A stretch of 64,000 nucleotides of DNA, taken from positions 1 through 64,000 of the forward strand of contig NZ_FRBC01000012.1 of NCBI RefSeq assembly GCF_900142515.1. Reading direction: 5' to 3'. The stretch comes from Pseudoselenomonas ruminantium. GTDB lineage: Bacteria > Bacillota > Negativicutes > Selenomonadales > Selenomonadaceae. Shown one piece after another: positions 1-64,000 of the stretch. Numbering within the stretch: the stretch's first letter is position 1; every line of letters begins with the position of its first letter. The notes under the pieces were generated by a model, which had not been told where the DNA came from, searched no databases, and saw only the letters and a list, made by a program, of their open reading frames with translations. Made by a program: the position numbers and the translations under genes.

Positions 1-157
1 ACGCGCCGCTGGCCTGCCCGGCGCAATCCAGCTAAACAACTCTAACCTTACAGGGAGGGTCGTTTAGCGGAAACAGAAAAAGCACTCCCCCGTGATCCCC
101 GACAGCGTATGAACGAGATACCTTCAGCACGAACTCGTCAACAAACTGCAATAGTCA
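1..157. other. Unassigned left edge, possibly the end of a structured RNA
   Basis: No protein of convincing length is visible. Short complementary segments are seen: 3-8 with 19-24, 31-37 (GCTAAAC) with 62-68 (GTTTAGC), 53-57 with 85-89, and 113-117 with 134-138. The second and third pairs interleave, as in an H-type pseudoknot. It could be the 3' part of a structured RNA starting outside the window or chance pairing. It does not match the tmRNA, RNase P, SRP or 6S signatures I know. Confidence 0.2.
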
Positions 158-182
158 AAAGGCCGCTTTTAAGAGCGGCCTT
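158..182 (-). terminator. Rho-independent terminator of the NHLM operon
   Basis: A perfect 7-bp stem (161-167 with 174-180) with a 6-nt loop is followed, on the minus strand, by TTTT. It lies about 30 nt past the stop of the last gene of the minus-strand export operon. Confidence 0.75.
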
Positions 183-212
183 CTGTATCAGGAAATATTC
201 TACATCCCCAGC

Positions 213-425
213 TCACCTATTTTCCCTTGGCTTATATTCCTGTATTTGCGGATTGCCGGCAGCTGACACATAATCCAGCTCATCTGCAGACAATGTTTTC
301 TGCCAAAGGGATTTTTTCCCCCGACGGTATTGGGCCAGCATTTCCTGTCGCAAGGACTGTTTCAATGGGCTCAGCTCCGAGAAATCAAACTGCCTGAGCC
401 ACTCCACCAGCTTTTCCTCATCCAT
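213..425 (-). CDS. 70-aa protein of unknown function, last gene of the NHLM export operon
   Basis: I do not recognise the family. The start at 425 has a GGGGGG ribosome-binding site 6 nt upstream. The protein is charged and mostly helical in appearance, with no cysteine, signal peptide or membrane segment. It follows the sigma-factor gene by about 60 nt. Residues 44-57 (TLSADELDYVSAAG) resemble the conserved leader motif of the peptide encoded at 8369 (TLDTKDLENVAGG), leaving a 13-residue tail after an Ala-Gly. It may be a small regulator working with the sigma factor, or a second substrate of the exporter with a long leader. Neither is shown. Confidence 0.6.
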   Translation of the reverse strand: MDEEKLVEWLRQFDFSELSPLKQSLRQEMLAQYRRGKKSLWQKTLSADELDYVSAAGNPQIQEYKPRENR

Positions 426-487
426 CTCAGGCCCCCCCTTAATCTATCTTTTATCCTTATATATGCGCGACAGCCAAAACCCTGACA

Positions 488-1048
488 TCACCGCAGGATT
501 TCCAGCAGTTTCTTCCTGGCCCGGCTGAGATTCTTCCAGACAGCATCCGGCGTCATGGACAGGGCTTCGCCGATCTGGACTGCAGACATATCCAGCCAGT
601 AAGTCATCTGCAGGATCTGCTGTTCCTTCATCGGTAGCTGCGTCAAAGCTGCCTTCAACTCGGCCTGCTTTTCCCGGCGCAAGGCACAGTTTTCCGGTTC
701 CTCCTCCGCCGGAGCGGGGGGCTGAAAATCTTCCGGCCAATCTTCTGCCCGCGCATAGCTTTTTCCCCGGTAGAGCATTTTCATTTCATTATCGGCAATA
801 CAGACCAGCCAGGTTGCAAAGGAGGCCTTGCCCGCATCAAATGCCCCCAGATGCTCATACATCTTCACAAAAGCACGACTCACCGCCTCTTCCGTCAGCT
901 CGATGTTGCAGGACTTCGCCAGCAGCCGCCGATAGATTACGGGAAAGAACGCATCATAGAGCTGGGCAAAGGCCTTTTCCTGCGTTACCGCAGCCTCCGC
1001 CACCCGATTCCAATACAAAGTGTCCCTCACTGAAACGCACTCTGCCAT
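488..1048 (-). CDS. ECF-like sigma-70 family RNA polymerase sigma factor
   Basis: A 186-residue protein with sigma region 2 at about 25-95 (the segment RAFVKMYEHLGAFD...FATWLVCIADNEM resembles the helix contacting the -10 element). An acidic, proline-rich linker is at about 105-125, and sigma region 4 at about 125-186 carries a helix-turn-helix (QIGEALSMTPDAVWKNLSRA). The start at 1048 has a strong GGAGG site. It is the fifth gene of a minus-strand operon behind both NHLM transporters, 19 nt after the second. That location suggests it controls expression of the export locus, including the divergent precursor gene. No membrane-bound anti-sigma factor is adjacent; the 70-aa protein downstream is the only candidate partner. 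Confidence 0.88.
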   Translation of the reverse strand: MAECVSVRDTLYWNRVAEAAVTQEKAFAQLYDAFFPVIYRRLLAKSCNIELTEEAVSRAFVKMYEHLGAFDAGKASFATWLVCIADNEMKMLYRGKSYARAEDWPEDFQPPAPAEEEPENCALRREKQAELKAALTQLPMKEQQILQMTYWLDMSAVQIGEALSMTPDAVWKNLSRARKKLLEILR

Positions 1049-1067
1049 AAGCCCCTCCTGTAATCGA

Positions 1068-3797
1068 TCAAGCTACCTGCCGTTTTACCAAATCAGCAAA
1101 AATCCCCTGTCTGGCCAACAGTTCATCAAACGTCCCCTGCTCTGCGACCCGGCCTTCATCTATGACAATGATCCGGTCACAGCCGCGGATAGTGGACAGA
1201 CGATGGGCCACGACAATACGGGTAGCCTTGAGTTTCTCCAGACTTTCCGTCACGATTGCTTGCGAACGATTATCCAAGGCACTGGTCGCCTCGTCAAAGA
1301 TCACCAGCGACGGTTTAGCGACCAAGGCCCGGGCAATCAGGATCCGCTGGCGCTGGCCGCCGGAAATATTGCTGCTGCCTTCGCTGATGACGGTCTGCAT
1401 GCCCATGGGCATGGCGGCAATATCTTCATCAATGCCTGCAGCAGCAGCAGCCTCCCAGGCAGCCTGCTGTGGCAACAGCCGCGTACCCACGATATTGGTA
1501 TAGATATCACCGGTCATCAGCTGACCGTTCTGCAGCACGACCCCCATCTGGCTGCGCACCGAAGGCAGATTCAACCCGGCCAGGTCCTGACCGTCAAAAT
1601 AGATGCCCCCACTCTTCGGCTGCTCAAAACCCAGCAGCAGACGCACCAATGTGCTCTTGCCACTGCCGGATTTCCCCACAATGGCCACATTCTCTCCCGC
1701 TGCAATGGAAAAGTTCACATCACGGAGCACCTCCGTGCCCCATTCCCCGGTCTGTGGATCAGGATAGGCAAAGGAAAGATGACTCACTTCCAGCTGGCCG
1801 GTAATACGGCCAGCTTCCTGTTTATCTCCGGTGTTTTCTGGTTCAGCCTGCAGGATCGGGCGCAAATTTTCCAACTGGGGCTGAATGCCGAAATACTGCC
1901 CCACCAGCTTGATGCAACCGCCCATTACAGCATTGAAGCTGCTGTAGGCAGCATTGAACGCAATGAACTGGGCATAGCTGAGACCCGTTTCCACCTGCCC
2001 GTTCGGTCCCAGGATTTCCATGCCATAGACAGCGACACAGTAAAGCACCATGGTGAGAATAAAGGGCTGGACACTGCCGATGATGCTGGTATAATTGTTC
2101 TGCCAGCGCAGGCGCAGGTTCCAGTTCCAACTCTCCCCGAAATCCCTGGCCCAAAGACTGTAGGCCTGTTCCTCAGCCCCTTGTACCCGGAATTTAGCCA
2201 AACCGGCAAAGATCTGCTGCACCGTACCGGCATTCTTGTTCCCGGCAGCAATGATCTTTCGCTGGAAAAACAGCACTCTCCGATAGACAAAGGCAATGAA
2301 CAAGCCGTAGATCAACCAGATAGCTACCGCTGTGCTCGTCAATTCCCAGCTGTAGTAACTCATGAGAAAGATACTCCAAAAGGAAAAGAGGAAAGACAGG
2401 ATACCCTCCACGAATTCCCCAGAAGCCAGATTCTTGGCAATGCCGATACCGCCCATGCGGCTGGCCAGCTCCCCGGCTGTGAACCTGCGGAAAAATCCCG
2501 CCGGCATCGATAATAGCCGCCCCCACATAGCCGCTTCGGCGCTCATTTCAATCCGATTGCTGATGCGCATGACGGCAATGGAACGCACCACCGACAGCGC
2601 CGCCGTGGTGAAACTGGTCACCATCAAAGCCTGCGTGACCGTGGCCAGCCCCTGCCGGTCCAGAATGGGAATGATATCTTCAAACACAGTTTCCGTGATG
2701 ATTGGCGTAACCAGCGGAATCAATCCGGCAAACAGGCTGCAGAGCAGGATTGCCTGATAATCACTGCGCCAGCACTGCCGGAACATAAAGCGGATCAGAT
2801 CCCAGAGTTTCAAGGCCCGGGCTGGGAAACCGGCATAACATTGAAACGCTTCCGTCTGAACCTGCCCAATATTGTCCGCCGTCAGCAAAATTCCCTGCGG
2901 ATCCTGTCCGGTAATGACTTTATAGGACTCCGGTGTCTGCGGAACAAAGGCCGCCGGAATCCGCTCCTTGCCCCAAAAGCCCAGTATGGTGCCGGTATCC
3001 TTGGCCTGCCAGCCAGTGGTGAGCTTCACCTGCCGCATCTGCATGTTGGCTTTTTGCAAGAGCCGCCGCCAAAGGGCGATATCATCCAGCGACTCCATGG
3101 TCTCAGCATTCAGTTCCATATCCTCGGCAAACATCCCCAAAGCTTTAGCTGCCTGTTTCGCCACAAAGACATAATCCATGCGGTCTTCGCTCTTCTGACC
3201 AGGAAGGCGTGCCGCATAAAGTTTTTCCTCTCCCAGCAGACTGCGCACACCATTTTCCAGCAGCAGCTGCTTGCTGTGCTCACGGATTTTCGTGCGGCGG
3301 GCCAGCCGCTTGTCCTCCGAACCAAAGCGCACGCCCAGCAGCATGGCAAAGATGCTCTCATTCTGGCCAAAGGCCGAAAGCAGTTCCGGCCCGGCACAGC
3401 TATTCATCACCGTCCCCCGCTGCCAGCTTCCTATGGTGTCATCCCCCTGTTCAGCCAGCTGTCGCAGCCAGGGAAGCTTCGCCAGATTGCGGAACCAGAG
3501 TTTCATCAGCGGCCTCAATTTCTCGTCCCAGTCTGCCTGCAGGGACAGGGGCCGGATTACGCTGTCTTCCACCGCATAAAGCTGCACCTCGATCTGTTCA
3601 AAATCATCCAGTGCCGGGAATGCCGCCTGTCCTGGTGCCAGCGTCAGCAGATAACACTGCCGGAAGGATTTCTCTCCCTTTGTAACGGCATAGGCTTCCA
3701 CCCGGCCTGTCACCACTTCATAAGCCATATCATCTGCGGCGAGCAGGAATCTGTCCCCGCCATATAGTTTTGTTTCTGCATGCTCAGGCAGGTGCAT
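1068..3797 (-). CDS. NHLM-type bacteriocin export ABC transporter, permease/ATP-binding protein without peptidase
   Basis: About 909 residues from the chosen start at 3797 (GGGGGG 6 nt upstream; an earlier in-frame ATG at 3845 lacks a site). The first ~330 residues are a soluble domain peculiar to this family. A six-helix ABC exporter membrane domain follows (about 350-640), then an ATPase with Walker A GKSGSGKST, signature ISGGQRQR and Walker B LVIFDEATSALD. There is no C39 peptidase, so it matches the second transporter of NHLM (nitrile hydratase leader microcin) export systems. It overlaps the end of the peptidase-containing transporter by 14 nt, so the two are probably made together and may form a heterodimer in the inner membrane. 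Confidence 0.9.
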   Translation of the reverse strand: MHLPEHAETKLYGGDRFLLAADDMAYEVVTGRVEAYAVTKGEKSFRQCYLLTLAPGQAAFPALDDFEQIEVQLYAVEDSVIRPLSLQADWDEKLRPLMKLWFRNLAKLPWLRQLAEQGDDTIGSWQRGTVMNSCAGPELLSAFGQNESIFAMLLGVRFGSEDKRLARRTKIREHSKQLLLENGVRSLLGEEKLYAARLPGQKSEDRMDYVFVAKQAAKALGMFAEDMELNAETMESLDDIALWRRLLQKANMQMRQVKLTTGWQAKDTGTILGFWGKERIPAAFVPQTPESYKVITGQDPQGILLTADNIGQVQTEAFQCYAGFPARALKLWDLIRFMFRQCWRSDYQAILLCSLFAGLIPLVTPIITETVFEDIIPILDRQGLATVTQALMVTSFTTAALSVVRSIAVMRISNRIEMSAEAAMWGRLLSMPAGFFRRFTAGELASRMGGIGIAKNLASGEFVEGILSFLFSFWSIFLMSYYSWELTSTAVAIWLIYGLFIAFVYRRVLFFQRKIIAAGNKNAGTVQQIFAGLAKFRVQGAEEQAYSLWARDFGESWNWNLRLRWQNNYTSIIGSVQPFILTMVLYCVAVYGMEILGPNGQVETGLSYAQFIAFNAAYSSFNAVMGGCIKLVGQYFGIQPQLENLRPILQAEPENTGDKQEAGRITGQLEVSHLSFAYPDPQTGEWGTEVLRDVNFSIAAGENVAIVGKSGSGKSTLVRLLLGFEQPKSGGIYFDGQDLAGLNLPSVRSQMGVVLQNGQLMTGDIYTNIVGTRLLPQQAAWEAAAAAGIDEDIAAMPMGMQTVISEGSSNISGGQRQRILIARALVAKPSLVIFDEATSALDNRSQAIVTESLEKLKATRIVVAHRLSTIRGCDRIIVIDEGRVAEQGTFDELLARQGIFADLVKRQVA

Positions 3798-6039
3798 ATC
3801 CAGTCCCCCCTTCCCCTTGCCGGGCAGTATTATCCCGTTCGGCAATCAGCCGTTTATAGGGGCCATCCTGCCCGATGAGCTGGCGATGGCGGCCCCGTTC
3901 CACCACTTTCCCATGGTCAAGGACGATGATCTCATCACAGTCCCGGATCGTGGACAGACGATGCGCCACCACCAGACAGGTGCAGCCCCGATGACGGATA
4001 TTTTCCAGCACCTGTTTTTCCGTGATGGGGTCCAGTGCCGAAGTTGCCTCATCCAGCACCAGCAAGGCCGGATTGACCGCCAAGGCCCGGGCGATTTCCA
4101 ACCGCTGCCGCTGCCCGCCAGAAAAGTTCAAACCGCCTTCGGCCACCCGTGCTTCGTAACCGCCTTCCAGCCGCAGGATATCCTCATGAATGCAGGCATC
4201 CTTAGCCGCCTGTATGATATCCCTCTTGGCCACGGTGCAGTCAAAGAGCGCAATATTTTCCGCAATGGTTCCGGATATCAGGAATATATCCTGATCCACG
4301 GCTGCCACCGAATTGATGATGACCTGCCGCGGCAGGTCGCGGCGGGGAATTCCATCGAAAGCCACCGTTCCCCGCCATTCCTCATAAAGTCCCGTAACGA
4401 TTTTGGCCAGCGTGGATTTGCCGCTGCCAGAAGCTCCCACCACGGCAATCCAGGCCCCCGGCGCCGCGTGCAGGGAAAAATTTTCCAAGAGCGGCGCTTC
4501 GAGCGGACTATAGCCAAAGCAGACGTCCGTGAGCGTCAACTCTCCCGACAGGCGCGCACGGGAGAAACTCTGCCGCTCCTGCTGGGCCGGAGTTGGAAAA
4601 TTCAAATCATCCACCTCATAGCAGCGCACATCGTTGAGCCGCTGCATCTGCATCTCCGTGACCTGCAAGGTAGAACCCAATCCCACCAACGCATTGACCG
4701 GCGCCTGAAAACTTCCCATCAGCTGCTGGAAAGCGATGAACATACCCGCGGTCATCGTGCCCTCCATGATGGAAAAACCACCAAACGTCATGATGAGCGC
4801 ACTATTGACACCAGCCAGCAACGTGGGCAGCAAACGCACAGACAGCGACCACAGAGTCGTTTTCTGAGAGGCGACCAGCACCTTGGTCTGGTAACCTGCC
4901 CATTTGGCAAAAAAATCCCCCTCATCCCCATTGGCCTTGATGATCTCAATCATGCGCAGCCCATTCATGGCCACGCCATAAGCCTTGGCCGCATCCTGCT
5001 GCATCCGCATGTTCAGATCCGTCAGATGACGCCGCATCGCAAAAAACAGGATGATTTCCACGGAACTGAACGCAATGCCGATGAGAGTCAGCGTAACGCT
5101 GTATTGTAATAACAGCAGCAGATAGAACAGGGCAACCAAAAGATCCAGCAATGCCGTTGCCGCCGGTCCCGACAGCACCTCGGCTATGGACTGGTTGAAG
5201 CCCACGCGCCCGGCCACCTCTGCCGCATAGCGCTGCTGGAAGAACTGCATGGGCAGCCGCAGCAGATGCCAGAAATACCCGGAGGAATCCGCCAGCGTCA
5301 GCTTCCGCTGCCAGGTGGTCAGCACCACGGCCCGCAGCCAGGCCATCAGCCCCGACAGGATAAAGGCCAGCGTCATGGCCAGGCAGAACTTGAACATCCA
5401 GTCCGGATGCTTCTTCGTCAGGATATCGTCCATGAATATCTGGTTCATCACCGGCGTGGCCAGCCCCGGTACAATGGCACAAAGTTCCAGGATCAGCACG
5501 AACAGGGCAGCCCATTTATCCCGGAACAGTTTCCGGAAGATATCGGCAAAGACATTATAGCGTTTCCCTTCCGGACAGAATCCCTCCCCGGGTTCAATAT
5601 AGAGAGCTATCCCCGTATAGGAGGTGCGGAATTCTTCCAGCGGCACCCGCCGGCGTCCCATGGCTGGGTCGTTCAGATACGCCATCCCCTCCTTGATGCC
5701 CTCCAGCACCACAAAATGATTGAACTCCCAATGGATGATCAAGGGAAATGGCTTTTCTGGAATCAGCTCCAAAATCTCCTGCAGCGTCCAGCGATAACCA
5801 TCCGCCTCACAGTGCCGTGCCTTGGCCGCTTTCAATATGCAGCTGGCCTTTGAGCCATCGCGGTTCACCCCGCATTCAGCCCGCAGCTTTTCCAGCGGCA
5901 CCCACTGTCCATAGTAGGCCAGCACCATTGCCAGGCATGCCGCGCCGCATTCCGTGGCCTCCATCTGCAGTACAGTCGGCACCTTGCAGCGGCAGCTTTC
6001 CTTTCCCTTCCATGTTATCAGCTTTTCCCATAATCCCAT
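3784..6039 (-). CDS. NHLM-type peptidase-containing ABC exporter (C39 peptidase, permease, ATPase)
   Basis: A 751-residue peptidase-containing exporter. The N-terminal C39 cysteine protease (about 18-145) keeps its triad: Cys31 in the ATECGAAC motif, His108 in WEFNHFVVL, and Asp124 in LNDPAMG. The membrane domain spans about 165-450. The ATPase has Walker A GASGSGKST, signature FSGGQRQR and Walker B LVLDEATSALD. In this family the peptidase cuts after a Gly-Gly (or Gly-Ala) while the substrate is exported. A fitting substrate is encoded divergently at 8369. The gene lies 4 nt after the HlyD-type adaptor and overlaps the second transporter. Confidence 0.93.
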   Translation of the reverse strand: MGLWEKLITWKGKESCRCKVPTVLQMEATECGAACLAMVLAYYGQWVPLEKLRAECGVNRDGSKASCILKAAKARHCEADGYRWTLQEILELIPEKPFPLIIHWEFNHFVVLEGIKEGMAYLNDPAMGRRRVPLEEFRTSYTGIALYIEPGEGFCPEGKRYNVFADIFRKLFRDKWAALFVLILELCAIVPGLATPVMNQIFMDDILTKKHPDWMFKFCLAMTLAFILSGLMAWLRAVVLTTWQRKLTLADSSGYFWHLLRLPMQFFQQRYAAEVAGRVGFNQSIAEVLSGPAATALLDLLVALFYLLLLLQYSVTLTLIGIAFSSVEIILFFAMRRHLTDLNMRMQQDAAKAYGVAMNGLRMIEIIKANGDEGDFFAKWAGYQTKVLVASQKTTLWSLSVRLLPTLLAGVNSALIMTFGGFSIMEGTMTAGMFIAFQQLMGSFQAPVNALVGLGSTLQVTEMQMQRLNDVRCYEVDDLNFPTPAQQERQSFSRARLSGELTLTDVCFGYSPLEAPLLENFSLHAAPGAWIAVVGASGSGKSTLAKIVTGLYEEWRGTVAFDGIPRRDLPRQVIINSVAAVDQDIFLISGTIAENIALFDCTVAKRDIIQAAKDACIHEDILRLEGGYEARVAEGGLNFSGGQRQRLEIARALAVNPALLVLDEATSALDPITEKQVLENIRHRGCTCLVVAHRLSTIRDCDEIIVLDHGKVVERGRHRQLIGQDGPYKRLIAERDNTARQGEGGTGYAPA

Positions 6040-6043
6040 AGAC

Positions 6044-7030
6044 TCACCTCGTCCGCAGCCATTGGCTCAATTTGTAGAATACCCGTTCAATGGGCGGCCG
6101 CCGCTCGATGATAATCGACCCCTTGACAAAACTGCCCGCCGTTATCGGTTTGTGCTCTCCCACCGAAGACGTCCATAAATAGCCGGAAGCATCGCTGTCA
6201 TCCCGCACCAGGTCGAACTTGATTTCCATCACAGAACTCTGCTGTGCCTGCACGATCCAGCCGGCCATCTGCTCATTGCCCAGATTCTTCTGGATTTCCT
6301 GCAGGGAAACAGGATACTGGGAAACCGTACGCACGGTTCCCATCAGGCTGCCGGACTGTGACACATCCACACCATTGGGTGCAAGCTGGATGGTCTGACC
6401 GACCTCCACCCGCTTGCCCTTGTCCACAGGGATATAGAGCACACCGGTAAGCCCCTCGGTGGCATCGCTGATACGCAGCCTGCACACAGGCGTTCCACTG
6501 CCCACGATACTGCCTGGCTCTACCAATACCTCATCCACGATGCCATCCACAGCCGTCCGGACATACTCGGTGACATCCCGCTGATAACGATAGGAATCAA
6601 ACTCATGCGCACGGCTGGCAGCTTCCCGCTGGCTGGCAGCCAGACCTGGCCCGTATTTGGCCATACGGGTGCTGGCCTCTTCCTTAGCCTGCACCACATG
6701 GGCAATGCGCGCACCCTTGCTGACCCATTCTCCGCTATGCACATAGACTTCATCGATAAGTCCGCTGCCCTGGCTGGCTACCTTGGTCACGCCGTTGGCA
6801 TCCATGATCATCCCCATGCCATCGGCCTTCACGGTAAAAGAACCGAATACCGACCACAGAATCACGGCAAAAATCATCACCGCTACGGCAATCAGGCCCA
6901 TCCAGCCCACAGGATTCGTAATCGGCAGGATGGAATCCAGCTCATCCGGCGAGCGCATCTTCAGCAGGGCTTCTTCACTGAAAATCGAGCTATGTGCCTG
7001 CTGCTTTTCCTGTCCATTCACCCTACTCAT
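6044..7030 (-). CDS. NHLM-type secretion protein, HlyD-family periplasmic adaptor
   Basis: A 328-residue adaptor. A short cytoplasmic N-terminus (FSEEALLKMRSPDELDSILP, typical of the NHLM secretion subfamily) leads into one membrane helix at about 43-65. A periplasmic domain follows with two biotinyl/lipoyl-like half motifs (about 80-120 and 155-185) and a short coiled segment between them. It would connect the inner-membrane transporters to an outer-membrane exit. It overlaps the preceding adaptor gene by 8 nt and precedes the peptidase transporter by 4 nt. No TolC-type outer-membrane protein is encoded in the window, so a shared one would be needed. Confidence 0.88.
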   Translation of the reverse strand: MSRVNGQEKQQAHSSIFSEEALLKMRSPDELDSILPITNPVGWMGLIAVAVMIFAVILWSVFGSFTVKADGMGMIMDANGVTKVASQGSGLIDEVYVHSGEWVSKGARIAHVVQAKEEASTRMAKYGPGLAASQREAASRAHEFDSYRYQRDVTEYVRTAVDGIVDEVLVEPGSIVGSGTPVCRLRISDATEGLTGVLYIPVDKGKRVEVGQTIQLAPNGVDVSQSGSLMGTVRTVSQYPVSLQEIQKNLGNEQMAGWIVQAQQSSVMEIKFDLVRDDSDASGYLWTSSVGEHKPITAGSFVKGSIIIERRPPIERVFYKLSQWLRTR

Positions 7031-8186
7031 CTCCTACGCTCACATCTACCCGCATGCCATCTTTCAGCCCTTCCAGATTTCCCGTAAGGACCACTTCACC
7101 TTCCTGAAGCCCGTCCAAAATTTCGACGAAGCCTTCATCACTGATACCAGCAGCAACGCTGCGCAGATGGATGATGCCTTCGCCATCCACCACCATTACC
7201 TGGCTGAAATCCGCATCCACCATCGCCTTGCGTGGCACCGTCAGACAGTCATGGCTTTTTTCAGAACTCAGGATAAGGCCCATATAGGTCATCGGCTCCA
7301 ACAGGCGGCTGCAATTATCCACTTCCCAAACTGCCCGGCGGATATCAGCGGGTTCCGACAAAGGCGGCGTGATTTCCACCAATTTTGCCCGGATCTCCTG
7401 CCGGCGCCCACGATTTCCCGCAGCATAACCTGTATCATATATCTTCTGCCAAGCCCCGTTATCCGCAAACCGAAGCAGCCCCTGACTGCCCAGCTCCATG
7501 TACCTGGCATCCACGTCCCCCAATGTCATGTTGAAGCGCAAGTGATTGAAATCGCCAATCAAAGCCACCGGTGTGCCGCTCTCCACATGAGCACCTTCAC
7601 GCTGATAGATGATGAGCACATCCCCATCCACCGGCGAAGTCACCTGCAGCCAGCTGGCCTGCACGCCGTATAGTTCCTCTTCCGCCCTGGCAGACTTCAC
7701 TTCTTCCTGCGCCGCCAGATACAGTGCTTTTGCCTCCTCATAACGCTCCATAGAAGTTGCATGATAGCCCAGCAGCTGCTCCTGCCGCTGGAAACTTCCC
7801 TGCGCCCTGGCCAGATTGGCCTCTGCCCGCCGTACCTTGGTAGCTGCCTGTTGCATCTTGATGGGAATCTGCTCACTGTCCATGCTCAGGATCACATCGC
7901 CCTTATGCACGGGGCTGTTCTTCTCCACATGCCATTTCGTGAGCCGTCCAGAGGCCAGCGCTACGGCATCCGTCATATTTTGGCTATAGAACTGCACCGT
8001 ATCCATCTCCAGGCGCGGCCGGATTGGACGCACCTGCACTCTGGCGCCGGTGATGCTGACCACCCGGCTCTCCATGCGGCTGGCAATCTGTTTCTCATCA
8101 TTATAGTTAAGATAAGCGCCATAGACTACAATCATGCCAGCAATCATCAGGATGATCATGATAGCCAGATAAAAATATCTTTTCAA
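7023..8186 (-). CDS. HlyD/RND-type membrane-fusion protein, first gene of the NHLM operon
   Basis: About 387 residues from a TTG start at 8186, chosen because AGGGGG lies about 9 nt upstream and the protein then begins directly with its membrane anchor (KRYFYLAIMIILMIAGMIVVYG). An open frame reaches 8270 but adds an unlikely N-terminus. Features are a lipoyl-like half (about 75-110), a coiled-coil hairpin rich in Ala/Glu/Gln (about 115-185), the second lipoyl half, a beta-barrel region, and a C-terminal segment typical of efflux adaptors. Two different adaptors in one operon are notable: this one resembles efflux fusion proteins, the next is the NHLM type. Confidence 0.82.
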   Translation of the reverse strand: MKRYFYLAIMIILMIAGMIVVYGAYLNYNDEKQIASRMESRVVSITGARVQVRPIRPRLEMDTVQFYSQNMTDAVALASGRLTKWHVEKNSPVHKGDVILSMDSEQIPIKMQQAATKVRRAEANLARAQGSFQRQEQLLGYHATSMERYEEAKALYLAAQEEVKSARAEEELYGVQASWLQVTSPVDGDVLIIYQREGAHVESGTPVALIGDFNHLRFNMTLGDVDARYMELGSQGLLRFADNGAWQKIYDTGYAAGNRGRRQEIRAKLVEITPPLSEPADIRRAVWEVDNCSRLLEPMTYMGLILSSEKSHDCLTVPRKAMVDADFSQVMVVDGEGIIHLRSVAAGISDEGFVEILDGLQEGEVVLTGNLEGLKDGMRVDVSVGDE

Positions 8187-8368
8187 CTGCAATGGCCCCC
8201 TTATTTTTCTTTGATTTAAATATTCGCAAAAAATAGACAAAGTCCTGCTTTTACCAAAATCCCATCCCATATCCTAATCGATAAAAAATGCATTTTTCCT
8301 GTCAGGAATCGGTAACACCTGCATATATAGAGACAGAAAGAAAAACTTCTATGGAAAGGATGATTACC
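8187..8368. promoter_or_regulatory. Divergent control region between the NHLM operon and the precursor gene
   Basis: This 182-nt A/T-rich gap separates the two divergent starts. On the plus strand TATATA at 8324-8329 could be a -10 element, but no good -35 TTGACA is spaced from it; GGAAT at 8305-8309 is reminiscent of ECF -35 elements. AAAGGA at 8355-8360 is the precursor's ribosome-binding site. A sigma-specific promoter is inferred, not shown. Confidence 0.4.
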
Positions 8369-8674
8369 ATGGCAAAATTTGACAAAGGCACGACCCTCGA
8401 CACGAAGGATTTGGAAAACGTAGCAGGCGGTACTTATATCGACAGCATGCAGGTCTGCCACTTCCTCAACCAGGCAGGATATGATAATGTACTCAAAGGA
8501 GGCGTTCTGCCTAATCTGGATGGCATGCGCTCTGCTCTGAACGACATGGGAATCACCTCCAATGACCATGGTGGCTTCAGCAAAGGAAACACCTACACCA
8601 TGGGCGACAAAACACTGACTCAGGATGAACTAATGAAAGTATTGCAGGATAAATTCCCCAATGCAAAAGGTTAA
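8369..8674 (+). CDS. Double-glycine leader peptide, putative NHLM export substrate (101 aa)
   Basis: The start at 8369 is preceded by AAAGGA with 8-nt spacing; two upstream in-frame ATGs (8288, 8351) are less well placed. Residues 1-21 form a classic leader: Leu10, Leu15 and Val18 in the hydrophobic positions, acidic residues between them, and Gly20-Gly21 at the cut site (LDTKDLENVAGG). Cleavage would release an 80-residue, hydrophilic, nearly neutral product. It has a single cysteine (Cys9 of the product), several Gly/Asn/Asp turns and a C-terminal helix (TLTQDELMKVLQDKF). It does not look like a pore-forming bacteriocin. No lanthipeptide, YcaO, radical SAM or other modifying enzyme is adjacent, and no immunity gene is evident. 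Confidence 0.85.
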   Translation: MAKFDKGTTLDTKDLENVAGGTYIDSMQVCHFLNQAGYDNVLKGGVLPNLDGMRSALNDMGITSNDHGGFSKGNTYTMGDKTLTQDELMKVLQDKFPNAKG

Positions 8675-8679
8675 AATGA

Positions 8680-8723
8680 CACAAAACGGCCCACTGGCAA
8701 AAATGCCAGTGGGCCGTTTTGTG
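8680..8723. terminator. Bidirectional terminator between precursor gene and sugar operon
   Basis: A perfect 20-bp stem (8680-8699 with 8704-8723) with an AAAA loop carries A-rich and T-rich flanks on both sides. It ends the precursor mRNA on the plus strand and the minus-strand operon whose last stop is at 8751. Confidence 0.92.
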
Positions 8724-8750
8724 CATAGATCATTTGAATAGTAGCCAGCA

Positions 8751-9374
8751 TCACTCGCCGCATACAACGCGGGCAGCTGCTGCCCGTTTATATTCAATAT
8801 AGGCAAGGATTGTATCTGCTGCCACTGATAATGGTATACTGCTGGTATTGATCATCAGATCATAATTTGTGGGTTCTCCCCAAATCTGACCAGTGTAGAA
8901 CTCGTAATACTGTTTACGGCGGTTTTCTTCCCGGTTGAGGTCTCTGAGCGTCATTCCCTGATACTTCGTCTTGCAGCGTGCGGATCGAAAATCATCATCT
9001 GCATAGATGAAGAAAGAAAATACATCTTTACGGTTGCGCAGGATATAATCTGCGCAACGCCCCAAAAAGATCGCACTTTCCGGCCGTTCTGCCAAATTCA
9101 GGATGATCTTGGCCTGCTCAATATACATCCGGTTGTTCTCGACAATGCGTTCACGCCCCTCATATTTGTCCAGATTCCCCTGCGCCTCCTCCGGGGCATG
9201 ATAGGAACGCGCAATGGCCTCTTCAATGTGGATGCCGTTATGCAGGTTCTGCGCAGCCATTTCCACCAGCTTGCTATTATAATGGTGGCAGTGAAGTTTT
9301 TTCGTCAAAATCTCAGCAATCTCCCGGCCACCACTGCCAAATTGGCGGGAAATCGTTATCAATGTCTTTTCCAT
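8751..9374 (-). CDS. Cytidylate kinase-like family protein
   Basis: A 207-residue P-loop protein starting TLITISRQFGSGGREIAEIL, the form of Walker A seen in the cytidylate-kinase-like family, followed by a lid-like region rich in Arg (about 125-165). This family is shorter and more divergent than true Cmk and its substrate is unknown. It lies 32 nt behind the GPH transporter and in front of the terminator, so it is probably the last gene of the sugar operon. Its role there is unclear; it could act on a nucleotide or on another small substrate. Confidence 0.75.
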   Translation of the reverse strand: MEKTLITISRQFGSGGREIAEILTKKLHCHHYNSKLVEMAAQNLHNGIHIEEAIARSYHAPEEAQGNLDKYEGRERIVENNRMYIEQAKIILNLAERPESAIFLGRCADYILRNRKDVFSFFIYADDDFRSARCKTKYQGMTLRDLNREENRRKQYYEFYTGQIWGEPTNYDLMINTSSIPLSVAADTILAYIEYKRAAAARVVCGE

Positions 9375-9406
9375 CCGCGGAAATCCTCCCTTTCATTGGT
9401 TCAAGC

Positions 9407-10801
9407 TTATCGCTGCGCCTGCGGATCATAACAGGGAATTGCCTGAATGATTTCCGGTGTTTCTTCCTGCTGTGCCAAAATCTGCCGGCGCAGATTGAGT
9501 TCCGCCTTCATATCCGTACGGATCGCATCCAGCTTATAGAAATAAATCAGCGACGCAATCACAACGCACAAGAGCAGCGGCAGCCAAATAAAGCAGGTCT
9601 CGATTGCCGAAAGAGACGAAGCGCTCTGCACAGCATTAGGAACATAACCTCCCATATTCAGGAAAATCCCCACGACAAAACTGGTCAGCCCCATGCCACC
9701 TTTGACAAAAAAACCTTGAAAAGCTGCAATCAGGCCAGCAACGCTCTTATTCTTCTTATACTCCGAATAGTCAATGACATCTGGCTGCATGGCAAAGGTG
9801 ATGCCGAAAATACCATACATCCCCAATCCTGTAATGACCAGGCCAGCCAACAGGCACACCAGGGAATCCTGCCCAAAGTAGATCAACAAGTCTCCCGCAA
9901 TGTATAAAGCAGCACTAAAGAACATCAGGCTGCGCTTGGGGAAATGCTTCTCCAACGCGGGCAGTGCCAGCAACATCGGCAGCCCGGAAAGAATACCTAG
10001 AACGCCAACCAATGCCAGTAAATCCGCATGATTCAGATTATACCGAAAATAGTAGATAATCGTCGTATTGCGAACCACATAGAGGGAAAAATAAAAGAGA
10101 TTCAGGAAGAACAAAATCCAAGCCTGCCCTGTAAGCCCTTGGAGACTATCTTTCAAGCTGGCATGCTCATTCGTGACTGTGGTCGGCACCACTTCCTTGG
10201 TGCTGGAAAAGGTAAAGAAAAAAATGCACATGGCCACAATGCCGTACAACGTCATCGTAACCAAATATCCTTGAGCCGGGTCATTCCCGCCAAAAAAATC
10301 AACCAACGGTGCCGTAATCGACATAACGACAGCAGTACCAATCATGGCACAGATCATACGGGTTGATACGAGAATATCACGTTCATGAACATCCGAGGTA
10401 AGGCGCGGCACAATCGTATTGAGCGGAATATTGACTACCGTGTAAGCGGTGCACAACAGGCAATAAGTCACATAAGCCCAAATCAGTTTGCCCGTTGCGT
10501 CAAAATCAGGAATATAAAAGGTCAGGAATGTAAAGATTGCAAAGGGAACAGCACCAATCAGGAAATAAGGACGCCCCTGCCCCCAACGGCTTTTCGTATG
10601 GTCTACTACGATTCCCATAACCGTATCCGTTATCGCATCGATAAACTTCGTTACCAGCATCATCGTCCCTGCAGCCACAGCAGCAATACCAAAAACATCG
10701 GTATAGAACACCATCAGATATGAAGCCATCGTACTGAACACCAGATTACAGCCCAGATCACCCATACCGTATCCAATGCGGATGCGCCATTTACTCATCA
10801 T
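9407..10801 (-). CDS. GPH-family sugar:cation symporter (MelB/XynP-like)
   Basis: A 464-residue protein with about 12 membrane helices. The N-terminus (RIRIGYGMGDLGCNLVFSTMASYLMVFYTDVFGI) and the later motif VVDHTKSRWGQGRPYFLIGA, with its Arg/Lys-rich cytoplasmic loop, are typical of glycoside-pentoside-hexuronide:cation symporters. An AGGAGG site 8 nt upstream fixes the start. It follows the FGGY kinase by 15 nt. With the dehydrogenase and kinase it would import the sugar, sugar alcohol or glycoside that the operon degrades, probably driven by Na+ or H+. The exact substrate cannot be read from the sequence. Confidence 0.88.
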   Translation of the reverse strand: MMSKWRIRIGYGMGDLGCNLVFSTMASYLMVFYTDVFGIAAVAAGTMMLVTKFIDAITDTVMGIVVDHTKSRWGQGRPYFLIGAVPFAIFTFLTFYIPDFDATGKLIWAYVTYCLLCTAYTVVNIPLNTIVPRLTSDVHERDILVSTRMICAMIGTAVVMSITAPLVDFFGGNDPAQGYLVTMTLYGIVAMCIFFFTFSSTKEVVPTTVTNEHASLKDSLQGLTGQAWILFFLNLFYFSLYVVRNTTIIYYFRYNLNHADLLALVGVLGILSGLPMLLALPALEKHFPKRSLMFFSAALYIAGDLLIYFGQDSLVCLLAGLVITGLGMYGIFGITFAMQPDVIDYSEYKKNKSVAGLIAAFQGFFVKGGMGLTSFVVGIFLNMGGYVPNAVQSASSLSAIETCFIWLPLLLCVVIASLIYFYKLDAIRTDMKAELNLRRQILAQQEETPEIIQAIPCYDPQAQR

Positions 10802-10816
10802 CTCTGCTCCCTCCTC

Positions 10817-12409
10817 TTACCAGTCCAATGCGGCAATTGCAGCCTTTTCCACACATAAACCAGCACGATAATGCTGCATGAATTTATTGAATCCATTTAT
10901 CTCATCCTGCGATGCTTCCACGCTATCGCCGTCCAATTCCGCAAAGATACGGTGATTGAGATAATCCCCCAGACTTTCCCCGGGCTGCCGGTCAAGCCGA
11001 TAAGCCGCCAGCAGTGCAATGCCCCAGGCACCGCCCTCACTGGCTGTATTCATAACGATTACGGGTGCTTCGCAAGCCGCAGAGAGATAACGCTGTCCTA
11101 CACCCTTCGTCTTGAAAAAACCGCCATGCCCCATGATGCGGTCGACCTCTACGCCTTCTTCTTTCAGGATATCCAGCCCCATCTTCACGGCCCCCAAGGA
11201 AGTGTAAAGATTCGCCTTCATGAAATTGGCCAGATTGAACCTGCTGTCCACGGTACGCAAAAAGATGGGCCGTCCTTCGTTGATCATGGTGATATTCTCC
11301 CCGGAATAATATCCATAAGGAAGCAAACCGCCACAATCTGCATCGCCATTCAAAGAATTCGTATACAATTGGGTGAACAAATCTCCCTTGCTGACCTCAT
11401 ATCCCATCAATTGGGCAAATTCGCCAAATATATTGACCCAGGCATTGAGATCTGTAGTCCCATTATTCGCGTGAGACATCGCACAAGGTGCCCCCGTGGG
11501 CGTTGCCACCATGTCGATTTCCCGATGCAGGTTCGCCAGCGGGCGTTCCAGAACAATCATCGCAAAGGTACTAGTCCCAGCTGAGACATTGCCTGTACGA
11601 GGAGCGACGGCATTCGTAGCCGTCATGCCAGTTCCGGCATCGCCTTCCGGCGGACAAAACGGAATGCCCGCTTGCAGATCGCCATCTGCATCCAACAATC
11701 CCACGCCATGTTGCGTAAGCCTGCCGGCATCTTCTCCCGCTACCAAAACCCGCGGCAATACATGGCGAAGCTGCCAGGAATATCCATATGGCTGCAGAAG
11801 CTCATCAAACTGCTGCACCATGGCATCCACATAGTCATTCTTTACCGGATCTACGGGAAACATTCCTGAAGCATCCCCGATACCGATCACTCGCTCTCCT
11901 GTCAGCTGCCAGTGGATGAAGCCAGCCAACGTTGATACATAATCCAGCTCCTGCACATGTTTTTCCTGATCCAGAATGCGCTGATAGAGATGCGCCACCG
12001 TCCACCGAAGGGGAATATTGAACTGAAACAACTCAGTCAGACGGTTGGCTGCCTCCTGTGTATTCGTATTGCGCCAGGTCTGAAAAGGCGCCAGCAATTC
12101 ACCGGCTGCATCAAACGCCATGTAGCCATGCATCATCGCACTGACTCCCATCGCGCCAAAACCTGTCAGCGTGATACCATATTGCCGCCTGACTTCCTGT
12201 TTCAACGACTGATAACAGCTGCGGAGGCCCGCATAGATGTCCTGCAGATGAAAGGTCCATATTCCATTCTCAAAGGAATTCTCCCAGTCATGGATACCAA
12301 CGGCCAGTACCTCCCCGGAAAGATTAACCAGAACCGCCTTGATGCGTGTTGACCCGAATTCAATACCAAGTGCCGTGCGTTTATTGCAAATATCCGCTTT
12401 CGCCGTCAT
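10817..12409 (-). CDS. FGGY-family carbohydrate kinase (xylulokinase/ribulokinase-like)
   Basis: A 530-residue sugar kinase. The N-terminal ATPase fold starts with LGIEFGSTRIKAVLV, the phosphate-1 motif; GFGAMGVSAMMHGYMAFD is the substrate-domain region. The C-terminal half has the adenosine-binding motif around IMGHGGFFKTKGVGQRYLSAA. Length fits the FGGY family. It should phosphorylate a ketose, presumably the product of the dehydrogenase encoded just upstream. The substrate (xylulose, ribulose or another) is not resolved. The 60-nt gap to the dehydrogenase gene holds a 7-bp hairpin (12431-12437 with 12445-12451) without a T-tract, which may protect or process the mRNA. Confidence 0.88.
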   Translation of the reverse strand: MTAKADICNKRTALGIEFGSTRIKAVLVNLSGEVLAVGIHDWENSFENGIWTFHLQDIYAGLRSCYQSLKQEVRRQYGITLTGFGAMGVSAMMHGYMAFDAAGELLAPFQTWRNTNTQEAANRLTELFQFNIPLRWTVAHLYQRILDQEKHVQELDYVSTLAGFIHWQLTGERVIGIGDASGMFPVDPVKNDYVDAMVQQFDELLQPYGYSWQLRHVLPRVLVAGEDAGRLTQHGVGLLDADGDLQAGIPFCPPEGDAGTGMTATNAVAPRTGNVSAGTSTFAMIVLERPLANLHREIDMVATPTGAPCAMSHANNGTTDLNAWVNIFGEFAQLMGYEVSKGDLFTQLYTNSLNGDADCGGLLPYGYYSGENITMINEGRPIFLRTVDSRFNLANFMKANLYTSLGAVKMGLDILKEEGVEVDRIMGHGGFFKTKGVGQRYLSAACEAPVIVMNTASEGGAWGIALLAAYRLDRQPGESLGDYLNHRIFAELDGDSVEASQDEINGFNKFMQHYRAGLCVEKAAIAALDW

Positions 12410-12469
12410 AACGTTTCTTCCTTTCCCCCAGCCAGCATAAAGACTGCTGGCCGGGTTATCTTGTTTTAC

Positions 12470-13246
12470 TCAGAAACAAGTAAATGCACCATCTACGATC
12501 ACATCAGTACCTGTGGTGAATGTGCTGGCATCACCGGCGAGATAAACACAGATTGCTTCCAATTCTTCCGGTTTCCCCATACGCCCCATCGGTGCCATCG
12601 CATTCCATTGCTCAATCAACGGAATCAATGTCGGCGAATTCATCGTAAGTTCCGTTGCGATATATCCAGGGCTGATGCTATTGACCCGCACTTTCTTCTT
12701 GGCCCATTCGATGGCCAAGGACTTCGTCAGCTGGATAACAGCGGCCTTCGATGCATTATAGGCACATTGCGGCTGCGGCACATTGACGATATGAGCTGAC
12801 ATCGATGCCGTATTGATGATAGAACCACCGCCATGAGCCAGCATATATTTCCCCGCAGCGATATCCGTCAGGAAGATTCCGTTCAAATTGATATTGATGA
12901 CCTTGAGCCACTGTTCATAGCTCATTTCCTCTGCCGGAGCATTGATGCATATCCCTGCATTATTATGGCAGAAATCCAGGCCTCCGAGCTTTTCGACCAC
13001 TTCCTGCACCATTGCCTCGACCTGCTCCTTGTCCGTGCAATCTGTCTGGATGGCAATGACTTTACGTCCCGTCTTTTCCGCAATTTCTGCGGCAGTGCGC
13101 TTAGCAGTCTCAATATCGAGATCTACAATCGCCACATCGGCACCAGCTTCAGCAAACGCTGTTGCCGTACATTTTCCGATACCTCTTGCAGCCCCCGTAA
13201 CGAACCCCTTTTTACCCGTCAATTTCATTTTTTCGATGATCCCCAT
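12470..13246 (-). CDS. SDR-family NAD(P)-dependent oxidoreductase (polyol dehydrogenase-like)
   Basis: A 258-residue classical short-chain dehydrogenase. It has the Rossmann motif TGAARGIGK, the NNAG motif, and catalytic Ser/Tyr/Lys in NTASMSA and YNASKAA, with the PG-containing loop after RVNSISPGYI. The start at 13246 is supported by AGGAG 8 nt upstream; the longer frame to 13294 overlaps promoter sequence. An aspartate (VDLD) at the end of the second strand suggests NAD+ preference. As first gene of the operon it would oxidise a sugar alcohol to a ketose for the following kinase. That pathway is inferred from the gene trio, and the substrate is unknown. Confidence 0.88.
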   Translation of the reverse strand: MGIIEKMKLTGKKGFVTGAARGIGKCTATAFAEAGADVAIVDLDIETAKRTAAEIAEKTGRKVIAIQTDCTDKEQVEAMVQEVVEKLGGLDFCHNNAGICINAPAEEMSYEQWLKVININLNGIFLTDIAAGKYMLAHGGGSIINTASMSAHIVNVPQPQCAYNASKAAVIQLTKSLAIEWAKKKVRVNSISPGYIATELTMNSPTLIPLIEQWNAMAPMGRMGKPEELEAICVYLAGDASTFTTGTDVIVDGAFTCF

Positions 13247-13273
13247 GATGACAACTCCTTTTCTGTTTACACA

Positions 13274-13283
13274 TTTTGTAAAA
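13274..13283 (-). promoter_or_regulatory. Putative operator copy 1 (TTTTACAAAA)
   Basis: The word TTTTACAAAA occurs on the minus strand here, just downstream of the expected transcript start and upstream of the dehydrogenase gene. It is one of three copies in the divergent gap, which suggests a binding site for the adjacent ROK regulator. Confidence 0.5.
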
Positions 13284-13304
13284 CTATTTTTCAAATCTGC
13301 TTAC

Positions 13305-13333
13305 ATAATAATCGCATTCAGTAGTTTTGTCAA
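13305..13333 (-). promoter_or_regulatory. Sigma-70 promoter of the SDR-kinase-transporter operon
   Basis: On the minus strand a perfect -35 TTGACA (13328-13333) is separated by 17 nt from -10 TATTAT (13305-13310). Transcription would start near 13298, about 50 nt ahead of the dehydrogenase start. Operator-like words lie on both sides. Confidence 0.85.
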
Positions 13334-13337
13334 GCGA

Positions 13338-13347
13338 TTTTACAAAA
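13338..13347 (+). promoter_or_regulatory. Putative operator copy 2 (TTTTACAAAA)
   Basis: This second exact copy lies 4 nt upstream of the -35 of the minus-strand promoter. Copies 1 and 2 bracket that promoter at about 64-nt spacing (six helical turns), an arrangement compatible with repression by looping. Confidence 0.5.
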
Positions 13348-13427
13348 AAACTAAACAAATCGATAAAGACTATGAAAGAAGGCGTCGAATATAACTACTT
13401 TGTATGGATTTCTTTTGTATTTTTTGT

Positions 13428-13433
13428 TATAAT
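13428..13433 (+). promoter_or_regulatory. -10 element of the ROK regulator gene
   Basis: TATAAT stands about 50 nt ahead of the regulator start. The -35 at 17-nt spacing (TGGATT, 13405-13410) is weak. Confidence 0.55.
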
Positions 13434-13456
13434 GAGTATAGTAATTCATAAAGTAC

Positions 13457-13466
13457 TTTTACAAAA
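13457..13466 (+). promoter_or_regulatory. Putative operator copy 3 (TTTTACAAAA)
   Basis: This third exact copy sits between the -10 and the start codon of the ROK gene, where binding would block its own transcription. Confidence 0.5.
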
Positions 13467-13482
13467 TAAATGAGGAATCTAT

Positions 13483-14610
13483 ATGAAGAACAGTATCACC
13501 CCTTATGAGATTCGCCAAACCAACCGTCAACGCATCTTTCAATACATTTATCAGAAACAAAATGTCTCCCAGCAGGATATCGCCTATGACTTGCATCTAA
13601 GCCGTCCAACCATTACCACTAACCTGACAGATTTAAAAGGGGAAGGACTTGTCAATGAAGCAGGACAAATCGACAGCGAATTAGTCGGTCGCAAACCCAG
13701 TGCCTATGCTATCAACCCCCAACACCGGGTAAGTCTCGGTGTTGAATTGCTAAGCCATCAGGTCAAGATCATTGCCATTGACCTTTACGGACGCAAGATC
13801 AGTTACGACACCTTCCAGCTGGATTTCCAACATAACGATGCATATTTCCAAAATGTCTGTGCACACATCTTACAATTCAAAGACACCTGCCAATTGACCG
13901 ATACGCAGATTCTTGGCATCGGTTTTGCCATGCAGGGGCTGATCGCACCAGATGGAAAAAAAGTCATCTATGGTAAGATTCAGGACTGCACTGGTCTCGA
14001 AATTTCCTCCATAACGAAACATCTGCCCTATCCCTGTCGTTTCATCCACGATGCCAGCAGCGCAGCTATCGCAGAACTTTGGGCTTCGCCCTCCCTTCAG
14101 GATGCCTTTTATCTCTCCCTAAGCCGTCATCTGGGTGCCACGATGATCCTGAACCGCAAAATTGTCTCCGGCATCCATGGACATAATGCCACGATCGAAC
14201 ACATCCAAATGGACCCCCAAGGGGAGCTCTGCTACTGCGGGAATCGCGGCTGTCTGGAAACCCTCTGTTCCCTGCGCGCCCTTCACCATGACCTGGAACA
14301 GATCGATTCCTTCTTCACACAGGTGCGCAATGCCGACCTGAAGGCACAGGAAATCTGGATTTCCTATCTGAAGAACCTGGCACGTGCCATCAACATACTC
14401 CATCTGATTTACGACAAGGAAATCATTCTTGGAGGCTATCTGGCACCGTATTTGCAACAGGCAGACCTCAACTATCTGTATAAAGAAATCGCTACCCAGA
14501 CACCTTTTGCCGAAGAATGGGATTTCCTGCAGATCAGCAAAATGCCCGAACACAATATCACCATTGGCGCGGCTCTTCCCTATATCCAAAAATATCTGGA
14601 ACATATTTAA
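13483..14610 (+). CDS. ROK-family transcriptional regulator (NagC/XylR type)
   Basis: A 375-residue regulator. A winged helix-turn-helix covers about 15-75 (VSQQDIAYDLHLSRPTITTNL), and a ROK sugar-kinase-like domain follows from about 83 on. The ROK zinc site is present: a His in IEHIQMDP and the cysteines of CYCGNRGCLE. It is transcribed away from the dehydrogenase-kinase-transporter operon and most likely represses it until a pathway sugar binds. It is A/T-richer in codon use than the operon it faces. A hairpin terminator follows its stop within about 15 nt. Confidence 0.9.
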   Translation: MKNSITPYEIRQTNRQRIFQYIYQKQNVSQQDIAYDLHLSRPTITTNLTDLKGEGLVNEAGQIDSELVGRKPSAYAINPQHRVSLGVELLSHQVKIIAIDLYGRKISYDTFQLDFQHNDAYFQNVCAHILQFKDTCQLTDTQILGIGFAMQGLIAPDGKKVIYGKIQDCTGLEISSITKHLPYPCRFIHDASSAAIAELWASPSLQDAFYLSLSRHLGATMILNRKIVSGIHGHNATIEHIQMDPQGELCYCGNRGCLETLCSLRALHHDLEQIDSFFTQVRNADLKAQEIWISYLKNLARAINILHLIYDKEIILGGYLAPYLQQADLNYLYKEIATQTPFAEEWDFLQISKMPEHNITIGAALPYIQKYLEHI

Positions 14611-14624
14611 ACAACAATGACTAT

Positions 14625-14671
14625 AAAAAAAGCTTCAGCTATCCCATTCTGGGAACAGCTGAAGCTTTTTC
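14625..14671 (+). terminator. Terminator of the ROK regulator gene
   Basis: The arms 14626-14640 and 14657-14670 are complementary (AGCTTCAGCT/AGCTGAAGCT) with a further TCCC/GGGA inner stem, followed by TTTTT. A-rich sequence on the left also allows some function on the minus strand. Confidence 0.88.
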
Positions 14672-14803
14672 GCAGTCATCATTTGCCTGCGAAAATTCCA
14701 TTGGCACGTCATGCCAACCAAAAATTTCCAATTCATCGCCATAAACCGACCAGCATTATGGCTGCCCTCATCACCGCACAGGTCGAGGGACTTTAGATAG
14801 TTT

Positions 14804-16021
14804 TCAGGAATGCGGCTGTGCGATCTTTACGGATGCTGCCGTCGAATTGCCATAAATTTTCAGCGCCGTGGCAATCAGAAGATTCAGCACAAAGCAGGCC
14901 GCGAAGAAATAGAGTGTATCCGCATAGCTATGGGTGTGCTCCCAGAACCACGAAACGATGGTCGGCCCCACGACACCAGCCACGCCCCAGGCCGTAAGCA
15001 CCCGGCCATGGATGGCGCTGAGCTCTCGAGTACCAAAGATATCGGAAAGATAAGCCGGCATACAGGAAAAACCGCCGCCATAGCAGCTGATGATCAGGAA
15101 CACCAACATCTGGAAGAGCATGGCATCGCGGGTGCCTGCCAACAGCCAGAAAGCCCCGACCTCCAAGGCAAAGAACGCCATATATGTAAGACCGCGCCCC
15201 AGGTAATCGGAAAGGGTGGACCAGAGAATGCGGCCGCCTCCGTTCAATAGTCCGATAATGCCCACCATGGAGGCCGCCTGTGCGGCATCCATCCCCGTAA
15301 CCTGCTGGGCCATGGGCGAAGCAACCGCCAACAGGCCAATGCCGCAGGTGATATTGACGAAGAACACCCACCAGAGCGCACCGAACTGCCAGGTCTTGAT
15401 GGCCTCAGCCGCCGTTGCCCCATGCTGGAGTTTTTTCACGGCCATACTGCCCTGCGGCATGACTGGCGGCTTCAAATACATAGCCGATGCACCAATCAAC
15501 ACCATGTAGACCGCGCCGAGAAGCAGGAAATTTTCCACCAGACCAAACTGTGCCGTCAGATACTGCATGACCGGGCCGGCAATCAGTGCCGCAAAGCCGA
15601 ACCCCATGATGGCCAGCCCCGTGGCAAAGCCGCGGTGATTGGGAAAATACTTGACCAGTGTGGACACCGGCGTGATATAGCCGACACCCAGGCCGATACC
15701 GCCAATCACGCCATAGAAGAGATACAAAAGCGGCAGACTGTGCAGATGAAGCGCCAGCGCCGTGCCGAACATCCCCGTGCCGAAGAACAGCATGGACAGC
15801 AGGCCGCTTTTCTTCGGGCCATGCTTTTCCACAAACCGGCCCAAAAAGCCCGCTGACATGCCGAGGAACAAAATCGCCAAAGAAAAAGTCCAGGTCGTCT
15901 CTGCCAGGGTAAAGCCCATCTCCGCCATGATCGGCCGCGTCAGTACACTCCAGGCATAGACACTGCCAATGGAAATATGGATTCCCACTGCAGCCAAAGC
16001 AATCAGCCAACGATTCCGCAT
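14804..16021 (-). CDS. OFA-family MFS transporter (oxalate/formate antiporter-like)
   Basis: A 405-residue protein with about 12 membrane helices. The start at 16021 (MRNRWLIALAAV) is chosen because AAAGGA lies 8 nt upstream; an open frame reaches 16054. The N-terminal segment GIHISIGSVYAWSVLTRPI and the later GGIGLGVGYITPVSTLVKYFPNHRG are hallmarks of the OFA subfamily, whose members exchange or import small carboxylates. It follows the binding-protein/kinase/regulator genes on the same strand after a terminator, so it probably has its own promoter and may be the target of that response regulator. The substrate is unknown. Confidence 0.85.
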   Translation of the reverse strand: MRNRWLIALAAVGIHISIGSVYAWSVLTRPIMAEMGFTLAETTWTFSLAILFLGMSAGFLGRFVEKHGPKKSGLLSMLFFGTGMFGTALALHLHSLPLLYLFYGVIGGIGLGVGYITPVSTLVKYFPNHRGFATGLAIMGFGFAALIAGPVMQYLTAQFGLVENFLLLGAVYMVLIGASAMYLKPPVMPQGSMAVKKLQHGATAAEAIKTWQFGALWWVFFVNITCGIGLLAVASPMAQQVTGMDAAQAASMVGIIGLLNGGGRILWSTLSDYLGRGLTYMAFFALEVGAFWLLAGTRDAMLFQMLVFLIISCYGGGFSCMPAYLSDIFGTRELSAIHGRVLTAWGVAGVVGPTIVSWFWEHTHSYADTLYFFAACFVLNLLIATALKIYGNSTAASVKIAQPHS

Positions 16022-16092
16022 GAAAACCATCCTTTCTGCTGTTTCCCACAGCAACCGAAACGAGATTTACACCAGACGGGCAAAAAAACAAA

Positions 16093-16126
16093 GACCGCCT
16101 GGACAAAAACCTCTGCCCAGACGGTC
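16093..16126 (-). terminator. Terminator behind the three-component regulatory genes
   Basis: A 10-bp stem with one mismatch (16093-16102 with 16117-16126) is followed on the minus strand by a T-rich run at 16081-16092. It lies about 140 nt past the response-regulator stop and about 70 nt ahead of the MFS start. It could end the upstream mRNA or act as a leader attenuator for the transporter gene. Confidence 0.7.
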
Positions 16127-16263
16127 GGCTATCAAAACCATGCAGTACATGTGGTCAATTCCACTAATCCGTCAGTCCCGCACAGCCTATTCAACTATCT
16201 TTAGTCTAACAGTTTCCCAATATTTTGTCAATACAGTCAGAGCATGCACAATGTTTACCGATC

Positions 16264-17007
16264 TCATCCGCCTATGCTCTCCTGGATGATTGTCCTGGGT
16301 GTCGTATGGAGATAACGCCGAAACACCTGACAGAAATTCTTATAGTCACCAAAACCAGTCTGTTCAGCGACTTCATAAACGCGCAGGGTTCCTGTCCGCA
16401 GCAGCTGCACAGCCTGCTGGAGCCGATATTTGGCCAAAAGTGTGCCAAACGTATCGCCAGCTTCTTCCTTAAGCTTGCGTGAAAGGTAACTGACCGATAC
16501 CAGCTGTTCTTCAGCAACCTGTTCAAGACTGATATGATGCTGGTATTTCTCCGTGATGGCCTGCCAAGCAGCCCGCACATAGGGGTTCTTGCTGGCTGCT
16601 GCCCGAGAAAGTTCTGCCGCGAAAGGCAAATCCTCCTGCTGCTCTGCCCCCAGTTTGCGGATAAGCTTTGCCAAAGCTTCATCATCCACAGGCTTGAGCA
16701 GGTAATCCGCAGCCTGCAGCCGCAAAGCCTCACGTACATATTCAAAATCCGTATAACTCGTCAAAAAGACCAGTTTGGGCCGGATGTTTTCAGCCCGCAG
16801 CCTTCTGGCCAGCTCCAAACCATCCATGTTGGTCATGCGAATATCCGTAATCAACACGTCAGGCCGTAGCTCCCGTATCAGTGGCAGTGCCTCCTCACCA
16901 TCAGCAGCCTCGCCTGCGATTTCTGCGCCCATGGCTGCCCAATCCACAGTCTCCACCAGCCCACGCCGGATGATATCCTCATCCTCTACCAATACAATCC
17001 TCAGCAT
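16264..17007 (-). CDS. Response regulator, receiver plus AraC-type DNA-binding domain (YesN/HptR-like)
   Basis: A 247-residue regulator. The receiver domain (1-120) has the acidic pair in LVEDED, phosphorylation site Asp55 in LITDIRM, the Ser/Thr in LTSYTD and the Lys in YLLKPVDD. The C-terminus (about 145-245) has two AraC-type helix-turn-helix motifs, ending in GFGDYKNFCQVFRRYLHTTP. It starts one base after the kinase gene ends, so the two are translationally linked. It should bind DNA upstream of a transporter gene when phosphorylated. The OFA transporter immediately downstream is the obvious candidate. Confidence 0.92.
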   Translation of the reverse strand: MLRIVLVEDEDIIRRGLVETVDWAAMGAEIAGEAADGEEALPLIRELRPDVLITDIRMTNMDGLELARRLRAENIRPKLVFLTSYTDFEYVREALRLQAADYLLKPVDDEALAKLIRKLGAEQQEDLPFAAELSRAAASKNPYVRAAWQAITEKYQHHISLEQVAEEQLVSVSYLSRKLKEEAGDTFGTLLAKYRLQQAVQLLRTGTLRVYEVAEQTGFGDYKNFCQVFRRYLHTTPRTIIQESIGG

Positions 17008-18534
17008 CTATGCCAATCCCTCCTCTTCCGCCCGCCGTGGCAGGCACAATCTCACACAGTTTCTCCCTGCTCCTGACCGGATTTCTACACCAAACTGCCG
17101 GCCATAAAGCAGCTGGATACGACGATGGATATTGAACAGCCCTGTATGGGCCGTATCATTCTCTTCATTTTCCTGCAACAACACCCAAGCCTGCAAGGCC
17201 TCAGTTGAAAAGCCCTTTCCCTGATCCACGACATCCACCTGTAAGCCATCAGCCAGACACGTAATTTCCAAATATACGCTTCTCACTCCGCCTTTGCCAG
17301 CGCCGTATTTAATGGCATTCTCCAGCAATGGTTGGAACACCAGCTTGGGAATCTCACAGACCAGTGCTTTCTCATCTATCTTTTCGGTAAATTCCAACCG
17401 TCTGCCAAAACGGTATTGCTGGATTTCCATATAACGATGCACATAATCCAGATCATCGGCCAGCGTTACCTGCTGCAGGGAATTGTTGATGCTGTAGCGC
17501 AAAAGCGTCGACAAGGCAATCAGCATCCGTATTGCAGCGGCAGGATCGAGCTTGACCATGTACTTGATATTTTCCAGAGTATTGAACAGGAAATGCGGAT
17601 TGAACTGGGATTCCAGCTGACGCATCTCAGCCTTTGCGGTCAGCCGTTCTACGGCTTGTGCCCGCAACTGGCTTTCCCGCTGCACACCTCTGAAGATCAA
17701 CGGCATCAACAACAGGAAAAATACCAATGACAACGCACTGCCCATAAGATAACGGTCCAGCAAGCTGCGTACCGGTGTGAGTGCCACCACCTGCAGCCCT
17801 TGCGGCAACCTGCTCTGTGTCACATAATAAATCTCCCGTCCCGCTTCCGCTAAACCTCCGTCAGTCGCGCAGAGTATTGGCAGCAGTTTCCCCTGATCGT
17901 CTACAGGCACAGCCTCTGCCGCTGCCGTTATATTATCGAATGCATCCGTCACCGCCAGCAGGACTTCCGGATTTTCCCTGCCCGCAAAGATTTTCTCACC
18001 AGAAAGAATAATGACCAGGAATCCCTTTTCTCCGTTCTTCATAGACACTGCCTTTCCCAGTGCCAAATCCTGTCTGACTGTATCCTTGCGGATAAACTCC
18101 CAACACGGCAAGCTGGTTCGGCGCAAACGCCGCAGGACACCCCAATCTGTATCCTGCAGGCCTGGTGGCAAAACCGGTTGACTTCCCAAAAGCAGATTTC
18201 CCTGCTCATCCAGAAGATAAAAAGTCAACGGAACCACACTTTTATTCGCCACCGTATAAAGATCGCCATAGAGTTCTGCTTTATCGCTTTGCTGTGCCAG
18301 TGCTCCTGATTCATTCTTCAGCCGGCGCTCCATCTGGTTCAGAACAGCCGCGCCATCCTGCAACCCGCCCTCCAGCCGTTGTACCAGACAGGTCCGCACA
18401 GCCAGATTATTCCCCACTACATAATGATTCCAGCCATAGATGGTAAAGATCAAGCTGATGCCGCCAAACAACATTGCTGGCAGCAGGGCATATTTGAGCA
18501 GCGCCCGGCGAAAGATACGCTGAAAATCATACAT
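17008..18534 (-). CDS. Sensor histidine kinase of the YesM/LytS type
   Basis: A 508-residue membrane kinase. Membrane helices are at about 14-36 and 262-283, enclosing a periplasmic sensor region of about 225 residues. The cytoplasmic part has the His-kinase motif QFNPHFLFNTLENIKYM (His314) typical of the YesM group, the N-box LVFQPLLENAIKYG, and the DQGKGF glycine motif. The gene follows the binding-protein gene by one base and precedes the response regulator without a gap. The periplasmic domain may be modulated by the adjacent lipoprotein, as known for HptA-HptS. That link is inferred from gene order. Confidence 0.92.
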   Translation of the reverse strand: MYDFQRIFRRALLKYALLPAMLFGGISLIFTIYGWNHYVVGNNLAVRTCLVQRLEGGLQDGAAVLNQMERRLKNESGALAQQSDKAELYGDLYTVANKSVVPLTFYLLDEQGNLLLGSQPVLPPGLQDTDWGVLRRLRRTSLPCWEFIRKDTVRQDLALGKAVSMKNGEKGFLVIILSGEKIFAGRENPEVLLAVTDAFDNITAAAEAVPVDDQGKLLPILCATDGGLAEAGREIYYVTQSRLPQGLQVVALTPVRSLLDRYLMGSALSLVFFLLLMPLIFRGVQRESQLRAQAVERLTAKAEMRQLESQFNPHFLFNTLENIKYMVKLDPAAAIRMLIALSTLLRYSINNSLQQVTLADDLDYVHRYMEIQQYRFGRRLEFTEKIDEKALVCEIPKLVFQPLLENAIKYGAGKGGVRSVYLEITCLADGLQVDVVDQGKGFSTEALQAWVLLQENEENDTAHTGLFNIHRRIQLLYGRQFGVEIRSGAGRNCVRLCLPRRAEEEGLA

Positions 18535-18535
18535 A

Positions 18536-19561
18536 CTAATCCTCCTGCCTGCAGAACTGCTTGAACTTCACCAAAAGTTCCGCCTGAGACACCGTATCCT
18601 GACCCAATTTTCCACTGTCCACCCCCAACAATGGCGGCAGCAGCGGTCTGCCGTCTGGTGGCGGAACATCCTGGCGCACACTGCGGCGATGCAGCTTGCG
18701 TACGATATACAGCTGCGTCTCCCTGCTCACCAGGAATTCCACGAAAGCCTGTGCCGCCTCCTGATGCGCAGTATTCTTGACAATGTATACGCCATCGGGA
18801 ACACTGTGGACACCTTCTTCCATATAGATTATCTTCACGGGGCTTCCCTTGGCAACTTCAAGGATTGCAGCCTCTTCAAAGGTACAGCCGACTGCATACT
18901 TTCCCTGCGCTACACCTGCACATACGGCCTGCGAGTCAGGCAGTAATTGTCCCGCCAGATTATCCCCGAAAGACTGGATATAATTCCAACCAGCCGCTGC
19001 ATCCCCCTCTCCCATCACATCAATCATATTGAGCAGATGCGCATAAGCTGATGAAGAAACCGCTGGATCCGTAAAAGCAATCCTCCCTTTGAGCCAAGGT
19101 GCCAATAGATCTTTGTAACCTGTGACTTCCCGGTTTCCCAGCAGATTCACATTCACCAGCAGGACTCCAGGAACATCGGTAAACCGCGTCATGACACCAT
19201 CCATGTTCCGAAACTGTGGGCACATGTTACTATCCTGCGATGACACATACGGCGCAAACAACCTCCCCTGCTCCTCCACTTTGGATATGGCACCACCCCA
19301 AAACACATCCGCTCTTACTGGCCGTTCCTGCGCCACACGATCCACCAGATCTCCTGTGCTTCCATGCACCACCCGGACCGTGATTCCCGTTTGACGTTCA
19401 AATTCATCCACCAGCGGCTGCACAAAACGCTGCGGATGTGAACTATATACAATCAAGGCCTCGTTTTTCTGCTCCTGTGCCATAGTGCCACATCCCCCAC
19501 AAGCCAGCACAGCCATCCATAGCCACACCCCCTTACAAATCATTTGCCAAAAGCTCTTCAT
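18536..19561 (-). CDS. Periplasmic solute-binding lipoprotein, AfuA/HptA-like sensor component
   Basis: A 341-residue extracytoplasmic binding protein of the iron/phosphosugar (COG1840-like) class. The signal peptide has cysteines at 21 and 24 that could be lipidated (VLAC or CGGC). The mature part begins with ALIVYSSHP, typical of type 2 binding proteins of this class, and includes ADVFWGGAISKVEEQG. GGGGTG lies 5 nt ahead of the start. No permease or ATPase is nearby; the gene is instead fused by position to a YesM-type kinase and AraC-type regulator. That arrangement matches three-component systems where the binding protein senses the ligand rather than importing it. Confidence 0.85.
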   Translation of the reverse strand: MKSFWQMICKGVWLWMAVLACGGCGTMAQEQKNEALIVYSSHPQRFVQPLVDEFERQTGITVRVVHGSTGDLVDRVAQERPVRADVFWGGAISKVEEQGRLFAPYVSSQDSNMCPQFRNMDGVMTRFTDVPGVLLVNVNLLGNREVTGYKDLLAPWLKGRIAFTDPAVSSSAYAHLLNMIDVMGEGDAAAGWNYIQSFGDNLAGQLLPDSQAVCAGVAQGKYAVGCTFEEAAILEVAKGSPVKIIYMEEGVHSVPDGVYIVKNTAHQEAAQAFVEFLVSRETQLYIVRKLHRRSVRQDVPPPDGRPLLPPLLGVDSGKLGQDTVSQAELLVKFKQFCRQED

Positions 19562-19757
19562 GTATTCACCCCCAGCCTTATCCTACCATAAAGGCCGGCA
19601 CAGCGATATAGCAATTCACGTATTGTTCAAAATCAACGACAATTATCCGTTTTTGACGGTTGTTTCTCTGCTTTACTGTTCCTATAATTAATAAGTGTTT
19701 GAATCCCCCGATAACTCCCCATTATCAGGCTTCCCCAAACTTGGATTCATATATGAC

Positions 19758-19784
19758 AAAAGCCCCCGCACTGCGGGAGCTTTT
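19758..19784. terminator. Bidirectional hairpin terminator at the end of the TPS remnant
   Basis: A GC-rich stem with one mismatch (19758-19769 with 19773-19784) is flanked by AAAA on the left and TTTTTT on the right. It would end minus-strand transcripts from the degraded haemagglutinin locus. Confidence 0.8.
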
Positions 19785-19794
19785 TTATTTTGTG

Positions 19795-20635
19795 TTAGAA
19801 TACCTTCCCGACCATGAACCAGATGCGGCCGCGGCTTTCGGCGTCGCGGGAGAGGTTGTCCGCAAAGCCGATACGCCGTGCGTAGTCTATTCTGGCAAAC
19901 CAGTCGTTGGGCTGGGCGTAGGTCAGGCCAATACCCCAGCCTTTCAGGGTGGTGGCATTGCTGCCGGATTTCTCTGCCTTTACCCAGCCGGCATCAAAGT
20001 AGGTGGAAAGTGTCAGGCCCTTGACTGGCGTATGTGGTGTAATCATCGGCCTTAAAGGTGACCGGGGCGGCGGTGATACTGCCGGTATTGAGGCTTCCTG
20101 CTGGGGCAACGGTGTAGTTCTTGGCCTTGTCCCCGGTGAGGGCGAGGCCGCTGTAAGTGACGGTCTTGCCGGTGCCTACGTTCTTATTGTCGTAGGCAGC
20201 CGTGGCGGTACGGCTTCTTTATTCCAATCCGCAAAAGTTGCGGCCTGCTTCCACTCGGCCAGCGTTTTTCCCCCCTCGCCCATATTAGCATTTATGGAGA
20301 CACGATTTTCATCCGTGATGGCATAAAAGGCATTGGTTAGCTGACCTTCTTCACTAGCTCCCTCAATGCGCCGATAGTGCAATCTGTGTCATCAGTACCA
20401 CTGACAGAACCTGTGTTATAGGCATTTTCTACATGGCCATCTCCATTTCTATTATAGCCCACAATACCGCCAACATAAGATTGACAAGATAAATGGAAAA
20501 ATCCCGCCAGGTAATCAGATTATTTTCTGCACCAGTGATATTCATGACTTTGCCGGTCACGGCAATAGTTGCCGTGGCACTTTCCCCGCCCACCGGCAGG
20601 GCCTGAGCCGCGGGGGCGATGCTGAATAAACGCAA
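19795..20635 (-). pseudogene. Collapsed TpsA-TpsB (two-partner secretion) locus
   Basis: Fragments of an adhesin and its transporter lie in the order and strand of the intact locus at 30-36 kb but are fused by deletions and frameshifts. From 20635 downward: the end of a signal peptide plus TPS-domain start (AQALPVGG...NLITWRDFSI); a frameshift into GLUG-like repeats (YVGGIVGYNRNGDG, ENAYNTGSVSG in another frame); a piece like EWKQAATFA; one MBG-type repeat (20045-20200, NVGTGKTVTYSGLALTGD). An out-of-frame junction near 20035 then leads into the last ~79 residues of a TpsB barrel (HTPVKGLTLSTYFDAG to FMVGKVF). No initiator ATG or full signal peptide remains. Confidence 0.88.
19811..19931. repeat. 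Direct repeat copy A (TpsB 3' end)
   Basis: By eye these ~120 bases are identical to 29968-30088, and similarity continues to about 20034 (about 30190 in the other copy). The two copies are in the same orientation and about 10.2 kb apart. Confidence 0.85.
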
Positions 20636-20725
20636 TTTACTGAAAAATCAAGCGAAGATTTGACGCTAATCTCCCGATTTGCATAATAGAAGCATAGATT
20701 CCAATGTCATCAGACATCCCTCCCT

Positions 20726-20965
20726 ATGCATATTAGCATAGGAATGGTCAGCAGCCTCGTAGCCGCGTGGCTCTACGACACGATCCGTAACAGCGGCAAA
20801 CACGATTGCCTGTCAGCCGGACTAACCAACCGGTGGAAAGGCGCAAAGAAGCGCTCGGTTTTCGACCTGAGCGCTTCTTTGTATACAGACAAAATAAAAA
20901 ATGCAACGATCTTTTTGCTGTATAAGGCGTCTTTGTGCCCTTCTAAGCCAATCTCTACACTTTAA
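20726..20965 (+). CDS. Doubtful small hydrophobic ORF
   Basis: A 79-codon frame starts with a hydrophobic stretch followed by a charged tail (MVSSLVAAWLYDTIRNSGKHD). The first half resembles small membrane peptides of the type I toxin kind in general character only. There is no clear ribosome-binding site, and a strong hairpin terminator (20844-20881) lies inside the frame. At most the first ~40 codons could be a real peptide. It may also be chance. Confidence 0.2.
   Translation: MHISIGMVSSLVAAWLYDTIRNSGKHDCLSAGLTNRWKGAKKRSVFDLSASLYTDKIKNATIFLLYKASLCPSKPISTL
20844..20881 (+). terminator. Strong hairpin in the TPS-remnant/toxin intergenic region
   Basis: A perfect 13-bp stem (20844-20856 with 20869-20881) with a 12-nt loop. 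Its right arm contains CTTCTTTG but no longer T-run. It could end a small transcript from about 20700, or be part of a structured RNA. Confidence 0.6.
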
Positions 20966-20975
20966 CATAATAATC

Positions 20976-21025
20976 CCCCCTATCGTGAAAAAATAATTCT
21001 ACCTAAATTTTATCACAATAGGGGG
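20976..21025. repeat. Inverted repeat between TPS remnant and type III toxin
   Basis: The arms CCCCCTATcGTGA (20976-20988) and TCACaATAGGGGG (21013-21025) pair with one mismatch around a 24-nt A/T-rich loop. There is no clear T-tract. It may be a weak terminator for the minus-strand toxin gene, or a small mobile repeat. No gene is visible between 20966 and 21114. Confidence 0.5.
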
Positions 21026-21114
21026 CATCAATTACTTGAAGGCTATCTCAGTGCGAAATCTATTCATTCTGCACCGCTGTCTGCCAGCTGCAAAATGGAG
21101 GCGACGTTATCAAT

Positions 21115-21587
21115 TCACTTCTTGTATCCAGATATCTCTTGTTCCAGTTTCTTAAAGTCGCAACATGCCTTTACATAAAAATCATTATAATTGTTGACAC
21201 GTTTTTCATAGACCTTACTGGCTTTGCCGATAATTTCCTCATGATTCTTACGGATATAACGGATTTCATTGATTTCATATGAGTCTTTCTCCACATCTAT
21301 GTTAAGAGGTGTCACTACCGAATCAAACACAGGAATCATATTATTGTGTAATATGTTCGCAATTTCCGTTCCATTACTTTCCTTGACAAAAGTAGTCAAT
21401 ACTGCTGCACGTTTTTTCTTGCCCCTTTTCTTACGTTCATTGGTGGTCTGCGAGGTGAGTGGCAACACATATTTGACTCCATTTATCATTCAAACGGTCT
21501 ATTATTGAATTTCACACTGACACGCGAATCAATACCATGCAAAAATCTCAAATAATCGGCATCAACTTTATATAACCCTAAATCCAT
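21115..21587 (-). pseudogene. Type III toxin of the ToxN/AbiQ family, split by a frameshift
   Basis: Two overlapping frames together give a ToxN/AbiQ-like endoribonuclease. The first (21587-21486, 33 codons) reads MDLGLYKVDADYLRFLHGID...NNRPFE, matching the family N-terminus. The second (21489-21115, 124 codons) reads NGVKYVLPLTSQT...NNMIPVF...IRYIRKNHEEIIGKASKVYEK, matching the rest. They overlap as ATGA. Compared with the family pattern, a few residues between RPF and NGVKY are missing, so a small out-of-frame deletion is the simplest reading. Translational coupling of two parts is possible but less likely. Active ToxN cuts RNA and is held by a small repeat RNA, for which there are traces upstream. 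Confidence 0.75.
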
Positions 21588-21614
21588 TCTCCAAGCATTT
21601 CCGTACAATTTAAG

Positions 21615-21682
21615 AAGGGATTACCGCCAATACGATAATCCCTTTATTTTGAATCGTCCACTAAAGCAGGACCTCTCTTATT
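21615..21682 (-). ncRNA. Candidate ToxI-like antitoxin RNA with terminator hairpin
   Basis: Transcription from the adjacent promoter would begin near 21682. About 37 nt, with a short GUCC/GGAC stem (21656-21659 with 21669-21672), precede a 9-bp hairpin (21615-21623 with 21636-21644), and the toxin frame starts 28 nt further on. This matches type III order: promoter, small RNA, terminator, toxin. There is at most one repeat unit, fewer than usual, so the antitoxin may be decayed too. Confidence 0.45.
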
Positions 21683-21688
21683 ATTCTC

Positions 21689-21717
21689 ATTATAGCATAA
21701 ACATATTATAGTATCAA
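21689..21717 (-). promoter_or_regulatory. Promoter of the type III toxin-antitoxin locus
   Basis: On the minus strand -35 TTGATA (21712-21717), a 17-nt spacer and -10 TATAAT (21689-21694) form a near-consensus sigma-70 promoter directed at the RNA and toxin. Confidence 0.8.
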
Positions 21718-21740
21718 CCAATATTTTCCATTCGCCCGCC

Positions 21741-23003
21741 TTACTTGTTCCACAAATCAGCCTGCAGTTCCTGGAGCAAACTTTCCTGATACAGCACCTT
21801 TTGTTCTTGCCGCATGGCTGCCACCAAGGGCGTCAGCTGCGGGTGATTGCTTGTGGGCAGTTTTTTCAGCCGGTTTTCCGGCAGGAGCAGATTGGCCTGG
21901 GCGTACTCGTTCACAGACATATGCCAGAGGGCGGCTCCTTCGTAGCGATTCAGGATATGGCTGGCAATGCTCAGTCCTTCCGGGTCGAAATCCCCGGCAT
22001 ATAGCAGGCGGATACCACTTGCGGCCAGACGATCCAGCAATGCCCAGGAAGCAGCCTTCAGCTGTCCATGGAGGGCCACCAACGGCACAGACTTCTGCCG
22101 AGCCTGCAATCCGTCCAGCAAGGTGGAGAACACGCCGGAATTCTCTACGATATAGACCGTATCGGCATTTCCCTCCACCGGCAGGATTCGCTCAGCGGCT
22201 GCAATTTCCCGCAGAGGCACATTCAAAGGAGCATAGCTATTGGCCGCCTCCCGCCAATAGGCTATTTCTCCGCCATCTTCGCCGTAGGCCTTCAGGCCGT
22301 AAACCGTGGCAAAGTTCAGGATATCGTCACGGATCAGGCGGTATTTATACAGCAGCTCTGTGCGTGCGTCAGCAGCAGATGGAACGTTCTCCCCCTGCAA
22401 AAAGGCCAGAGCCTGCAAGAAAAGCCGTCCCTCGGTACGGTCAAAATCCAATGCATGGGGATTTTGCGCCACCCGGTTGGCAAACAGGGGCAACCGCTCA
22501 TATTTGGCGGGCAGCATTGCTAAAGCGCAGGCCACCGTAGCCAGAACATCTTCCTGCTGATATAATTCTTTGGCAAACAGATGAAGATTTCCCTGGGCCA
22601 AAGCCTGCAACCAGCGCCTGGCAGGTCCAGCCGGGTATTTTGCCAGCAGCCTGTCCATGATTTCCTGCCGTTTCGCCTGTTCCTGCTGCCGTTCTTCCCG
22701 CTTGGTGATGAAATTCCCGGGCATCAGGGAAAGCAGGAAATCCGGCAAGGGAATGCTCCCGAAACGGGTTTTCTCCCAGGCTGCGGAAAATTCCTTATAA
22801 GACACGGAATCTGCTTCACCAAACTTGCGGCGCAGGAAGGCCGCTAAAGACCGCTGTTCCTCCACCGTAAGCGAAGTCAGGGACACCCGCCCGCCGAAAT
22901 GGCCCAGACTGCGATACTTGCGGCAAAACTCTTTCGCCAACGCCAGCAATATTGCATGACCTTTAAAATACGCCGCCGCTTCCGCTGCCAGCTTATCCTT
23001 CAC
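21741..23003 (-). CDS. jetD: Wadjet JetD, type II (DUF2399/TIGR02679-like Toprim nuclease subunit)
   Basis: A 420-residue protein. The C-terminal third holds a Toprim-type acidic motif, GDFDPEG at 337-343, preceded by a hydrophobic strand (RLLYA). This is the catalytic signature of JetD subunits that cut DNA in Wadjet complexes. The N-terminal part (about 50-110) fits the DUF3323-like region (SLTSLTVEEQRSLAAFL). It is the last gene of the jetABCD operon and overlaps jetC by 11 nt. The complex recognises small circular DNA by loop extrusion and JetD cleaves it; that mechanism is established for characterised Wadjets, mostly type I. All key residues appear intact. Confidence 0.88.
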   Translation of the reverse strand: MKDKLAAEAAAYFKGHAILLALAKEFCRKYRSLGHFGGRVSLTSLTVEEQRSLAAFLRRKFGEADSVSYKEFSAAWEKTRFGSIPLPDFLLSLMPGNFITKREERQQEQAKRQEIMDRLLAKYPAGPARRWLQALAQGNLHLFAKELYQQEDVLATVACALAMLPAKYERLPLFANRVAQNPHALDFDRTEGRLFLQALAFLQGENVPSAADARTELLYKYRLIRDDILNFATVYGLKAYGEDGGEIAYWREAANSYAPLNVPLREIAAAERILPVEGNADTVYIVENSGVFSTLLDGLQARQKSVPLVALHGQLKAASWALLDRLAASGIRLLYAGDFDPEGLSIASHILNRYEGAALWHMSVNEYAQANLLLPENRLKKLPTSNHPQLTPLVAAMRQEQKVLYQESLLQELQADLWNK

Positions 23004-26000
23004 GGCTATCCTCCAACATCACATCACGGCTATGGCCATTCCAATGATAGCCCAGCACCGATACATAATTGGCATTCAGAGGACGCAGCAGCTCATAGAT
23101 ATTGAGGCTGGGCACCACATCATAATCGCCCCAGATGGCCTGGGAGTTCATGATGTAGTTGAAGCCCATCTGCTCCACCAGCCGGAACATATCCCGCATA
23201 TTCTGCTCGTCCACCCCGGCAAAAGCCTCATCCAACGTAATCAGACGGGGCGCATCCTTGCCGGCATCCAGATAGCGGGAATAAGCCGCCGAAAACAAGG
23301 GCACATACATGGCCATGGCCTTTTCGCCGCCACTGAAGCGGAAGAATGCCTTGTCCGTAAGTTCCCGCCGCTGAATCTGCTCACCCTTGTCATAATAGAG
23401 ACGGAAGCGGAACCACTGCCGGTAATCCAGCTGTTCCCGCACCGAAGCCTGAAAGGCATCTGCATCCTTTTCCTGCAGCTGAGCCTCTTCCCTGGCCCGC
23501 CGTATCCGGGAGGAAAAATGTTTCTCCAGCCGCTTCATGTCTGCTTCCTTCATCAATTCCGGATCGCTGTGCAAAAGTTCCACCAGTTCGGCCGTGTCCA
23601 GCTCGTTATCATCCTCGCCCGTAAGAGGCTTCCATTCCAGCCGGAACCGCAGGGCACTGGAGGTTTCGCTTTTACCCATGAGCTTGTTCATCTTCTTAAT
23701 CCAATCCTCTGCACCGTAGATCTTTTCGCTGATGGTGCGACCGATGCTGTTGAGGATGATCTCCTGATAGATCCGCTTGTCCTGCTCGGACAGCAGGCTT
23801 TCCTGTTCCAGCAGATGGTCCTTGAGCTGCTGGAGCTGCTCATAGGGGCTCAACGGCTTGCCGCCGGCCTCAGTCAAAGCCAGCTGCCGCACCGCATAAT
23901 CCCGCAGGGTATCCAGACGGGGCAGGAAAATCTCCTCATCTTCCGGGGAAATTTCCGGCAAATCGCCCAGTTCGTCCACATTTTCCCGCAGGGATAAGCG
24001 GTACTCAGCAATTTCATCCCGCTGTCTGGCATACTGGCTTTCCACATCCTGGGCCAGAGAATGCAGGGTCTTGTTGTCACGGCTCTTTTGCCGGGCCTGC
24101 ATAAGCTCCCGCAGATTCTTCTTGTCCAAATCCACAAAGCCCCGCTTCTGCTCAGCCTGCAGAAGTTTCTGCCATAAAACCAGCAGCTTTCCATAGACCT
24201 GCTGCCGGCGCCGGCTTTGCTCCAGCTGACTAGCCAATGTCTGCCGGCTGCTTTCATTCTGTCCCAGCAGCTGGGATACCTGCCGGATTTCCTGGGGGAT
24301 ATGCCTGAGGCGTTCCACCACTTCGGCAATGCGGGCTTCAATGGCCGCCGCATCCATCCGGGCCAGCTGCTCCTGCAGGGCAGAGATATTCTTCTCCAAC
24401 CGGGCGATATTCATATCCTTGTCCAGAAGTTCCCCCTTGAGGGCATCCACTTCCTCTCGGACATATTCCGCCTCCTGGCTCTGCTGCCGGAACAGCTCCG
24501 CACTATGGGCATAGTTAGCCTGCATAAGGGTGAGCTTGTGCCAGACTTCGCCATAATCGTGGAGGGCGGCCAAAGCTTCCTCATAGGCAATGGCGGAAAA
24601 CGCCAGCCCCGTATCGCCACGCTCAGCAATGATTCCGGCCCGTTCGTCCCGCATTTCCAGGGTCAGCTTCTTCTGCCTGTCCGCCAATTCACCCAGCCTG
24701 TGCTGCTGTCGTTCAATATCCCGTTCCCGGCTGCGCAGTTCATCATAAACCGACTGTACCTCCTGCTGATCCGGGAAATCCTCCCGAGCCTTCAGCAGGC
24801 AGTCATTTTCAGCCAGCAGGCTGCTTTCCTGCTTCTGCACATGGGCAAACTCTGCCTGCAAGCCGGCAATTTCCGCTTCCTTAGCGGCAATCTGCTGACG
24901 GCGGTAATTTTCCCGGGCCTGCTTGCCGATAAAGAGCTCTGCCGGGCGCTGGGCTGCCCGTCCTGCCAGTGTACCGAGCCGATAAGCTCCATCCACCACA
25001 TTCAGGGCAATGCCATTGCCCTTGCCGTATACTTCACTGCTGATGGCAATGCTGCCCAAAACGTCAGCAATGCGTTCCCTGGCGATACCGCTCTCTCCGG
25101 GCACAGGTTCCAGATAATCCAGCAGGGATTCAGCCAGCATCACTGGCTCGCCGCTGAAGAGCACCGTGCCCCGCATGGATTCCGGCAGTTTTTGCGCCGC
25201 CTCATTGGAAGCCAGCAGCAAAGAGTTCAGTAAGCCAGCTTCCAGCAATGCCGATTCCAGCCGTTCCCGCATGTCTGAGGAAACCGTGCTTCTGTACTCC
25301 GTGGCTTCGTATAAGGGCACATAGGCGAGGCCCTGGGCTGTCAGTTCCTGACGGGCAGCTGCCCAGGCTTCCTGCAGTTCTGGTTCAGCCTCCTTTGTCT
25401 GACGCAGGCTTGCCAGTTCTGCCTGCGCTTCGGCCAGCTGACCGGTCAGTTCCTGCTTATTCAGCTCCACCTTGCCGATAGCTGCATTCAGGCTGCGTTG
25501 CTTTTCGCTGACAATGGTTCCCAGCTGATTCTGGATATCCAGCCAGGAGGTTGTGCTAAAAAGTTCCCGCAAACTGCCAGCCAGGCGGATTTCTGCGTCT
25601 TTGTCCATTGGCAGCAGGGCCTGCCAGCGGGCTTTCCATTCATAGAAGGCCTCGACCAGCTGTTCCCGTTCCTGGACCAGCATTTCTGTCAGCCGTTCTT
25701 CTTCATGGCGGTACTGATCCAGCCGGCGGTTTTCCTCGCCCAGTTCCTGCTCCCATTGCTGCAGCTTTTCCAACGACTGCTCGTACTGCAGCATCTGCTT
25801 ATGAAGTTTCTGCAGGCTCTGCAGCTGATTCTGCCGTTCCCGGCGCCAGAGGTGGAAATGCTCCTCACAATCCGGCGAGGACAGCTGGAAGCCCTCCTGA
25901 AAAGCGGCGTGGCTGTCAAAGTCCGCCTGCTCCGCCAGATCCGTCAAATCCTCCAGAATATCAGCCACCTGTTTTTCCAATTGGGCCAGATCAGCCTCTT

Positions 26001-27156
26001 CCTGCCGCATCTGCTCCTGCAGGGACAGTTCCCGCCGGCGTTTTTCCAGCAGGCTGTCATCCTTACGCTGTTTCTCTGCCTGCTCTTTAGCCAGCTGCAA
26101 TTCTGCTTCCTTTTTCCTTTCGGCAGCCTTATAGGCTTCATGCTCCTGCAGGCTGGCCTGTTCCTGCCGCAGGGCTTCTTCTTCCACCGTCAGGCTCTGC
26201 AACCGCTCACTGGCCTCTGCCGCCTGTTTTTCTGCCGCCAGCAGTTCCTCCTGCTGGGCCCCCGCCTGCTTGTTCAGACGGTTGAGGGCCTTCTGGCAAT
26301 CGGCCTCAGCCAAAGCCCGCTCTGCCAGCACCGCCGTATTATAGGCGGTATACGCTCGGCAGATATTCTGAAAGGCCCCCCGCTCCCGCTTGAGCTGTTC
26401 GATTGCCAGCCTGGTCTTTTCCATATTTTCCAGCGTCTCCGCCAAAGGCCGCAAATCCTCATCCGAAAGGGTGGGCAGAGAGGCATTCAAAATCTCATAG
26501 ATGACACTGGGCTTGAAATCCCGGGATAATTTCGGACTGCGAAGCTGAATGAGCAGCTTCATCAATTCCTCGTATTTGCAGATATCCTCATAGCCAAAGA
26601 CATACTGATTCACCATGGCCATGTATTCCCGCTGCTCCGTGGTCACCCGGCCGTCCTGGCCGATGGCATTTTCCAATTCCCGGCGGGTCAAAGGAATCTT
26701 CTGTTCTTCTCCCGTTTCCGGGTTCTTCGTCAGATGATAGAGAGACAGATCCTCGCCGATACGGCGGCCATTCTGCAGTACAAAGCCCCAAAAGTCCACC
26801 TTGGAATTGCCCCGGCGGGCATGAAGGCCAATGCCTGTGGTGATGTACTGCTCACTGTTTGCCCGCTTGTATTCCAGATAAAGATAGCCAGTACGTTCCT
26901 CGTATTCGCTGATTTCCTTTTCCCCCAACAGATAATCATCCATGGTACGGGATTTGGAACCAAAGCTGTCCAGACGATCCGCCCGCTTCACGCCATCCAG
27001 CAGCACCGTAATCAGGCTCTGCATGGTAACGGACTTGCCAGAACCGTTGCTGCCCCGCAAAAGCAGCCTGCCATCGGCAAAGTAAAACTCCGCCTCATCA
27101 TAATACCAATAATTCAAAATGCCTGCCCGATAGGCCTGCCAACGATTGTCGCTCAT
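22993..27156 (-). CDS. jetC: Wadjet JetC, type II (TIGR02680-like SMC-type ATPase)
   Basis: A 1387-residue SMC/Rad50-like ATPase. Walker A GSNGSGKS is at 35-42. Long Gln/Glu/Leu-rich coiled coils run from about 230-600 and 700-1130 around a central hinge-like region (about 610-720). The C-terminal head has signature FRFSGGEKAMAMY and Walker B LITLDEAFAGVDEQN. Length and motifs fit the motor subunit of type II Wadjet, which extrudes DNA loops. It overlaps jetB by 4 nt and jetD by 11 nt, so the operon is tightly coupled. No frameshift is seen across the whole frame. Confidence 0.92.
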   Translation of the reverse strand: MSDNRWQAYRAGILNYWYYDEAEFYFADGRLLLRGSNGSGKSVTMQSLITVLLDGVKRADRLDSFGSKSRTMDDYLLGEKEISEYEERTGYLYLEYKRANSEQYITTGIGLHARRGNSKVDFWGFVLQNGRRIGEDLSLYHLTKNPETGEEQKIPLTRRELENAIGQDGRVTTEQREYMAMVNQYVFGYEDICKYEELMKLLIQLRSPKLSRDFKPSVIYEILNASLPTLSDEDLRPLAETLENMEKTRLAIEQLKRERGAFQNICRAYTAYNTAVLAERALAEADCQKALNRLNKQAGAQQEELLAAEKQAAEASERLQSLTVEEEALRQEQASLQEHEAYKAAERKKEAELQLAKEQAEKQRKDDSLLEKRRRELSLQEQMRQEEADLAQLEKQVADILEDLTDLAEQADFDSHAAFQEGFQLSSPDCEEHFHLWRRERQNQLQSLQKLHKQMLQYEQSLEKLQQWEQELGEENRRLDQYRHEEERLTEMLVQEREQLVEAFYEWKARWQALLPMDKDAEIRLAGSLRELFSTTSWLDIQNQLGTIVSEKQRSLNAAIGKVELNKQELTGQLAEAQAELASLRQTKEAEPELQEAWAAARQELTAQGLAYVPLYEATEYRSTVSSDMRERLESALLEAGLLNSLLLASNEAAQKLPESMRGTVLFSGEPVMLAESLLDYLEPVPGESGIARERIADVLGSIAISSEVYGKGNGIALNVVDGAYRLGTLAGRAAQRPAELFIGKQARENYRRQQIAAKEAEIAGLQAEFAHVQKQESSLLAENDCLLKAREDFPDQQEVQSVYDELRSRERDIERQQHRLGELADRQKKLTLEMRDERAGIIAERGDTGLAFSAIAYEEALAALHDYGEVWHKLTLMQANYAHSAELFRQQSQEAEYVREEVDALKGELLDKDMNIARLEKNISALQEQLARMDAAAIEARIAEVVERLRHIPQEIRQVSQLLGQNESSRQTLASQLEQSRRRQQVYGKLLVLWQKLLQAEQKRGFVDLDKKNLRELMQARQKSRDNKTLHSLAQDVESQYARQRDEIAEYRLSLRENVDELGDLPEISPEDEEIFLPRLDTLRDYAVRQLALTEAGGKPLSPYEQLQQLKDHLLEQESLLSEQDKRIYQEIILNSIGRTISEKIYGAEDWIKKMNKLMGKSETSSALRFRLEWKPLTGEDDNELDTAELVELLHSDPELMKEADMKRLEKHFSSRIRRAREEAQLQEKDADAFQASVREQLDYRQWFRFRLYYDKGEQIQRRELTDKAFFRFSGGEKAMAMYVPLFSAAYSRYLDAGKDAPRLITLDEAFAGVDEQNMRDMFRLVEQMGFNYIMNSQAIWGDYDVVPSLNIYELLRPLNANYVSVLGYHWNGHSRDVMLEDSREG

Positions 27157-28367
27157 TCCTTGTCCTCCGTTTTGCCCCGCTCGGCACTCTTGCCTGGCTG
27201 ATAATCCGTGGGATAGCTGCCATCATAGCGCAGCAGGGCCGGCAATAATGTAATCAGGCCATCCTCTGCCACTTTGGCCATCCCCCAGGCCGTCATTTCC
27301 GCCAGCACATTCTCCGCCAGCCGTTTAACGCTCATTTCCCGGTATTCCTTGGTCCAACCGTGGCCCACAGCCGCCTGTAATTTCTCCATATGCACCTGCC
27401 ATTCCGTTTTGCTCAGGGAAGTCACCTGTGGCGAAACCTCTCGCCAATAATGGGCAAAATGCAACAACACATCATGAAGCCCCCGGAACCGGACCGGGAA
27501 ACTGTCCTTGACCCAGGATGACTGCTCATGAGAAACCGCCATCACGGCATCCTGATAAAGTTCCACATGGAGGCCGAACCATTCCAGCATCGCCTCTTCC
27601 AGCCGGCCATGACGCTTGCGCAGATAGAGGAAATCCCCTTCCGACTCTGTATCCCGATAGTACACAGGACTTAAGAGCACTTCCCGATATAGCCTGTGCC
27701 GCCGCTGCCGCAGAGCCGTGGCCTCCTCATCAATCTCCGGCATGAAATCCGCCGCCCCCAGTTCTGCCAGGCTGTCATAGGCCCCCAATTCCTGGGGAAA
27801 ATTCCGCAGGAAATACCGGGCCAATACCGTCACCTCATAGAGTGCCTCGCCGGCAATATTGCCATCGCTGCCATAGCCCTGACTCAAAAAGGCCACGCTT
27901 TCATCATCCACAATCTGCAGGATTCCCTCATCGGCCAGATATTTCAGCACCCGAATCAGGGACTTGCGCCAGTTGTAGGATTCCCAATTCAACTTAGGAG
28001 TATAAGCACCCTCCGGATAATAGGAAAGCAATGCCTCAGCCAAATCCCCCAGCAGGAACTGCCCGCCGGCCTCATATTCTTCCAAAAAGGCCATGACGCA
28101 GGCCAGCAGCACATAATCCTCCACGCTCTGCATGGCCTCTATGCCCATAAAAGGCCGGGGATTGGCGGGGATTTTCTCCAATTTGTAAAACTGCGGCGTT
28201 ACCAGCAGAGGCCAGCCGCATTTGTCACGGAAAAATTGCCGCAACGCTTTTTCGTTACGGCGTACCAATAAGTATTCATCGGGCATGTCCTTGCGGGTTA
28301 CCCAGCGGTTTTCCACAAGCAGCTGGGCGGCCTGCCGGAGTTCATCCTGTCCGTCTGTAATTGCCAT
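27153..28367 (-). CDS. jetB: Wadjet JetB, type II (DUF2398/TIGR02678-like kleisin-associated subunit)
   Basis: A 404-residue soluble protein with the TIGR02678/DUF2398 pattern: an N-terminal helical region (DELRQAAQLLVENRWVTRKD), a central YYLL-type section around EDYVLLACVMAFLEE, and winged-helix-like stretches. In Wadjet complexes JetA and JetB are the kleisin and KITE-type partners of the SMC motor. It is encoded 3 nt after jetA and overlaps jetC by 4 nt. Assignment rests mainly on the operon and on the family's sequence pattern. Confidence 0.87.
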   Translation of the reverse strand: MAITDGQDELRQAAQLLVENRWVTRKDMPDEYLLVRRNEKALRQFFRDKCGWPLLVTPQFYKLEKIPANPRPFMGIEAMQSVEDYVLLACVMAFLEEYEAGGQFLLGDLAEALLSYYPEGAYTPKLNWESYNWRKSLIRVLKYLADEGILQIVDDESVAFLSQGYGSDGNIAGEALYEVTVLARYFLRNFPQELGAYDSLAELGAADFMPEIDEEATALRQRRHRLYREVLLSPVYYRDTESEGDFLYLRKRHGRLEEAMLEWFGLHVELYQDAVMAVSHEQSSWVKDSFPVRFRGLHDVLLHFAHYWREVSPQVTSLSKTEWQVHMEKLQAAVGHGWTKEYREMSVKRLAENVLAEMTAWGMAKVAEDGLITLLPALLRYDGSYPTDYQPGKSAERGKTEDKE

Positions 28368-28370
28368 CTG

Positions 28371-29852
28371 TTATCCGTTTCCTTTCTGCATCCGAAACTT
28401 CATGGGAGGCAGTGAGAAGTCACCATCCTCGCAGTGCAGGGTAATGCGCCCTTTCGCCTGCCGGTCATAGATAAGTTCCACCGTGCTACCCAGTTCCGTG
28501 CGCACAGGATTGCGCTGCAAAGCACGGGCCACCCAGCTCAGCAGCATCTGCCGCGCCTCGCGGCTGATAACAGGCAGCGAGGCAAAATCGATTACGCCAT
28601 CAGCGGTCAGGCCATTCATCACCACTGCCAGCTTTTCCTGCTGGGCCAGATGCTGCTGACGGGCTTCTTCCTTAGCCGCAGCATACTGGCGGATGGGTAC
28701 CTGCCGCTGGCGTTCCCGATAGGTGCTCACCCGTGGCTTCAGCATAATCCTCGTCGGCACTTCATCCTGAATATGACTGTTCATATCCTCCATTTCCCGG
28801 CTTTCCCCATAGAAATGCCGCCCGCCGGCGGGACCAAAGGCCACAGCACTGAGGCAATCCGCCTCCTCCTTGCTGGAAAGATGGGAGAACCAACGCGCCA
28901 ACTGGATATACTCAGCCTTGCGGCTGCGGAAGGTCTGATGCTGTTCCGCCAACCGCTGGGCAAATTTCGTAATGCGGCGGATGGTGTCCACCGTTTCCTT
29001 GGACAGGGCCGACAACTCACTTTCCCGATAACTGTTGCCCATAAACCATTCCCGCATGACCAGAAAACTCTCCTGATAATCTTCCATGTAGGTTTCCCGG
29101 CTCTTCTCCTCCCCCAGCCGGGGAATGGACAGCTGATAATCCGTCAGCCGGGAAAATAAGGCTGCCTCCTGCTCAGGTGTGCTGCCCTGAAAGAGATTTT
29201 CCATCCGCTTGGCCGACCGCTGCAGGCCAATGACAAAAGTCTGCAGATATTTGGTAAAACGATCCTTATACGCTACAAAGGCTGTGGTCTGCATCCGTTC
29301 TTCCACCTTGGCGCTCTTCAGATGGGCCAGATAATCGGAAGAATTCTGCACCAGTGTATGGAAATAATGCTCCAGATCCACCCAGGTCTGATTCAGTTCC
29401 TTCGATGTAAGTTCCTGCCCGGACACTAAAAAATCCCGTAAGGCGCGCAGAATGCGGTCAAACTGCGTAGTTTCCAGTGAACCGCTAAACTCCGTGCCCA
29501 GGGATTGCAATTTCTCCACCATGCGCTCAATCTCCACCGTATAAGGCGTGCATTGATAGCGATAGCGTTTCTTCTTAAAGTCCGCAATGCTCTTGGAGCG
29601 TCCTGTTTCCTGATGGGGAATAAGGTTTTTCCAGCCCACCAGCGTAGCAAGATCCTGCTCCAACTGCTCGAAAGTATACGCCTGAAAATGAGGATCCTTT
29701 TTCAGCTCGTGAAAAATATCCTCAGGATAAACATAGGTCTGCATATGTTCATGGCGCTTAAAGCAAAAATGCAAAATAGAGCGATAGCGCCAGGTATTGT
29801 CCGTATTCAAATAACTGACTTCCGCAATACGACGAAAATCCTGCTCCTCCAT
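28371..29852 (-). CDS. jetA: Wadjet JetA, type II (DUF2397/TIGR02677-like subunit)
   Basis: A 493-residue protein. The start at 29852 (MEEQDFRRIAEVSYL) is chosen because GAGGGGG lies 6 nt upstream; the open frame extends to 29924 but would run through the promoter. The N-terminus (TWRYRSILHFCFKRHEHMQTYVYPEDIFHEL) and the helical middle match DUF2397/TIGR02677. It is the first gene of a four-gene operon (jetA-B-C-D) with gaps or overlaps of only a few bases. Together they form a complete type II Wadjet system defending against plasmids. Confidence 0.87.
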   Translation of the reverse strand: MEEQDFRRIAEVSYLNTDNTWRYRSILHFCFKRHEHMQTYVYPEDIFHELKKDPHFQAYTFEQLEQDLATLVGWKNLIPHQETGRSKSIADFKKKRYRYQCTPYTVEIERMVEKLQSLGTEFSGSLETTQFDRILRALRDFLVSGQELTSKELNQTWVDLEHYFHTLVQNSSDYLAHLKSAKVEERMQTTAFVAYKDRFTKYLQTFVIGLQRSAKRMENLFQGSTPEQEAALFSRLTDYQLSIPRLGEEKSRETYMEDYQESFLVMREWFMGNSYRESELSALSKETVDTIRRITKFAQRLAEQHQTFRSRKAEYIQLARWFSHLSSKEEADCLSAVAFGPAGGRHFYGESREMEDMNSHIQDEVPTRIMLKPRVSTYRERQRQVPIRQYAAAKEEARQQHLAQQEKLAVVMNGLTADGVIDFASLPVISREARQMLLSWVARALQRNPVRTELGSTVELIYDRQAKGRITLHCEDGDFSLPPMKFRMQKGNG

Positions 29853-29888
29853 AAACAGCCCCCTCTCTTCATAATGCCACCATAAGAC

Positions 29889-29917
29889 AGTATAGCAAAA
29901 GCCCCCGCCCAGCACAA
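29889..29917 (-). promoter_or_regulatory. Promoter of the Wadjet operon, inside the preceding terminator
   Basis: On the minus strand -35 TTGTGC (29912-29917), 17-nt spacing and -10 TATACT (29889-29894) lead to jetA, whose start is about 37 nt further. The -35 lies in the loop of the tpsB terminator hairpin. Confidence 0.6.
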
Positions 29918-29940
29918 GATGCAAAGACAGGGGGGCTTTT
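29897..29940 (-). terminator. Terminator of the tpsAB operon
   Basis: A 10-bp GC-rich stem (29897-29906 with 29931-29940) with a 24-nt loop begins 12 nt past the tpsB stop, and the minus-strand arm ends in CTTTT. A-rich flanks suggest function in both directions. Confidence 0.8.
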
Positions 29941-29951
29941 CTATTTTTGAT

Positions 29952-31643
29952 TTAGAAGATTTTCCCAACCATGAACCAGATGCGGCCGCGGCTTTCGGCG
30001 TCGCGGGAGAGGTTGTCCGCAAAGCCGATACGCCGTGCGTAGTCTATTCTGGCAAACCAGTCGTTGGGCTGGGCGTAGGTCAGGCCAAGGCCCCAGCCTT
30101 TCAGGGTGGTAGCATTGCTGCCGGATTTTTCGGCTTTTACCCGTCCGGCATCAAAATAGGTGGACAGCGTCAAGCCCTTGACGGGGGTATGGTAGCGCAG
30201 TTCCAGATTGCCCAGGATGCCCTCATCACCGGAGGCTTCGCCCTGCGGGTAAGCCCGGATCCCCTTGGCACCACCTAAGTAGATATGCTCGCTGCTGTCC
30301 AGGTTGCTGGCGGCTTTCTGGCCGGAGAGTTTCAGCATCACATCGAAGGGGCCGCCCAGTTTCTGCAGGGCCGTGGTGTCAAAAGTGCCCTTGAAGAAAT
30401 GACCTTTGTAGGCACCGGCATCGGCCAGGACAGCTGCCACCTGGGAGCCGGGCACCAAGTTGCCGTTATGCAATGTCACATTGTACTGCAAGGCACTTTG
30501 GGCTGTGCGGGCACGTCCATCAAGGCCAAGGCTCACGCTATGGGAATGGCGGTCACCGAAATCCACATGGTTGAATTCGTCCGTCAACTGACGGTAGTTA
30601 TAGGCATAGACAAGGTTCAGGCCATTCGTGGCTGTATTCTGCAGCGGGGTTCTGCCATAGAGGCTGATGGTGTTGGACTTACCTTTCACTCCCAGCTGAC
30701 TCCAGATGCTGCCCAGTTCATAGTTGGAATGGCTGAAACCTACGCCCATGACTGTGGCGCTATGTCCCACCGGTGTTTCCAGACCGATATTATAGCCCCG
30801 CTGATGACTGTTGGAAATCAAGCCACCGGCATTGATCCTGGCCCCGGAGCCCTCCAGATTCCGCCAGTCAGCCTGCAAACCGTAGCGGTAACGGCCCGAA
30901 GCCCGACTGCCATAGTTTTCGGCATAGAGCACATAGGCGTCCACATCGCCTTTATCCACTTTGACCGTCAGATTGCTGGTACCCTGTTCTGCACCCGGCG
31001 ACAGGCTAGCCCGGACATTGATGCCCGGCAGGTCCCGCAAGTTGCGCAGGGCTTTTTCCAACTTTTTGGTACGGACGATATCTCCGGTCTTCAGCCCTGC
31101 CAGATAACCCTTGGGCAGACGCTCCTGCAGGACGCCATCATTGACAATGGTGATCTTATCGAAGCGTCCCGGCTCGATATTGAGCTGCAGATTTCCCTTT
31201 TTGGCCGTCTGTTCGGGAATATAAGCAATGGCAGCCGGATAACCTGCCTTGCGGGCATAGGCGGTGATTTCCGCCACAGCCGCATTGAGTTCCTGAGCCG
31301 TTATTTCCCTGCCGACAATCTTTTGGGTGATGGCCTGCAATCTTGCCTCTTTCAGCTTCATGCCATCATGGTTTACCTTGATGCTTTGCAGCTTGAACTT
31401 CGTACCTGTGGGGACAGCCGCAGGAGTGGTATTATCATTTTCCACTACAACCTTGTTATCCGTCACCTGTGGCTTTTCCAGGCTTTCCCCAGGGCTCGGC
31501 ACGGCAGGTGCCGCCCCGGCGGTAAAAGGAACCATCATGCAAGTGGCCGCTAACAGCGAAACCAGCCCCTTAGTGCTGCTCACGAAGCGTTCTTGTCTGC
31601 GTTGATTTCTGATGCGTCTTGCTCTTGTCTGTCTCAAATCCAT
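29952..31643 (-). CDS. Two-partner secretion transporter TpsB (ShlB/FhaC/HecB family)
   Basis: A 563-residue outer-membrane protein. A long, Arg-rich extended signal region ends near residue 45 (FTAGAAPAV), and a proline-rich linker follows. POTRA domains cover about 75-230 (first: FKLQSIKVNHDG...; second: GRFDKITIVNDGVLQERLPKGYL). The 16-strand barrel region includes SGRYRYGLQADWRNLEGSGARINAGG and the C-terminal GLTYAQPNDWFARIDYARRIG, ending in phenylalanine as many barrels do. It exports the TpsA protein encoded 19 nt upstream. Its 3' end is duplicated in the remnant at 19.8 kb. Confidence 0.93.
   Translation of the reverse strand: MDLRQTRARRIRNQRRQERFVSSTKGLVSLLAATCMMVPFTAGAAPAVPSPGESLEKPQVTDNKVVVENDNTTPAAVPTGTKFKLQSIKVNHDGMKLKEARLQAITQKIVGREITAQELNAAVAEITAYARKAGYPAAIAYIPEQTAKKGNLQLNIEPGRFDKITIVNDGVLQERLPKGYLAGLKTGDIVRTKKLEKALRNLRDLPGINVRASLSPGAEQGTSNLTVKVDKGDVDAYVLYAENYGSRASGRYRYGLQADWRNLEGSGARINAGGLISNSHQRGYNIGLETPVGHSATVMGVGFSHSNYELGSIWSQLGVKGKSNTISLYGRTPLQNTATNGLNLVYAYNYRQLTDEFNHVDFGDRHSHSVSLGLDGRARTAQSALQYNVTLHNGNLVPGSQVAAVLADAGAYKGHFFKGTFDTTALQKLGGPFDVMLKLSGQKAASNLDSSEHIYLGGAKGIRAYPQGEASGDEGILGNLELRYHTPVKGLTLSTYFDAGRVKAEKSGSNATTLKGWGLGLTYAQPNDWFARIDYARRIGFADNLSRDAESRGRIWFMVGKIF
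29968..30088. repeat. Direct repeat copy B (inside intact tpsB)
   Basis: By eye identical to 19811-19931 over about 120 bases, in the same orientation. It lies in the coding region for the last barrel strands of TpsB. Confidence 0.85.
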
Positions 31644-31662
31644 CTACCTCGATTTCTATGCT

Positions 31663-34600
31663 TTATTCACTTTCCTGAGTTGCTACCTTTTCGGCATTCA
31701 TGGAATCCGGCGGGTTGACACCATCGTTTTCCACGGTAAGAATGCCATCGCCATCCAAAACATTATGCACTACCTGTTTTTCGCCAACGGACTGTGCCGT
31801 TTCTTCCTGCTTGTCGCTGTCACCATGAGTGGTCGCCGTGGTGGAGGCAGTCTCTACACTCTCCTCCTGTTTGTTGTCCTCCTGGGTTGCAGCAGGTTCC
31901 GAACTTGCCGCCTGTGGTTCTGCCACAGAAGCAGGTGCAGGTGCGGGTTCCGGTGCGGCTGGCGCAACCGTTTCGACACTGGGTACAACCGCTGCCGGAG
32001 CCGGAGCAGCTACGGCCACCACCTCTTCCACCTTTTCAATGGAGGAGCCCATATCTTTCAACGTGTCCTCCATCACATCCACCACAACTGACGGTGCATT
32101 GGCCGTAATGGAACTGTTGGTGCTGGGCACATAGGTCAGGGTGTAGTTCTGGCCGGCGTTGCCATCATTGACGGTCACATCGGACAATGTCAAAGTCTTG
32201 CCCGTACCGACTTCCTTATTGTCAAAGGCAAATATTCCGCCGCTTAACGCATCTTCACCAAGCAGCTGACCGAAAGTCAGGCTATATTCTGCTCCGGGAG
32301 CCGTGACCGTACCGTCATATTCCTTGGTATAATCTTTTACCGTCAATGTCAGCGGGGCGGCGGTGATGGTGCTATTCGTGCTGTTTACTATGGTCAAATC
32401 GTAGTTCTTGCCCTCGTTGCCGTCATTGACCGTCACTCCCGTCAGGCTGACTGTCTTGCCCGTGCCGGCATTTTTATCCGCATAGTCATAAGTGCCACCA
32501 CTCAGGCTGTCTGTGCCATAGAGGGTACCACGCATTGCGTACTGGCCATCGGTCACTTCCGTGGTGCCATCATACTGCTTGCTGGTATCGACAACTGCCA
32601 GTGACAGCGGTGCGGCGGTGATGGTGCTGTTCGTGCTGTTCACGATGGTCAAATCGTAGTTCCTGCCCTCGTTGCCATCATTGACCGTCACCCCCGTCAA
32701 GCTAACTGTCTTGCCCGTGCCGGCATTTTTATCCGCATAGGCATAAGTGCCACCACTCAGGCTGTCTGTGCCATAGAGGGTACCGCGCATTGCGTACTGG
32801 CCATCGGTCACTTCCGTGGTGCCATCATACTGCTTACTGGTATCGACAACTGTCAAAGTCAGTGGGGCGGCGGTGATGATTCCTGCCCCTGTTGCCGTCT
32901 TATCAATCGAATAGTTGTCTGCCTTAGTCCCCGTCAGGGAAACTTCAGTATAGCTGACCGTGCGGCTACCGGCATTCTTCGCATCATAGGCAGCGTCAGC
33001 ATTGACGCTTACAGCATTCTTGTCTGCATCCAGCACTCCTGCCAGTGTACCTGCTCCTGCAGTTCCCGCAGTCGTGCCGTCATAAGTCTTGCTGATGTTC
33101 GCAAAGGTTACTGTAAGGGGTTTCGGCGTAATGGTTCCTGTGCTCTGATAGGATTTTGTCAAATCATAATTGCCTGCATCTGTGCCATGAATATCAATGG
33201 CCGTGTAGGTAACAGGCTGATTCTTCCCGGCATCAACCGCACCATTGTCAAACGTTCCCACAACCTTGGCGCCGAAATCATCTCCCTCAACAACACCCAC
33301 AATGCTGGCTTCGCCAGTGGCATCATTCGTGCCATCATAGACCTTGGTGAAACTTTCCGCCGTCATGCTGAGAGCTTTCTTGGTAATGGTGTTCCCCGTG
33401 CTAGTGGTGGTTACCTGATAATTCTTCCCCAGCCCGGTAACGATCATGGCTTTATCCGTGCCTGCATTCTTATCGCTATAGGCTGCTGCCAATGAACCTA
33501 CACCGCCCAGGATATTGCCCTTGGTTGCCACCACTGTACCGCCGGTGGCCGTGGTGGTACCATCATAGGTCTTGCTGTAACCACTGGCTGTCAGTTCGAG
33601 GGCGATGGGAGAAATGGTCAAAGTGGCAGTGTCGCTGGCCGCCTTGATATTGTAGCCCTGCTGATCCGAATACAGGCTGGTAATGCCGCTGTAGCTATGG
33701 GTGCCGACTTCCGTATAGGACGGCAACTCACCGCCCAAAATCTTCGTGGTATCCAGCTTGGCAACATTGCCCAGGGTATGGGCCTGTCCGTCATAGGTAA
33801 CGGTGGTATTTTCTAGTATCAGCGGCGTCAGGAAGGCCGTCAACAGCGGCATGGTCTTGCCTTCGTAGATGCGCCAGGGGGCAGTGGTGTCGGTACCGTC
33901 TTTATCGATAGCGAATCCAGCAAAGGTAGCCGCCTGTTTCATTGCAGACGCATCGCTGATTGCCTTTGCATTTTCGTAGTCTGCGTGGGAATCATTATTT
34001 CTTCTGCCTATTACTTTATCTTCCCAATAAGGGATTTCAGATGTTTGGTCAGATGATACTGTACCAGAACTATATACGTTTGCTATTTTCCCTCGTAAGG
34101 GAGCACCAACTATGCCAGCAATATAATCTCTTCCACCAGTCGTTTTTATGTTACCTGTATTGTAAGCGTTCGTAATTTCCCCGCCATAGGTATGATTTAT
34201 ACCTTGATTAGCCGATATTTCTCCCATACAACCTACGATACCGCCAACGCTGGAACTTCCGCCGACAACATCGCCTGTATTGTAGACATTGCGAATTATA
34301 GCCATACCATCAATTGCTGCGCCATTTTCTCCAGCTATGCCTCCTACATAATATGCAGAGCCAGTTACATTACCTGTATTATAAGCATTTTGAATAATGC
34401 CCTCGTTTTGGCCTGTAATACCACCTATCGCTTTTCCCGTACTGGTAATATCCCCAGTATTATAGGTATTGCTTATGTTTTGGGTATTTTTTCCTGCAAT
34501 GCCGCCAACATATTGCTGGCCTGATACAACTCCCGTGTTTACCGCATTTTTTATGTCTTTTTGGTTCAGGCCTACAATACCGCCCACCCTTGTTTTGCCA

Positions 34601-35946
34601 GTTATCGTTCCGCTGTTGCTGACGTTCTCAACCAAATCACTGCGGTTACTGCCGGCAATACCGCCAACACCCTCGTTTATATTCTCAGTAGTATTTGTCA
34701 CATTGCCAGTATTCGTGGCATTTTTCAGAGTCTTGTCGTTTGTCCCCACGATGCCTCCCGAAGCATAGGATGCTATTGCGGTGACTGTAGCATTATTTTT
34801 TGCCCCGTCAATCAAGCCAAGGTTGTATCCGGTAATGCCGCCACTTGAGTAATTGCTACCTGTCACCTCCACATTGTCATTGACAACATTTCGCAGTGTG
34901 CCGTAGTTAATACCTGCAACACTGCCGTTATAGCCATTACCGGTTAAAGTCAAGGTTGATTTCCCTGTTCCTAATTTCAGATTTTCAACCACTCCCGATG
35001 CTCCGATGGTTGCGAACAAGCCCGCACTAACAGAACCCTCATTCGTGTTGACATTTATGTATAAATTGTCGATGGTATAGTTTAACCCATCAAATCTGCC
35101 AGTAAACTTCTCCGCATCTACATTCCAGTGTGACACTCCCGTACTCCCTATGGGGGTGAAGTTCGAACCGCTCGCCGTATTCGCAGGAGCAGTCAGCGTA
35201 ATATCATTTGCCAGCATATAATTGCCGGACAGGTTATTCTTGATATTCTGTAGTTCCTCCGCTGTGCTGACCAGCTTGTAATAGGTAGGGTCTGTACTGC
35301 CGCTGGCCAGTGCCAGGGCCGTATCATCCGTGCGTCCCACATGGAAGGCATCGGTGTTTTTCGCCTTGACTGCAAAGGAATTGGGTGCCGTCACATTGGC
35401 CACATTCTTGAAGGTGACATTATCGCCGTCCACCGTGATATCTTGGGCCGCAGTCAGAATTCCCTTGTTGACCACATCCCCTTTGAAATCCACTGCACTG
35501 TTAAGGGCAATCTGGGCAGTGGTGAAATCCGTTACACTGCCGCTGATGTCAGCGGTAGATAGATGCAGACTTCCCACATTGATGGTGGCCCCATCCCCAA
35601 CCAAAATGCCGTTAGGATTCACCAGATACACATTAGCCTCACTGCCGGTAATGGCACCATAGATTTCCGAACGGTTAGCGCCCAGCACCACATTCAGATA
35701 ACTGTTGGCTCCGGCAAAGTTTACGGTTTCATCTTTGGCAATGGAAAAATCCTGCCAGGTCAGCAAGTTGCTGGCAACACTGCTGGCAATATCCATTTGG
35801 GAACCGCTTTGCGTAATGGTGGCTGTCCCCGATGCTCCGCCTGTGGGCAAGGCCTGCGCTGCCGGCATAATGCTGAAGGCCCCGGCCATAATTGCCGCCA
35901 ATATCCCATAACGGGCTTTCCGTGAAAGATTGTCATTCCTTTTCAT
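31663..35946 (-). CDS. Filamentous-haemagglutinin-type exoprotein TpsA with GLUG and MBG/YDG repeats
   Basis: A 1427-residue secreted protein. The signal peptide ends near 33 (PAAQALPTGG). The TPS secretion domain (about 34-220) has NLLTWQDFSI and YLVNPNGILVG. GLUG-type repeats (about 290-650, GGIVG/GGIAG with AYNTG units) are followed by ten or so MBG/YDG-type repeats (about 735-1290, KTYDGTT and KQYDGTTEV). The last 130 residues are rich in Pro/Ala/Glu and lack a cell-wall or beta-barrel anchor. It should be exported by the following TpsB and act at the cell surface, probably in adhesion. Two of the MBG repeats are almost identical at DNA level. The GLUG part is markedly A/T-richer than the flanks. 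Confidence 0.93.
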   Translation of the reverse strand: MKRNDNLSRKARYGILAAIMAGAFSIMPAAQALPTGGASGTATITQSGSQMDIASSVASNLLTWQDFSIAKDETVNFAGANSYLNVVLGANRSEIYGAITGSEANVYLVNPNGILVGDGATINVGSLHLSTADISGSVTDFTTAQIALNSAVDFKGDVVNKGILTAAQDITVDGDNVTFKNVANVTAPNSFAVKAKNTDAFHVGRTDDTALALASGSTDPTYYKLVSTAEELQNIKNNLSGNYMLANDITLTAPANTASGSNFTPIGSTGVSHWNVDAEKFTGRFDGLNYTIDNLYINVNTNEGSVSAGLFATIGASGVVENLKLGTGKSTLTLTGNGYNGSVAGINYGTLRNVVNDNVEVTGSNYSSGGITGYNLGLIDGAKNNATVTAIASYASGGIVGTNDKTLKNATNTGNVTNTTENINEGVGGIAGSNRSDLVENVSNSGTITGKTRVGGIVGLNQKDIKNAVNTGVVSGQQYVGGIAGKNTQNISNTYNTGDITSTGKAIGGITGQNEGIIQNAYNTGNVTGSAYYVGGIAGENGAAIDGMAIIRNVYNTGDVVGGSSSVGGIVGCMGEISANQGINHTYGGEITNAYNTGNIKTTGGRDYIAGIVGAPLRGKIANVYSSGTVSSDQTSEIPYWEDKVIGRRNNDSHADYENAKAISDASAMKQAATFAGFAIDKDGTDTTAPWRIYEGKTMPLLTAFLTPLILENTTVTYDGQAHTLGNVAKLDTTKILGGELPSYTEVGTHSYSGITSLYSDQQGYNIKAASDTATLTISPIALELTASGYSKTYDGTTTATGGTVVATKGNILGGVGSLAAAYSDKNAGTDKAMIVTGLGKNYQVTTTSTGNTITKKALSMTAESFTKVYDGTNDATGEASIVGVVEGDDFGAKVVGTFDNGAVDAGKNQPVTYTAIDIHGTDAGNYDLTKSYQSTGTITPKPLTVTFANISKTYDGTTAGTAGAGTLAGVLDADKNAVSVNADAAYDAKNAGSRTVSYTEVSLTGTKADNYSIDKTATGAGIITAAPLTLTVVDTSKQYDGTTEVTDGQYAMRGTLYGTDSLSGGTYAYADKNAGTGKTVSLTGVTVNDGNEGRNYDLTIVNSTNSTITAAPLSLAVVDTSKQYDGTTEVTDGQYAMRGTLYGTDSLSGGTYDYADKNAGTGKTVSLTGVTVNDGNEGKNYDLTIVNSTNSTITAAPLTLTVKDYTKEYDGTVTAPGAEYSLTFGQLLGEDALSGGIFAFDNKEVGTGKTLTLSDVTVNDGNAGQNYTLTYVPSTNSSITANAPSVVVDVMEDTLKDMGSSIEKVEEVVAVAAPAPAAVVPSVETVAPAAPEPAPAPASVAEPQAASSEPAATQEDNKQEESVETASTTATTHGDSDKQEETAQSVGEKQVVHNVLDGDGILTVENDGVNPPDSMNAEKVATQESE
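32335..32844 (-). repeat. Near-identical 255-bp tandem repeat in tpsA
   Basis: The unit coding for an MBG-type domain (VVDTSKQYDGTTEVTDGQYA...) occurs twice at a 255-bp period, exactly 85 codons, with only a few substitutions visible. Such identity suggests recent duplication and allows repeat-number change. Confidence 0.85.
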
Positions 35947-36356
35947 CCTGCCTCATTCCTTTCCCATCAACAAACGAAAAAGCCTTCCCTCAGCAGGCAG
36001 ACGGGCAGAAAACACCCGCCGTCCCGCTAAAGGAAGGCTCAAATCCACCGTTATTGACTTGTTGATAACCAGCTATGATCAAACGACAGTTGTCCCCCCC
36101 CGAAAGGACAGATTTAGGCACACAAAAAACGCCACAAATTTCCCCGCCCTGTAACGCCAATGTCTTCATACCTATCCCGCCTTTCGCAACGATAACAACT
36201 TCAGCAATCATAGTTTTTAATCTTCGCCCCTTAACAGCAAAATCCTGCCAAGGACGAAATTTTTTCCATCCTGTTATGTATATCGTGCAAAATCAGCCAA
36301 AACTTAAGCCCCCATCCTGCAATCTGCAAAATGAGAGCCCCTCTACTACTACAATT
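35947..36356 (-). promoter_or_regulatory. Leader region of tpsA with a terminator-like hairpin
   Basis: This 410-nt stretch has no gene. A hairpin spans 35981-36039 (outer stem AGCCTTCC/GGAAGGCT, an inner GACGG/CCGTC stem). It is followed on the minus strand by TTTTT, only about 30 nt ahead of the tpsA start. It is either the distal terminator of the mntA-hepT mRNA or an attenuator in the tpsA leader. I see no riboswitch that I know. GAGG lies close to the start codon. Confidence 0.5.
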
Positions 36357-36701
36357 TTAATCTGTCCCTTGAGAAAGTATTCCACTTAACTGTTCTTTCA
36401 ATACAGGAAAATCATCCACTACCACCTGGTACACATCTTCCATACGCAAAGTCTGATATTTATGTGCTGTGATATCACGAAATCCAGCCACTTGTTTCCA
36501 TGGAATATCAGGATACCCTGTCCTCAGTTCATCCGTTACATTCTTTATCAATTCGCCGATATTGATGACAGTCATGCCAATAGCTCTTTTAAGCATTTCA
36601 TTTTGCAAAAAATTTTCCAAGTTGCTGTTACCAAGCATTTCTGTGCCAACATTTATCTCTGAAATAATTTTCTGCAAAATAATCTTATCTCTATGCTGCA
36701 T
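36357..36701 (-). CDS. hepT: HepT-like HEPN toxin of an MntA-HepT pair (type VII TA)
   Basis: A 114-residue all-helical HEPN protein. The ribonuclease motif RX4HXY is intact (RDITAHKY). The start at 36701 (MQHRDKII) overlaps the end of mntA by 11 nt, so the two are co-translated. In the characterised pairs HepT cleaves RNA and is silenced when MntA attaches AMP to the tyrosine of this motif. Upstream in-frame codons to 36728 are unlikely to be used. Confidence 0.85.
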   Translation of the reverse strand: MQHRDKIILQKIISEINVGTEMLGNSNLENFLQNEMLKRAIGMTVINIGELIKNVTDELRTGYPDIPWKQVAGFRDITAHKYQTLRMEDVYQVVVDDFPVLKEQLSGILSQGTD

Positions 36702-36972
36702 ACAGGACAACCTCCTGCCCGACTTCAATCATATCCGACGCCCTAATCGGCCCATGTATCAAATCAACCTTGTTCTTGAGCAGTTCCTCCAAGTCACATT
36801 TCATACTAGAAAGCGTCAGCAAGGACACTGGCTGGGAAAATTCCACAATTAAATCTACATCACTGTCTTCTTTCGAGGTTCCCGCAGCCTGAGAGCCAAA
36901 AAGCGTAACACGGCTGACCGGATAACGTAATACCACCTGCAAGACTGCCTCTTTTATCAATGCAATTTGCAT
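36691..36972 (-). CDS. mntA: MntA-like minimal nucleotidyltransferase antitoxin
   Basis: A 93-residue nucleotidyltransferase of the MNT type. The active-site pattern GSX10DXD is present (GSQAAGTSKEDSDVD), followed by LIVEF. The start at 36972 (MQIALIKEAV) is preceded by GGGGGG at good distance; the frame continues to 37065 without a ribosome-binding site. It would AMPylate the HepT-like partner encoded downstream. The pair is transcribed away from the U32 gene and sits at the edge of the accessory region. Confidence 0.87.
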   Translation of the reverse strand: MQIALIKEAVLQVVLRYPVSRVTLFGSQAAGTSKEDSDVDLIVEFSQPVSLLTLSSMKCDLEELLKNKVDLIHGPIRASDMIEVGQEVVLYAA

Positions 36973-37084
36973 AGGAAATCCCCCCTTTAGCATCATTTTA
37001 TCATAGAGAAAAGATTTTTTCCATATTTCACTAAGATGCTGCCTTTCCACGCTGACTATGTACAAATCACCCTACCCATGAATA

Positions 37085-37113
37085 TTGATAGCACCTTCAT
37101 TCTCTGCTATACT
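37085..37113 (+). promoter_or_regulatory. Promoter of the U32-protein/aminotransferase genes
   Basis: -35 TTGATA (37085-37090), a 17-nt spacer and -10 TATACT (37108-37113) stand about 50 nt ahead of the first start codon, with AAGGGG between. Confidence 0.82.
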
Positions 37114-37168
37114 TATTAGTTGGGACTTATAATAAAAAACTATATCCAATAAAGGGGTTTGTAATTAA

Positions 37169-39121
37169 ATGATTCTGAATCGTAAATCCGTAGAACTGCT
37201 GGCTCCAGCTGGTACCTGGGATGCTTTGGTGGCCGGTGTGGAATCCGGCGCTGATGCCTGCTACTTAGGCGGCAAGCATTTCAACATGCGCATGCATGAA
37301 GGTGACTTCAACTTTGATGATGAGATGCTCAAAAAAGCCATCGCCTACACCCATGAACATGGCGTGAAACTCTACATCACGCTGAACAACCTGATAAGTG
37401 ACGAGGAAATCCCGGCGCTGCGGGAATATCTGACCTATCTCAATGAAATCCGTCCTGATGCCATTCTGGTGCAGGATTTTGCCGTGCTGGAACTCATCCA
37501 TGAAATGGGCATCAAGATTCCCGTGCACACTTCTGTTATGATGAACACCCACAACGAGCACGCCATCGAAAAGCTCAAGGAATACGGCATCACCCGCGTG
37601 GTTGTTGGCCGTGAAATGACGCTCTCCGAGCTGTCCTTGTTCCGTGAGCGCACGGGCATCGAGGTGGAATACTTCATGCATGGCGATATGTGCATGAGCG
37701 AAAGCGGCCAATGCATCCACTCCGGCGTGCTCTTCGGCCAGAGCGGCAACCGTGGCCGCTGCCTGAAGCCCTGCCGCTGGGCTTATCAGCTTATTGACGA
37801 AAAGACTGGGGAAGTTCTGGACAAGGACAGCGAAGGTGCCTACAAGCTGGCCCTCAAGGATATGTGCATGTACCGCCATATCCCCCAGCTGATTCAGGCT
37901 GGCGTTTTCTCCTTCAAGATTGAAGGCCGCATGCGTCCGGCGCCCTTTATCCGCCGCATTGTCAGCACCTACCGCAAGGCCATCGACGAATACATCGCCG
38001 ACCCTGCCGGCTGGCAGCCTGACGAAGAAGGCTGGAAGAGCCTCTATGAGAACCGCGCCCGTGACTTCACGACCACCTTTGCCTTCGGAGCTACGGACAA
38101 GAAGGATATCGGCTTTGACGGCCAGCGTGAGCCCCGCTTCTTCAGTGATGCAATCAAGGAAGCCGGTTTCCAGGACGAAATCCTCAAGCAGGAACGGGAT
38201 ATTGACAAGTCAAATCCTGACCACCGCACACTGAGCGTCCGTGTGGGCACCGTAGCTGCCGCCAAGGCGGTCATCGACAACGGCGCTGATGTGGTTTATG
38301 TCGGCGGCGAAGCCTTCCGCCCCAATAAGCCTTGCTCTTTGAACGATTATGCGGAAGTTATCGCTTATGCCAAGGGCAAGGCAAAAGTCGTCATCAATAC
38401 GCCGCGCACCACCATGCGCCGGGAATGCGGCGAACTGGAGCAGTTCTTCACGGCCTTGAAGCAGCGTCCCGAACTCAAGGCTGACGGCCTTATGGTCAGC
38501 AACCTTGGCTCCCTGAAGCTGGCGAAACGCCTGACGAACCTGCCCATTCAGGCGGATTTGTCCTTCAACCTCTTCAACCATCTGGCCGCCAAGTTCCTCA
38601 AGGAAAACGGCCTGGTCATGGGTACGGCTTCCTATGAACTCTCCTTTGAACAGCTACGCGAAATCGTGGAAAGCTCCGAACTGCCCATCGAAGTTGTGGT
38701 ACACGGCTCCTACGAGTCCATGATCTGCGACCACAATATCCCGGGCATGAGCCTGCCTTTCTTCAACGAACTGAACAATCCGGAAGTCCTCGACCGCCGC
38801 TATGCCCTGCTCGACAAGGCCGGTGAAAAGCACTCCCTGCGCATTGACCAGTTCGGCCGCAACCATATCTACTTTGCCAAGGACCTCTGCCTCTATCCGT
38901 ACCTCAAGAAGTTCAACGGTTTGGGCGCATACCGCATCGAGGCACAGGATTACACGCCGGAATTTGCCGGCATGGTAACCCGCATTTACCGCAGCGCATT
39001 GGATAACCTCGCCGCTGGCAAGGAAGCCTTCCACGAAGACGACCTCGCCACACTCAAAAAAGGCCCCCGGGAGCTGGGCTTAGGCACTTACCGCTTCCGT
39101 CAGAGCCGCAATTCCATTTAA
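37169..39121 (+). CDS. U32-family protein (peptidase U32/TrhP-like), two-domain form
   Basis: A 650-residue protein. It starts with VELLAPAGTWDALVAGVESGADACYLGG, the N-terminus of the U32 TIM-barrel. The U32 signature region YFMHGDMCMSESGQC...CLKPCRW is at about 170-210, with cysteines that bind a 4Fe-4S cluster in characterised relatives. A second barrel-like region (about 350-600) repeats the pattern (GADVVYVGGEAF). Members of this family (TrhP) take part in prephenate-dependent hydroxylation of tRNA uridine 34; others were called collagenases. The longer two-domain form makes the exact role uncertain. An aminotransferase gene follows 22 nt later. Confidence 0.85.
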   Translation: MILNRKSVELLAPAGTWDALVAGVESGADACYLGGKHFNMRMHEGDFNFDDEMLKKAIAYTHEHGVKLYITLNNLISDEEIPALREYLTYLNEIRPDAILVQDFAVLELIHEMGIKIPVHTSVMMNTHNEHAIEKLKEYGITRVVVGREMTLSELSLFRERTGIEVEYFMHGDMCMSESGQCIHSGVLFGQSGNRGRCLKPCRWAYQLIDEKTGEVLDKDSEGAYKLALKDMCMYRHIPQLIQAGVFSFKIEGRMRPAPFIRRIVSTYRKAIDEYIADPAGWQPDEEGWKSLYENRARDFTTTFAFGATDKKDIGFDGQREPRFFSDAIKEAGFQDEILKQERDIDKSNPDHRTLSVRVGTVAAAKAVIDNGADVVYVGGEAFRPNKPCSLNDYAEVIAYAKGKAKVVINTPRTTMRRECGELEQFFTALKQRPELKADGLMVSNLGSLKLAKRLTNLPIQADLSFNLFNHLAAKFLKENGLVMGTASYELSFEQLREIVESSELPIEVVVHGSYESMICDHNIPGMSLPFFNELNNPEVLDRRYALLDKAGEKHSLRIDQFGRNHIYFAKDLCLYPYLKKFNGLGAYRIEAQDYTPEFAGMVTRIYRSALDNLAAGKEAFHEDDLATLKKGPRELGLGTYRFRQSRNSI

Positions 39122-39143
39122 CATATTTTAAGGGGACTTTGTT

Positions 39144-40442
39144 ATGGAAAGCAAAAAATTCATTGGCCCTGAGGCCATTATCGAAAAGAAAAAAAAGTAC
39201 ATCATGCCCTGCCTTGGGCATTTCTATAAAGAGCCGGCCCAGATGGTCAAAGGCTCCATGCAGTACCTTTGGGACAGCACGGGCAAGAAGTATCTGGATA
39301 TGTATGCCGGCGTGTCCGTCATGAACTGCGGCCACTGCAATCCGGAAATCCTGGAGAAGATGAAAGCTCAGATTGATGAATTGCAGCATGTCTGCAATAT
39401 CTACCTGACGGAAAACTTCGTGAACCTGGCCGAAAAATTGGCGCAGGTCACGCCCGGCGATCTGCAGAAGTCCTTCTTCTGCTCCACGGGTTCCGAAGCC
39501 ACCGAAGGGGCCTTCCTGCTGGCTTCCGTCTACACGGGCAACAGCGAAATCATCGCCCTGCGCCACGGCCTCCACGGCCGCACGAAGCTGGGCATGAGCG
39601 TCACAGGCCTCACCATGTGGCGCACGGACCCCAATCCCGTTGGCGGCATCCACTTTGCCCCCAACCCCAACTGCTATCGCTGCCCCATGAACAAAAAGTT
39701 CCCGGAATGCGATTACGCCTGTGCCAATGCCATCGAAGACCTCATCAAAACGTCCACTTCCGGCAAGCCCGGCGCTTTCATCGCCGAAACCATCCAAGGC
39801 AATGCGGGCTGCGTGGTACCGCCGAAAGGCTACTTCAAGCGCGTCAAGGAAATCCTCGACCAGTACAACACCCTGCTGATCATCGATGAGGTACAGACGG
39901 GCTTTGCCCGCAGTGGCAAGATGTTTGCCATCGAGAATTATGACGTGGTGCCCGATATCATGTGCATGGCCAAGGCTCTGGGCAATGGCGCGCCGATTTC
40001 GGCCTTCATCTCCACGGCCAAGATTGCCGACACCTACACCCGTCCCGGCGCTTCCACTCTCGGCGGCAACCCGGTGTCCTCCACTACAGCTATGGCAGTC
40101 CTCGATTATATCGAAGAACACAAGCTTATGGAAAACGCCGCCGCCCGCGGTGAGCAGCTCAGAAACGGTCTGTGGGAGCTGCAGAAGAAGCATCCCGTTA
40201 TTGGGGATGTGCGCGGCCTTGGTTTGATGGACGGCGCGGAATTCATCCATGCCGACGGCAGCCCTGCACCGGAAGTCCTCGATGATGTATTGGAAACCCT
40301 CAAAGACCGCGGTTTCATCATTGGCAAGAACGGCGTAGACCGCAATGTCATGGCCTTCCAGCCGCCACTCGTCATCACTGAGGAAAATGTCAATGATGTG
40401 CTGAATGCCCTGGATTTGGTACTGACCGAAAAGAAACTGTAA
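39144..40442 (+). CDS. Class III PLP-dependent aminotransferase (alanine-glyoxylate/ornithine-type)
   Basis: A 432-residue fold-type I aminotransferase. It has the cofactor phosphate site CSTGSEATEGAFLLA, the aspartate motif LLIIDEVQTGFARSGKMFA, and the Schiff-base lysine in MCMAKALGNGAPISAF. Overall pattern fits the AGXT2/4-aminobutyrate group. An additional CYRCPMNKKFPECDYAC segment (about 173-190) with four cysteines is seen in the subgroup common in Firmicutes and could bind a metal. It is probably co-transcribed with the U32 gene. The amino donor and acceptor cannot be told from sequence. Confidence 0.87.
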   Translation: MESKKFIGPEAIIEKKKKYIMPCLGHFYKEPAQMVKGSMQYLWDSTGKKYLDMYAGVSVMNCGHCNPEILEKMKAQIDELQHVCNIYLTENFVNLAEKLAQVTPGDLQKSFFCSTGSEATEGAFLLASVYTGNSEIIALRHGLHGRTKLGMSVTGLTMWRTDPNPVGGIHFAPNPNCYRCPMNKKFPECDYACANAIEDLIKTSTSGKPGAFIAETIQGNAGCVVPPKGYFKRVKEILDQYNTLLIIDEVQTGFARSGKMFAIENYDVVPDIMCMAKALGNGAPISAFISTAKIADTYTRPGASTLGGNPVSSTTAMAVLDYIEEHKLMENAAARGEQLRNGLWELQKKHPVIGDVRGLGLMDGAEFIHADGSPAPEVLDDVLETLKDRGFIIGKNGVDRNVMAFQPPLVITEENVNDVLNALDLVLTEKKL

Positions 40443-40488
40443 AATCGCAATAAAAAAGAGGCAAATGCCTCTTTTTTTATTGCGATTT
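40442..40488. terminator. Bidirectional terminator between aminotransferase and oadB
   Basis: A stem of about 20 bp (AATCGCAATAAAAAAGAGGC with its complement) serves the converging plus-strand aminotransferase and minus-strand oadB genes. Confidence 0.93.
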
Positions 40489-40491
40489 CAT

Positions 40492-41622
40492 TTACTTGAG
40501 CATGGCCAGCATAGTACCAGCAGCAACAGCCGTACCGATAACGCCTGCCACATTCGGGCCCATAGCATGCATCAGCAGGTAGTTGCCCGGTTTTGCCTTC
40601 ATGCCTACAACCTGGCTGACGCGGGCAGCCATAGGCACAGCGGATACACCAGCGGAACCAATCAGCGGATTGATTTTCCAGCCGGACAGACGGCACATGA
40701 TCTTGCCGAAGAGGACGCCGCCAGCCGTACCAGCGATGAAGGCCACAAGGCCCAGACCGATGATCAGCAGGGTTTCCGTGCGCAGGAAGTCATCAGCATT
40801 CATAGTCATACCGGTACCGGTAGCCAGGAAAATCGTGACGATGTTGCACAGGGAGTTCTGGGCCGTATCGGACAGACGATCCATAACGCCGGACTCACGG
40901 AAAAGGTTACCCAGCATCAAGCAGCCCAGCAGCGATGCGATAGGCGGCAGGAGCAGGCTGATGATGATAGCAGCCACTATTGGGAAGCAGACGCGTTCGA
41001 ACTTCGTCACAGGACGGAGCTGTTCCATGGCGACCTCGCGCTCTTTCTGCGTGGTCAGAAGCTTCATGACTGGCGGCTGGATCAGCGGCACCAGAGACAT
41101 GTAGGAATAAGCGGCTACGGCGATAGCACCTAAAAGATGCGGCGCCATCTGGATGGACAGGTAGATAGCCGTCGGGCCGTCAGCACCACCAATGATACCG
41201 ATAGCGCCGGCTTCCTGCACCGTGAAGCCCAAGAGCATTGCCCCCACGAGAGCTACGAACACGCCAATCTGAGCAGCTGCACCTAAAAGCAAGGTAATCG
41301 GACGAGCCAGCAGCGGACCGAAGTCCGTCATGGCACCAATTCCCAAGAAGATAAGCGGCGGGAAAATCTCATTTTCGATACCATAGTGGATGGCCTGCAT
41401 CAGACCAGGGTCTGTGAAGAATCCCGTGCGCGGGAAGTTGGCCAGCACACAGCCAAAGGCGATAGGCCCTAAGAGCAATGGCTCGAATTCCTTGACGATA
41501 GCCATATAAAGAAGTAAAAGACCGACGAGAATCATGACGCCGTTGCCCATAGTGAACGCAGAAAAACCACTGTCAGCCCAGACAGCCTGCAGGGAAACGA
41601 CAAATGCATTCAATAATTCCAT
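40492..41622 (-). CDS. oadB: Na+-translocating decarboxylase beta subunit (OadB/MmdB/GcdB)
   Basis: A 376-residue membrane protein with about 9-11 helices. The conserved motifs of the carboxybiotin-decarboxylating, Na+-pumping subunit are present: [20 protein letters not shown], the ion-binding region [15 protein letters not shown] with its Asp, and GNLFRESGV. In Negativicutes such pumps decarboxylate oxaloacetate, methylmalonyl-CoA or glutaconyl-CoA and build a sodium gradient. The gene follows the gamma/delta-subunit gene by 20 nt. The carboxyltransferase alpha subunit and the biotin carrier are not in the window, so the substrate is undefined. Confidence 0.93.
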
Positions 41623-41643
41623 AATAATTCCTCCTTCCCTGCT

Positions 41644-42003
41644 TTAACCCCGGCTCTGCAACGCATTGCGCCCGGAATTTTTCCAATTGTTCCGTTCAAG
41701 AGGACGAATGGCCCGGACACTGCCCGCACCGTACCCCATACTGGCCACTGCGGCAGCAATCACAGCTACCACCTCTGGAGAAATCCCCTCTTCCACAGGC
41801 GCCGCCGCCACTACCGGCTCAGGATCGGCTACAGGTTCTGCCACGGCTGGCGCAGCCTCTTCCTGCGGTGCTGCTTTAGGTTTCGTGGGGTCAATATAAT
41901 GAATCAGATTGATGACCACACCTAAGGCGATAAGCACCAAGAACACCACGGTCATGTTAATCAGCATGATGATCAACGGATTGGTTGTTACTGGATGTGA
42001 CAT
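41644..42003 (-). CDS. oadG: Decarboxylase gamma/delta subunit (OadG/MmdD family)
   Basis: A 119-residue protein. One N-terminal membrane helix (about 9-30, IIMLINMTVVFLVLIALGVVINLI) is followed by an Ala/Pro/Glu-rich linker (about 38-72) and a conserved end (SPEVVAVIAAAVASMGYGAG...IRPLERNNWKNSGR). The C-terminal motif with Trp is typical of OadG and of MmdD from Veillonella and relatives, where it holds the pump subunits together. A TATAAT-like -10 (42065-42070, minus strand) lies about 60 nt upstream. Confidence 0.87.
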   Translation of the reverse strand: MSHPVTTNPLIIMLINMTVVFLVLIALGVVINLIHYIDPTKPKAAPQEEAAPAVAEPVADPEPVVAAAPVEEGISPEVVAVIAAAVASMGYGAGSVRAIRPLERNNWKNSGRNALQSRG

Positions 42004-42064
42004 ATACTCACCTCATTCGATTTTTAGGCATCCCTTGCCCATTTGGATAGATTTACACTAGGTT

Positions 42065-42070
42065 ATTATA
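42065..42070 (-). promoter_or_regulatory. -10 element ahead of oadG
   Basis: TATAAT on the minus strand, about 60 nt before the oadG start, in an A/T-rich gap; the -35 at 17-nt spacing is poor. Confidence 0.45.
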
Positions 42071-42130
42071 ACCCATATTTATAAAAAAAGAAATAGATTT
42101 TATGTGAATTTTATCTATAGACGCAAGTTA

Positions 42131-42910
42131 TCAATCCCATTCCCACTCCTGCAAGCGTTTCACATAAAGATCCTGGAATACCGGATACTCGCCCATCCCT
42201 TTGAGACGGGTACGCACCGTAATGCCCGCAGCCTGCAGACGGCAAAGCCAGGATTCAGGCTCATCTCCTGCAATATCCTCACTTACATGGCTGCCACCAG
42301 AAAGGAGCAAAGGCGCTAACAGCACCTTTCGCACCCCCTTGCCTTCCAGACGGGCCAAAACATCGGCAAATGACGGGGTATCCGTCGGCTCAATCACGCC
42401 GACATGCAAAGGAAAGCCTGTCTTGTCAGCCAGATCCTGCAGATTCTCATAGGCCGGATTATGCTGATGGGGCGAACCATGCCCCACCAACACCAGTTCC
42501 TCATCATGAGACAACGAGAACATTTCCTGCACCGCCGCCAGCACATCGGCACCATCAGCATTCTTTTCCATGATGGGACGGGAAACGCCCAACTGGACAA
42601 ACCTCTGCTGAAAACCTGTGGCCACCTGGATGACTTTTTTCTCATACTCCTCACCAGCCGTCAAATACCCCGGCTGTATCACCACATGAGTAAAGCCATC
42701 GGCCAGCAGGCGTTCCAGAGCCTCAGGCAGGGAATCCACATGGATGCCCTGCGCCGCCAGTTTCTTCTTGATGAATACCGACGTATAGGCCTGCCGGACT
42801 TCAACGTCCGGATAAGCGGCCTGCAGCCGCTGAGCGGCTGCATCAATGCAGCTATGGCGGGCCTGTTCATTAGCTACGCCAAAGCTCGCAAATAAAATCG
42901 CCTTCTTCAT
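42131..42910 (-). CDS. cbiK: Anaerobic sirohydrochlorin cobaltochelatase CbiK
   Basis: A 259-residue class II chelatase. It inserts Co2+ into sirohydrochlorin, the entry step of anaerobic cobalamin synthesis. The catalytic histidines are in LVGHGSPHQHN and in LLLSGGSHVSEDIAGD, and the N-terminus MKKAILFASFGVAN is typical. Length fits CbiK. It lacks a signal peptide, so it is cytoplasmic. It follows glmM by only one base, an unusual partner for a cobalamin gene. The other corrin genes are about 16 kb away. Confidence 0.93.
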   Translation of the reverse strand: MKKAILFASFGVANEQARHSCIDAAAQRLQAAYPDVEVRQAYTSVFIKKKLAAQGIHVDSLPEALERLLADGFTHVVIQPGYLTAGEEYEKKVIQVATGFQQRFVQLGVSRPIMEKNADGADVLAAVQEMFSLSHDEELVLVGHGSPHQHNPAYENLQDLADKTGFPLHVGVIEPTDTPSFADVLARLEGKGVRKVLLAPLLLSGGSHVSEDIAGDEPESWLCRLQAAGITVRTRLKGMGEYPVFQDLYVKRLQEWEWD

Positions 42911-42911
42911 A

Positions 42912-44261
42912 TCAACCCTGCTCTTTTTTCACAACCTCTGCAATCTCATTGCAGATACGGTCCAGCTGTGCCTGATCCGGGCCTTCTGCCATGACACGGA
43001 TAAGGGGTTCCGTGCCGGAGGGACGCACGAGGATGCGGCCTTCATTGCCCAGCTCTGCTTCCCCCTGAGCGATAGCAGCAGAGATTGCCTCATTCTTCTC
43101 CCAGCCTTCTTTGGTAGCCACGCGGACATTGACCAAAAGCTGCGGATAAGTCGTCATGAGCGCCGTGAGTTCGGATGCCTTGCGGCCGCTGCGCTTCAAG
43201 GAAGACAGAACCTGCAGGGCCGTAATCGGGCCGTCACCTGTAGTGCTGTAATCCGTGAAGATGATATGGCCGGACTGCTCACCGCCAATCTTGTAGCCGC
43301 TCTTGAGCATGTTCTCCAGCACATAGCGGTCACCAACCTGCGTTACTTCCACGCGGCCGCCCGCTTCCTTTATGGCCTTGTGGAAACCAATGTTGGCCAT
43401 GACCGTGGATACAACAGTCTTATGCGGCAGGGTGCCCTTCTTGATCATATCCTGCGCACACATCACGAGGATATGGTCGCCATCGATGATCTGGCCTTTT
43501 TCGTCCACGCAGAGGCAGCGGTCAGCGTCACCATCATGCGCGATACCGAAGTCAGCATTGTTTTCCACGACAGCCTTCTGCAGGGATTCCATATGCGTGG
43601 AACCGCAGTTGTCGTTGATGTTGACGCCATTGGGCAGGGCATGGATGACCTTTACCTTGGCACCGAGCTCACGCAGGACCTTGGGCATAACCTCGTAAGC
43701 AGCACCATTGGAGCAGTCCAGCACGACCTTCATGCCATCAAAGCGTTCCTGACAGGTGCTGATGACAAATTCAATATACTGGTTGAGCAAATCCGTACGG
43801 TACTCGATGTGGCCAATGTTTTCTCCCGTGGGACGGGCCAGATTGTCATCATTTTCCAGCTGATGCACGATAGCTTCGAGTTCATCTTCCACTGCATCCG
43901 GCAGTTTGTAGCCGTCACCGCCGAAGAATTTGATGCCGTTGTCATGGAACGGATTGTGGGAAGCAGAAATCACGATACCAGCCTTGGCTTTATGACGGCG
44001 GGCCAGATAAGCGATTGCCGGCGTTGGAATCACGCCAGCCAGCATGGCACGGCCGCCAGCAGAGCAGATACCAGCCGTCAGCGCTGCTTCAAACATCTCA
44101 CCGGACAGACGCGTATCACGGCCGATGAGGATCAACGGCTGCTCGCCATTGTCCCCGCCGAAGTAAATCGTTGCTGCCCGGCCCAGACGATAAGCCAGTT
44201 CCGGTGTCAGATCCACATTTGCCTCACCGCGTACACCATCGGTACCAAATAATCTTGCCAT
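42912..44261 (-). CDS. glmM: Phosphoglucosamine mutase GlmM
   Basis: A 449-residue enzyme converting glucosamine-6-phosphate to glucosamine-1-phosphate for peptidoglycan and lipopolysaccharide precursors. It starts RLFGTDGVRGEAN. The phosphoserine loop is VISASHNPFHDNG, the metal loop DGDADRC, and the sugar- and phosphate-binding motifs are GGEQSGHI and RPSGTEPLIRVM. All are intact and length is standard. A terminator separates it from pyrR upstream, so glmM-cbiK should have a separate promoter in the 44262-44385 gap. Confidence 0.96.
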   Translation of the reverse strand: MARLFGTDGVRGEANVDLTPELAYRLGRAATIYFGGDNGEQPLILIGRDTRLSGEMFEAALTAGICSAGGRAMLAGVIPTPAIAYLARRHKAKAGIVISASHNPFHDNGIKFFGGDGYKLPDAVEDELEAIVHQLENDDNLARPTGENIGHIEYRTDLLNQYIEFVISTCQERFDGMKVVLDCSNGAAYEVMPKVLRELGAKVKVIHALPNGVNINDNCGSTHMESLQKAVVENNADFGIAHDGDADRCLCVDEKGQIIDGDHILVMCAQDMIKKGTLPHKTVVSTVMANIGFHKAIKEAGGRVEVTQVGDRYVLENMLKSGYKIGGEQSGHIIFTDYSTTGDGPITALQVLSSLKRSGRKASELTALMTTYPQLLVNVRVATKEGWEKNEAISAAIAQGEAELGNEGRILVRPSGTEPLIRVMAEGPDQAQLDRICNEIAEVVKKEQG

Positions 44262-44385
44262 AATAAAATAAGTCCCCCTGTTTTAAAAATCATGAGTGCT
44301 TTGCATATTAAACGCACAAACACTAATATCTTATCATATTTTACCTAAATAAACTACTTTTTGAGTCTTATTGTTCACCTAAAAA

Positions 44386-44420
44386 TTGCCCTGATCAGTC
44401 GATTTGACTGGTCAAGGCAA
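44386..44420 (-). terminator. Terminator of the divIVA-lspA-rluD-pyrR genes
   Basis: A 15-nt stem with one mismatch (44386-44400 with 44406-44420) is followed by TTTTT on the minus strand. It overlaps the region just behind the pyrR stop. Confidence 0.88.
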
Positions 44421-44424
44421 CCGC

Positions 44425-44991
<567 letters not shown>

Positions 44992-45930
44992 TTATTGTGC
45001 GGCCTTGGCGCGCTTATTGCGCAGACCGGTCAGAATCTTCTCCATATCAGCAGGCAAAGGTGCCGTAAACGTCATTTCTTCTCTGGTGACAGGATGTGTC
45101 AATGTCAGCTGCAAAGAATGCAGGGCCTGTCCCTGAATCGCAAAGGGAGAGGATTTCTTCGGCCCGTATTTGGGATCATTGACCAAAGGATGGCCAATGC
45201 TGGTCATATGGACGCGGATCTGGTGGGTACGGCCTGTTTCCAGCTTACATTCCACCAGCGTGTACTCCCCGAAACGCTCCAGCACCTTGAAATGGGTTAC
45301 AGCAGGCTTGCCATTTTCCCGGACAATGGCCATCTTCTTGCGGTCAGTGGGATGACGGCCGATATCGCCCTTGATGATGCCCGCTTCTTCCTTGATGTTG
45401 CCATAGACAATGGCCCAATAAGTGCGATGAGCAGCTTTCGTGCGAATCTGTTCGGCCAGATCCAGATGGGCCGTATCATTTTTCGCACAGACCATCACGC
45501 CGCTGGTATCCTTGTCCAGACGGTGCACGATACCGGGACGGATCTCCCCATTGATACCCGACAGATCCTGACAATGATATAACAGCGCGTTGACCAGAGT
45601 GCCGCTATACACGCCTGACGCCGGATGTACCACCATGCCCCGTGCCTTGTTGACCACAATGATATCCTTGTCCTCAAACAGGATGTCCAGAGAGATATCC
45701 TCCGGCTCTACGCTGATGGGTTCAGCTTCGGGCAAGGTTACCTGCACAGCTTCGCCGCCCCGCAGCTTGAAATTTGCTTTGCGCTGCGCACCATCCACCA
45801 GCACATGAGCCTGCTCAATGAGTTTCTGCACATGGGAACGGGATAGCTCCGGGCACTTTTCCACGACGAACACGTCCAGACGCTGCCCCTTTTCTTCTGC
45901 GGTAAATACAACGGGTTCCATATTATTCAT
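44992..45930 (-). CDS. rluD: Ribosomal large-subunit pseudouridine synthase, RluD family
   Basis: About 312 residues from a start at 45930, chosen because AAGGA lies 5 nt upstream and the codon overlaps the lspA end as ATGAATAA. An S4 RNA-binding domain (about 1-75: RLDVFVVEKCPELSRSHVQKLIEQAHVLVDG) precedes the catalytic domain with the motif HRLDKDTSGVMV, whose Asp is the nucleophile. Family members modify 23S rRNA uridines; exact positions cannot be assigned. It is translationally coupled to lspA. Confidence 0.93.
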   Translation of the reverse strand: MNNMEPVVFTAEEKGQRLDVFVVEKCPELSRSHVQKLIEQAHVLVDGAQRKANFKLRGGEAVQVTLPEAEPISVEPEDISLDILFEDKDIIVVNKARGMVVHPASGVYSGTLVNALLYHCQDLSGINGEIRPGIVHRLDKDTSGVMVCAKNDTAHLDLAEQIRTKAAHRTYWAIVYGNIKEEAGIIKGDIGRHPTDRKKMAIVRENGKPAVTHFKVLERFGEYTLVECKLETGRTHQIRVHMTSIGHPLVNDPKYGPKKSSPFAIQGQALHSLQLTLTHPVTREEMTFTAPLPADMEKILTGLRNKRAKAAQ

Positions 45931-46366
45931 CCATTTCCTTTTCCTTGTAGAGTATGGCATACATCATACTGATAACCCCCAGCACGATGGCGATATCCGC
46001 GATATTGAACACCGGCCAGATGCGAAAATCAAAAAAATCCACCACGAGGCCGCTACGGATGCGGTCAATCAAGTTGCCTACCGCACCTGCCAGCAGAGAT
46101 ACACAACCATAATGGAAAAATCCACATTGCTGTTTCAGCCGGGGATAATAAAAGCAAAACGCAGCAATCATTGCTGCGCCAGCCAGAATAAAGAACCAGC
46201 TTTGATGAGGCAGCATGCCAAAGGCTGCCCCCGGATTCAATACATAGGTGATGTGAAAGATGCCCTTGATAACCGGAACACTTTCCCCCGGTGTCATGGT
46301 GGTCATAACCAGTAACTTAACCAGCTGGTCCAAGGCCAGCAGTACAAAAAACAATCCTCCAGCCAT
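45923..46366 (-). CDS. lspA: Lipoprotein signal peptidase LspA
   Basis: A 147-residue membrane aspartyl protease with four helices. The two catalytic aspartates lie in GNLIDRIRSGLVVDF and in FNIADIAIVLGV, and the conserved NPGAAFGML is present. It removes signal peptides from prolipoproteins such as the binding protein at 18.5 kb. It lies 10 nt behind divIVA and overlaps rluD. Confidence 0.95.
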   Translation of the reverse strand: MAGGLFFVLLALDQLVKLLVMTTMTPGESVPVIKGIFHITYVLNPGAAFGMLPHQSWFFILAGAAMIAAFCFYYPRLKQQCGFFHYGCVSLLAGAVGNLIDRIRSGLVVDFFDFRIWPVFNIADIAIVLGVISMMYAILYKEKEMDE

Positions 46367-46376
46367 CTATATACGC

Positions 46377-47012
46377 TTATCCTTCCTGCTTGTCCGCGGC
46401 ATCGTCTTCCTTCGCTAATTCCTGCGCTTCATAGGGAACAGCCTGATGCCCGCTCAGAGCCTTCTGCAAGGCTTCTGCCTGCGTGCCCATGGCCTTCTTC
46501 TCCCGTTCTTCCTTCTCCGGGTCCGGCAGCTGGGACATGGTATCATCAATCACAGCCAGTTCCGACTCCAAGGTCACCTTGATTTTCCGCAGGAAATTGT
46601 TCTTCTCCCGCACCAGACGGTCATATTCCTCTACAATCACCTGTGCTTTTTTCTTGGCATCCTCGATGATCTTGTCAGCCTTCATCTCAGCTTCCTGCAC
46701 CTTGTTGGCACATTCCTTGGCCGTGTTCTCCCGGGTTTCCTCCGCATTCTTGCGGGCGTTGCTGGTCACTTCCTCCGCCGTCCTCTGGGCCACCAATAAG
46801 GTGTCCTTGAGGTTCTGCTCCAACTGCTGATACTGCTCGTTGTCCTTCTGCGCACGGGCCAGATCTTCCTTCAGACGGTCATTTTCCCGGAAAAGCTTTT
46901 CATAGTCATTGACTACCTTGTCAAGGAAATCATCGATCTCATCCTCGTTATAACCGCGGAAGCTGCGTTTGAAATCCTTGTTGTGTATGTCCATTGGTGT
47001 AAGCAAAATCAT
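46377..47012 (-). CDS. divIVA: Cell-division/polarity protein DivIVA
   Basis: A 211-residue protein. The N-terminal membrane-binding segment (LTPMDIHNKDFKRSFRGYNEDEIDDFLDKVVNDYEKL) is the DivIVA hallmark. Two coiled-coil stretches (about 30-70 and 75-165) and a charged tail follow. It binds curved membrane at poles and septa and recruits division factors. It heads the divIVA-lspA-rluD-pyrR group and is separated from its usual partners sepF and ylmH by an oppositely oriented radical SAM gene. Confidence 0.94.
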   Translation of the reverse strand: MILLTPMDIHNKDFKRSFRGYNEDEIDDFLDKVVNDYEKLFRENDRLKEDLARAQKDNEQYQQLEQNLKDTLLVAQRTAEEVTSNARKNAEETRENTAKECANKVQEAEMKADKIIEDAKKKAQVIVEEYDRLVREKNNFLRKIKVTLESELAVIDDTMSQLPDPEKEEREKKAMGTQAEALQKALSGHQAVPYEAQELAKEDDAADKQEG

Positions 47013-47080
47013 TATCCCCTATCTGTATAGCAGAATCATATCCACCAGTTTTCTTTTACTACTTAGACTATACTAACATA

Positions 47081-47110
47081 TTTTTTACAAAAATGCTACT
47101 TTGTAAAAAA
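47081..47110. repeat. Inverted repeat between divIVA and the radical SAM gene
   Basis: The arms TTTTTTACAAA (47081-47091) and TTTGTAAAAAA (47100-47110) are perfect around an 8-nt spacer. The left arm contains TTTTACAAAA, the same word found three times at the ROK control region. It may be an operator or a terminator relic. A second imperfect repeat lies at about 47130-47159. Confidence 0.55.
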
Positions 47111-47202
47111 AGACAGGCTGCCATAAGAAGGATATCGCTACCATTTCAGCGAAATATCCGTTAGGATTTAGTCTATAGTCAATCACGGAAGGAGATTCAT
47201 AT

Positions 47203-48363
47203 ATGTTCCACGTTGCAATCTACGGCTCGGAAACATTCAGCACCATCATCAGACATACCATCGAAAATCAGTATAACAAGGCTACGATCAATGCAGGTGG
47301 TGCCCCCTTAAAAGTGCTTGCCTTCTGGAATCTAGCTGCGTCTCAGGAATCAATAAAGGAAGACTTGCCTGTTTTGGATTTTCTGCAAATGAGAGCCTTA
47401 TATACGCAAGGAATTATTAACGGCATTATTATCCCCAGGGAACTCCTTTCATCCCAAACCAATTTAGTATCGCTTATCGTCCGCAATGGCATCAACGTGG
47501 AAGATATCTATCTAACCGGACGGCTTAACGAAAAAGCTCTGCTAGAAAAACAGATTCTCTCCTTCCTTAGTCCATGGCTCAATGCCAGTTATCTACCTTA
47601 CTTGGAATTCCATATCGCAGATCAATGCAATTTGAATTGCAAAGCTTGCGAGCATTATTCTGGTCTAGTAAAAACTCCCCACTATCCTGATTTCAAACAA
47701 TTTACCCAAGATTTTCACAAACTCCATCAATTCATCAGTGATATTGGTATCATCCGCATTCTAGGCGGAGAACCATTGCTCAATCCTAAAATTGATGATT
47801 ATATCCAACTAAGCCGCCAGTTATACCCAGCCGCCAACCTCTTCGTAGTCACCAATGCCATACTCCTTATGAAAATGCCCGCACATTTCTATGATACTCT
47901 GAAAGAAACCGACACGAACATCCATATCTCCTTTTATCCCCCCTTGGAAAAGAAAATGTCAGAAATTGAAGCTTTTTTGCAAAAAAAAGGGATTTCCTAC
48001 TATATTTCACCACTCATACACAAATTCGAAATGAAACAAACACTGCGCAAGACTGCTTCTCCCGATTATTTTTACCGCTGTTCCCAATCCCGCTGCCATA
48101 ACCTGTATGATGGCAAAATTGCCGCCTGCTTTCTCCCTTTTACCACAAAATATTTCAACGAATATTTCCATCAACATCTGCCTGAAGATGGCGCCATAGA
48201 TTTATACACGCCCGGCCTGACTACGGAAATTCTGAAAACAAAACTAATGCAGCCATTTGAACGCTGCTATTATTGTCAAGATTCCATATCCGTTGACTGG
48301 GAACAAATAAAAAATCCCAGTACACTTGCAGACTGGCTGGCAGAGGAAAATCAATCCCTATAA
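47203..48363 (+). CDS. Radical SAM protein of unknown function
   Basis: A 386-residue protein. The radical SAM cluster motif is Cys142-Cys146-Cys149 (CNLNCKACEH), followed by ILGGEPLLNP, the GGE motif that binds the SAM amino group. The first ~130 residues form a separate region starting HVAIYGSETF, reminiscent of a nucleotide-binding fold (weak). Later cysteines (CSQSRC, CYYC) may bind an extra cluster, as in SPASM-type enzymes. GGAAGGAG gives a strong ribosome site. It has no co-directional neighbour or candidate substrate peptide, is A/T-richer than the surrounding genes, and splits the ylmH/divIVA cluster. I do not recognise the function; similar enzymes occur near sugar-polymer and peptide-modification genes. 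Confidence 0.87.
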   Translation: MFHVAIYGSETFSTIIRHTIENQYNKATINAGGAPLKVLAFWNLAASQESIKEDLPVLDFLQMRALYTQGIINGIIIPRELLSSQTNLVSLIVRNGINVEDIYLTGRLNEKALLEKQILSFLSPWLNASYLPYLEFHIADQCNLNCKACEHYSGLVKTPHYPDFKQFTQDFHKLHQFISDIGIIRILGGEPLLNPKIDDYIQLSRQLYPAANLFVVTNAILLMKMPAHFYDTLKETDTNIHISFYPPLEKKMSEIEAFLQKKGISYYISPLIHKFEMKQTLRKTASPDYFYRCSQSRCHNLYDGKIAACFLPFTTKYFNEYFHQHLPEDGAIDLYTPGLTTEILKTKLMQPFERCYYCQDSISVDWEQIKNPSTLADWLAEENQSL

Positions 48364-48387
48364 ATCATAAAACCATAACACAAAAAA

Positions 48388-48416
48388 CTCCTGCTCGGAT
48401 CATTCCCGAGCAGGAG
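48388..48416. terminator. Bidirectional terminator between radical SAM gene and ylmH
   Basis: A perfect 11-bp stem (48388-48398 with 48406-48416) with a 7-nt loop lies between two converging genes; TTTTTT follows on the minus strand and CTTTCT on the plus strand. Confidence 0.9.
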
Positions 48417-48428
48417 CTTTCTCTCACA

Positions 48429-49223
48429 TTACAAATATCGCTTCAATACAACCACAGTGCGTCCTTTTTTCGTGGTTCCCCGGACCTCGGCTACCTCCAG
48501 CCGGCCTCTGCCACGCATGGAGAGGATGTCGCCTTCCTTGACATTCTGGGAAGCGCTCTTGACTGGCTGCCAGTTGATCTTGAGCTTGTCGGCAGCGATG
48601 TCAGAGGCCGCCTTGCTGCGGGAGGAGCCAAAGCCGGCAGCAGCGATGGAGTCTACACGCAGTGATGCCACCGTAGCGCGGATTTCCTTGCATCGCTCTT
48701 CCTTGGGTGCGATGGAACTGAGGTCAGCGCGCTGGCATTCCACGCCCACAGCGCCAATCTTATCGAGGTTCGCCAGCAGGAAATCAGCCATCTTCTCATC
48801 ACAGATGATCTTCACGGAATCATTGGTTACCAACAGGTCCCCGATGGTATCCCGTTCAATGCCCTGCCCCATGAGTGCCCCGAGCACGTCACGATGGCTG
48901 AGCCGGGCAAACTGCCCATTCCATTTAGCTTCGATGCAATCAATGCCGAAGCTGGTTGGCGTACCAGCAAAGTCCTCATGGATGAAGACAGCCCTAGCCC
49001 GCTCGGCCCCCTGATAGCCGCCGGCAAAGTCCACGCGGATATTGCCATAGTTGGCCGCCACAGTTTCAGCGATTTCCTGTCCAAAGGGATCGAGAAAACC
49101 GGAAATGCGGAACTTCTGAGTGCGCAGGATATTTTCGGCCAAATCCACCAGTTTGACCACAATCTCTTCACCTTCGGTGCCTTTATAGAACCGAATCAGT
49201 TTTTCTTTCTGTTCACTTGCCAT
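48429..49223 (-). CDS. ylmH: S4-domain RNA-binding protein YlmH
   Basis: A 264-residue protein. The N-terminal two-thirds is the YlmH-specific region, including SFGIDCIEAKWNGQFARLSHRDVLGALMGQGIERDTIGDLLV. The C-terminus (about 185-255) is an S4 RNA-binding domain (LRVDSIAAAGFGSSRSKAASDIAADKLKINW). Known homologues sit in the division cluster and act in ribosome rescue or on stalled ribosomes. The start is 16 nt after the sepF stop; ylmG, often found between them, is absent. Confidence 0.93.
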   Translation of the reverse strand: MASEQKEKLIRFYKGTEGEEIVVKLVDLAENILRTQKFRISGFLDPFGQEIAETVAANYGNIRVDFAGGYQGAERARAVFIHEDFAGTPTSFGIDCIEAKWNGQFARLSHRDVLGALMGQGIERDTIGDLLVTNDSVKIICDEKMADFLLANLDKIGAVGVECQRADLSSIAPKEERCKEIRATVASLRVDSIAAAGFGSSRSKAASDIAADKLKINWQPVKSASQNVKEGDILSMRGRGRLEVAEVRGTTKKGRTVVVLKRYL

Positions 49224-49238
49224 AGTTAAATCTGTCCC

Positions 49239-49745
49239 TTATTTCTTCAGCCAGGGCATCTCTGCCGAAACTTTCTTCTCTTCTTCCGTATAGCTCACGT
49301 TGACATTGCTCGGTGCACACAGGAAGACGTTGTGCCCCACTTTCTTGATTTCACCGTTCAATGCGTAGGTAGTGCCGCTGATGAAGTCAATGATGCGCTT
49401 GGCATCATCCGCCTCAGTCTTTTCAAAGTTGATGACCACCGGCTTCTTCTCCCGCAAATTGTTGGCTACCTGCTGGGCATCGTCGAAGGTCTTGGGCTCG
49501 ATTACGATAACCTTCATCTTCATATTGGTCACCGTGTTGTTCTCCCTGGCCGAAGCTGCGGATTGGAAGTCCACTACATTCCGGGCACTCTCATTGCGTT
49601 CATGGCTCATGTCAAAACTCTCTTCCTCTTCTTCCGGTTCTTCATAATCCCGGCTTTCTTTCAATCGTTCTTCAATGGCATCCAGTTTTTCATCTGGCGG
49701 ATCCATCAGTCCCATCTTTCCGCAAACTTTATCGATTATACTCAT
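49239..49745 (-). CDS. sepF: Cell-division protein SepF
   Basis: A 168-residue protein with the N-terminal amphipathic membrane-binding helix (MSIIDKVCGKMGLM), an acidic linker (about 20-75), and the globular C-terminal domain (about 80-165: VIVIEPKTFDDAQQVANNLREKKPVVINFEKT...IDFISGTTYALNGEIKKVGHNVFLCAPSNV). SepF bundles FtsZ and ties it to the membrane. It lies 15 nt after yggS. Long Glu-rich linker is slightly unusual but typical of Negativicutes as far as I know. Confidence 0.94.
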   Translation of the reverse strand: MSIIDKVCGKMGLMDPPDEKLDAIEERLKESRDYEEPEEEEESFDMSHERNESARNVVDFQSAASARENNTVTNMKMKVIVIEPKTFDDAQQVANNLREKKPVVINFEKTEADDAKRIIDFISGTTYALNGEIKKVGHNVFLCAPSNVNVSYTEEEKKVSAEMPWLKK

Positions 49746-49760
49746 GACTATTCCCCTTCG

Positions 49761-50471
49761 TTAATACTGGCGCGGCCCAAAGATGGCTGTGCCTACCCGC
49801 ACCATATTGGCGCCTTCTTCTACGGCTATTTCGTAATCGTGAGTCATACCCATCGATAACGTATCAATATTCGACGTCGGCAAGTCTAAATCCTGTACAT
49901 CCTGAAAAATTTTATACATTTCCCGGAAAAGCGGCCGACACAGTTCCACGTCCTCGTAGTTCGGTGCCATGCACATCAGGCCACGCAGACGCAGGTTCGG
50001 CAGGGCATTTATCGCTTGCAGGCTGGCAAACAGGTCCTCTTTATAGATACCAGACTTGCTTTCTTCTTTGGCCAGGTTTACCTGCACCAGGATATCCTGA
50101 ACTTTATCAATCCTGGCAGCCTCACTGTTGATTGCCTCAGCCAGATGCAGGCTGTCCACCGAGTGAATCAGGTCGGAAAACTTCACCGCCTGCCGGACCT
50201 TGTTGGTCTGCAGATGACCAATGAGATGCCAGGTCACGCAATTGCCAATCTCGACGAATTTCGTCTTGGCCTCCTGTACGCGGTTCTCACCCACATCCGC
50301 GGCTCCGGCAGCAATGGCCTCCCGCATGGCGGTGGTATCGTGATTCTTCGTCACCGCCACCAAGGTGACCGCTGCCTCCTTTGGCACGGTGGTGCGCCGC
50401 TGTTTGGCTGCTTCAATCTTTGCTACAACATTTTGATAACGCTCTGCTATTTCCTGCCCCAAAACACTCAC
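49761..50471 (-). CDS. yggS: PLP homeostasis protein YggS/PLPBP
   Basis: A 236-residue single-domain PLP-binding protein of the alanine-racemase barrel fold. The PLP lysine is in LVAVTKNHD, and the phosphate-binding serine/glycine region is STLSMGMTHDYEIAVEEGANMVRVGTAIFG (read here as DTLSMGMTHDYE). GENRVQEAKTKF and WHLIGHLQTNKVR are family signatures. It has no enzymatic activity and balances vitamin B6 pools. It lies between pgeF and sepF, as in many Firmicutes. Confidence 0.94.
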   Translation of the reverse strand: MSVLGQEIAERYQNVVAKIEAAKQRRTTVPKEAAVTLVAVTKNHDTTAMREAIAAGAADVGENRVQEAKTKFVEIGNCVTWHLIGHLQTNKVRQAVKFSDLIHSVDSLHLAEAINSEAARIDKVQDILVQVNLAKEESKSGIYKEDLFASLQAINALPNLRLRGLMCMAPNYEDVELCRPLFREMYKIFQDVQDLDLPTSNIDTLSMGMTHDYEIAVEEGANMVRVGTAIFGPRQY

Positions 50472-50487
50472 CCCTGATACAAATCCA

Positions 50488-51309
50488 TTAGTACTGATTC
50501 AGTGCAATTATGGCGGCCATACGCCCTGTCTGCCCGCCTTCGGCCCGATAGGAATAGAACCACTGATGCTGGCAGTCGGTACAGGTGTCAGCCATTTCGA
50601 TATTTTCCTCGGAAATCCCCGTCTCCAACAGCTGCAGGCGGTTAGCCTCCCAAAGGTTGACATAAAGCTGGCCTTCCCGCGTGGTGATCAGCGTATCGGT
50701 ATGCCGGGGAAACGCCTCGCGGAACTTCTCCGCCACTTCCTCACCTACCGCAAAACAACAGGGGCCAATGGATGGACCGATTCCCGCCAGGATATCTGCC
50801 GGATCGGAGCCAAATTCTTCCTGCATGCGCCAGACGGTCTCCCGTGCGATTTTTGCCACGGTCCCTTTCCAGCCTGCGTGAGCGATTCCCACAGCCTTTT
50901 TCTCCGGATCAAGGAAAATCACCGGCACACAGTCAGCGAAGCACAGCAGCAATGGCACCCCTGGCTCATTGGTGATCAGGGCATCGGTGTCCGCAATGGC
51001 ATCGGCATAATCCTTTGCCCCCCGGCCAGCATCTGCCATAGTCACGCGTTGGATGTTCGCTCCGTGCACCTGCTGCGGCGTCACCAGTTTCTCAGCCTTC
51101 AGCTCCAGTGCCTGCAAGAATCTTTGACGGTTCTCCCAGACGATATCGGCTTCGTCACCCACATGCAGTGCCATATTCAAGCCCTTGTAGGGTTTGACAC
51201 TTTCACCGCCCAGCCGCGCAGAAAACGCGTGCTGACAGATATTTTCCGCAAAGGAAGTGAACTTCCCCCGCCATAGATTATTGCCCAGATGTTCGATTGC
51301 AAAACTCAT
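50488..51309 (-). CDS. pgeF: Peptidoglycan editing factor PgeF (YlmD/YfiH, laccase-domain)
   Basis: A 273-residue cytoplasmic enzyme of the multicopper-oxidase-like DUF152 family. Metal-binding residues are visible in LALHVGDEADIVWENR (earlier His), CFADCVPVIFLDPEKKAVGIAHAGWKGTV and GIGPSIGPCCFAVGEEV. It ends with TCTDCQHQWFYSYRAEGGQTGRMAAII. PgeF removes wrongly incorporated L-serine from peptidoglycan precursors; some relatives act on purine nucleosides. It precedes yggS by 16 nt. Confidence 0.93.
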   Translation of the reverse strand: MSFAIEHLGNNLWRGKFTSFAENICQHAFSARLGGESVKPYKGLNMALHVGDEADIVWENRQRFLQALELKAEKLVTPQQVHGANIQRVTMADAGRGAKDYADAIADTDALITNEPGVPLLLCFADCVPVIFLDPEKKAVGIAHAGWKGTVAKIARETVWRMQEEFGSDPADILAGIGPSIGPCCFAVGEEVAEKFREAFPRHTDTLITTREGQLYVNLWEANRLQLLETGISEENIEMADTCTDCQHQWFYSYRAEGGQTGRMAAIIALNQY

Positions 51310-51330
51310 CTGCTCACCCCATTGCCATTA

Positions 51331-53058
51331 TTATCCACAAACACCGCAGCGATGACAACCGTCAAAACACTGGATGGTGGGTTTCAATTCTTCGGCCTTC
51401 TTCATTTCCTGATAGATGTATTCCCGGCTGAAGCCCATATCGAGAGCCTCCCAGGGGAACAACTCATCGGCTCCCCGCTGCCGGTAAAGATAATCGTCCA
51501 TGGACAGGCCGCAGTCCTTCATGGCCCGCTTGAATGCCTTGCTGCCGCCGTTTTCACAGGCCAACAGCAACGCCTCGCCCACCTGCCGGTCCCCTCGGGC
51601 CAGCACACCCTGAACGAATGCTTCTTTGGGTGATTCCACCCCCACAATAATATTCTTGCGCTTGCGCAGGCCCTGTGTCAAGGTCTTCGCCGCTTTTTCC
51701 ACATATTTCTTATCCGCCATAGGCAGCCATTGGAAAGGCGTGAACGGTTTGGGAATGAAAGGATTGACGCTGAGTGTCAGCGTTCCCTTGCTGCCATGCT
51801 CCTCCATATAGTCCTTGAGACGCCCCGCCAGATCCACGATGGCCTCCACATCTTCCTCCTGCTCAAAAGGCAGGCCAATCATGATATAGAGACGGAAATG
51901 GCGGATGCCAGCCTGCAGGCCCATATCCATGGCACGGAAGAGATGTTCCTCCTCAATGCCCTTGTTGATAACAGCCCGCATGCGGCTGCTGCCCGCTTCA
52001 GGAGCCATGGTCAATGTCTTGAGGCCGCTCTCCGCTAGCGAATCCACCAGCTCCTGCGTCACGGAATCCGCCCGGAAGGAAGCCACCGACATGGACAAGC
52101 CTTCGCCCAATATATCCTTACAGAGTTCGTTGATTTCCGGATAGTCGGAAATCGCCGCCCCCATCAGGCCGATGCGTTTCTTGTATTGCAGAGCTTCTTT
52201 CACCTCCCGTGTCACCACTCCCAAAGAGCGGTTGCGGGGGCGGCGGAAGCAGTAGCCTGCCATGCAGAAACGGCAATGGCGCCCACAGCCCCGGGCGGTC
52301 TCAATCAGATAGAAATTGAATTCCGTATTATCCGTGCGCACCACAGTATGAGCCGGATAAGCATCCAAATCCTGCACCCACTGACGACTGATGGTCGCGG
52401 GTGTGTCCGCCTGCGGGACAATGGCCTGCAAGCGGCCCTCTTCGGTATAACGATGTTCATACAAAGAAGGCACATAGACACCGGGAACCTGAGCCAGACG
52501 CTGCAGCATTTCCTGACGGGAAACACCCTCACTCCGTGCCTGATAGAACACATCCATCATAGCCGGCATGATGACTTCGCCTTCACCGATGACAAAAGCG
52601 TCAATCACAGCTGACAGCGGCTCAGGATTGAAGGTCGCACAAGGGCCGCCCGCGATGACCAGCGGGTCCATATCACCCCGTTCTGCCGCACGCACTCTGA
52701 CCTTGCCCAGTTCCAGCATCCTGACCACATTGAAGTAATCCATCTCAAAGGAGAGCACAAAGGCAATCATGGCAAACTGCTGCAAAGGCAGTTGATTTTC
52801 CACACTCATCAGCGGCGTACGGGTATTCTCATAGCGCTCGATGCTCTTGCGCTCGGGCAGGAACACGCGTTCACAAGCCGTATCATTGCGCTTGTTCAAG
52901 AGCTCGTAGATGATATGCAGCCCCAGATTGGACATGCCCACGAAATAGGAATTGGGATAAGCCAGTGCCACGGGCAGTCGTGTGCCCAAGGGATAGCGGT
53001 AATAGCCTTCTTCCGCTGCCAATTGTTCCTTTAACTCCTGTTTTAGCTCCCAAGCCAA
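51331..53058 (-). CDS. Radical SAM protein with B12-binding-like N-terminus (TIGR03960-like)
   Basis: A 575-residue protein. The N-terminal ~200 residues resemble a cobalamin-binding-like fold (LPVALAYPNSYFVGMSNLGLHIIYELLN...VIAGGPCATFNPEPLSAVIDAFVIGEGE). The radical SAM motif CGRHCRFC lies at about 275-282, with MGAAISDYPEI after it. The end carries CFDGCHRCGVCG, a possible second cluster. In other Firmicutes the corresponding gene is often next to a DUF2344 protein and rng; here it stands between nrdR and pgeF without those partners. Its substrate is not known; tRNA or ribosome modification has been suggested for relatives. Confidence 0.85.
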   Translation of the reverse strand: MAWELKQELKEQLAAEEGYYRYPLGTRLPVALAYPNSYFVGMSNLGLHIIYELLNKRNDTACERVFLPERKSIERYENTRTPLMSVENQLPLQQFAMIAFVLSFEMDYFNVVRMLELGKVRVRAAERGDMDPLVIAGGPCATFNPEPLSAVIDAFVIGEGEVIMPAMMDVFYQARSEGVSRQEMLQRLAQVPGVYVPSLYEHRYTEEGRLQAIVPQADTPATISRQWVQDLDAYPAHTVVRTDNTEFNFYLIETARGCGRHCRFCMAGYCFRRPRNRSLGVVTREVKEALQYKKRIGLMGAAISDYPEINELCKDILGEGLSMSVASFRADSVTQELVDSLAESGLKTLTMAPEAGSSRMRAVINKGIEEEHLFRAMDMGLQAGIRHFRLYIMIGLPFEQEEDVEAIVDLAGRLKDYMEEHGSKGTLTLSVNPFIPKPFTPFQWLPMADKKYVEKAAKTLTQGLRKRKNIIVGVESPKEAFVQGVLARGDRQVGEALLLACENGGSKAFKRAMKDCGLSMDDYLYRQRGADELFPWEALDMGFSREYIYQEMKKAEELKPTIQCFDGCHRCGVCG

Positions 53059-53088
53059 ATGCCTTACTCCTTTAACTCACTTCAAAAC

Positions 53089-53562
53089 TTACTCTTTTTC
53101 CACAGCCTGCTTATGGGCCTGCAATTCCCGCAGTTCTTCCATGAAGCTGCTGATGTCTGCAAACTTCCGATAAACCGAAGCAAAGCGGATATAAGCCACT
53201 TCGTCGAAATTCTTGAGTTTGCTCATGACCAGCTTGCCGATCTCGGCTGTGCTGACTTCCTGTTCCATGCTGTTGCGGATATCCCGCTCAATCTCATTGG
53301 CGAGATTGGTAATGCTCTCTAGTGAGATATCCCGCTTGTCACAGGCCCGGATGATTCCGTTCAATATCTTGTCCCGCTTGAACACCTCCCGACGGCCATC
53401 ATTCTTGATGACCATCAAAGGCTGCTTTTCTACCACTTCATAGGTGGTGAAACGGCGGCCACAGGACGTGCACTCCCGGCGGCGGCGGATGGTTGCCCCA
53501 TCATCTGCTGATCTTGAATCTATTACTCGACTGTCGTTTTCTTTACAATATGGGCATTTCAT
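53089..53562 (-). CDS. nrdR: Transcriptional repressor NrdR
   Basis: A 157-residue regulator of ribonucleotide reductase genes. The N-terminal zinc ribbon has cysteine pairs CPYC and CTSC, followed by the ATP-cone (about 48-138: LMVIKNDGRREVFKRDKILNGIIRACDKRDIS). It senses dATP/ATP. Its start overlaps the stop of the preceding YgiQ-type gene by 4 nt (ATGA). No nrd gene is in the window. Confidence 0.95.
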   Translation of the reverse strand: MKCPYCKENDSRVIDSRSADDGATIRRRRECTSCGRRFTTYEVVEKQPLMVIKNDGRREVFKRDKILNGIIRACDKRDISLESITNLANEIERDIRNSMEQEVSTAEIGKLVMSKLKNFDEVAYIRFASVYRKFADISSFMEELRELQAHKQAVEKE

Positions 53563-55466
53563 CGCCGCACCTTCTTTGTTCGTTTATTTTTCGGCCCGTT
53601 TGACGGTTGACGCGTCAACTTTGACCTGTCAGCACCAGACCTGTTTGACCGGTCATGCTTTGACTTGTCCGCTTTATCACTGGCAGGCCGTACCAGACAT
53701 TTCTTATCATAGCCGATCAGATCTGTCCGTCCGGCTTTCGTCAGCGCCTTGCGCACAATGGCCTGATTCTTGGGCAGCCAATACTGCATAAGCGCCCGCT
53801 GCATCAATTTGTCTTCCGGGGACTTTGCCGAATACACAGCCTCTCCCGTCAAGGGATCGATGCCCGTATACCACATGCAGGTGGAAAGGGTTCCCGGTGT
53901 AGGGATGAAATCCTGCACCTGCTGGGGATGATAGCCCTTGTCCCGGATGAAATCCGCCAGTTCAATGGCATCTTCCAGCTGGGAACCAGGATGGCTCGAC
54001 ATGAAATAAGGTACAAGATACTGTTTCTTGCCCAATTTCTTGTTCATCGCCGTGAACTTATCCACAAAACGCTCATAGACCTTGCGATTGCTCTTGCCCA
54101 TCATGCGTGTCACCCGGTCGGTGATATGCTCCGGGGCAATCTTGAGCTGGCCGCTGATATGATGTTCGCAAAGTTCCTTCAAGAACTCATCTTTCGCCAG
54201 CAGCAGATAGTCAAACCGCACGCCGGAGCGCACAAAGACTTTCTTGACTCCCGGTATCGCCCGCAGTTCCCGCAGCAGCTTGATATAGTCGCTGTGGTCA
54301 GCCACGAGATTCTGGCACGGAATCGGTGACAAGCAGGGCTTGCCCCGGCAGGTGCCACGCGTAAGCTGTCCGTCACAGCTCGTGCGGCGGAAGTTGGCTG
54401 TTGGGCCGCCTACATCATGGATATACCCCTTGAACCCCGGCTGCTGGGTGAGGATCTTCGCCTCACGCAGCAAGGACTCATGGCTGCGCCGCTGGATGAT
54501 CCGTCCCTCATGGGAGATGATAGCACAGAAATTACAGCCGCCAAAACAGCCCCGCTGGCTCAGGAGGCTGAACTGCACTTCGGCAATAGCCGGCACGCCG
54601 CCATCCTTGTCGTAGATGGGATGCCAGGTACGCATATAAGGCAGATCGTAAATCTCGTCCATCTGCTCTTCCGAAAGCGGTTTTGCCGGCGGATTCTGTA
54701 CCACGCACCACTCATCATTCTGCTGGGCCAGTTTGCGCCCGCGGAAGGCATCCTGTTCCAGATATTCCACCTTGAACGATTCGGCAAACTTGCGCTTATC
54801 CGTGGATACCTCCTGATAAGAAGGCAGCGGCAGATAATCCCAGACATAATCCATATTGGGCACCTTGTAGCAGGTACCCTGCACATCCTGGATATTGCCG
54901 ATTTCCACGCCCTGCTGGAGGTCAGCAGCCACCTGCAAAAGCGCCCGCTCTCCCATGCCAAAGACCAGCAGGTCAGCACCGCTGTCCACCAATATGGAGC
55001 GGCGTACCGCATTCGACCAGTAATCATAATGGGCCATGCGCCGCAGGCTGGCCTCAATGCCACCGATGATGATGGGCACATCGGGATATAGCTCCCGCAG
55101 GCGGTTGCAATAGACAATCGTGGCCCGTTCCGGACGGAAACCAGCTTTGCCACCCGGCGAGTACGCATCCTGATGGCGCATCTTCTTGGCGGCAGTGAAC
55201 TTGTTGAGCAGGGAGTCCATATTCCCCGCAGAGACAAGAAACCCCAGCCGTGGTTTTCCCAGGCGGTCAAAATCCCTGGTAGAATGCCAGTCCGGCTGGG
55301 GAATGATTCCTACTTTATAGCCATGCTTCTCGAGCAAACGGCAAAGAATGGCCGGGCCGAAGCTGGGATGATCCACATAGGCATCCCCGGACACAAACAC
55401 AAAATCCAGCTGCTCCCAGCCCCGCTCTTCCATATCCTTTTTGCTGATTGGCAAAAATTCCTTCAT
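53559..55466 (-). CDS. YgiQ-family radical SAM protein
   Basis: A 635-residue member of the YgiQ (UPF0313) family. The N-terminal part (DFVFVSGDAYVDHPSFGPAILCRLLEKHGYKVGII) is typical, and the radical SAM cluster motif is CFGGCNFC at about 310-317. The long C-terminal tail (about 590-635) is unusually rich in Lys, Arg, Asp and Ser (DKADKSKHDRSNRSGADRS) and may contact RNA. The biochemical role of YgiQ is not known. It overlaps nrdR by 4 nt and starts 2 nt after the RodZ-like gene. Confidence 0.93.
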   Translation of the reverse strand: MKEFLPISKKDMEERGWEQLDFVFVSGDAYVDHPSFGPAILCRLLEKHGYKVGIIPQPDWHSTRDFDRLGKPRLGFLVSAGNMDSLLNKFTAAKKMRHQDAYSPGGKAGFRPERATIVYCNRLRELYPDVPIIIGGIEASLRRMAHYDYWSNAVRRSILVDSGADLLVFGMGERALLQVAADLQQGVEIGNIQDVQGTCYKVPNMDYVWDYLPLPSYQEVSTDKRKFAESFKVEYLEQDAFRGRKLAQQNDEWCVVQNPPAKPLSEEQMDEIYDLPYMRTWHPIYDKDGGVPAIAEVQFSLLSQRGCFGGCNFCAIISHEGRIIQRRSHESLLREAKILTQQPGFKGYIHDVGGPTANFRRTSCDGQLTRGTCRGKPCLSPIPCQNLVADHSDYIKLLRELRAIPGVKKVFVRSGVRFDYLLLAKDEFLKELCEHHISGQLKIAPEHITDRVTRMMGKSNRKVYERFVDKFTAMNKKLGKKQYLVPYFMSSHPGSQLEDAIELADFIRDKGYHPQQVQDFIPTPGTLSTCMWYTGIDPLTGEAVYSAKSPEDKLMQRALMQYWLPKNQAIVRKALTKAGRTDLIGYDKKCLVRPASDKADKSKHDRSNRSGADRSKLTRQPSNGPKNKRTKKVRR

Positions 55467-55468
55467 TA

Positions 55469-56311
55469 TTACTTGCTATCCTTCTTATCGGCAGTTGCAG
55501 CGTCAGCGGGCTGTCCGGCCTTATCGGCAGTGAAAGTCTTTTCCACAACCTGTCCGGCATTGCCTGCCTTACCCATATCCTTGCCGTTAACCTTCATTTC
55601 TACAGCACCGGCGTTACCAGCGGTGATGACCACTTTCTCCTTGCCCTTCCAGGTTTCCGTCTTGCCGGATTCCATCGTGCCTTCATAAACAGTCTTGCCA
55701 TCGGCTACAACCTGTGTCCAGCATTTGTCCGTGAACTTAGCCACCAATTCAACACCGTCAACCTTGGCGGGCTGAACTTCCTTGCCTGCCTCAGGTTTCG
55801 CAGTTTCAGCCTTGGTTCCAGCCGGCGCTTTTGCCGTCTGGGTCACAGCCTTAGCCGGCTGCTTCGGAGCACTGCTGTCATCCATGGCAAAGAGGTAATA
55901 GGCACCGCCTGCTACCAGCAGGACAATCAGTGCGATCAGCAGATTGTTGGAACGATTGCTGGACGATGAGACATGCTCCCGATACTCGCTGCCTGTCGCC
56001 AGTTTCTGCTTCACTTCTTCCCGATTCGCCTCCTCGGCCTCAGCCAGCTGCTGTTTGGCTTCTTCTGCCGCAGCTGCCTCTTCCGGATGGTTTTCTTCCA
56101 TAAACTGACGCACCACTGCATCCGCGTCAATCTTCAGGAAGTTAGCATAGTTGCGAATAAATCCCTTGGCATACACCGTACCTGGTAATTGGTCATAATC
56201 ACCATTTTCAATGGCCTCTATATAAAGAGCACGAATACTGGTGCCCTTAGCGATATCCTGAATTGTCAGATTCTGGCGTTCCCGTTCGGAACGCAACGTG
56301 TCCCCTATCAT
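55469..56311 (-). CDS. RodZ-like helix-turn-helix membrane protein
   Basis: A 280-residue protein. A cytoplasmic helix-turn-helix of the Xre/RodZ type covers about 1-70 (LRSERERQNLTIQDIAKGTSIRALYIEAIENGDYDQLPG). An Ala/Glu-rich linker and one membrane helix (about 125-145, NLLIALIVLLVAGGAYYLFAM) follow. An Ala/Lys/Pro-rich stretch leads to an extracytoplasmic DUF4115-like domain (about 190-265: VELVAKFTDKCWTQVVADGKTVYEGTMESGKTETW). RodZ organises MreB in cell elongation. The Lys/Ala-rich low-complexity segments at both ends of the outer domain differ from typical RodZ. Confidence 0.88.
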   Translation of the reverse strand: MIGDTLRSERERQNLTIQDIAKGTSIRALYIEAIENGDYDQLPGTVYAKGFIRNYANFLKIDADAVVRQFMEENHPEEAAAAEEAKQQLAEAEEANREEVKQKLATGSEYREHVSSSSNRSNNLLIALIVLLVAGGAYYLFAMDDSSAPKQPAKAVTQTAKAPAGTKAETAKPEAGKEVQPAKVDGVELVAKFTDKCWTQVVADGKTVYEGTMESGKTETWKGKEKVVITAGNAGAVEMKVNGKDMGKAGNAGQVVEKTFTADKAGQPADAATADKKDSK

Positions 56312-56440
56312 GCTGTAAATTCCTCCCTTATATCAAAGTGTCTCGAAAACACTGCCAAACATCATTATACATAAATATACAACGTAATACAAATTTTTTT
56401 TGACCGCAACCAACAGCGCTCTCTACTAACTGGCACACCA

Positions 56441-56893
56441 TCAGCTGATGGAACACCCTATATTTTCTTTGCTGCAGGCTTTGTCCAATAAGGTCTGTAA
56501 TGTAATGCCCTCCAGCACCTGACTGATGCTATCACAAACCTGTCCCCACACACCTCTGGTCACACAGCCACTGGCCTTGGCACATTTCTGGTCAGCAGCC
56601 CCAGCCTCCGCCAAAAGACAATCCACGACAGCGATAGGCCCTTCCACGGTGGTGATAATGGCACCAATGGTGATCTCTGCCGGGCATTTTGCCAACATGT
56701 ACCCCCCTTGAGCCCCTCGGATGCTTTGTACTAAGCCTCCTCTCCGCAAAGGAACCATCAGTTGTTCCAGATAATTCTCTGACAACCCCTGACTTTGGGC
56801 TACACTCTTCAAAGACACCGGACCTTCACCATAGTGGCGGGCCAATTCATAAAGCGCTGTCACACTATATCTACCCTTAGTTGAGATTTTCAT
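56441..56893 (-). CDS. Rrf2/IscR-family transcriptional regulator
   Basis: A 150-residue winged-helix regulator starting KISTKGRYSVTALYELARHYGEGPVSL, followed by the recognition helix SENYLEQLMVPLRRGGLVQSIRGAQGGYML. Cysteines at 92, 104 and 110 fit the Fe-S-binding positions of IscR-type members, and further cysteines lie at 70, 120 and near the end. It probably senses iron-sulphur or redox status. The usual iscS/nifU genes do not follow; the next gene downstream is the RodZ-like one after a gap of about 130 nt. Confidence 0.92.
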   Translation of the reverse strand: MKISTKGRYSVTALYELARHYGEGPVSLKSVAQSQGLSENYLEQLMVPLRRGGLVQSIRGAQGGYMLAKCPAEITIGAIITTVEGPIAVVDCLLAEAGAADQKCAKASGCVTRGVWGQVCDSISQVLEGITLQTLLDKACSKENIGCSIS

Positions 56894-56961
56894 AAAGCAC
56901 CTCTCCGTATCTATGCGTACAATGTGTTAAATATAGCAAAAAAAATAACTACTGTCAAAAA

Positions 56962-56984
56962 GGCCGGCAGATGAATCTGCCAGC
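56962..56984 (-). terminator. Terminator of the chemoreceptor gene
   Basis: The stem GGCCGGCAGAT/ATCTGCCAGCC with a 1-3 nt loop is followed on the minus strand by TTTTT, about 45 nt past the stop. Confidence 0.88.
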
Positions 56985-57029
56985 CCCAAAATCTTATATT
57001 TTCATTTCCCTGTAAGCAATTCCATTCAT

Positions 57030-58709
57030 TTATACTTTGAATTTCTTTACCTCTGCACTCAACGACTTCGCCATTTCTGCCAGCTGATTATTCGCCTCGG
57101 AAATATCATGCATGGTAGCAGCCTGTTGCTCCGTTGCCGCCGATACATTCTGTGCTTCATCGGTAGCAATACGGCTGGCATCCATCACATCATCCATGCT
57201 ATGGGCAATATCATGCGTAACCGAATTCAAGGTTTCAATGGCTGCAATGGCATTTTCTACAGTATTGTTCAGCTTGTCAATCTGCGCCTCGATCATCTGG
57301 AAAGCATCCCCGGCAGCAGTTGCACTGGCTGCCCCTTCATTGACACTCTCATTTCCTTCATTGATGGAGGCTACCGCCCTATCGGTATCCTGCTGGATCG
57401 CTTTGACCAATTCCGTGATGTTCCGCGCAGCATTGCTGGATTGCTCGGCCAGCTTCCGGACTTCCTCTGCCACCACCGCAAAGCCACGGCCAGCATCACC
57501 AGCTCGTGCAGCTTCGATTGCCGCATTCAGTGCCAAAAGGTTCGTCTGATCCGCAATATTGGAAATGGTCTCCACGATCGTGCCGATTTCCGAGGAACGC
57601 TTCCCCAGTGTTCCTACCACTTCAGCCGAAGCATTGACCTGATGGGCAATATTCTGGATCTGGTCTACAGCCTGCCCTACGGTCTTGCGGCCATCCACAG
57701 CTTTTTCCTGACTATGCTGGGCAGCTTCGGCCATCACCCGCGCATCTGCATGCAACTCATGCATATGCTGGCGCATACGAGCACAATTATCCTGCAATTC
57801 TGTAACAATCCGTACCTGCTTATTCGTACCATCCGCCAAATGCACCGCGCTATCTGCGACCTGCTGAATGGAAAGCCGTGTCTGTTCAGCCTGTTCCTTG
57901 AGCATCTCCGCCGATTCCGTGACGCTGTCCGTGGATTCCGTGACGCCCATCAGCAAATGACGCAATTTCTCCCGCATCCGATTGGCACTAGAAGCCAACT
58001 CGCCGATTTCATCAGCCGTTTCCTTCAGCGAATCCCCTCGCATATCACCTTCAGCAATTTCCTGCATGGAAGCTACTACCTGATGCAGAGGACTCAATGT
58101 CCGGCCAATCAGCCACCAGCCAATACCGCCCATCAGTACCTCAATGATCAGCATAGCAATGATGGTGGATACAATGAATTTATTTTGAATATCATCCAGT
58201 TCATGAACCGACAGCCCCACAAAGACCATACCAATTATTTCGCCGCTGAAATTTCTCAGCGGACGGTAAGCACTTTCATAATTTTCCCCCAAAACATTAG
58301 CACTGCCCGTATAATTCTTTCCCTGCTTCAGCACCACTTCCTGAACTTGTTCCGAAGCCTGCGTACCAATCGAGCGCTTTCCTTCTTTCTGTACTGTGGT
58401 GGCCACCCGGGTATTCCCGCGGAAGAAGGTTACATGTCCTCCCATCATAGAGCCCAGAACGTCTACAACTTCTGTAGAATCTTCAATCTTCAGTCTTCCT
58501 TTATACAACGCACCATCTTTCAACTGCCAGTCCCCAGGATAACGGTCTTCCATGATTTCCTGGATGGATTTGACATTTGAATCGGCCTTCATCTGCAGAG
58601 ATTTGGCAAAGCCTTCCGCTGCACTGCGATAGCCCAGGATCCCCATACACAGACAAGCAAAGATAATGAACAGATTTATTCCCAAAACCGCCTTTGTCTG
58701 CAGCTTCAT
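57030..58709 (-). CDS. Methyl-accepting chemotaxis protein with single Cache sensor
   Basis: A 559-residue chemoreceptor. Membrane helix 1 is at about 8-30 and helix 2 at about 180-203. They enclose a Cache-type periplasmic domain ([17 protein letters not shown]...[14 protein letters not shown]...[18 protein letters not shown]). A HAMP domain (about 205-255) precedes the signalling domain with the conserved hairpin tip [41 protein letters not shown]. It has no che genes nearby, so it feeds a chemotaxis system encoded elsewhere. The ligand is unknown; this Cache type often binds small organic acids. Confidence 0.94.
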
Positions 58710-58770
58710 AAAGCTAACCTCCTCATTTTTTCAATTTTATTATTATTCTCTGTATTTATTCGCGCATAAA

Positions 58771-58803
58771 AAAATAATCCCTGCCTGAAACAGGGATTAT
58801 TTT
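58771..58803 (-). terminator. Terminator of the cobalamin operon
   Basis: A 13-bp stem (58771-58783 with 58791-58803) and 7-nt loop followed on the minus strand by a T-run, just behind the cobK stop. Confidence 0.92.
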
Positions 58804-58809
58804 CTCTAT

Positions 58810-59580
58810 TTATTTTGCATTACTTTGCACAAATTTCAAAATATCTTCATACGCATGTGTCAGACAAGGATATTCCAGCTGTGGCCGGTCAATCAGCACA
58901 ATGGGCAGCCCCAACTCAGCAGCTGCAGCAAACTTCGTATCAGTACCCCCGATGGTGCCACTGTTCTTGGTGATGATAACTTCTGCACCATATTTCCGGA
59001 ACAATTCCAGATTGAGTTCCTTCGAGAACGGCCCCTGAAAAGCTACAATATGGCCGGCATCAAAGCCCAGCTGCTCACACAGACCGATAACCTCTGCGGT
59101 AGGCAATACCCGAGCGATCAGTTCACATTCCCGCAGAGCCGGACTACGAGTAAATTTGTCCAGATTGCGGCTGCCCGTGGTCAGAAAGATCCTTCTTCCC
59201 AGTCCGGCTGCCGCCTCTGCTGCCTCCTCATAGCTATGCACCACCGTAAGCTTGCCATAGTCCAGGTTTGACCAATCACGCTCATAACGGATATAGGGAA
59301 TATCCAGCGCCTTGCAAGCTCTGATGGCGTTGATGCTGACATTGGCCGCATAGGGATGGCTGGCATCCACCAGCAGGGAAATTTCATGCTCCTGCATATA
59401 AGCCTGCAAAGCCGCTTCATCCAGCGGCTTATCGTTGATCAGGCATTCCTGCCCGCAATCATGCGCCAGCAGTTCCCCACCGTAGCGGCTGACCACAGAG
59501 GCCGCCACATCATACCCCTTTTCCAGCAGGAGTTTGGCGATTTCCCGGCCATCCTGCGTGCCCGCCACAACAAAAATCAT
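58810..59580 (-). CDS. cobK: Precorrin-6A/cobalt-precorrin-6A reductase CobK/CbiJ
   Basis: A 256-residue reductase with an N-terminal VVAGTQDGREIAKLL, the nucleotide-binding strand-loop-helix of CbiJ/CobK. Other family segments are LLVDASHPYAANVS, IPYIRYERDW, RIFLTTGSRNL and the C-terminal ITKNSGTIGGTDTKFAAAAELGLPIVLIDRP. It reduces cobalt-precorrin-6A with NAD(P)H. It is the last gene of the corrin operon and overlaps cobJ by 4 nt. Confidence 0.94.
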   Translation of the reverse strand: MIFVVAGTQDGREIAKLLLEKGYDVAASVVSRYGGELLAHDCGQECLINDKPLDEAALQAYMQEHEISLLVDASHPYAANVSINAIRACKALDIPYIRYERDWSNLDYGKLTVVHSYEEAAEAAAGLGRRIFLTTGSRNLDKFTRSPALRECELIARVLPTAEVIGLCEQLGFDAGHIVAFQGPFSKELNLELFRKYGAEVIITKNSGTIGGTDTKFAAAAELGLPIVLIDRPQLEYPCLTHAYEDILKFVQSNAK

Positions 59581-60332
59581 AAACCCGGCTCCTTGTTGCC
59601 ATAGCCGCGCGGCGTAATCATATAGCCATCTTTGATATAGGTCATGGAGTTGCCGATAATGACCAGCGAGAACATATTGATTTCTTCTTTGGTGAAATCT
59701 TCCAGATTGGAAAGGATCTTGCCCTCACCATCGCGGCTGGCCGCCGTCACAATGCCCACAGGTGTATCTGCCTTGCGGTGCTTGAGCATGATCTCCCGTA
59801 CCCGCTCGATGTTCTCAACACGCTTCTTGCTCTTGGGATTGTAGAGCGCCGTGACGAAATCTCCCTGTGCCGCCATCTCGATACGCTTCTCGATGGTCTC
59901 CCAGGGCGTCAGCAGATCCGAGAGACTGATGACTGCAAAGTCATGCATCAAAGGCGCGCCGAGCACCGAGGCAGCCGCATTGACGGCCGATACCCCGGCA
60001 ATCACGCCGCCGAATTCCGGGCGCTTGTCTTCCGACTGCTGCAGCACGAGTTCCAATACCAGTCCGGCCATGCCGTAGACACCAGCATCGCCGCTGGATA
60101 CCACCACTGTATCATGACCGTCAGCTGCTTCTGCCACCGCCATCCGGCAGCGGTCAATCTCCTGCATCATCGCCGTGCCGATAACCTTGCGGTCACCTAA
60201 GAGTTCTTCTATCAATTTGATATAGGTATTATAACCGGCAATCACCTCAGCAGTTTCAATCGCCTGCCGCGCCCGGGGAGTCATATCCAGGAGACTTCCG
60301 GGGCCAATGCCTACAACCGTTATTTTTCCCAT
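59577..60332 (-). CDS. cobJ: Cobalt-precorrin-3B C17-methyltransferase CobJ/CbiH
   Basis: A 251-residue methyltransferase of the tetrapyrrole family. The N-terminus KITVVGIGPGSLLDMTPRARQAIETAEVIAGYNTYI is typical of CobJ/CbiH. The SAM-binding SSGDAGVYGMAGLVLE and ISLSDLLTPWETIEKRIEMAAQGDFVTALYNPKSKKR motifs are intact. It methylates C17 and causes ring contraction. It overlaps cbiG by 13 nt and cobK by 4 nt. Confidence 0.94.
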   Translation of the reverse strand: MGKITVVGIGPGSLLDMTPRARQAIETAEVIAGYNTYIKLIEELLGDRKVIGTAMMQEIDRCRMAVAEAADGHDTVVVSSGDAGVYGMAGLVLELVLQQSEDKRPEFGGVIAGVSAVNAAASVLGAPLMHDFAVISLSDLLTPWETIEKRIEMAAQGDFVTALYNPKSKKRVENIERVREIMLKHRKADTPVGIVTAASRDGEGKILSNLEDFTKEEINMFSLVIIGNSMTYIKDGYMITPRGYGNKEPGL

Positions 60333-61432
60333 AATAATGCCACCGTTACCTTTTCAAATTTCGTTTTCCTGAGCGCCAGTCTGCCCCCCCGCTCACCCGC
60401 AGAACAATAGGCTGCCGCTTCGCATACATTGCCGATGCCGATATGTTTCCGGACAAAGGCCGATTCTTCCAGCTGATGCGCCTCTATCATATGAGACATC
60501 TTGTCATTCTCATAGAACTTCACCGGGCGCACAAGACTGTCGCCAGCATAGATGATGCCCGCTTCATGCCTCTTCACAATGGTACTGGCCAGCTCATCAA
60601 TAAAGGAGCGGTCCCGGCCAATCATGCGGCAGGCCATATCCAACGCCGACATCACCAGTGCCGCCGGTGTTCCCTTCCGGCAGCCGACGCCGGCAATCAG
60701 CTTGCGCGGCGTCAAACAGAGAATGTTTGCAGGCAGATTGGACAGTTCCGGCAGATTGACCTCACTCATAATGACCACTTCCAGCTGCTCCCTTTCCTCA
60801 GGAATCACAGCCAGCAGTTGACTGGTCACACATAAATCAGCCGCTTGCCCATACTGTTCCAATTTGCGCTTGTAGAACACACTATGCGGCAAGGTGCGAT
60901 CAATGCGCCAGTGTATTTTCTTGCCTGCCAACAAGCCGGCATTCAAAGTCTTGATGCGTACCTTCGGCCAGGGACGCAATCCCAGCCTTGTAGCCAGCAC
61001 GTCCGGGGCCAGCAGCTCATTGACGTCCGTGGCCGTGGTAATCACCGGTCCGGCACCAATGGCCTGACAAAGCTGCCGCGTCAATTCATTGGCTCCGCCC
61101 ACATGACCGGACAGAAGGCTGATGCCATGCTTGCCCTGTTCATCAAATACCACCACGGCGGGGTCCGTCAATTTGTCCTTCAGCAAAGGAGCCAAAGTCC
61201 GTACCACGATACCCGTGGCCATGACAAAAATCAAGCCTTCGTACGCAGTGAAATTGCTCTCCACCGCCTCGCTGAGTTTATGGAAGGTATGTACCTGCAG
61301 TTTTTTCCTGCTAGCTTCATCTGGTGCCAATTTCTCACTGACATAGATATCCACATATTGGTCCAGACACTGCCGAATGGCCTGCGCCAGCTGCAATCCC
61401 TGCTCTGTAAGTGCCATACAAGCCAAGCGCAT
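60320..61432 (-). CDS. cbiG: Cobalt-precorrin-5A hydrolase CbiG
   Basis: A 370-residue protein. The N-terminal region includes LIFVMATGIVVRTLAPLLKDKLTDPAVVVFDEQGKHGISLLSGHVGGANELTRQ, the CbiG signature, and the C-terminal CobE-like domain starts near LIAGVGCRKGTPAALVMSALDMAC. It opens the lactone ring of cobalt-precorrin-5A, releasing acetaldehyde, a step specific to the anaerobic route. The start at 61432 touches the cobM stop; a second ATG lies 5 codons inside. Confidence 0.94.
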   Translation of the reverse strand: MRLACMALTEQGLQLAQAIRQCLDQYVDIYVSEKLAPDEASRKKLQVHTFHKLSEAVESNFTAYEGLIFVMATGIVVRTLAPLLKDKLTDPAVVVFDEQGKHGISLLSGHVGGANELTRQLCQAIGAGPVITTATDVNELLAPDVLATRLGLRPWPKVRIKTLNAGLLAGKKIHWRIDRTLPHSVFYKRKLEQYGQAADLCVTSQLLAVIPEEREQLEVVIMSEVNLPELSNLPANILCLTPRKLIAGVGCRKGTPAALVMSALDMACRMIGRDRSFIDELASTIVKRHEAGIIYAGDSLVRPVKFYENDKMSHMIEAHQLEESAFVRKHIGIGNVCEAAAYCSAGERGGRLALRKTKFEKVTVALLWEK

Positions 61433-62187
61433 TACTTCACAGCCTTTCGGAACATATGAGAGAACTCCGGCGCATATAGACGGGACAGGTCATAATCTGC
61501 CCCGAGGCAATGACTGACCACGATCATGGCCGTGCGGTCGATATCCTTGCCTTCGATGTCCTTGACAATCGTCTGAAGCGTGCCCCGCACAATCTTCTGT
61601 TCCGGCCAGGAAGCCCGCTGCACGATAGCGATGGGCGTATCGGCAGGATACCCACCCGCCATCAGTTCTTCGACCACCTTATCCAGCATAGTGATGGACA
61701 GATAAATGCACATCGTGGACTGATGCTGGGCCAGACTGCGAAGCTTTTCCGCTTCCGGCACCGGCGTACGGCCTTCATTGCGCGTGATGATCACGGTCTG
61801 GCTGATGCCCGGCAGGGTATATTCCTGCTGCAGAGCTGCTGCCGTAGCAAAACAGGAGCTGACGCCTGGTACGATATCAAATTCGATGTCTTTCTTGCGG
61901 AAGGCATCCATCTGTTCCTGGATAGCACCATAGACAGACGGATCACCTGTATGCAGGCGCACCGTCATCTTGCCTTCTTTTTCAGCCGCTTCAATCACAG
62001 CGACCACTTCATCCAGTGTCATGGAAGCCGAATTATGGATCTGCGCATCCTCGCGGCAAAGATCCAACAACGCCGGATTCACCAGCGAACCCGCATAGAT
62101 AACGACATCCGCTTCCTTCAAATACTTAGCTCCCTTGACTGTAATCAGCTCCGGGTCTCCCGGGCCTGCACCCACAATGTGTACCAT
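61432..62187 (-). CDS. cobM: Cobalt-precorrin-4 C11-methyltransferase CobM/CbiF
   Basis: A 251-residue SAM-dependent methyltransferase starting VHIVGAGPGDPELITVKGAKYLKEADVVIYAGSLVNP, the CbiF N-terminus. It has the RLHTGDPSVYGAIQEQMDAF loop and the segment FDIVPGVSSCFATAAALQQEYTLPG. It methylates C11. The family motifs are complete and the length standard. It follows cbiT by 18 nt. Confidence 0.95.
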   Translation of the reverse strand: MVHIVGAGPGDPELITVKGAKYLKEADVVIYAGSLVNPALLDLCREDAQIHNSASMTLDEVVAVIEAAEKEGKMTVRLHTGDPSVYGAIQEQMDAFRKKDIEFDIVPGVSSCFATAAALQQEYTLPGISQTVIITRNEGRTPVPEAEKLRSLAQHQSTMCIYLSITMLDKVVEELMAGGYPADTPIAIVQRASWPEQKIVRGTLQTIVKDIEGKDIDRTAMIVVSHCLGADYDLSRLYAPEFSHMFRKAVK

Positions 62188-62205
62188 CCTAAAATCCCTC
62201 TCCTC

Positions 62206-62784
62206 TTATTTTTTCCAGCAGGTCACGATATAGATTGGATTATTCGCCTTAGCCATATCGTAGGTTCCTACTTGCTGCAGACGCGTAACCTGTACCTGAA
62301 TCGCTTCATAGATATAGGTATCGGAATGCGTCCGCATATATTCAATGCACTGCATCAGCGTCTGCACCGTAATACAGTTGAGTACCAGCCGCCCCTTGTC
62401 CTTGAGCTTCGGCGTCACCGCCTCCAGGATTTCCGGCAACCGGCTGCCGCTACCACCAATCAAGATGGCATCCGCTTCAGGCAGATTGGCGATCCCATCC
62501 GGAGCTTCTGCCTGAATCACCCGCACATTCGGCACGGCAAAATTGGCCACATTCGCACGGATCAGATTGATCCCTGCCGTTTCCCGCTCAATGGCGAAGA
62601 CCTCCCCCTGCGGCGCCAGTCTTGCCGCCTCAATCGAAATAGAACCGGTGCCTGCGCCGATATCATAAACCACCGCATCCGGAGCGATCTGCGCCTTGAC
62701 CAGACTCAAAATCCGGATTTCCTGCTTGGTCATCGGCACATCCTGACGGATAAACTCCTCATCGGCAATACCAAGAAAATCCAT
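62206..62784 (-). CDS. cbiT: Cobalt-precorrin-6B C15-methyltransferase (decarboxylating) CbiT
   Basis: A 192-residue Rossmann methyltransferase. It begins DFLGIADEEFIRQDVPMTKQEIRILSLVKA, with MTKQE the CbiT marker. The SAM motif is VYDIGAGTGSISIEAARL, and later ADAILIGGSGSRLPEIL. It acts with CbiE at C15 and C12. CbiE is not next to it: in many genomes cbiE and cbiT are adjacent or fused as cobL. CbiE must be encoded elsewhere. Confidence 0.94.
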   Translation of the reverse strand: MDFLGIADEEFIRQDVPMTKQEIRILSLVKAQIAPDAVVYDIGAGTGSISIEAARLAPQGEVFAIERETAGINLIRANVANFAVPNVRVIQAEAPDGIANLPEADAILIGGSGSRLPEILEAVTPKLKDKGRLVLNCITVQTLMQCIEYMRTHSDTYIYEAIQVQVTRLQQVGTYDMAKANNPIYIVTCWKK

Positions 62785-62796
62785 CGCAATTCCCCC

Positions 62797-63129
62797 TTAT
62801 TTTCCAAAGAACAGCTGCAGCACAAGCCATACAGCCACGCCCACACCCAGCATCACGATAATCACAGGCAGGGCCACAAAGAACAGGAACGCCAGCACCG
62901 CCACAATCCCGGCTGCCATCAACACCCGTTGGAGCACACTCTTCCGACCGAACAGCAGATCCTTCCAGCCAAAAGTATGGATCTGGAACCCCTGCCCAAA
63001 ATCCCGGCCACCATAACGCTGCCGGGAACGGGGCTCCTGACTGTCGCCGCCCTCTTCAATGGTTATCCCATCATAGGCATTACGTTCATCCGGGGACATG
63101 ACACGCACCTTGTTTTCTTCCTGTTCCAT
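62797..63129 (-). CDS. Small membrane protein of unknown function
   Basis: About 110 residues from the ATG at 63129 (GAGGTG 6 nt upstream; a GTG at 63138 is the alternative). A hydrophilic, acidic and then Arg/Gly-rich N-terminal half is followed by one or two membrane helices (about 67-108, VLMAAGIVAVLAFLFFVALPVIIVMLGVGVAVWLVL). I do not recognise the family. It lies 12 nt ahead of cbiT and 19 nt behind the next gene, so it is probably co-transcribed with the corrin genes, though nothing ties it to cobalamin. Confidence 0.7.
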   Translation of the reverse strand: MEQEENKVRVMSPDERNAYDGITIEEGGDSQEPRSRQRYGGRDFGQGFQIHTFGWKDLLFGRKSVLQRVLMAAGIVAVLAFLFFVALPVIIVMLGVGVAVWLVLQLFFGK

Positions 63130-63148
63130 GGTTCTCACCTCGTTTGCT

Positions 63149-64000
63149 TCAATAATAAAGACTCTTGATAAAAGCTTCCTCCGTCAGATAACGGGGATCA
63201 AAGAGTTCACAGTCCAACGTCTCACAAATCTTTCGCATATCTGCCTTCACCCGGGCACTATCAATGCCCAGCAATTCATAAATCTCTGTCTGATTCGCCA
63301 GCTGCACGCCGTTCAACTGCGCAAACTGCAGGATCAGCGCCGTAATCATGATATCGTCAGTTTTCTCAACAGCAGCCACCGACACATAATCCGTAAAAAA
63401 CTTCAGCAGCAACTTGATTTCAAACCGACTGAAACCGACATGCTTGGCCACCCGTTTCAACATATCGATATCTGCCGCAAACTGCTCCTGCACCTCCGGA
63501 TTATCTTCCACCAACGGCATGATGTTACGGCTCTTCAGCACATTCAACTGGGCATAACTGACCAATATCTGCAAAGTATGACGCACAGCACCAGCATGGC
63601 GCACAAAGAAATCCTTGAGTTCCGCCTGCGGGTCCTGACATTTGAACAAGTCAAACTGACGCAGGATCACATCCCGCATCCGCTTCTGCAGCTTCGGGCT
63701 GGCCTGCAAGGAAGTGATGTAATTGAGCAGCATCACCCCATGAGAATGGATATGCCCATAGAGCAGGCAGGTATTGTAATTGCCAATGGCCAGTTCCGGC
63801 ACCGGCAATTCAAAATTCTCACCCGTGAAGAAATCCCGGCAGGCGACAAAATCTTCTCCCACCGACTCAATCCGGAACACGGTGAATTTTGAACGCAACA
63901 AATCCCGCAAAATATCCTGTTCTGAGGTGGAAAGCATTTCCCGCTCATGCTCATAATAATAACGCAGCGGAATATCGTCGGAACCAATCAGATGATAGTC
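63149..64000 (-). CDS. Protein of unknown function, truncated at the right edge of the window
   Basis: The frame is open from the stop at 63149 to the last base, so the 5' end is missing; the codons beyond the ATG at 63937 (DYHLIGSDDIPLRYYYEHERE) look coding. At least 283 residues are present. There are no membrane helices or recognised catalytic motifs. The middle is helical (SYAQLNVLKSRNIMPLVEDNPEVQEQFAADIDMLKRVAKH), and the region after FDLFKCQDPQAELKDFF resembles a small all-helical domain. I do not recognise it. It appears to be the gene before the small membrane protein in one operon. Confidence 0.7.
   Translation of the reverse strand, partial: DYHLIGSDDIPLRYYYEHEREMLSTSEQDILRDLLRSKFTVFRIESVGEDFVACRDFFTGENFELPVPELAIGNYNTCLLYGHIHSHGVMLLNYITSLQASPKLQKRMRDVILRQFDLFKCQDPQAELKDFFVRHAGAVRHTLQILVSYAQLNVLKSRNIMPLVEDNPEVQEQFAADIDMLKRVAKHVGFSRFEIKLLLKFFTDYVSVAAVEKTDDIMITALILQFAQLNGVQLANQTEIYELLGIDSARVKADMRKICETLDCELFDPRYLTEEAFIKSLYY

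Follow-up and report, generated by a model that had tools for sequence, protein, structure and literature searches.

Introduction

The twitch radical SAM enzymes that act on sugars are known from antibiotic pathways. SpeY, a twitch dehydrogenase, belongs to spectinomycin synthesis. The twitch motif takes the form of a C-terminal Cx9-15Gx4C followed by CxxC, with one auxiliary cluster, and the SPASM peptide maturases have seven or eight C-terminal cysteines and two auxiliary clusters. Another branch of this chemistry is represented by HygY and NeoN, which are radical SAM epimerases of aminoglycoside sugars. In the HygY study, a cysteine is reportedly a key residue in epimerization, and a cysteine has been described in the same role for NeoN. 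BtrN, an aminocyclitol dehydrogenase, shares the twitch arrangement and has a single auxiliary cluster with four cysteine ligands (PMC9012708).

Described here is a radical SAM gene located between ylmH and divIVA in Pseudoselenomonas ruminantium (NCBI RefSeq assembly GCF_900142515.1, contig NZ_FRBC01000012.1). The window refers to the whole stretch of DNA that was analyzed, namely the first 64,000 nucleotides of this contig. An initial reading of the sequence alone held the gene to be a horizontally acquired orphan with an unknown modification target. The first part of that description is right in substance. The evidence presented below narrows the likely target to a sugar that belongs to a glycan of the cell surface or of flagellin.

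Results and Discussion

The gene and its immediate surroundings

The open reading frame extends from position 47203 to position 48363 on the plus strand and encodes 386 amino acid residues, with an ATG start and a TAA stop. As the sequence-only reading had stated, it runs opposite to divIVA (46377..47012) and ylmH (48429..49223), both on the minus strand, such that it diverges from the former, which is the downstream flank of the interval, and converges with the latter, which is the upstream flank. The strong ribosome binding site ascribed to it, GGAAGGAG, was located at 47187..47194 on the plus strand, 8 nucleotides before the ATG. The terminator ascribed to it is likewise present as a GC-rich hairpin (48388..48416, plus strand), but it does not belong to this gene exclusively. 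Because the T-run lies mainly on the minus strand, with six Ts there and a weak run on the plus strand (CTTTCTCTC), the hairpin suits ylmH at least as well, and it is annotated as the ylmH terminator and possibly that of the radical SAM gene also. On the other side of the gene, a leader of ∼90 bp precedes divIVA (47013..47102, minus strand), its limits being defined by the sequences and the ends of blastn alignments. It is possibly a separate divIVA promoter.

The gene is indeed richer in A/T than its neighbors. Its GC content of 41.4% and its GC3 value of 43.9% are the lowest among the 44 open reading frames of at least 150 residues in the window, a set that includes some shadow frames and that has a mean GC content of 52.8% (standard deviation 3.3). 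By codon-usage distance alone, it is merely ninth of the 44, and thus composition, not codon preference as such, sets it apart; the proposed comparison of GC and codon usage bore out a deviation in the former only.

The intergenic gaps on either side of the gene contain just four open reading frames, all of them chance-sized (20 to 35 residues), and none was recognized by eye as precursor-like, in keeping with the initial statement that no substrate peptide is near. A FliB-like (flagellin lysine N-methylase) match is present on the same contig 7 kb past the window (G000:C52:71065-71472), and a second such gene lies on contig C19.

Overall architecture of the protein

The radical SAM domain, with the cysteines at positions 142, 146, and 149 that had been pointed out, was borne out by a match to the Pfam radical SAM model PF04055 (33.1 bits versus a cut-off of 29.5, residues 139 to 243). 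Among the best 25 NCBIfam families listed, none reached its cut-off, such that this comparison gave no clear assignment to a known radical SAM subfamily. Two specific identities were rejected, namely prokaryotic viperin (NF038283, 34.7 bits versus a cut-off of 180) and MoaA, the GTP 3',8-cyclase (TIGR02666, 37.8 bits versus a cut-off of 284). The MoaA of the source genome is encoded by a separate gene on contig C18 (370 bits).

An AF2 model of the complete protein (47203..48363, plus strand), calculated from 40 aligned sequences, has a mean pLDDT of 94.5. For the chain beyond the N-terminal domain, the predicted fold is that of a radical SAM enzyme of the twitch type. The best structural match is SpeY (7wzv, 7wzx, 7x0b), which aligns with residues 125 to 384 with a Z-score of 24.9 and an rmsd of 2.3 over 248 residues at 20% identity. 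Foldseek likewise ranks SpeY first, as does a profile search by sequence (E-value of 8.5e-21 versus 6.6e-11 for MoaA). Next among the structural matches listed are BtrN (4m7t, Z 13.7) and SuiB (Z 12.6), such that the margin over the other radical SAM folds listed, all at 12.6 or below, is clear for SpeY and slight for BtrN. Common to SpeY and the protein described here are the core and twitch fold, the CxxxCxxCxHxS start, and the aligned auxiliary-cluster cysteines; the two differ in gene context and at the position of Cys 298, as discussed below. The N-terminal domain falls outside the part aligned with SpeY, and the BtrN alignment similarly begins at residue 124, past that domain. No solved structure of HygY or NeoN was among the listed structural and profile matches.

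The N-terminal region, which the sequence-only reading could not place, is now predicted to be a Rossmann-like domain (residues 1 to 127, 47203..47583, plus strand) similar to the domains of enzymes that use nucleotide-sugars or NAD; modeled separately, it gave a pLDDT of 93.0. Its best match is 3nkl, titled UDP-D-quinovosamine 4-dehydrogenase (Z 11.8, 111 residues, rmsd 3.0), followed by 2g6t (Z 10.9), WbaP (Z 9.9), and the NAD-binding Rex proteins (Z up to 9.6). Lower in the list, at Z-scores of 7.5 to 8.2 that can reflect merely a common arrangement, are PglD-type acetyltransferases (WeeI, PerB, and Pcryo_0637, the last at ∼8.2) and FkbM (7.8). Although the domain shares its fold with 3nkl and the PglD-type acetyltransferases, identities are only 10 to 19%, and the GxGxxG motif, as judged by eye, is not conserved. 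Because the match list mixes glycan enzymes, NAD-binding proteins, and other nucleotide-binding folds, the lower scores are ambiguous, and GxGxxG is lost, the matches favor no particular ligand for this domain.

The cysteine motifs

The motif for the SAM-binding [4Fe-4S] cluster, CxxxCxxC (Cys 142, Cys 146, and Cys 149), is followed by xHxS (47626..47649, plus strand). Its cysteines are invariant in the 40 sequences, and CxxxCxxCxHxS is found in 39 of them. A GGEP motif (residues 188 to 191, 47764..47775, plus strand) is also invariant. Near the C-terminus, where extra cysteines had been noticed, five are invariant in the same alignment (48079..48276, plus strand), namely Cys 293, Cys 298, and Cys 309, arranged as Cx4Cx5Gx4C, and the Cys 355-xx-Cys 358 pair. 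The exact Cx4Cx5Gx4C spacing is retained in 38 of the 40 sequences, the exceptions being the distant L152 and L154. The twitch form is matched by C293-x10-G304-x4-C309 together with C355xxC358, with Gly 304 present in at least 90% of the sequences, and the number of C-terminal cysteines is not that of the SPASM enzymes. Among 13 further proteins, fusions included, Cx4C is exact in nine; L092b is without the second cysteine, the spacing differs in L155 and L157, and it is unclear in L156.

On the basis of this pattern, Cys 293, Cys 309, Cys 355, and Cys 358 are proposed to be the ligands of a single auxiliary [4Fe-4S] cluster. In the profile alignment, from which the SpeY cluster ligands were themselves deduced, SpeY has cysteines in the columns of Cys 293 and Cys 309, a terminal CxxC, and a serine in the column of Cys 298. 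Since BtrN uses four cysteines and SpeY has this serine, Cys 298 is the odd fifth cysteine. That it is invariant and extra to SpeY, together with the cysteine precedent of NeoN and HygY, makes an epimerase plausible. As judged from the alignments, Cys 298 suggests a cysteine-dependent sugar epimerase over a dehydrogenase, and it could plausibly be the hydrogen donor.

The ylmH-divIVA interval

The interval between ylmH and divIVA is a hotspot of exchangeable cargo in the genus, and thus a core division locus serves in this capacity. When measured in 22 genomes of the genus, the gap was 22 to 42 bp in 12 (in one of these, G020, ylmH is frame-broken), 165 bp in one, and 1.1 to 9.8 kb in five, including the source genome (1416 bp, 47013-48428). 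In three others, where the sequence ends, it is at least 2.6, 8.1, and 11.6 kb, and in one it is at least 263 bp. The cargo consists of BrxA, BrxB, BrxC, and PglX in G010, a BREX system identified with PADLOC, with similar reading frames seen by eye in G013; a Schlafen AlbA_2 gene in G004, G005, and G014, with a remnant seen by eye in G011; and a 5'-nucleotidase in G017. The G005 site (L101 1637-9558) additionally contains an HSP90-like ATPase-domain protein, a 619-residue radical SAM protein, and a weak mad8-like match (34 bits), and is a candidate defense cluster.

By eye, a hairpin is found 3' of ylmH in the window and in G005, G006, G014, and G017. The ∼90 bp before divIVA align among the window, G005, G006, and G014; with blastn, this leader did not align with the empty sites of G002 and G009 or the filled sites of G011 and G017. 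As the leader aligns in a subset, exchange of cargo via shared flanks is possible for some sites only. The YlmH of G002, a near relative, is 98% identical to that of the source genome.

Distribution and origin

A protein search of the 22 genomes revealed the gene in the source genome only, with partial matches of 23 to 32% identity in the others. Eight of the weakly matching reading frames were given to NCBIfam; seven are MoaA above the cut-off, and the eighth, L023 (23% identity), matched no family at an E-value of 1e-20. The gene is thus no constant feature of this site in the Negativicutes, being absent from the other 21 genomes of the genus. Its presence in one genome of 22, at a place where 12 have the gap of 22 to 42 bp, agrees with the initial view of a probable horizontal gain between genes that are otherwise adjacent, and it was apparently acquired in this manner by the source genome.

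In a search of 189 genomes of the family, clear orthologues were found in 14 further genomes, the best matches being 48 to 58% identical. Some of these are partial or have internal stops, and G111 and G167 carry fragments. The orthologues of G136 and G096 each have an internal stop and an unmatched N-terminus, which may be due to decay or assembly error, and in G082 the gene is present twice, with 0.7 kb between the copies. Phylogenetic analysis of 40 proteins placed the window protein as sister to one from a Selenomonadaceae MAG (99/96). Both fall within a group of 10 Selenomonadaceae rows (96/94) that is separate from the 24 rows of the Lachnospiraceae; another six, which are distant, are ungrouped, and the branches joining the two families are weakly supported. 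Because the window protein nests in this group, its immediate source was probably within the Selenomonadaceae. The GC content of the gene is lower than that of its flanks in 10 of the 11 Selenomonadaceae loci. For the Lachnospiraceae loci, it is lower in 16 of 26, equal in one, and higher in nine, with mostly small differences. We infer that the gene came from AT-richer genomes and spread within the Selenomonadaceae.

Carriage by phages or plasmids was rejected, given that only partial matches of low identity were obtained. With tblastn, these amounted to just two phage records (29 to 30% identity) and just two plasmid records (23 to 30%), none covering 80% of the query. Viral contigs yielded one and seven partial loci (29 to 35% identity), with one contig common to both searches.

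In three proteins of 787 to 887 residues (L094, L095, and L096), a radical SAM-twitch region of the same family is joined to TPR repeats and to a middle portion that could not be placed. The neighbors of L096 resemble uvrB and uvrA by eye. The middle domain appears glycosyltransferase-like by eye; it matched no Pfam glycosyltransferase and, in the case of L095, which was the one searched, no PDB entry.

Gene neighborhoods in the Lachnospiraceae

Of the 50 related loci, 11 are of the Selenomonadaceae type, 26 contain orthologues from the Lachnospiraceae, and the remaining 13 are distant or cut. These 13 (L144, L145, and L147-L157), in which neither flagellin nor CgeB-type matches were found, were left out of the neighbor counts. 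These counts were obtained with phmmer using seeds from the same loci, many of whose flanks end early. The initial statement that no partner enzyme is near holds for the window and fails for the Lachnospiraceae relatives, where glycosyltransferases adjoin the gene and flagellin is often near. Specifically, a Glyco_trans_1_2/CgeB-type glycosyltransferase lies within 300 bp in 20 of the 26 loci and within 3 kb in 23. Flagellin is within 300 bp in three, within 3 kb in seven, and within 9 kb in 13; the other 13 have none within 9 kb. FliB-type genes occur within 9 kb in four of the 26 and Maf-type genes in two.

Each of the seven seeds used for the glycosyltransferase scores above the cut-off for PF13524. 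Since ten Lachnospiraceae genomes of 2.2 to 4.4 Mb have 4 to 15 PF13524 matches each, adjacency by chance would be expected at ∼1%. The 26 loci are not independent because near-duplicates exist among them (for example, L124/L125, L126/L127, and L123/L146). FliB was above its cut-off in L125 and in the Selenomonadaceae locus L116 (NF038110, 209.5 bits versus 85 in the latter). In L125, a PF01973 protein (127 bits, above the cut-off) is encoded 2 to 3 bp upstream of the orthologue; it also matches PseD at 108.5 bits, under the PseD cut-off of 670. PF01973 is a family that includes Maf.

Selenomonadaceae loci and the flagellin island of the source genome

In the 11 Selenomonadaceae loci, six of which have a flank shorter than 9 kb, no flagellin or CgeB-type gene was found within 9 kb. 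FliB is present in one of them (L116), and in most of those listed the orthologue lies among housekeeping genes. In G186, flagellin lies on the same contig as the orthologue, 27 kb away, and the immediate neighbors of the orthologue are an S30AE ribosome-hibernation gene and secA. The 27-kb interval encodes TPR-type proteins, a nucleotidyltransferase, an alcohol dehydrogenase, an ABC solute-binding protein, and tandem genes for proteins of ∼640 to 710 residues, one of which was checked and belongs to the sulfatase superfamily.

The source genome has 12 flagellin-domain matches, eight of which (PF00669) are on contig C26, including a weak one that by eye is FlgL-like. Its only Glyco_trans_1_2 match is also on C26, ∼11 kb from the nearest flagellin. 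The same contig carries a homologue (42% identity, 423 residues) of the L108 gene whose reading frame overlaps that of the orthologue, ∼40% identical homologues of the L111 neighbors, and, alongside the main flagellin genes, ∼40% identical homologues of the G186 tandem genes. The radical SAM gene itself is not in this flagellin/glycosyltransferase island or, within 9 kb, beside it. Maf was rejected as a partner in the source genome, there being no PF01973 match in it. A homologue of the L108-type partner is present in seven of the 22 genomes of the genus, six of them without the radical SAM gene, and thus does not track it. Flagellin was found in each of the 75 tested genomes of the family, whether or not the radical SAM gene is present, so that flagellin presence does not discriminate between them. 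Because both occur without the radical SAM gene, neither is a strict companion of it.

Near the flagellin genes (L174, G000:C26:25001-44000), positions 1642-13690 encode a PEP mutase/cytidylyltransferase, a TPP enzyme, a class-V aminotransferase, a nucleotidyltransferase, and sulfatase/phosphodiesterase-superfamily proteins. The set looks like a 2-aminoethylphosphonate pathway, which perhaps decorates the flagellin glycan.

Proposed function

We infer the substrate, the reaction, and action in trans from the fold, the cysteines, and the neighborhoods described above. The protein is probably a radical SAM enzyme of the twitch type that modifies a sugar as a surface glycan, most likely that of flagellin, is assembled. 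In the proposed scheme, the CxxxCxxC cluster would split SAM to form a 5'-deoxyadenosyl radical, which would then abstract hydrogen at a C-H(OH) position of a sugar bound in the barrel. In the favored branch, the carbon radical would be quenched from the opposite face by Cys 298 to give an epimer. Alternatively, it would be oxidized by the auxiliary cluster to give a ketone. The Rossmann-like domain may bind a nucleotide-sugar or provide the contact to a glycosyltransferase. In the source genome, the gene would be a lone piece of horizontally transferred cargo that works in trans with the C26 flagellin island.

As to the reaction, cysteine-dependent epimerization is favored, albeit tentatively. 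A dehydrogenase resembling SpeY and BtrN, of the same class and in the same pathway, would produce a keto-sugar via the auxiliary cluster and leave Cys 298 a structural role. The two closest folds are both dehydrogenases, and four of the cysteines align with those of SpeY; the fifth invariant cysteine, a serine in SpeY, and the reported HygY precedent argue against such an assignment, which is possible but somewhat doubtful. As to the pathway, the enzyme could serve the tailoring of surface polysaccharides or cell-surface glycans in general, and its proximity to flagellin in the Lachnospiraceae would then reflect shared glycan islands. CgeB-type neighbors are indeed commoner than flagellin, and no flagellin was seen by eye in the reading frames listed around the TPR-containing fusions. 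The recurrence of flagellin, Maf-type, and FliB neighbors and the contig shared with flagellin in G186 make this broader role rather unlikely.

Modification of a peptide, or of flagellin itself by RiPP-like or side-chain chemistry, appears improbable. Peptides are frequent substrates of radical SAM enzymes that have auxiliary clusters (PMC9012708), and the methylase FliB neighbors the orthologue in two checked loci. Nevertheless, no adjoining precursor-like frame was seen by eye, the five C-terminal cysteines are not seven or eight, and the Z-score of SpeY is far above those of the SPASM enzymes listed, represented by SuiB, even if that of BtrN is barely so. The BREX and Schlafen-type genes that share the hotspot in relatives, along with the weak viperin match, raise the question of a viperin-like defense gene. 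Given that this match is far under its cut-off, that viperin folds reach Z-scores of 11.8 at most, and that orthologues elsewhere lie among glycan or housekeeping genes as read by eye, such a role is very hard to credit.

Returning to the favored sugar-modifying enzyme, we put forward, as a tentative proposal, that it represents a family of flagellin-glycosylation epimerases common to the Selenomonadaceae and the Lachnospiraceae, with a Rossmann domain of the nucleotide-sugar type, a dedicated hydrogen-donor cysteine, and mobility as single-gene cargo. No radical SAM enzyme of flagellin glycans was found in the literature searched, which was mostly outside subscription journals; the one paper retrieved on the combined subject was on a Rickettsia genome. 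The proposed chemistry and the predicted fold are of a known kind; the architecture is different, there is an extra cysteine, and the gene context is new. If the proposal is true, the choice between epimer and ketone should depend on a single cysteine, and twitch radical SAM chemistry would reach the surface glycans of rumen and gut bacteria that hosts meet.
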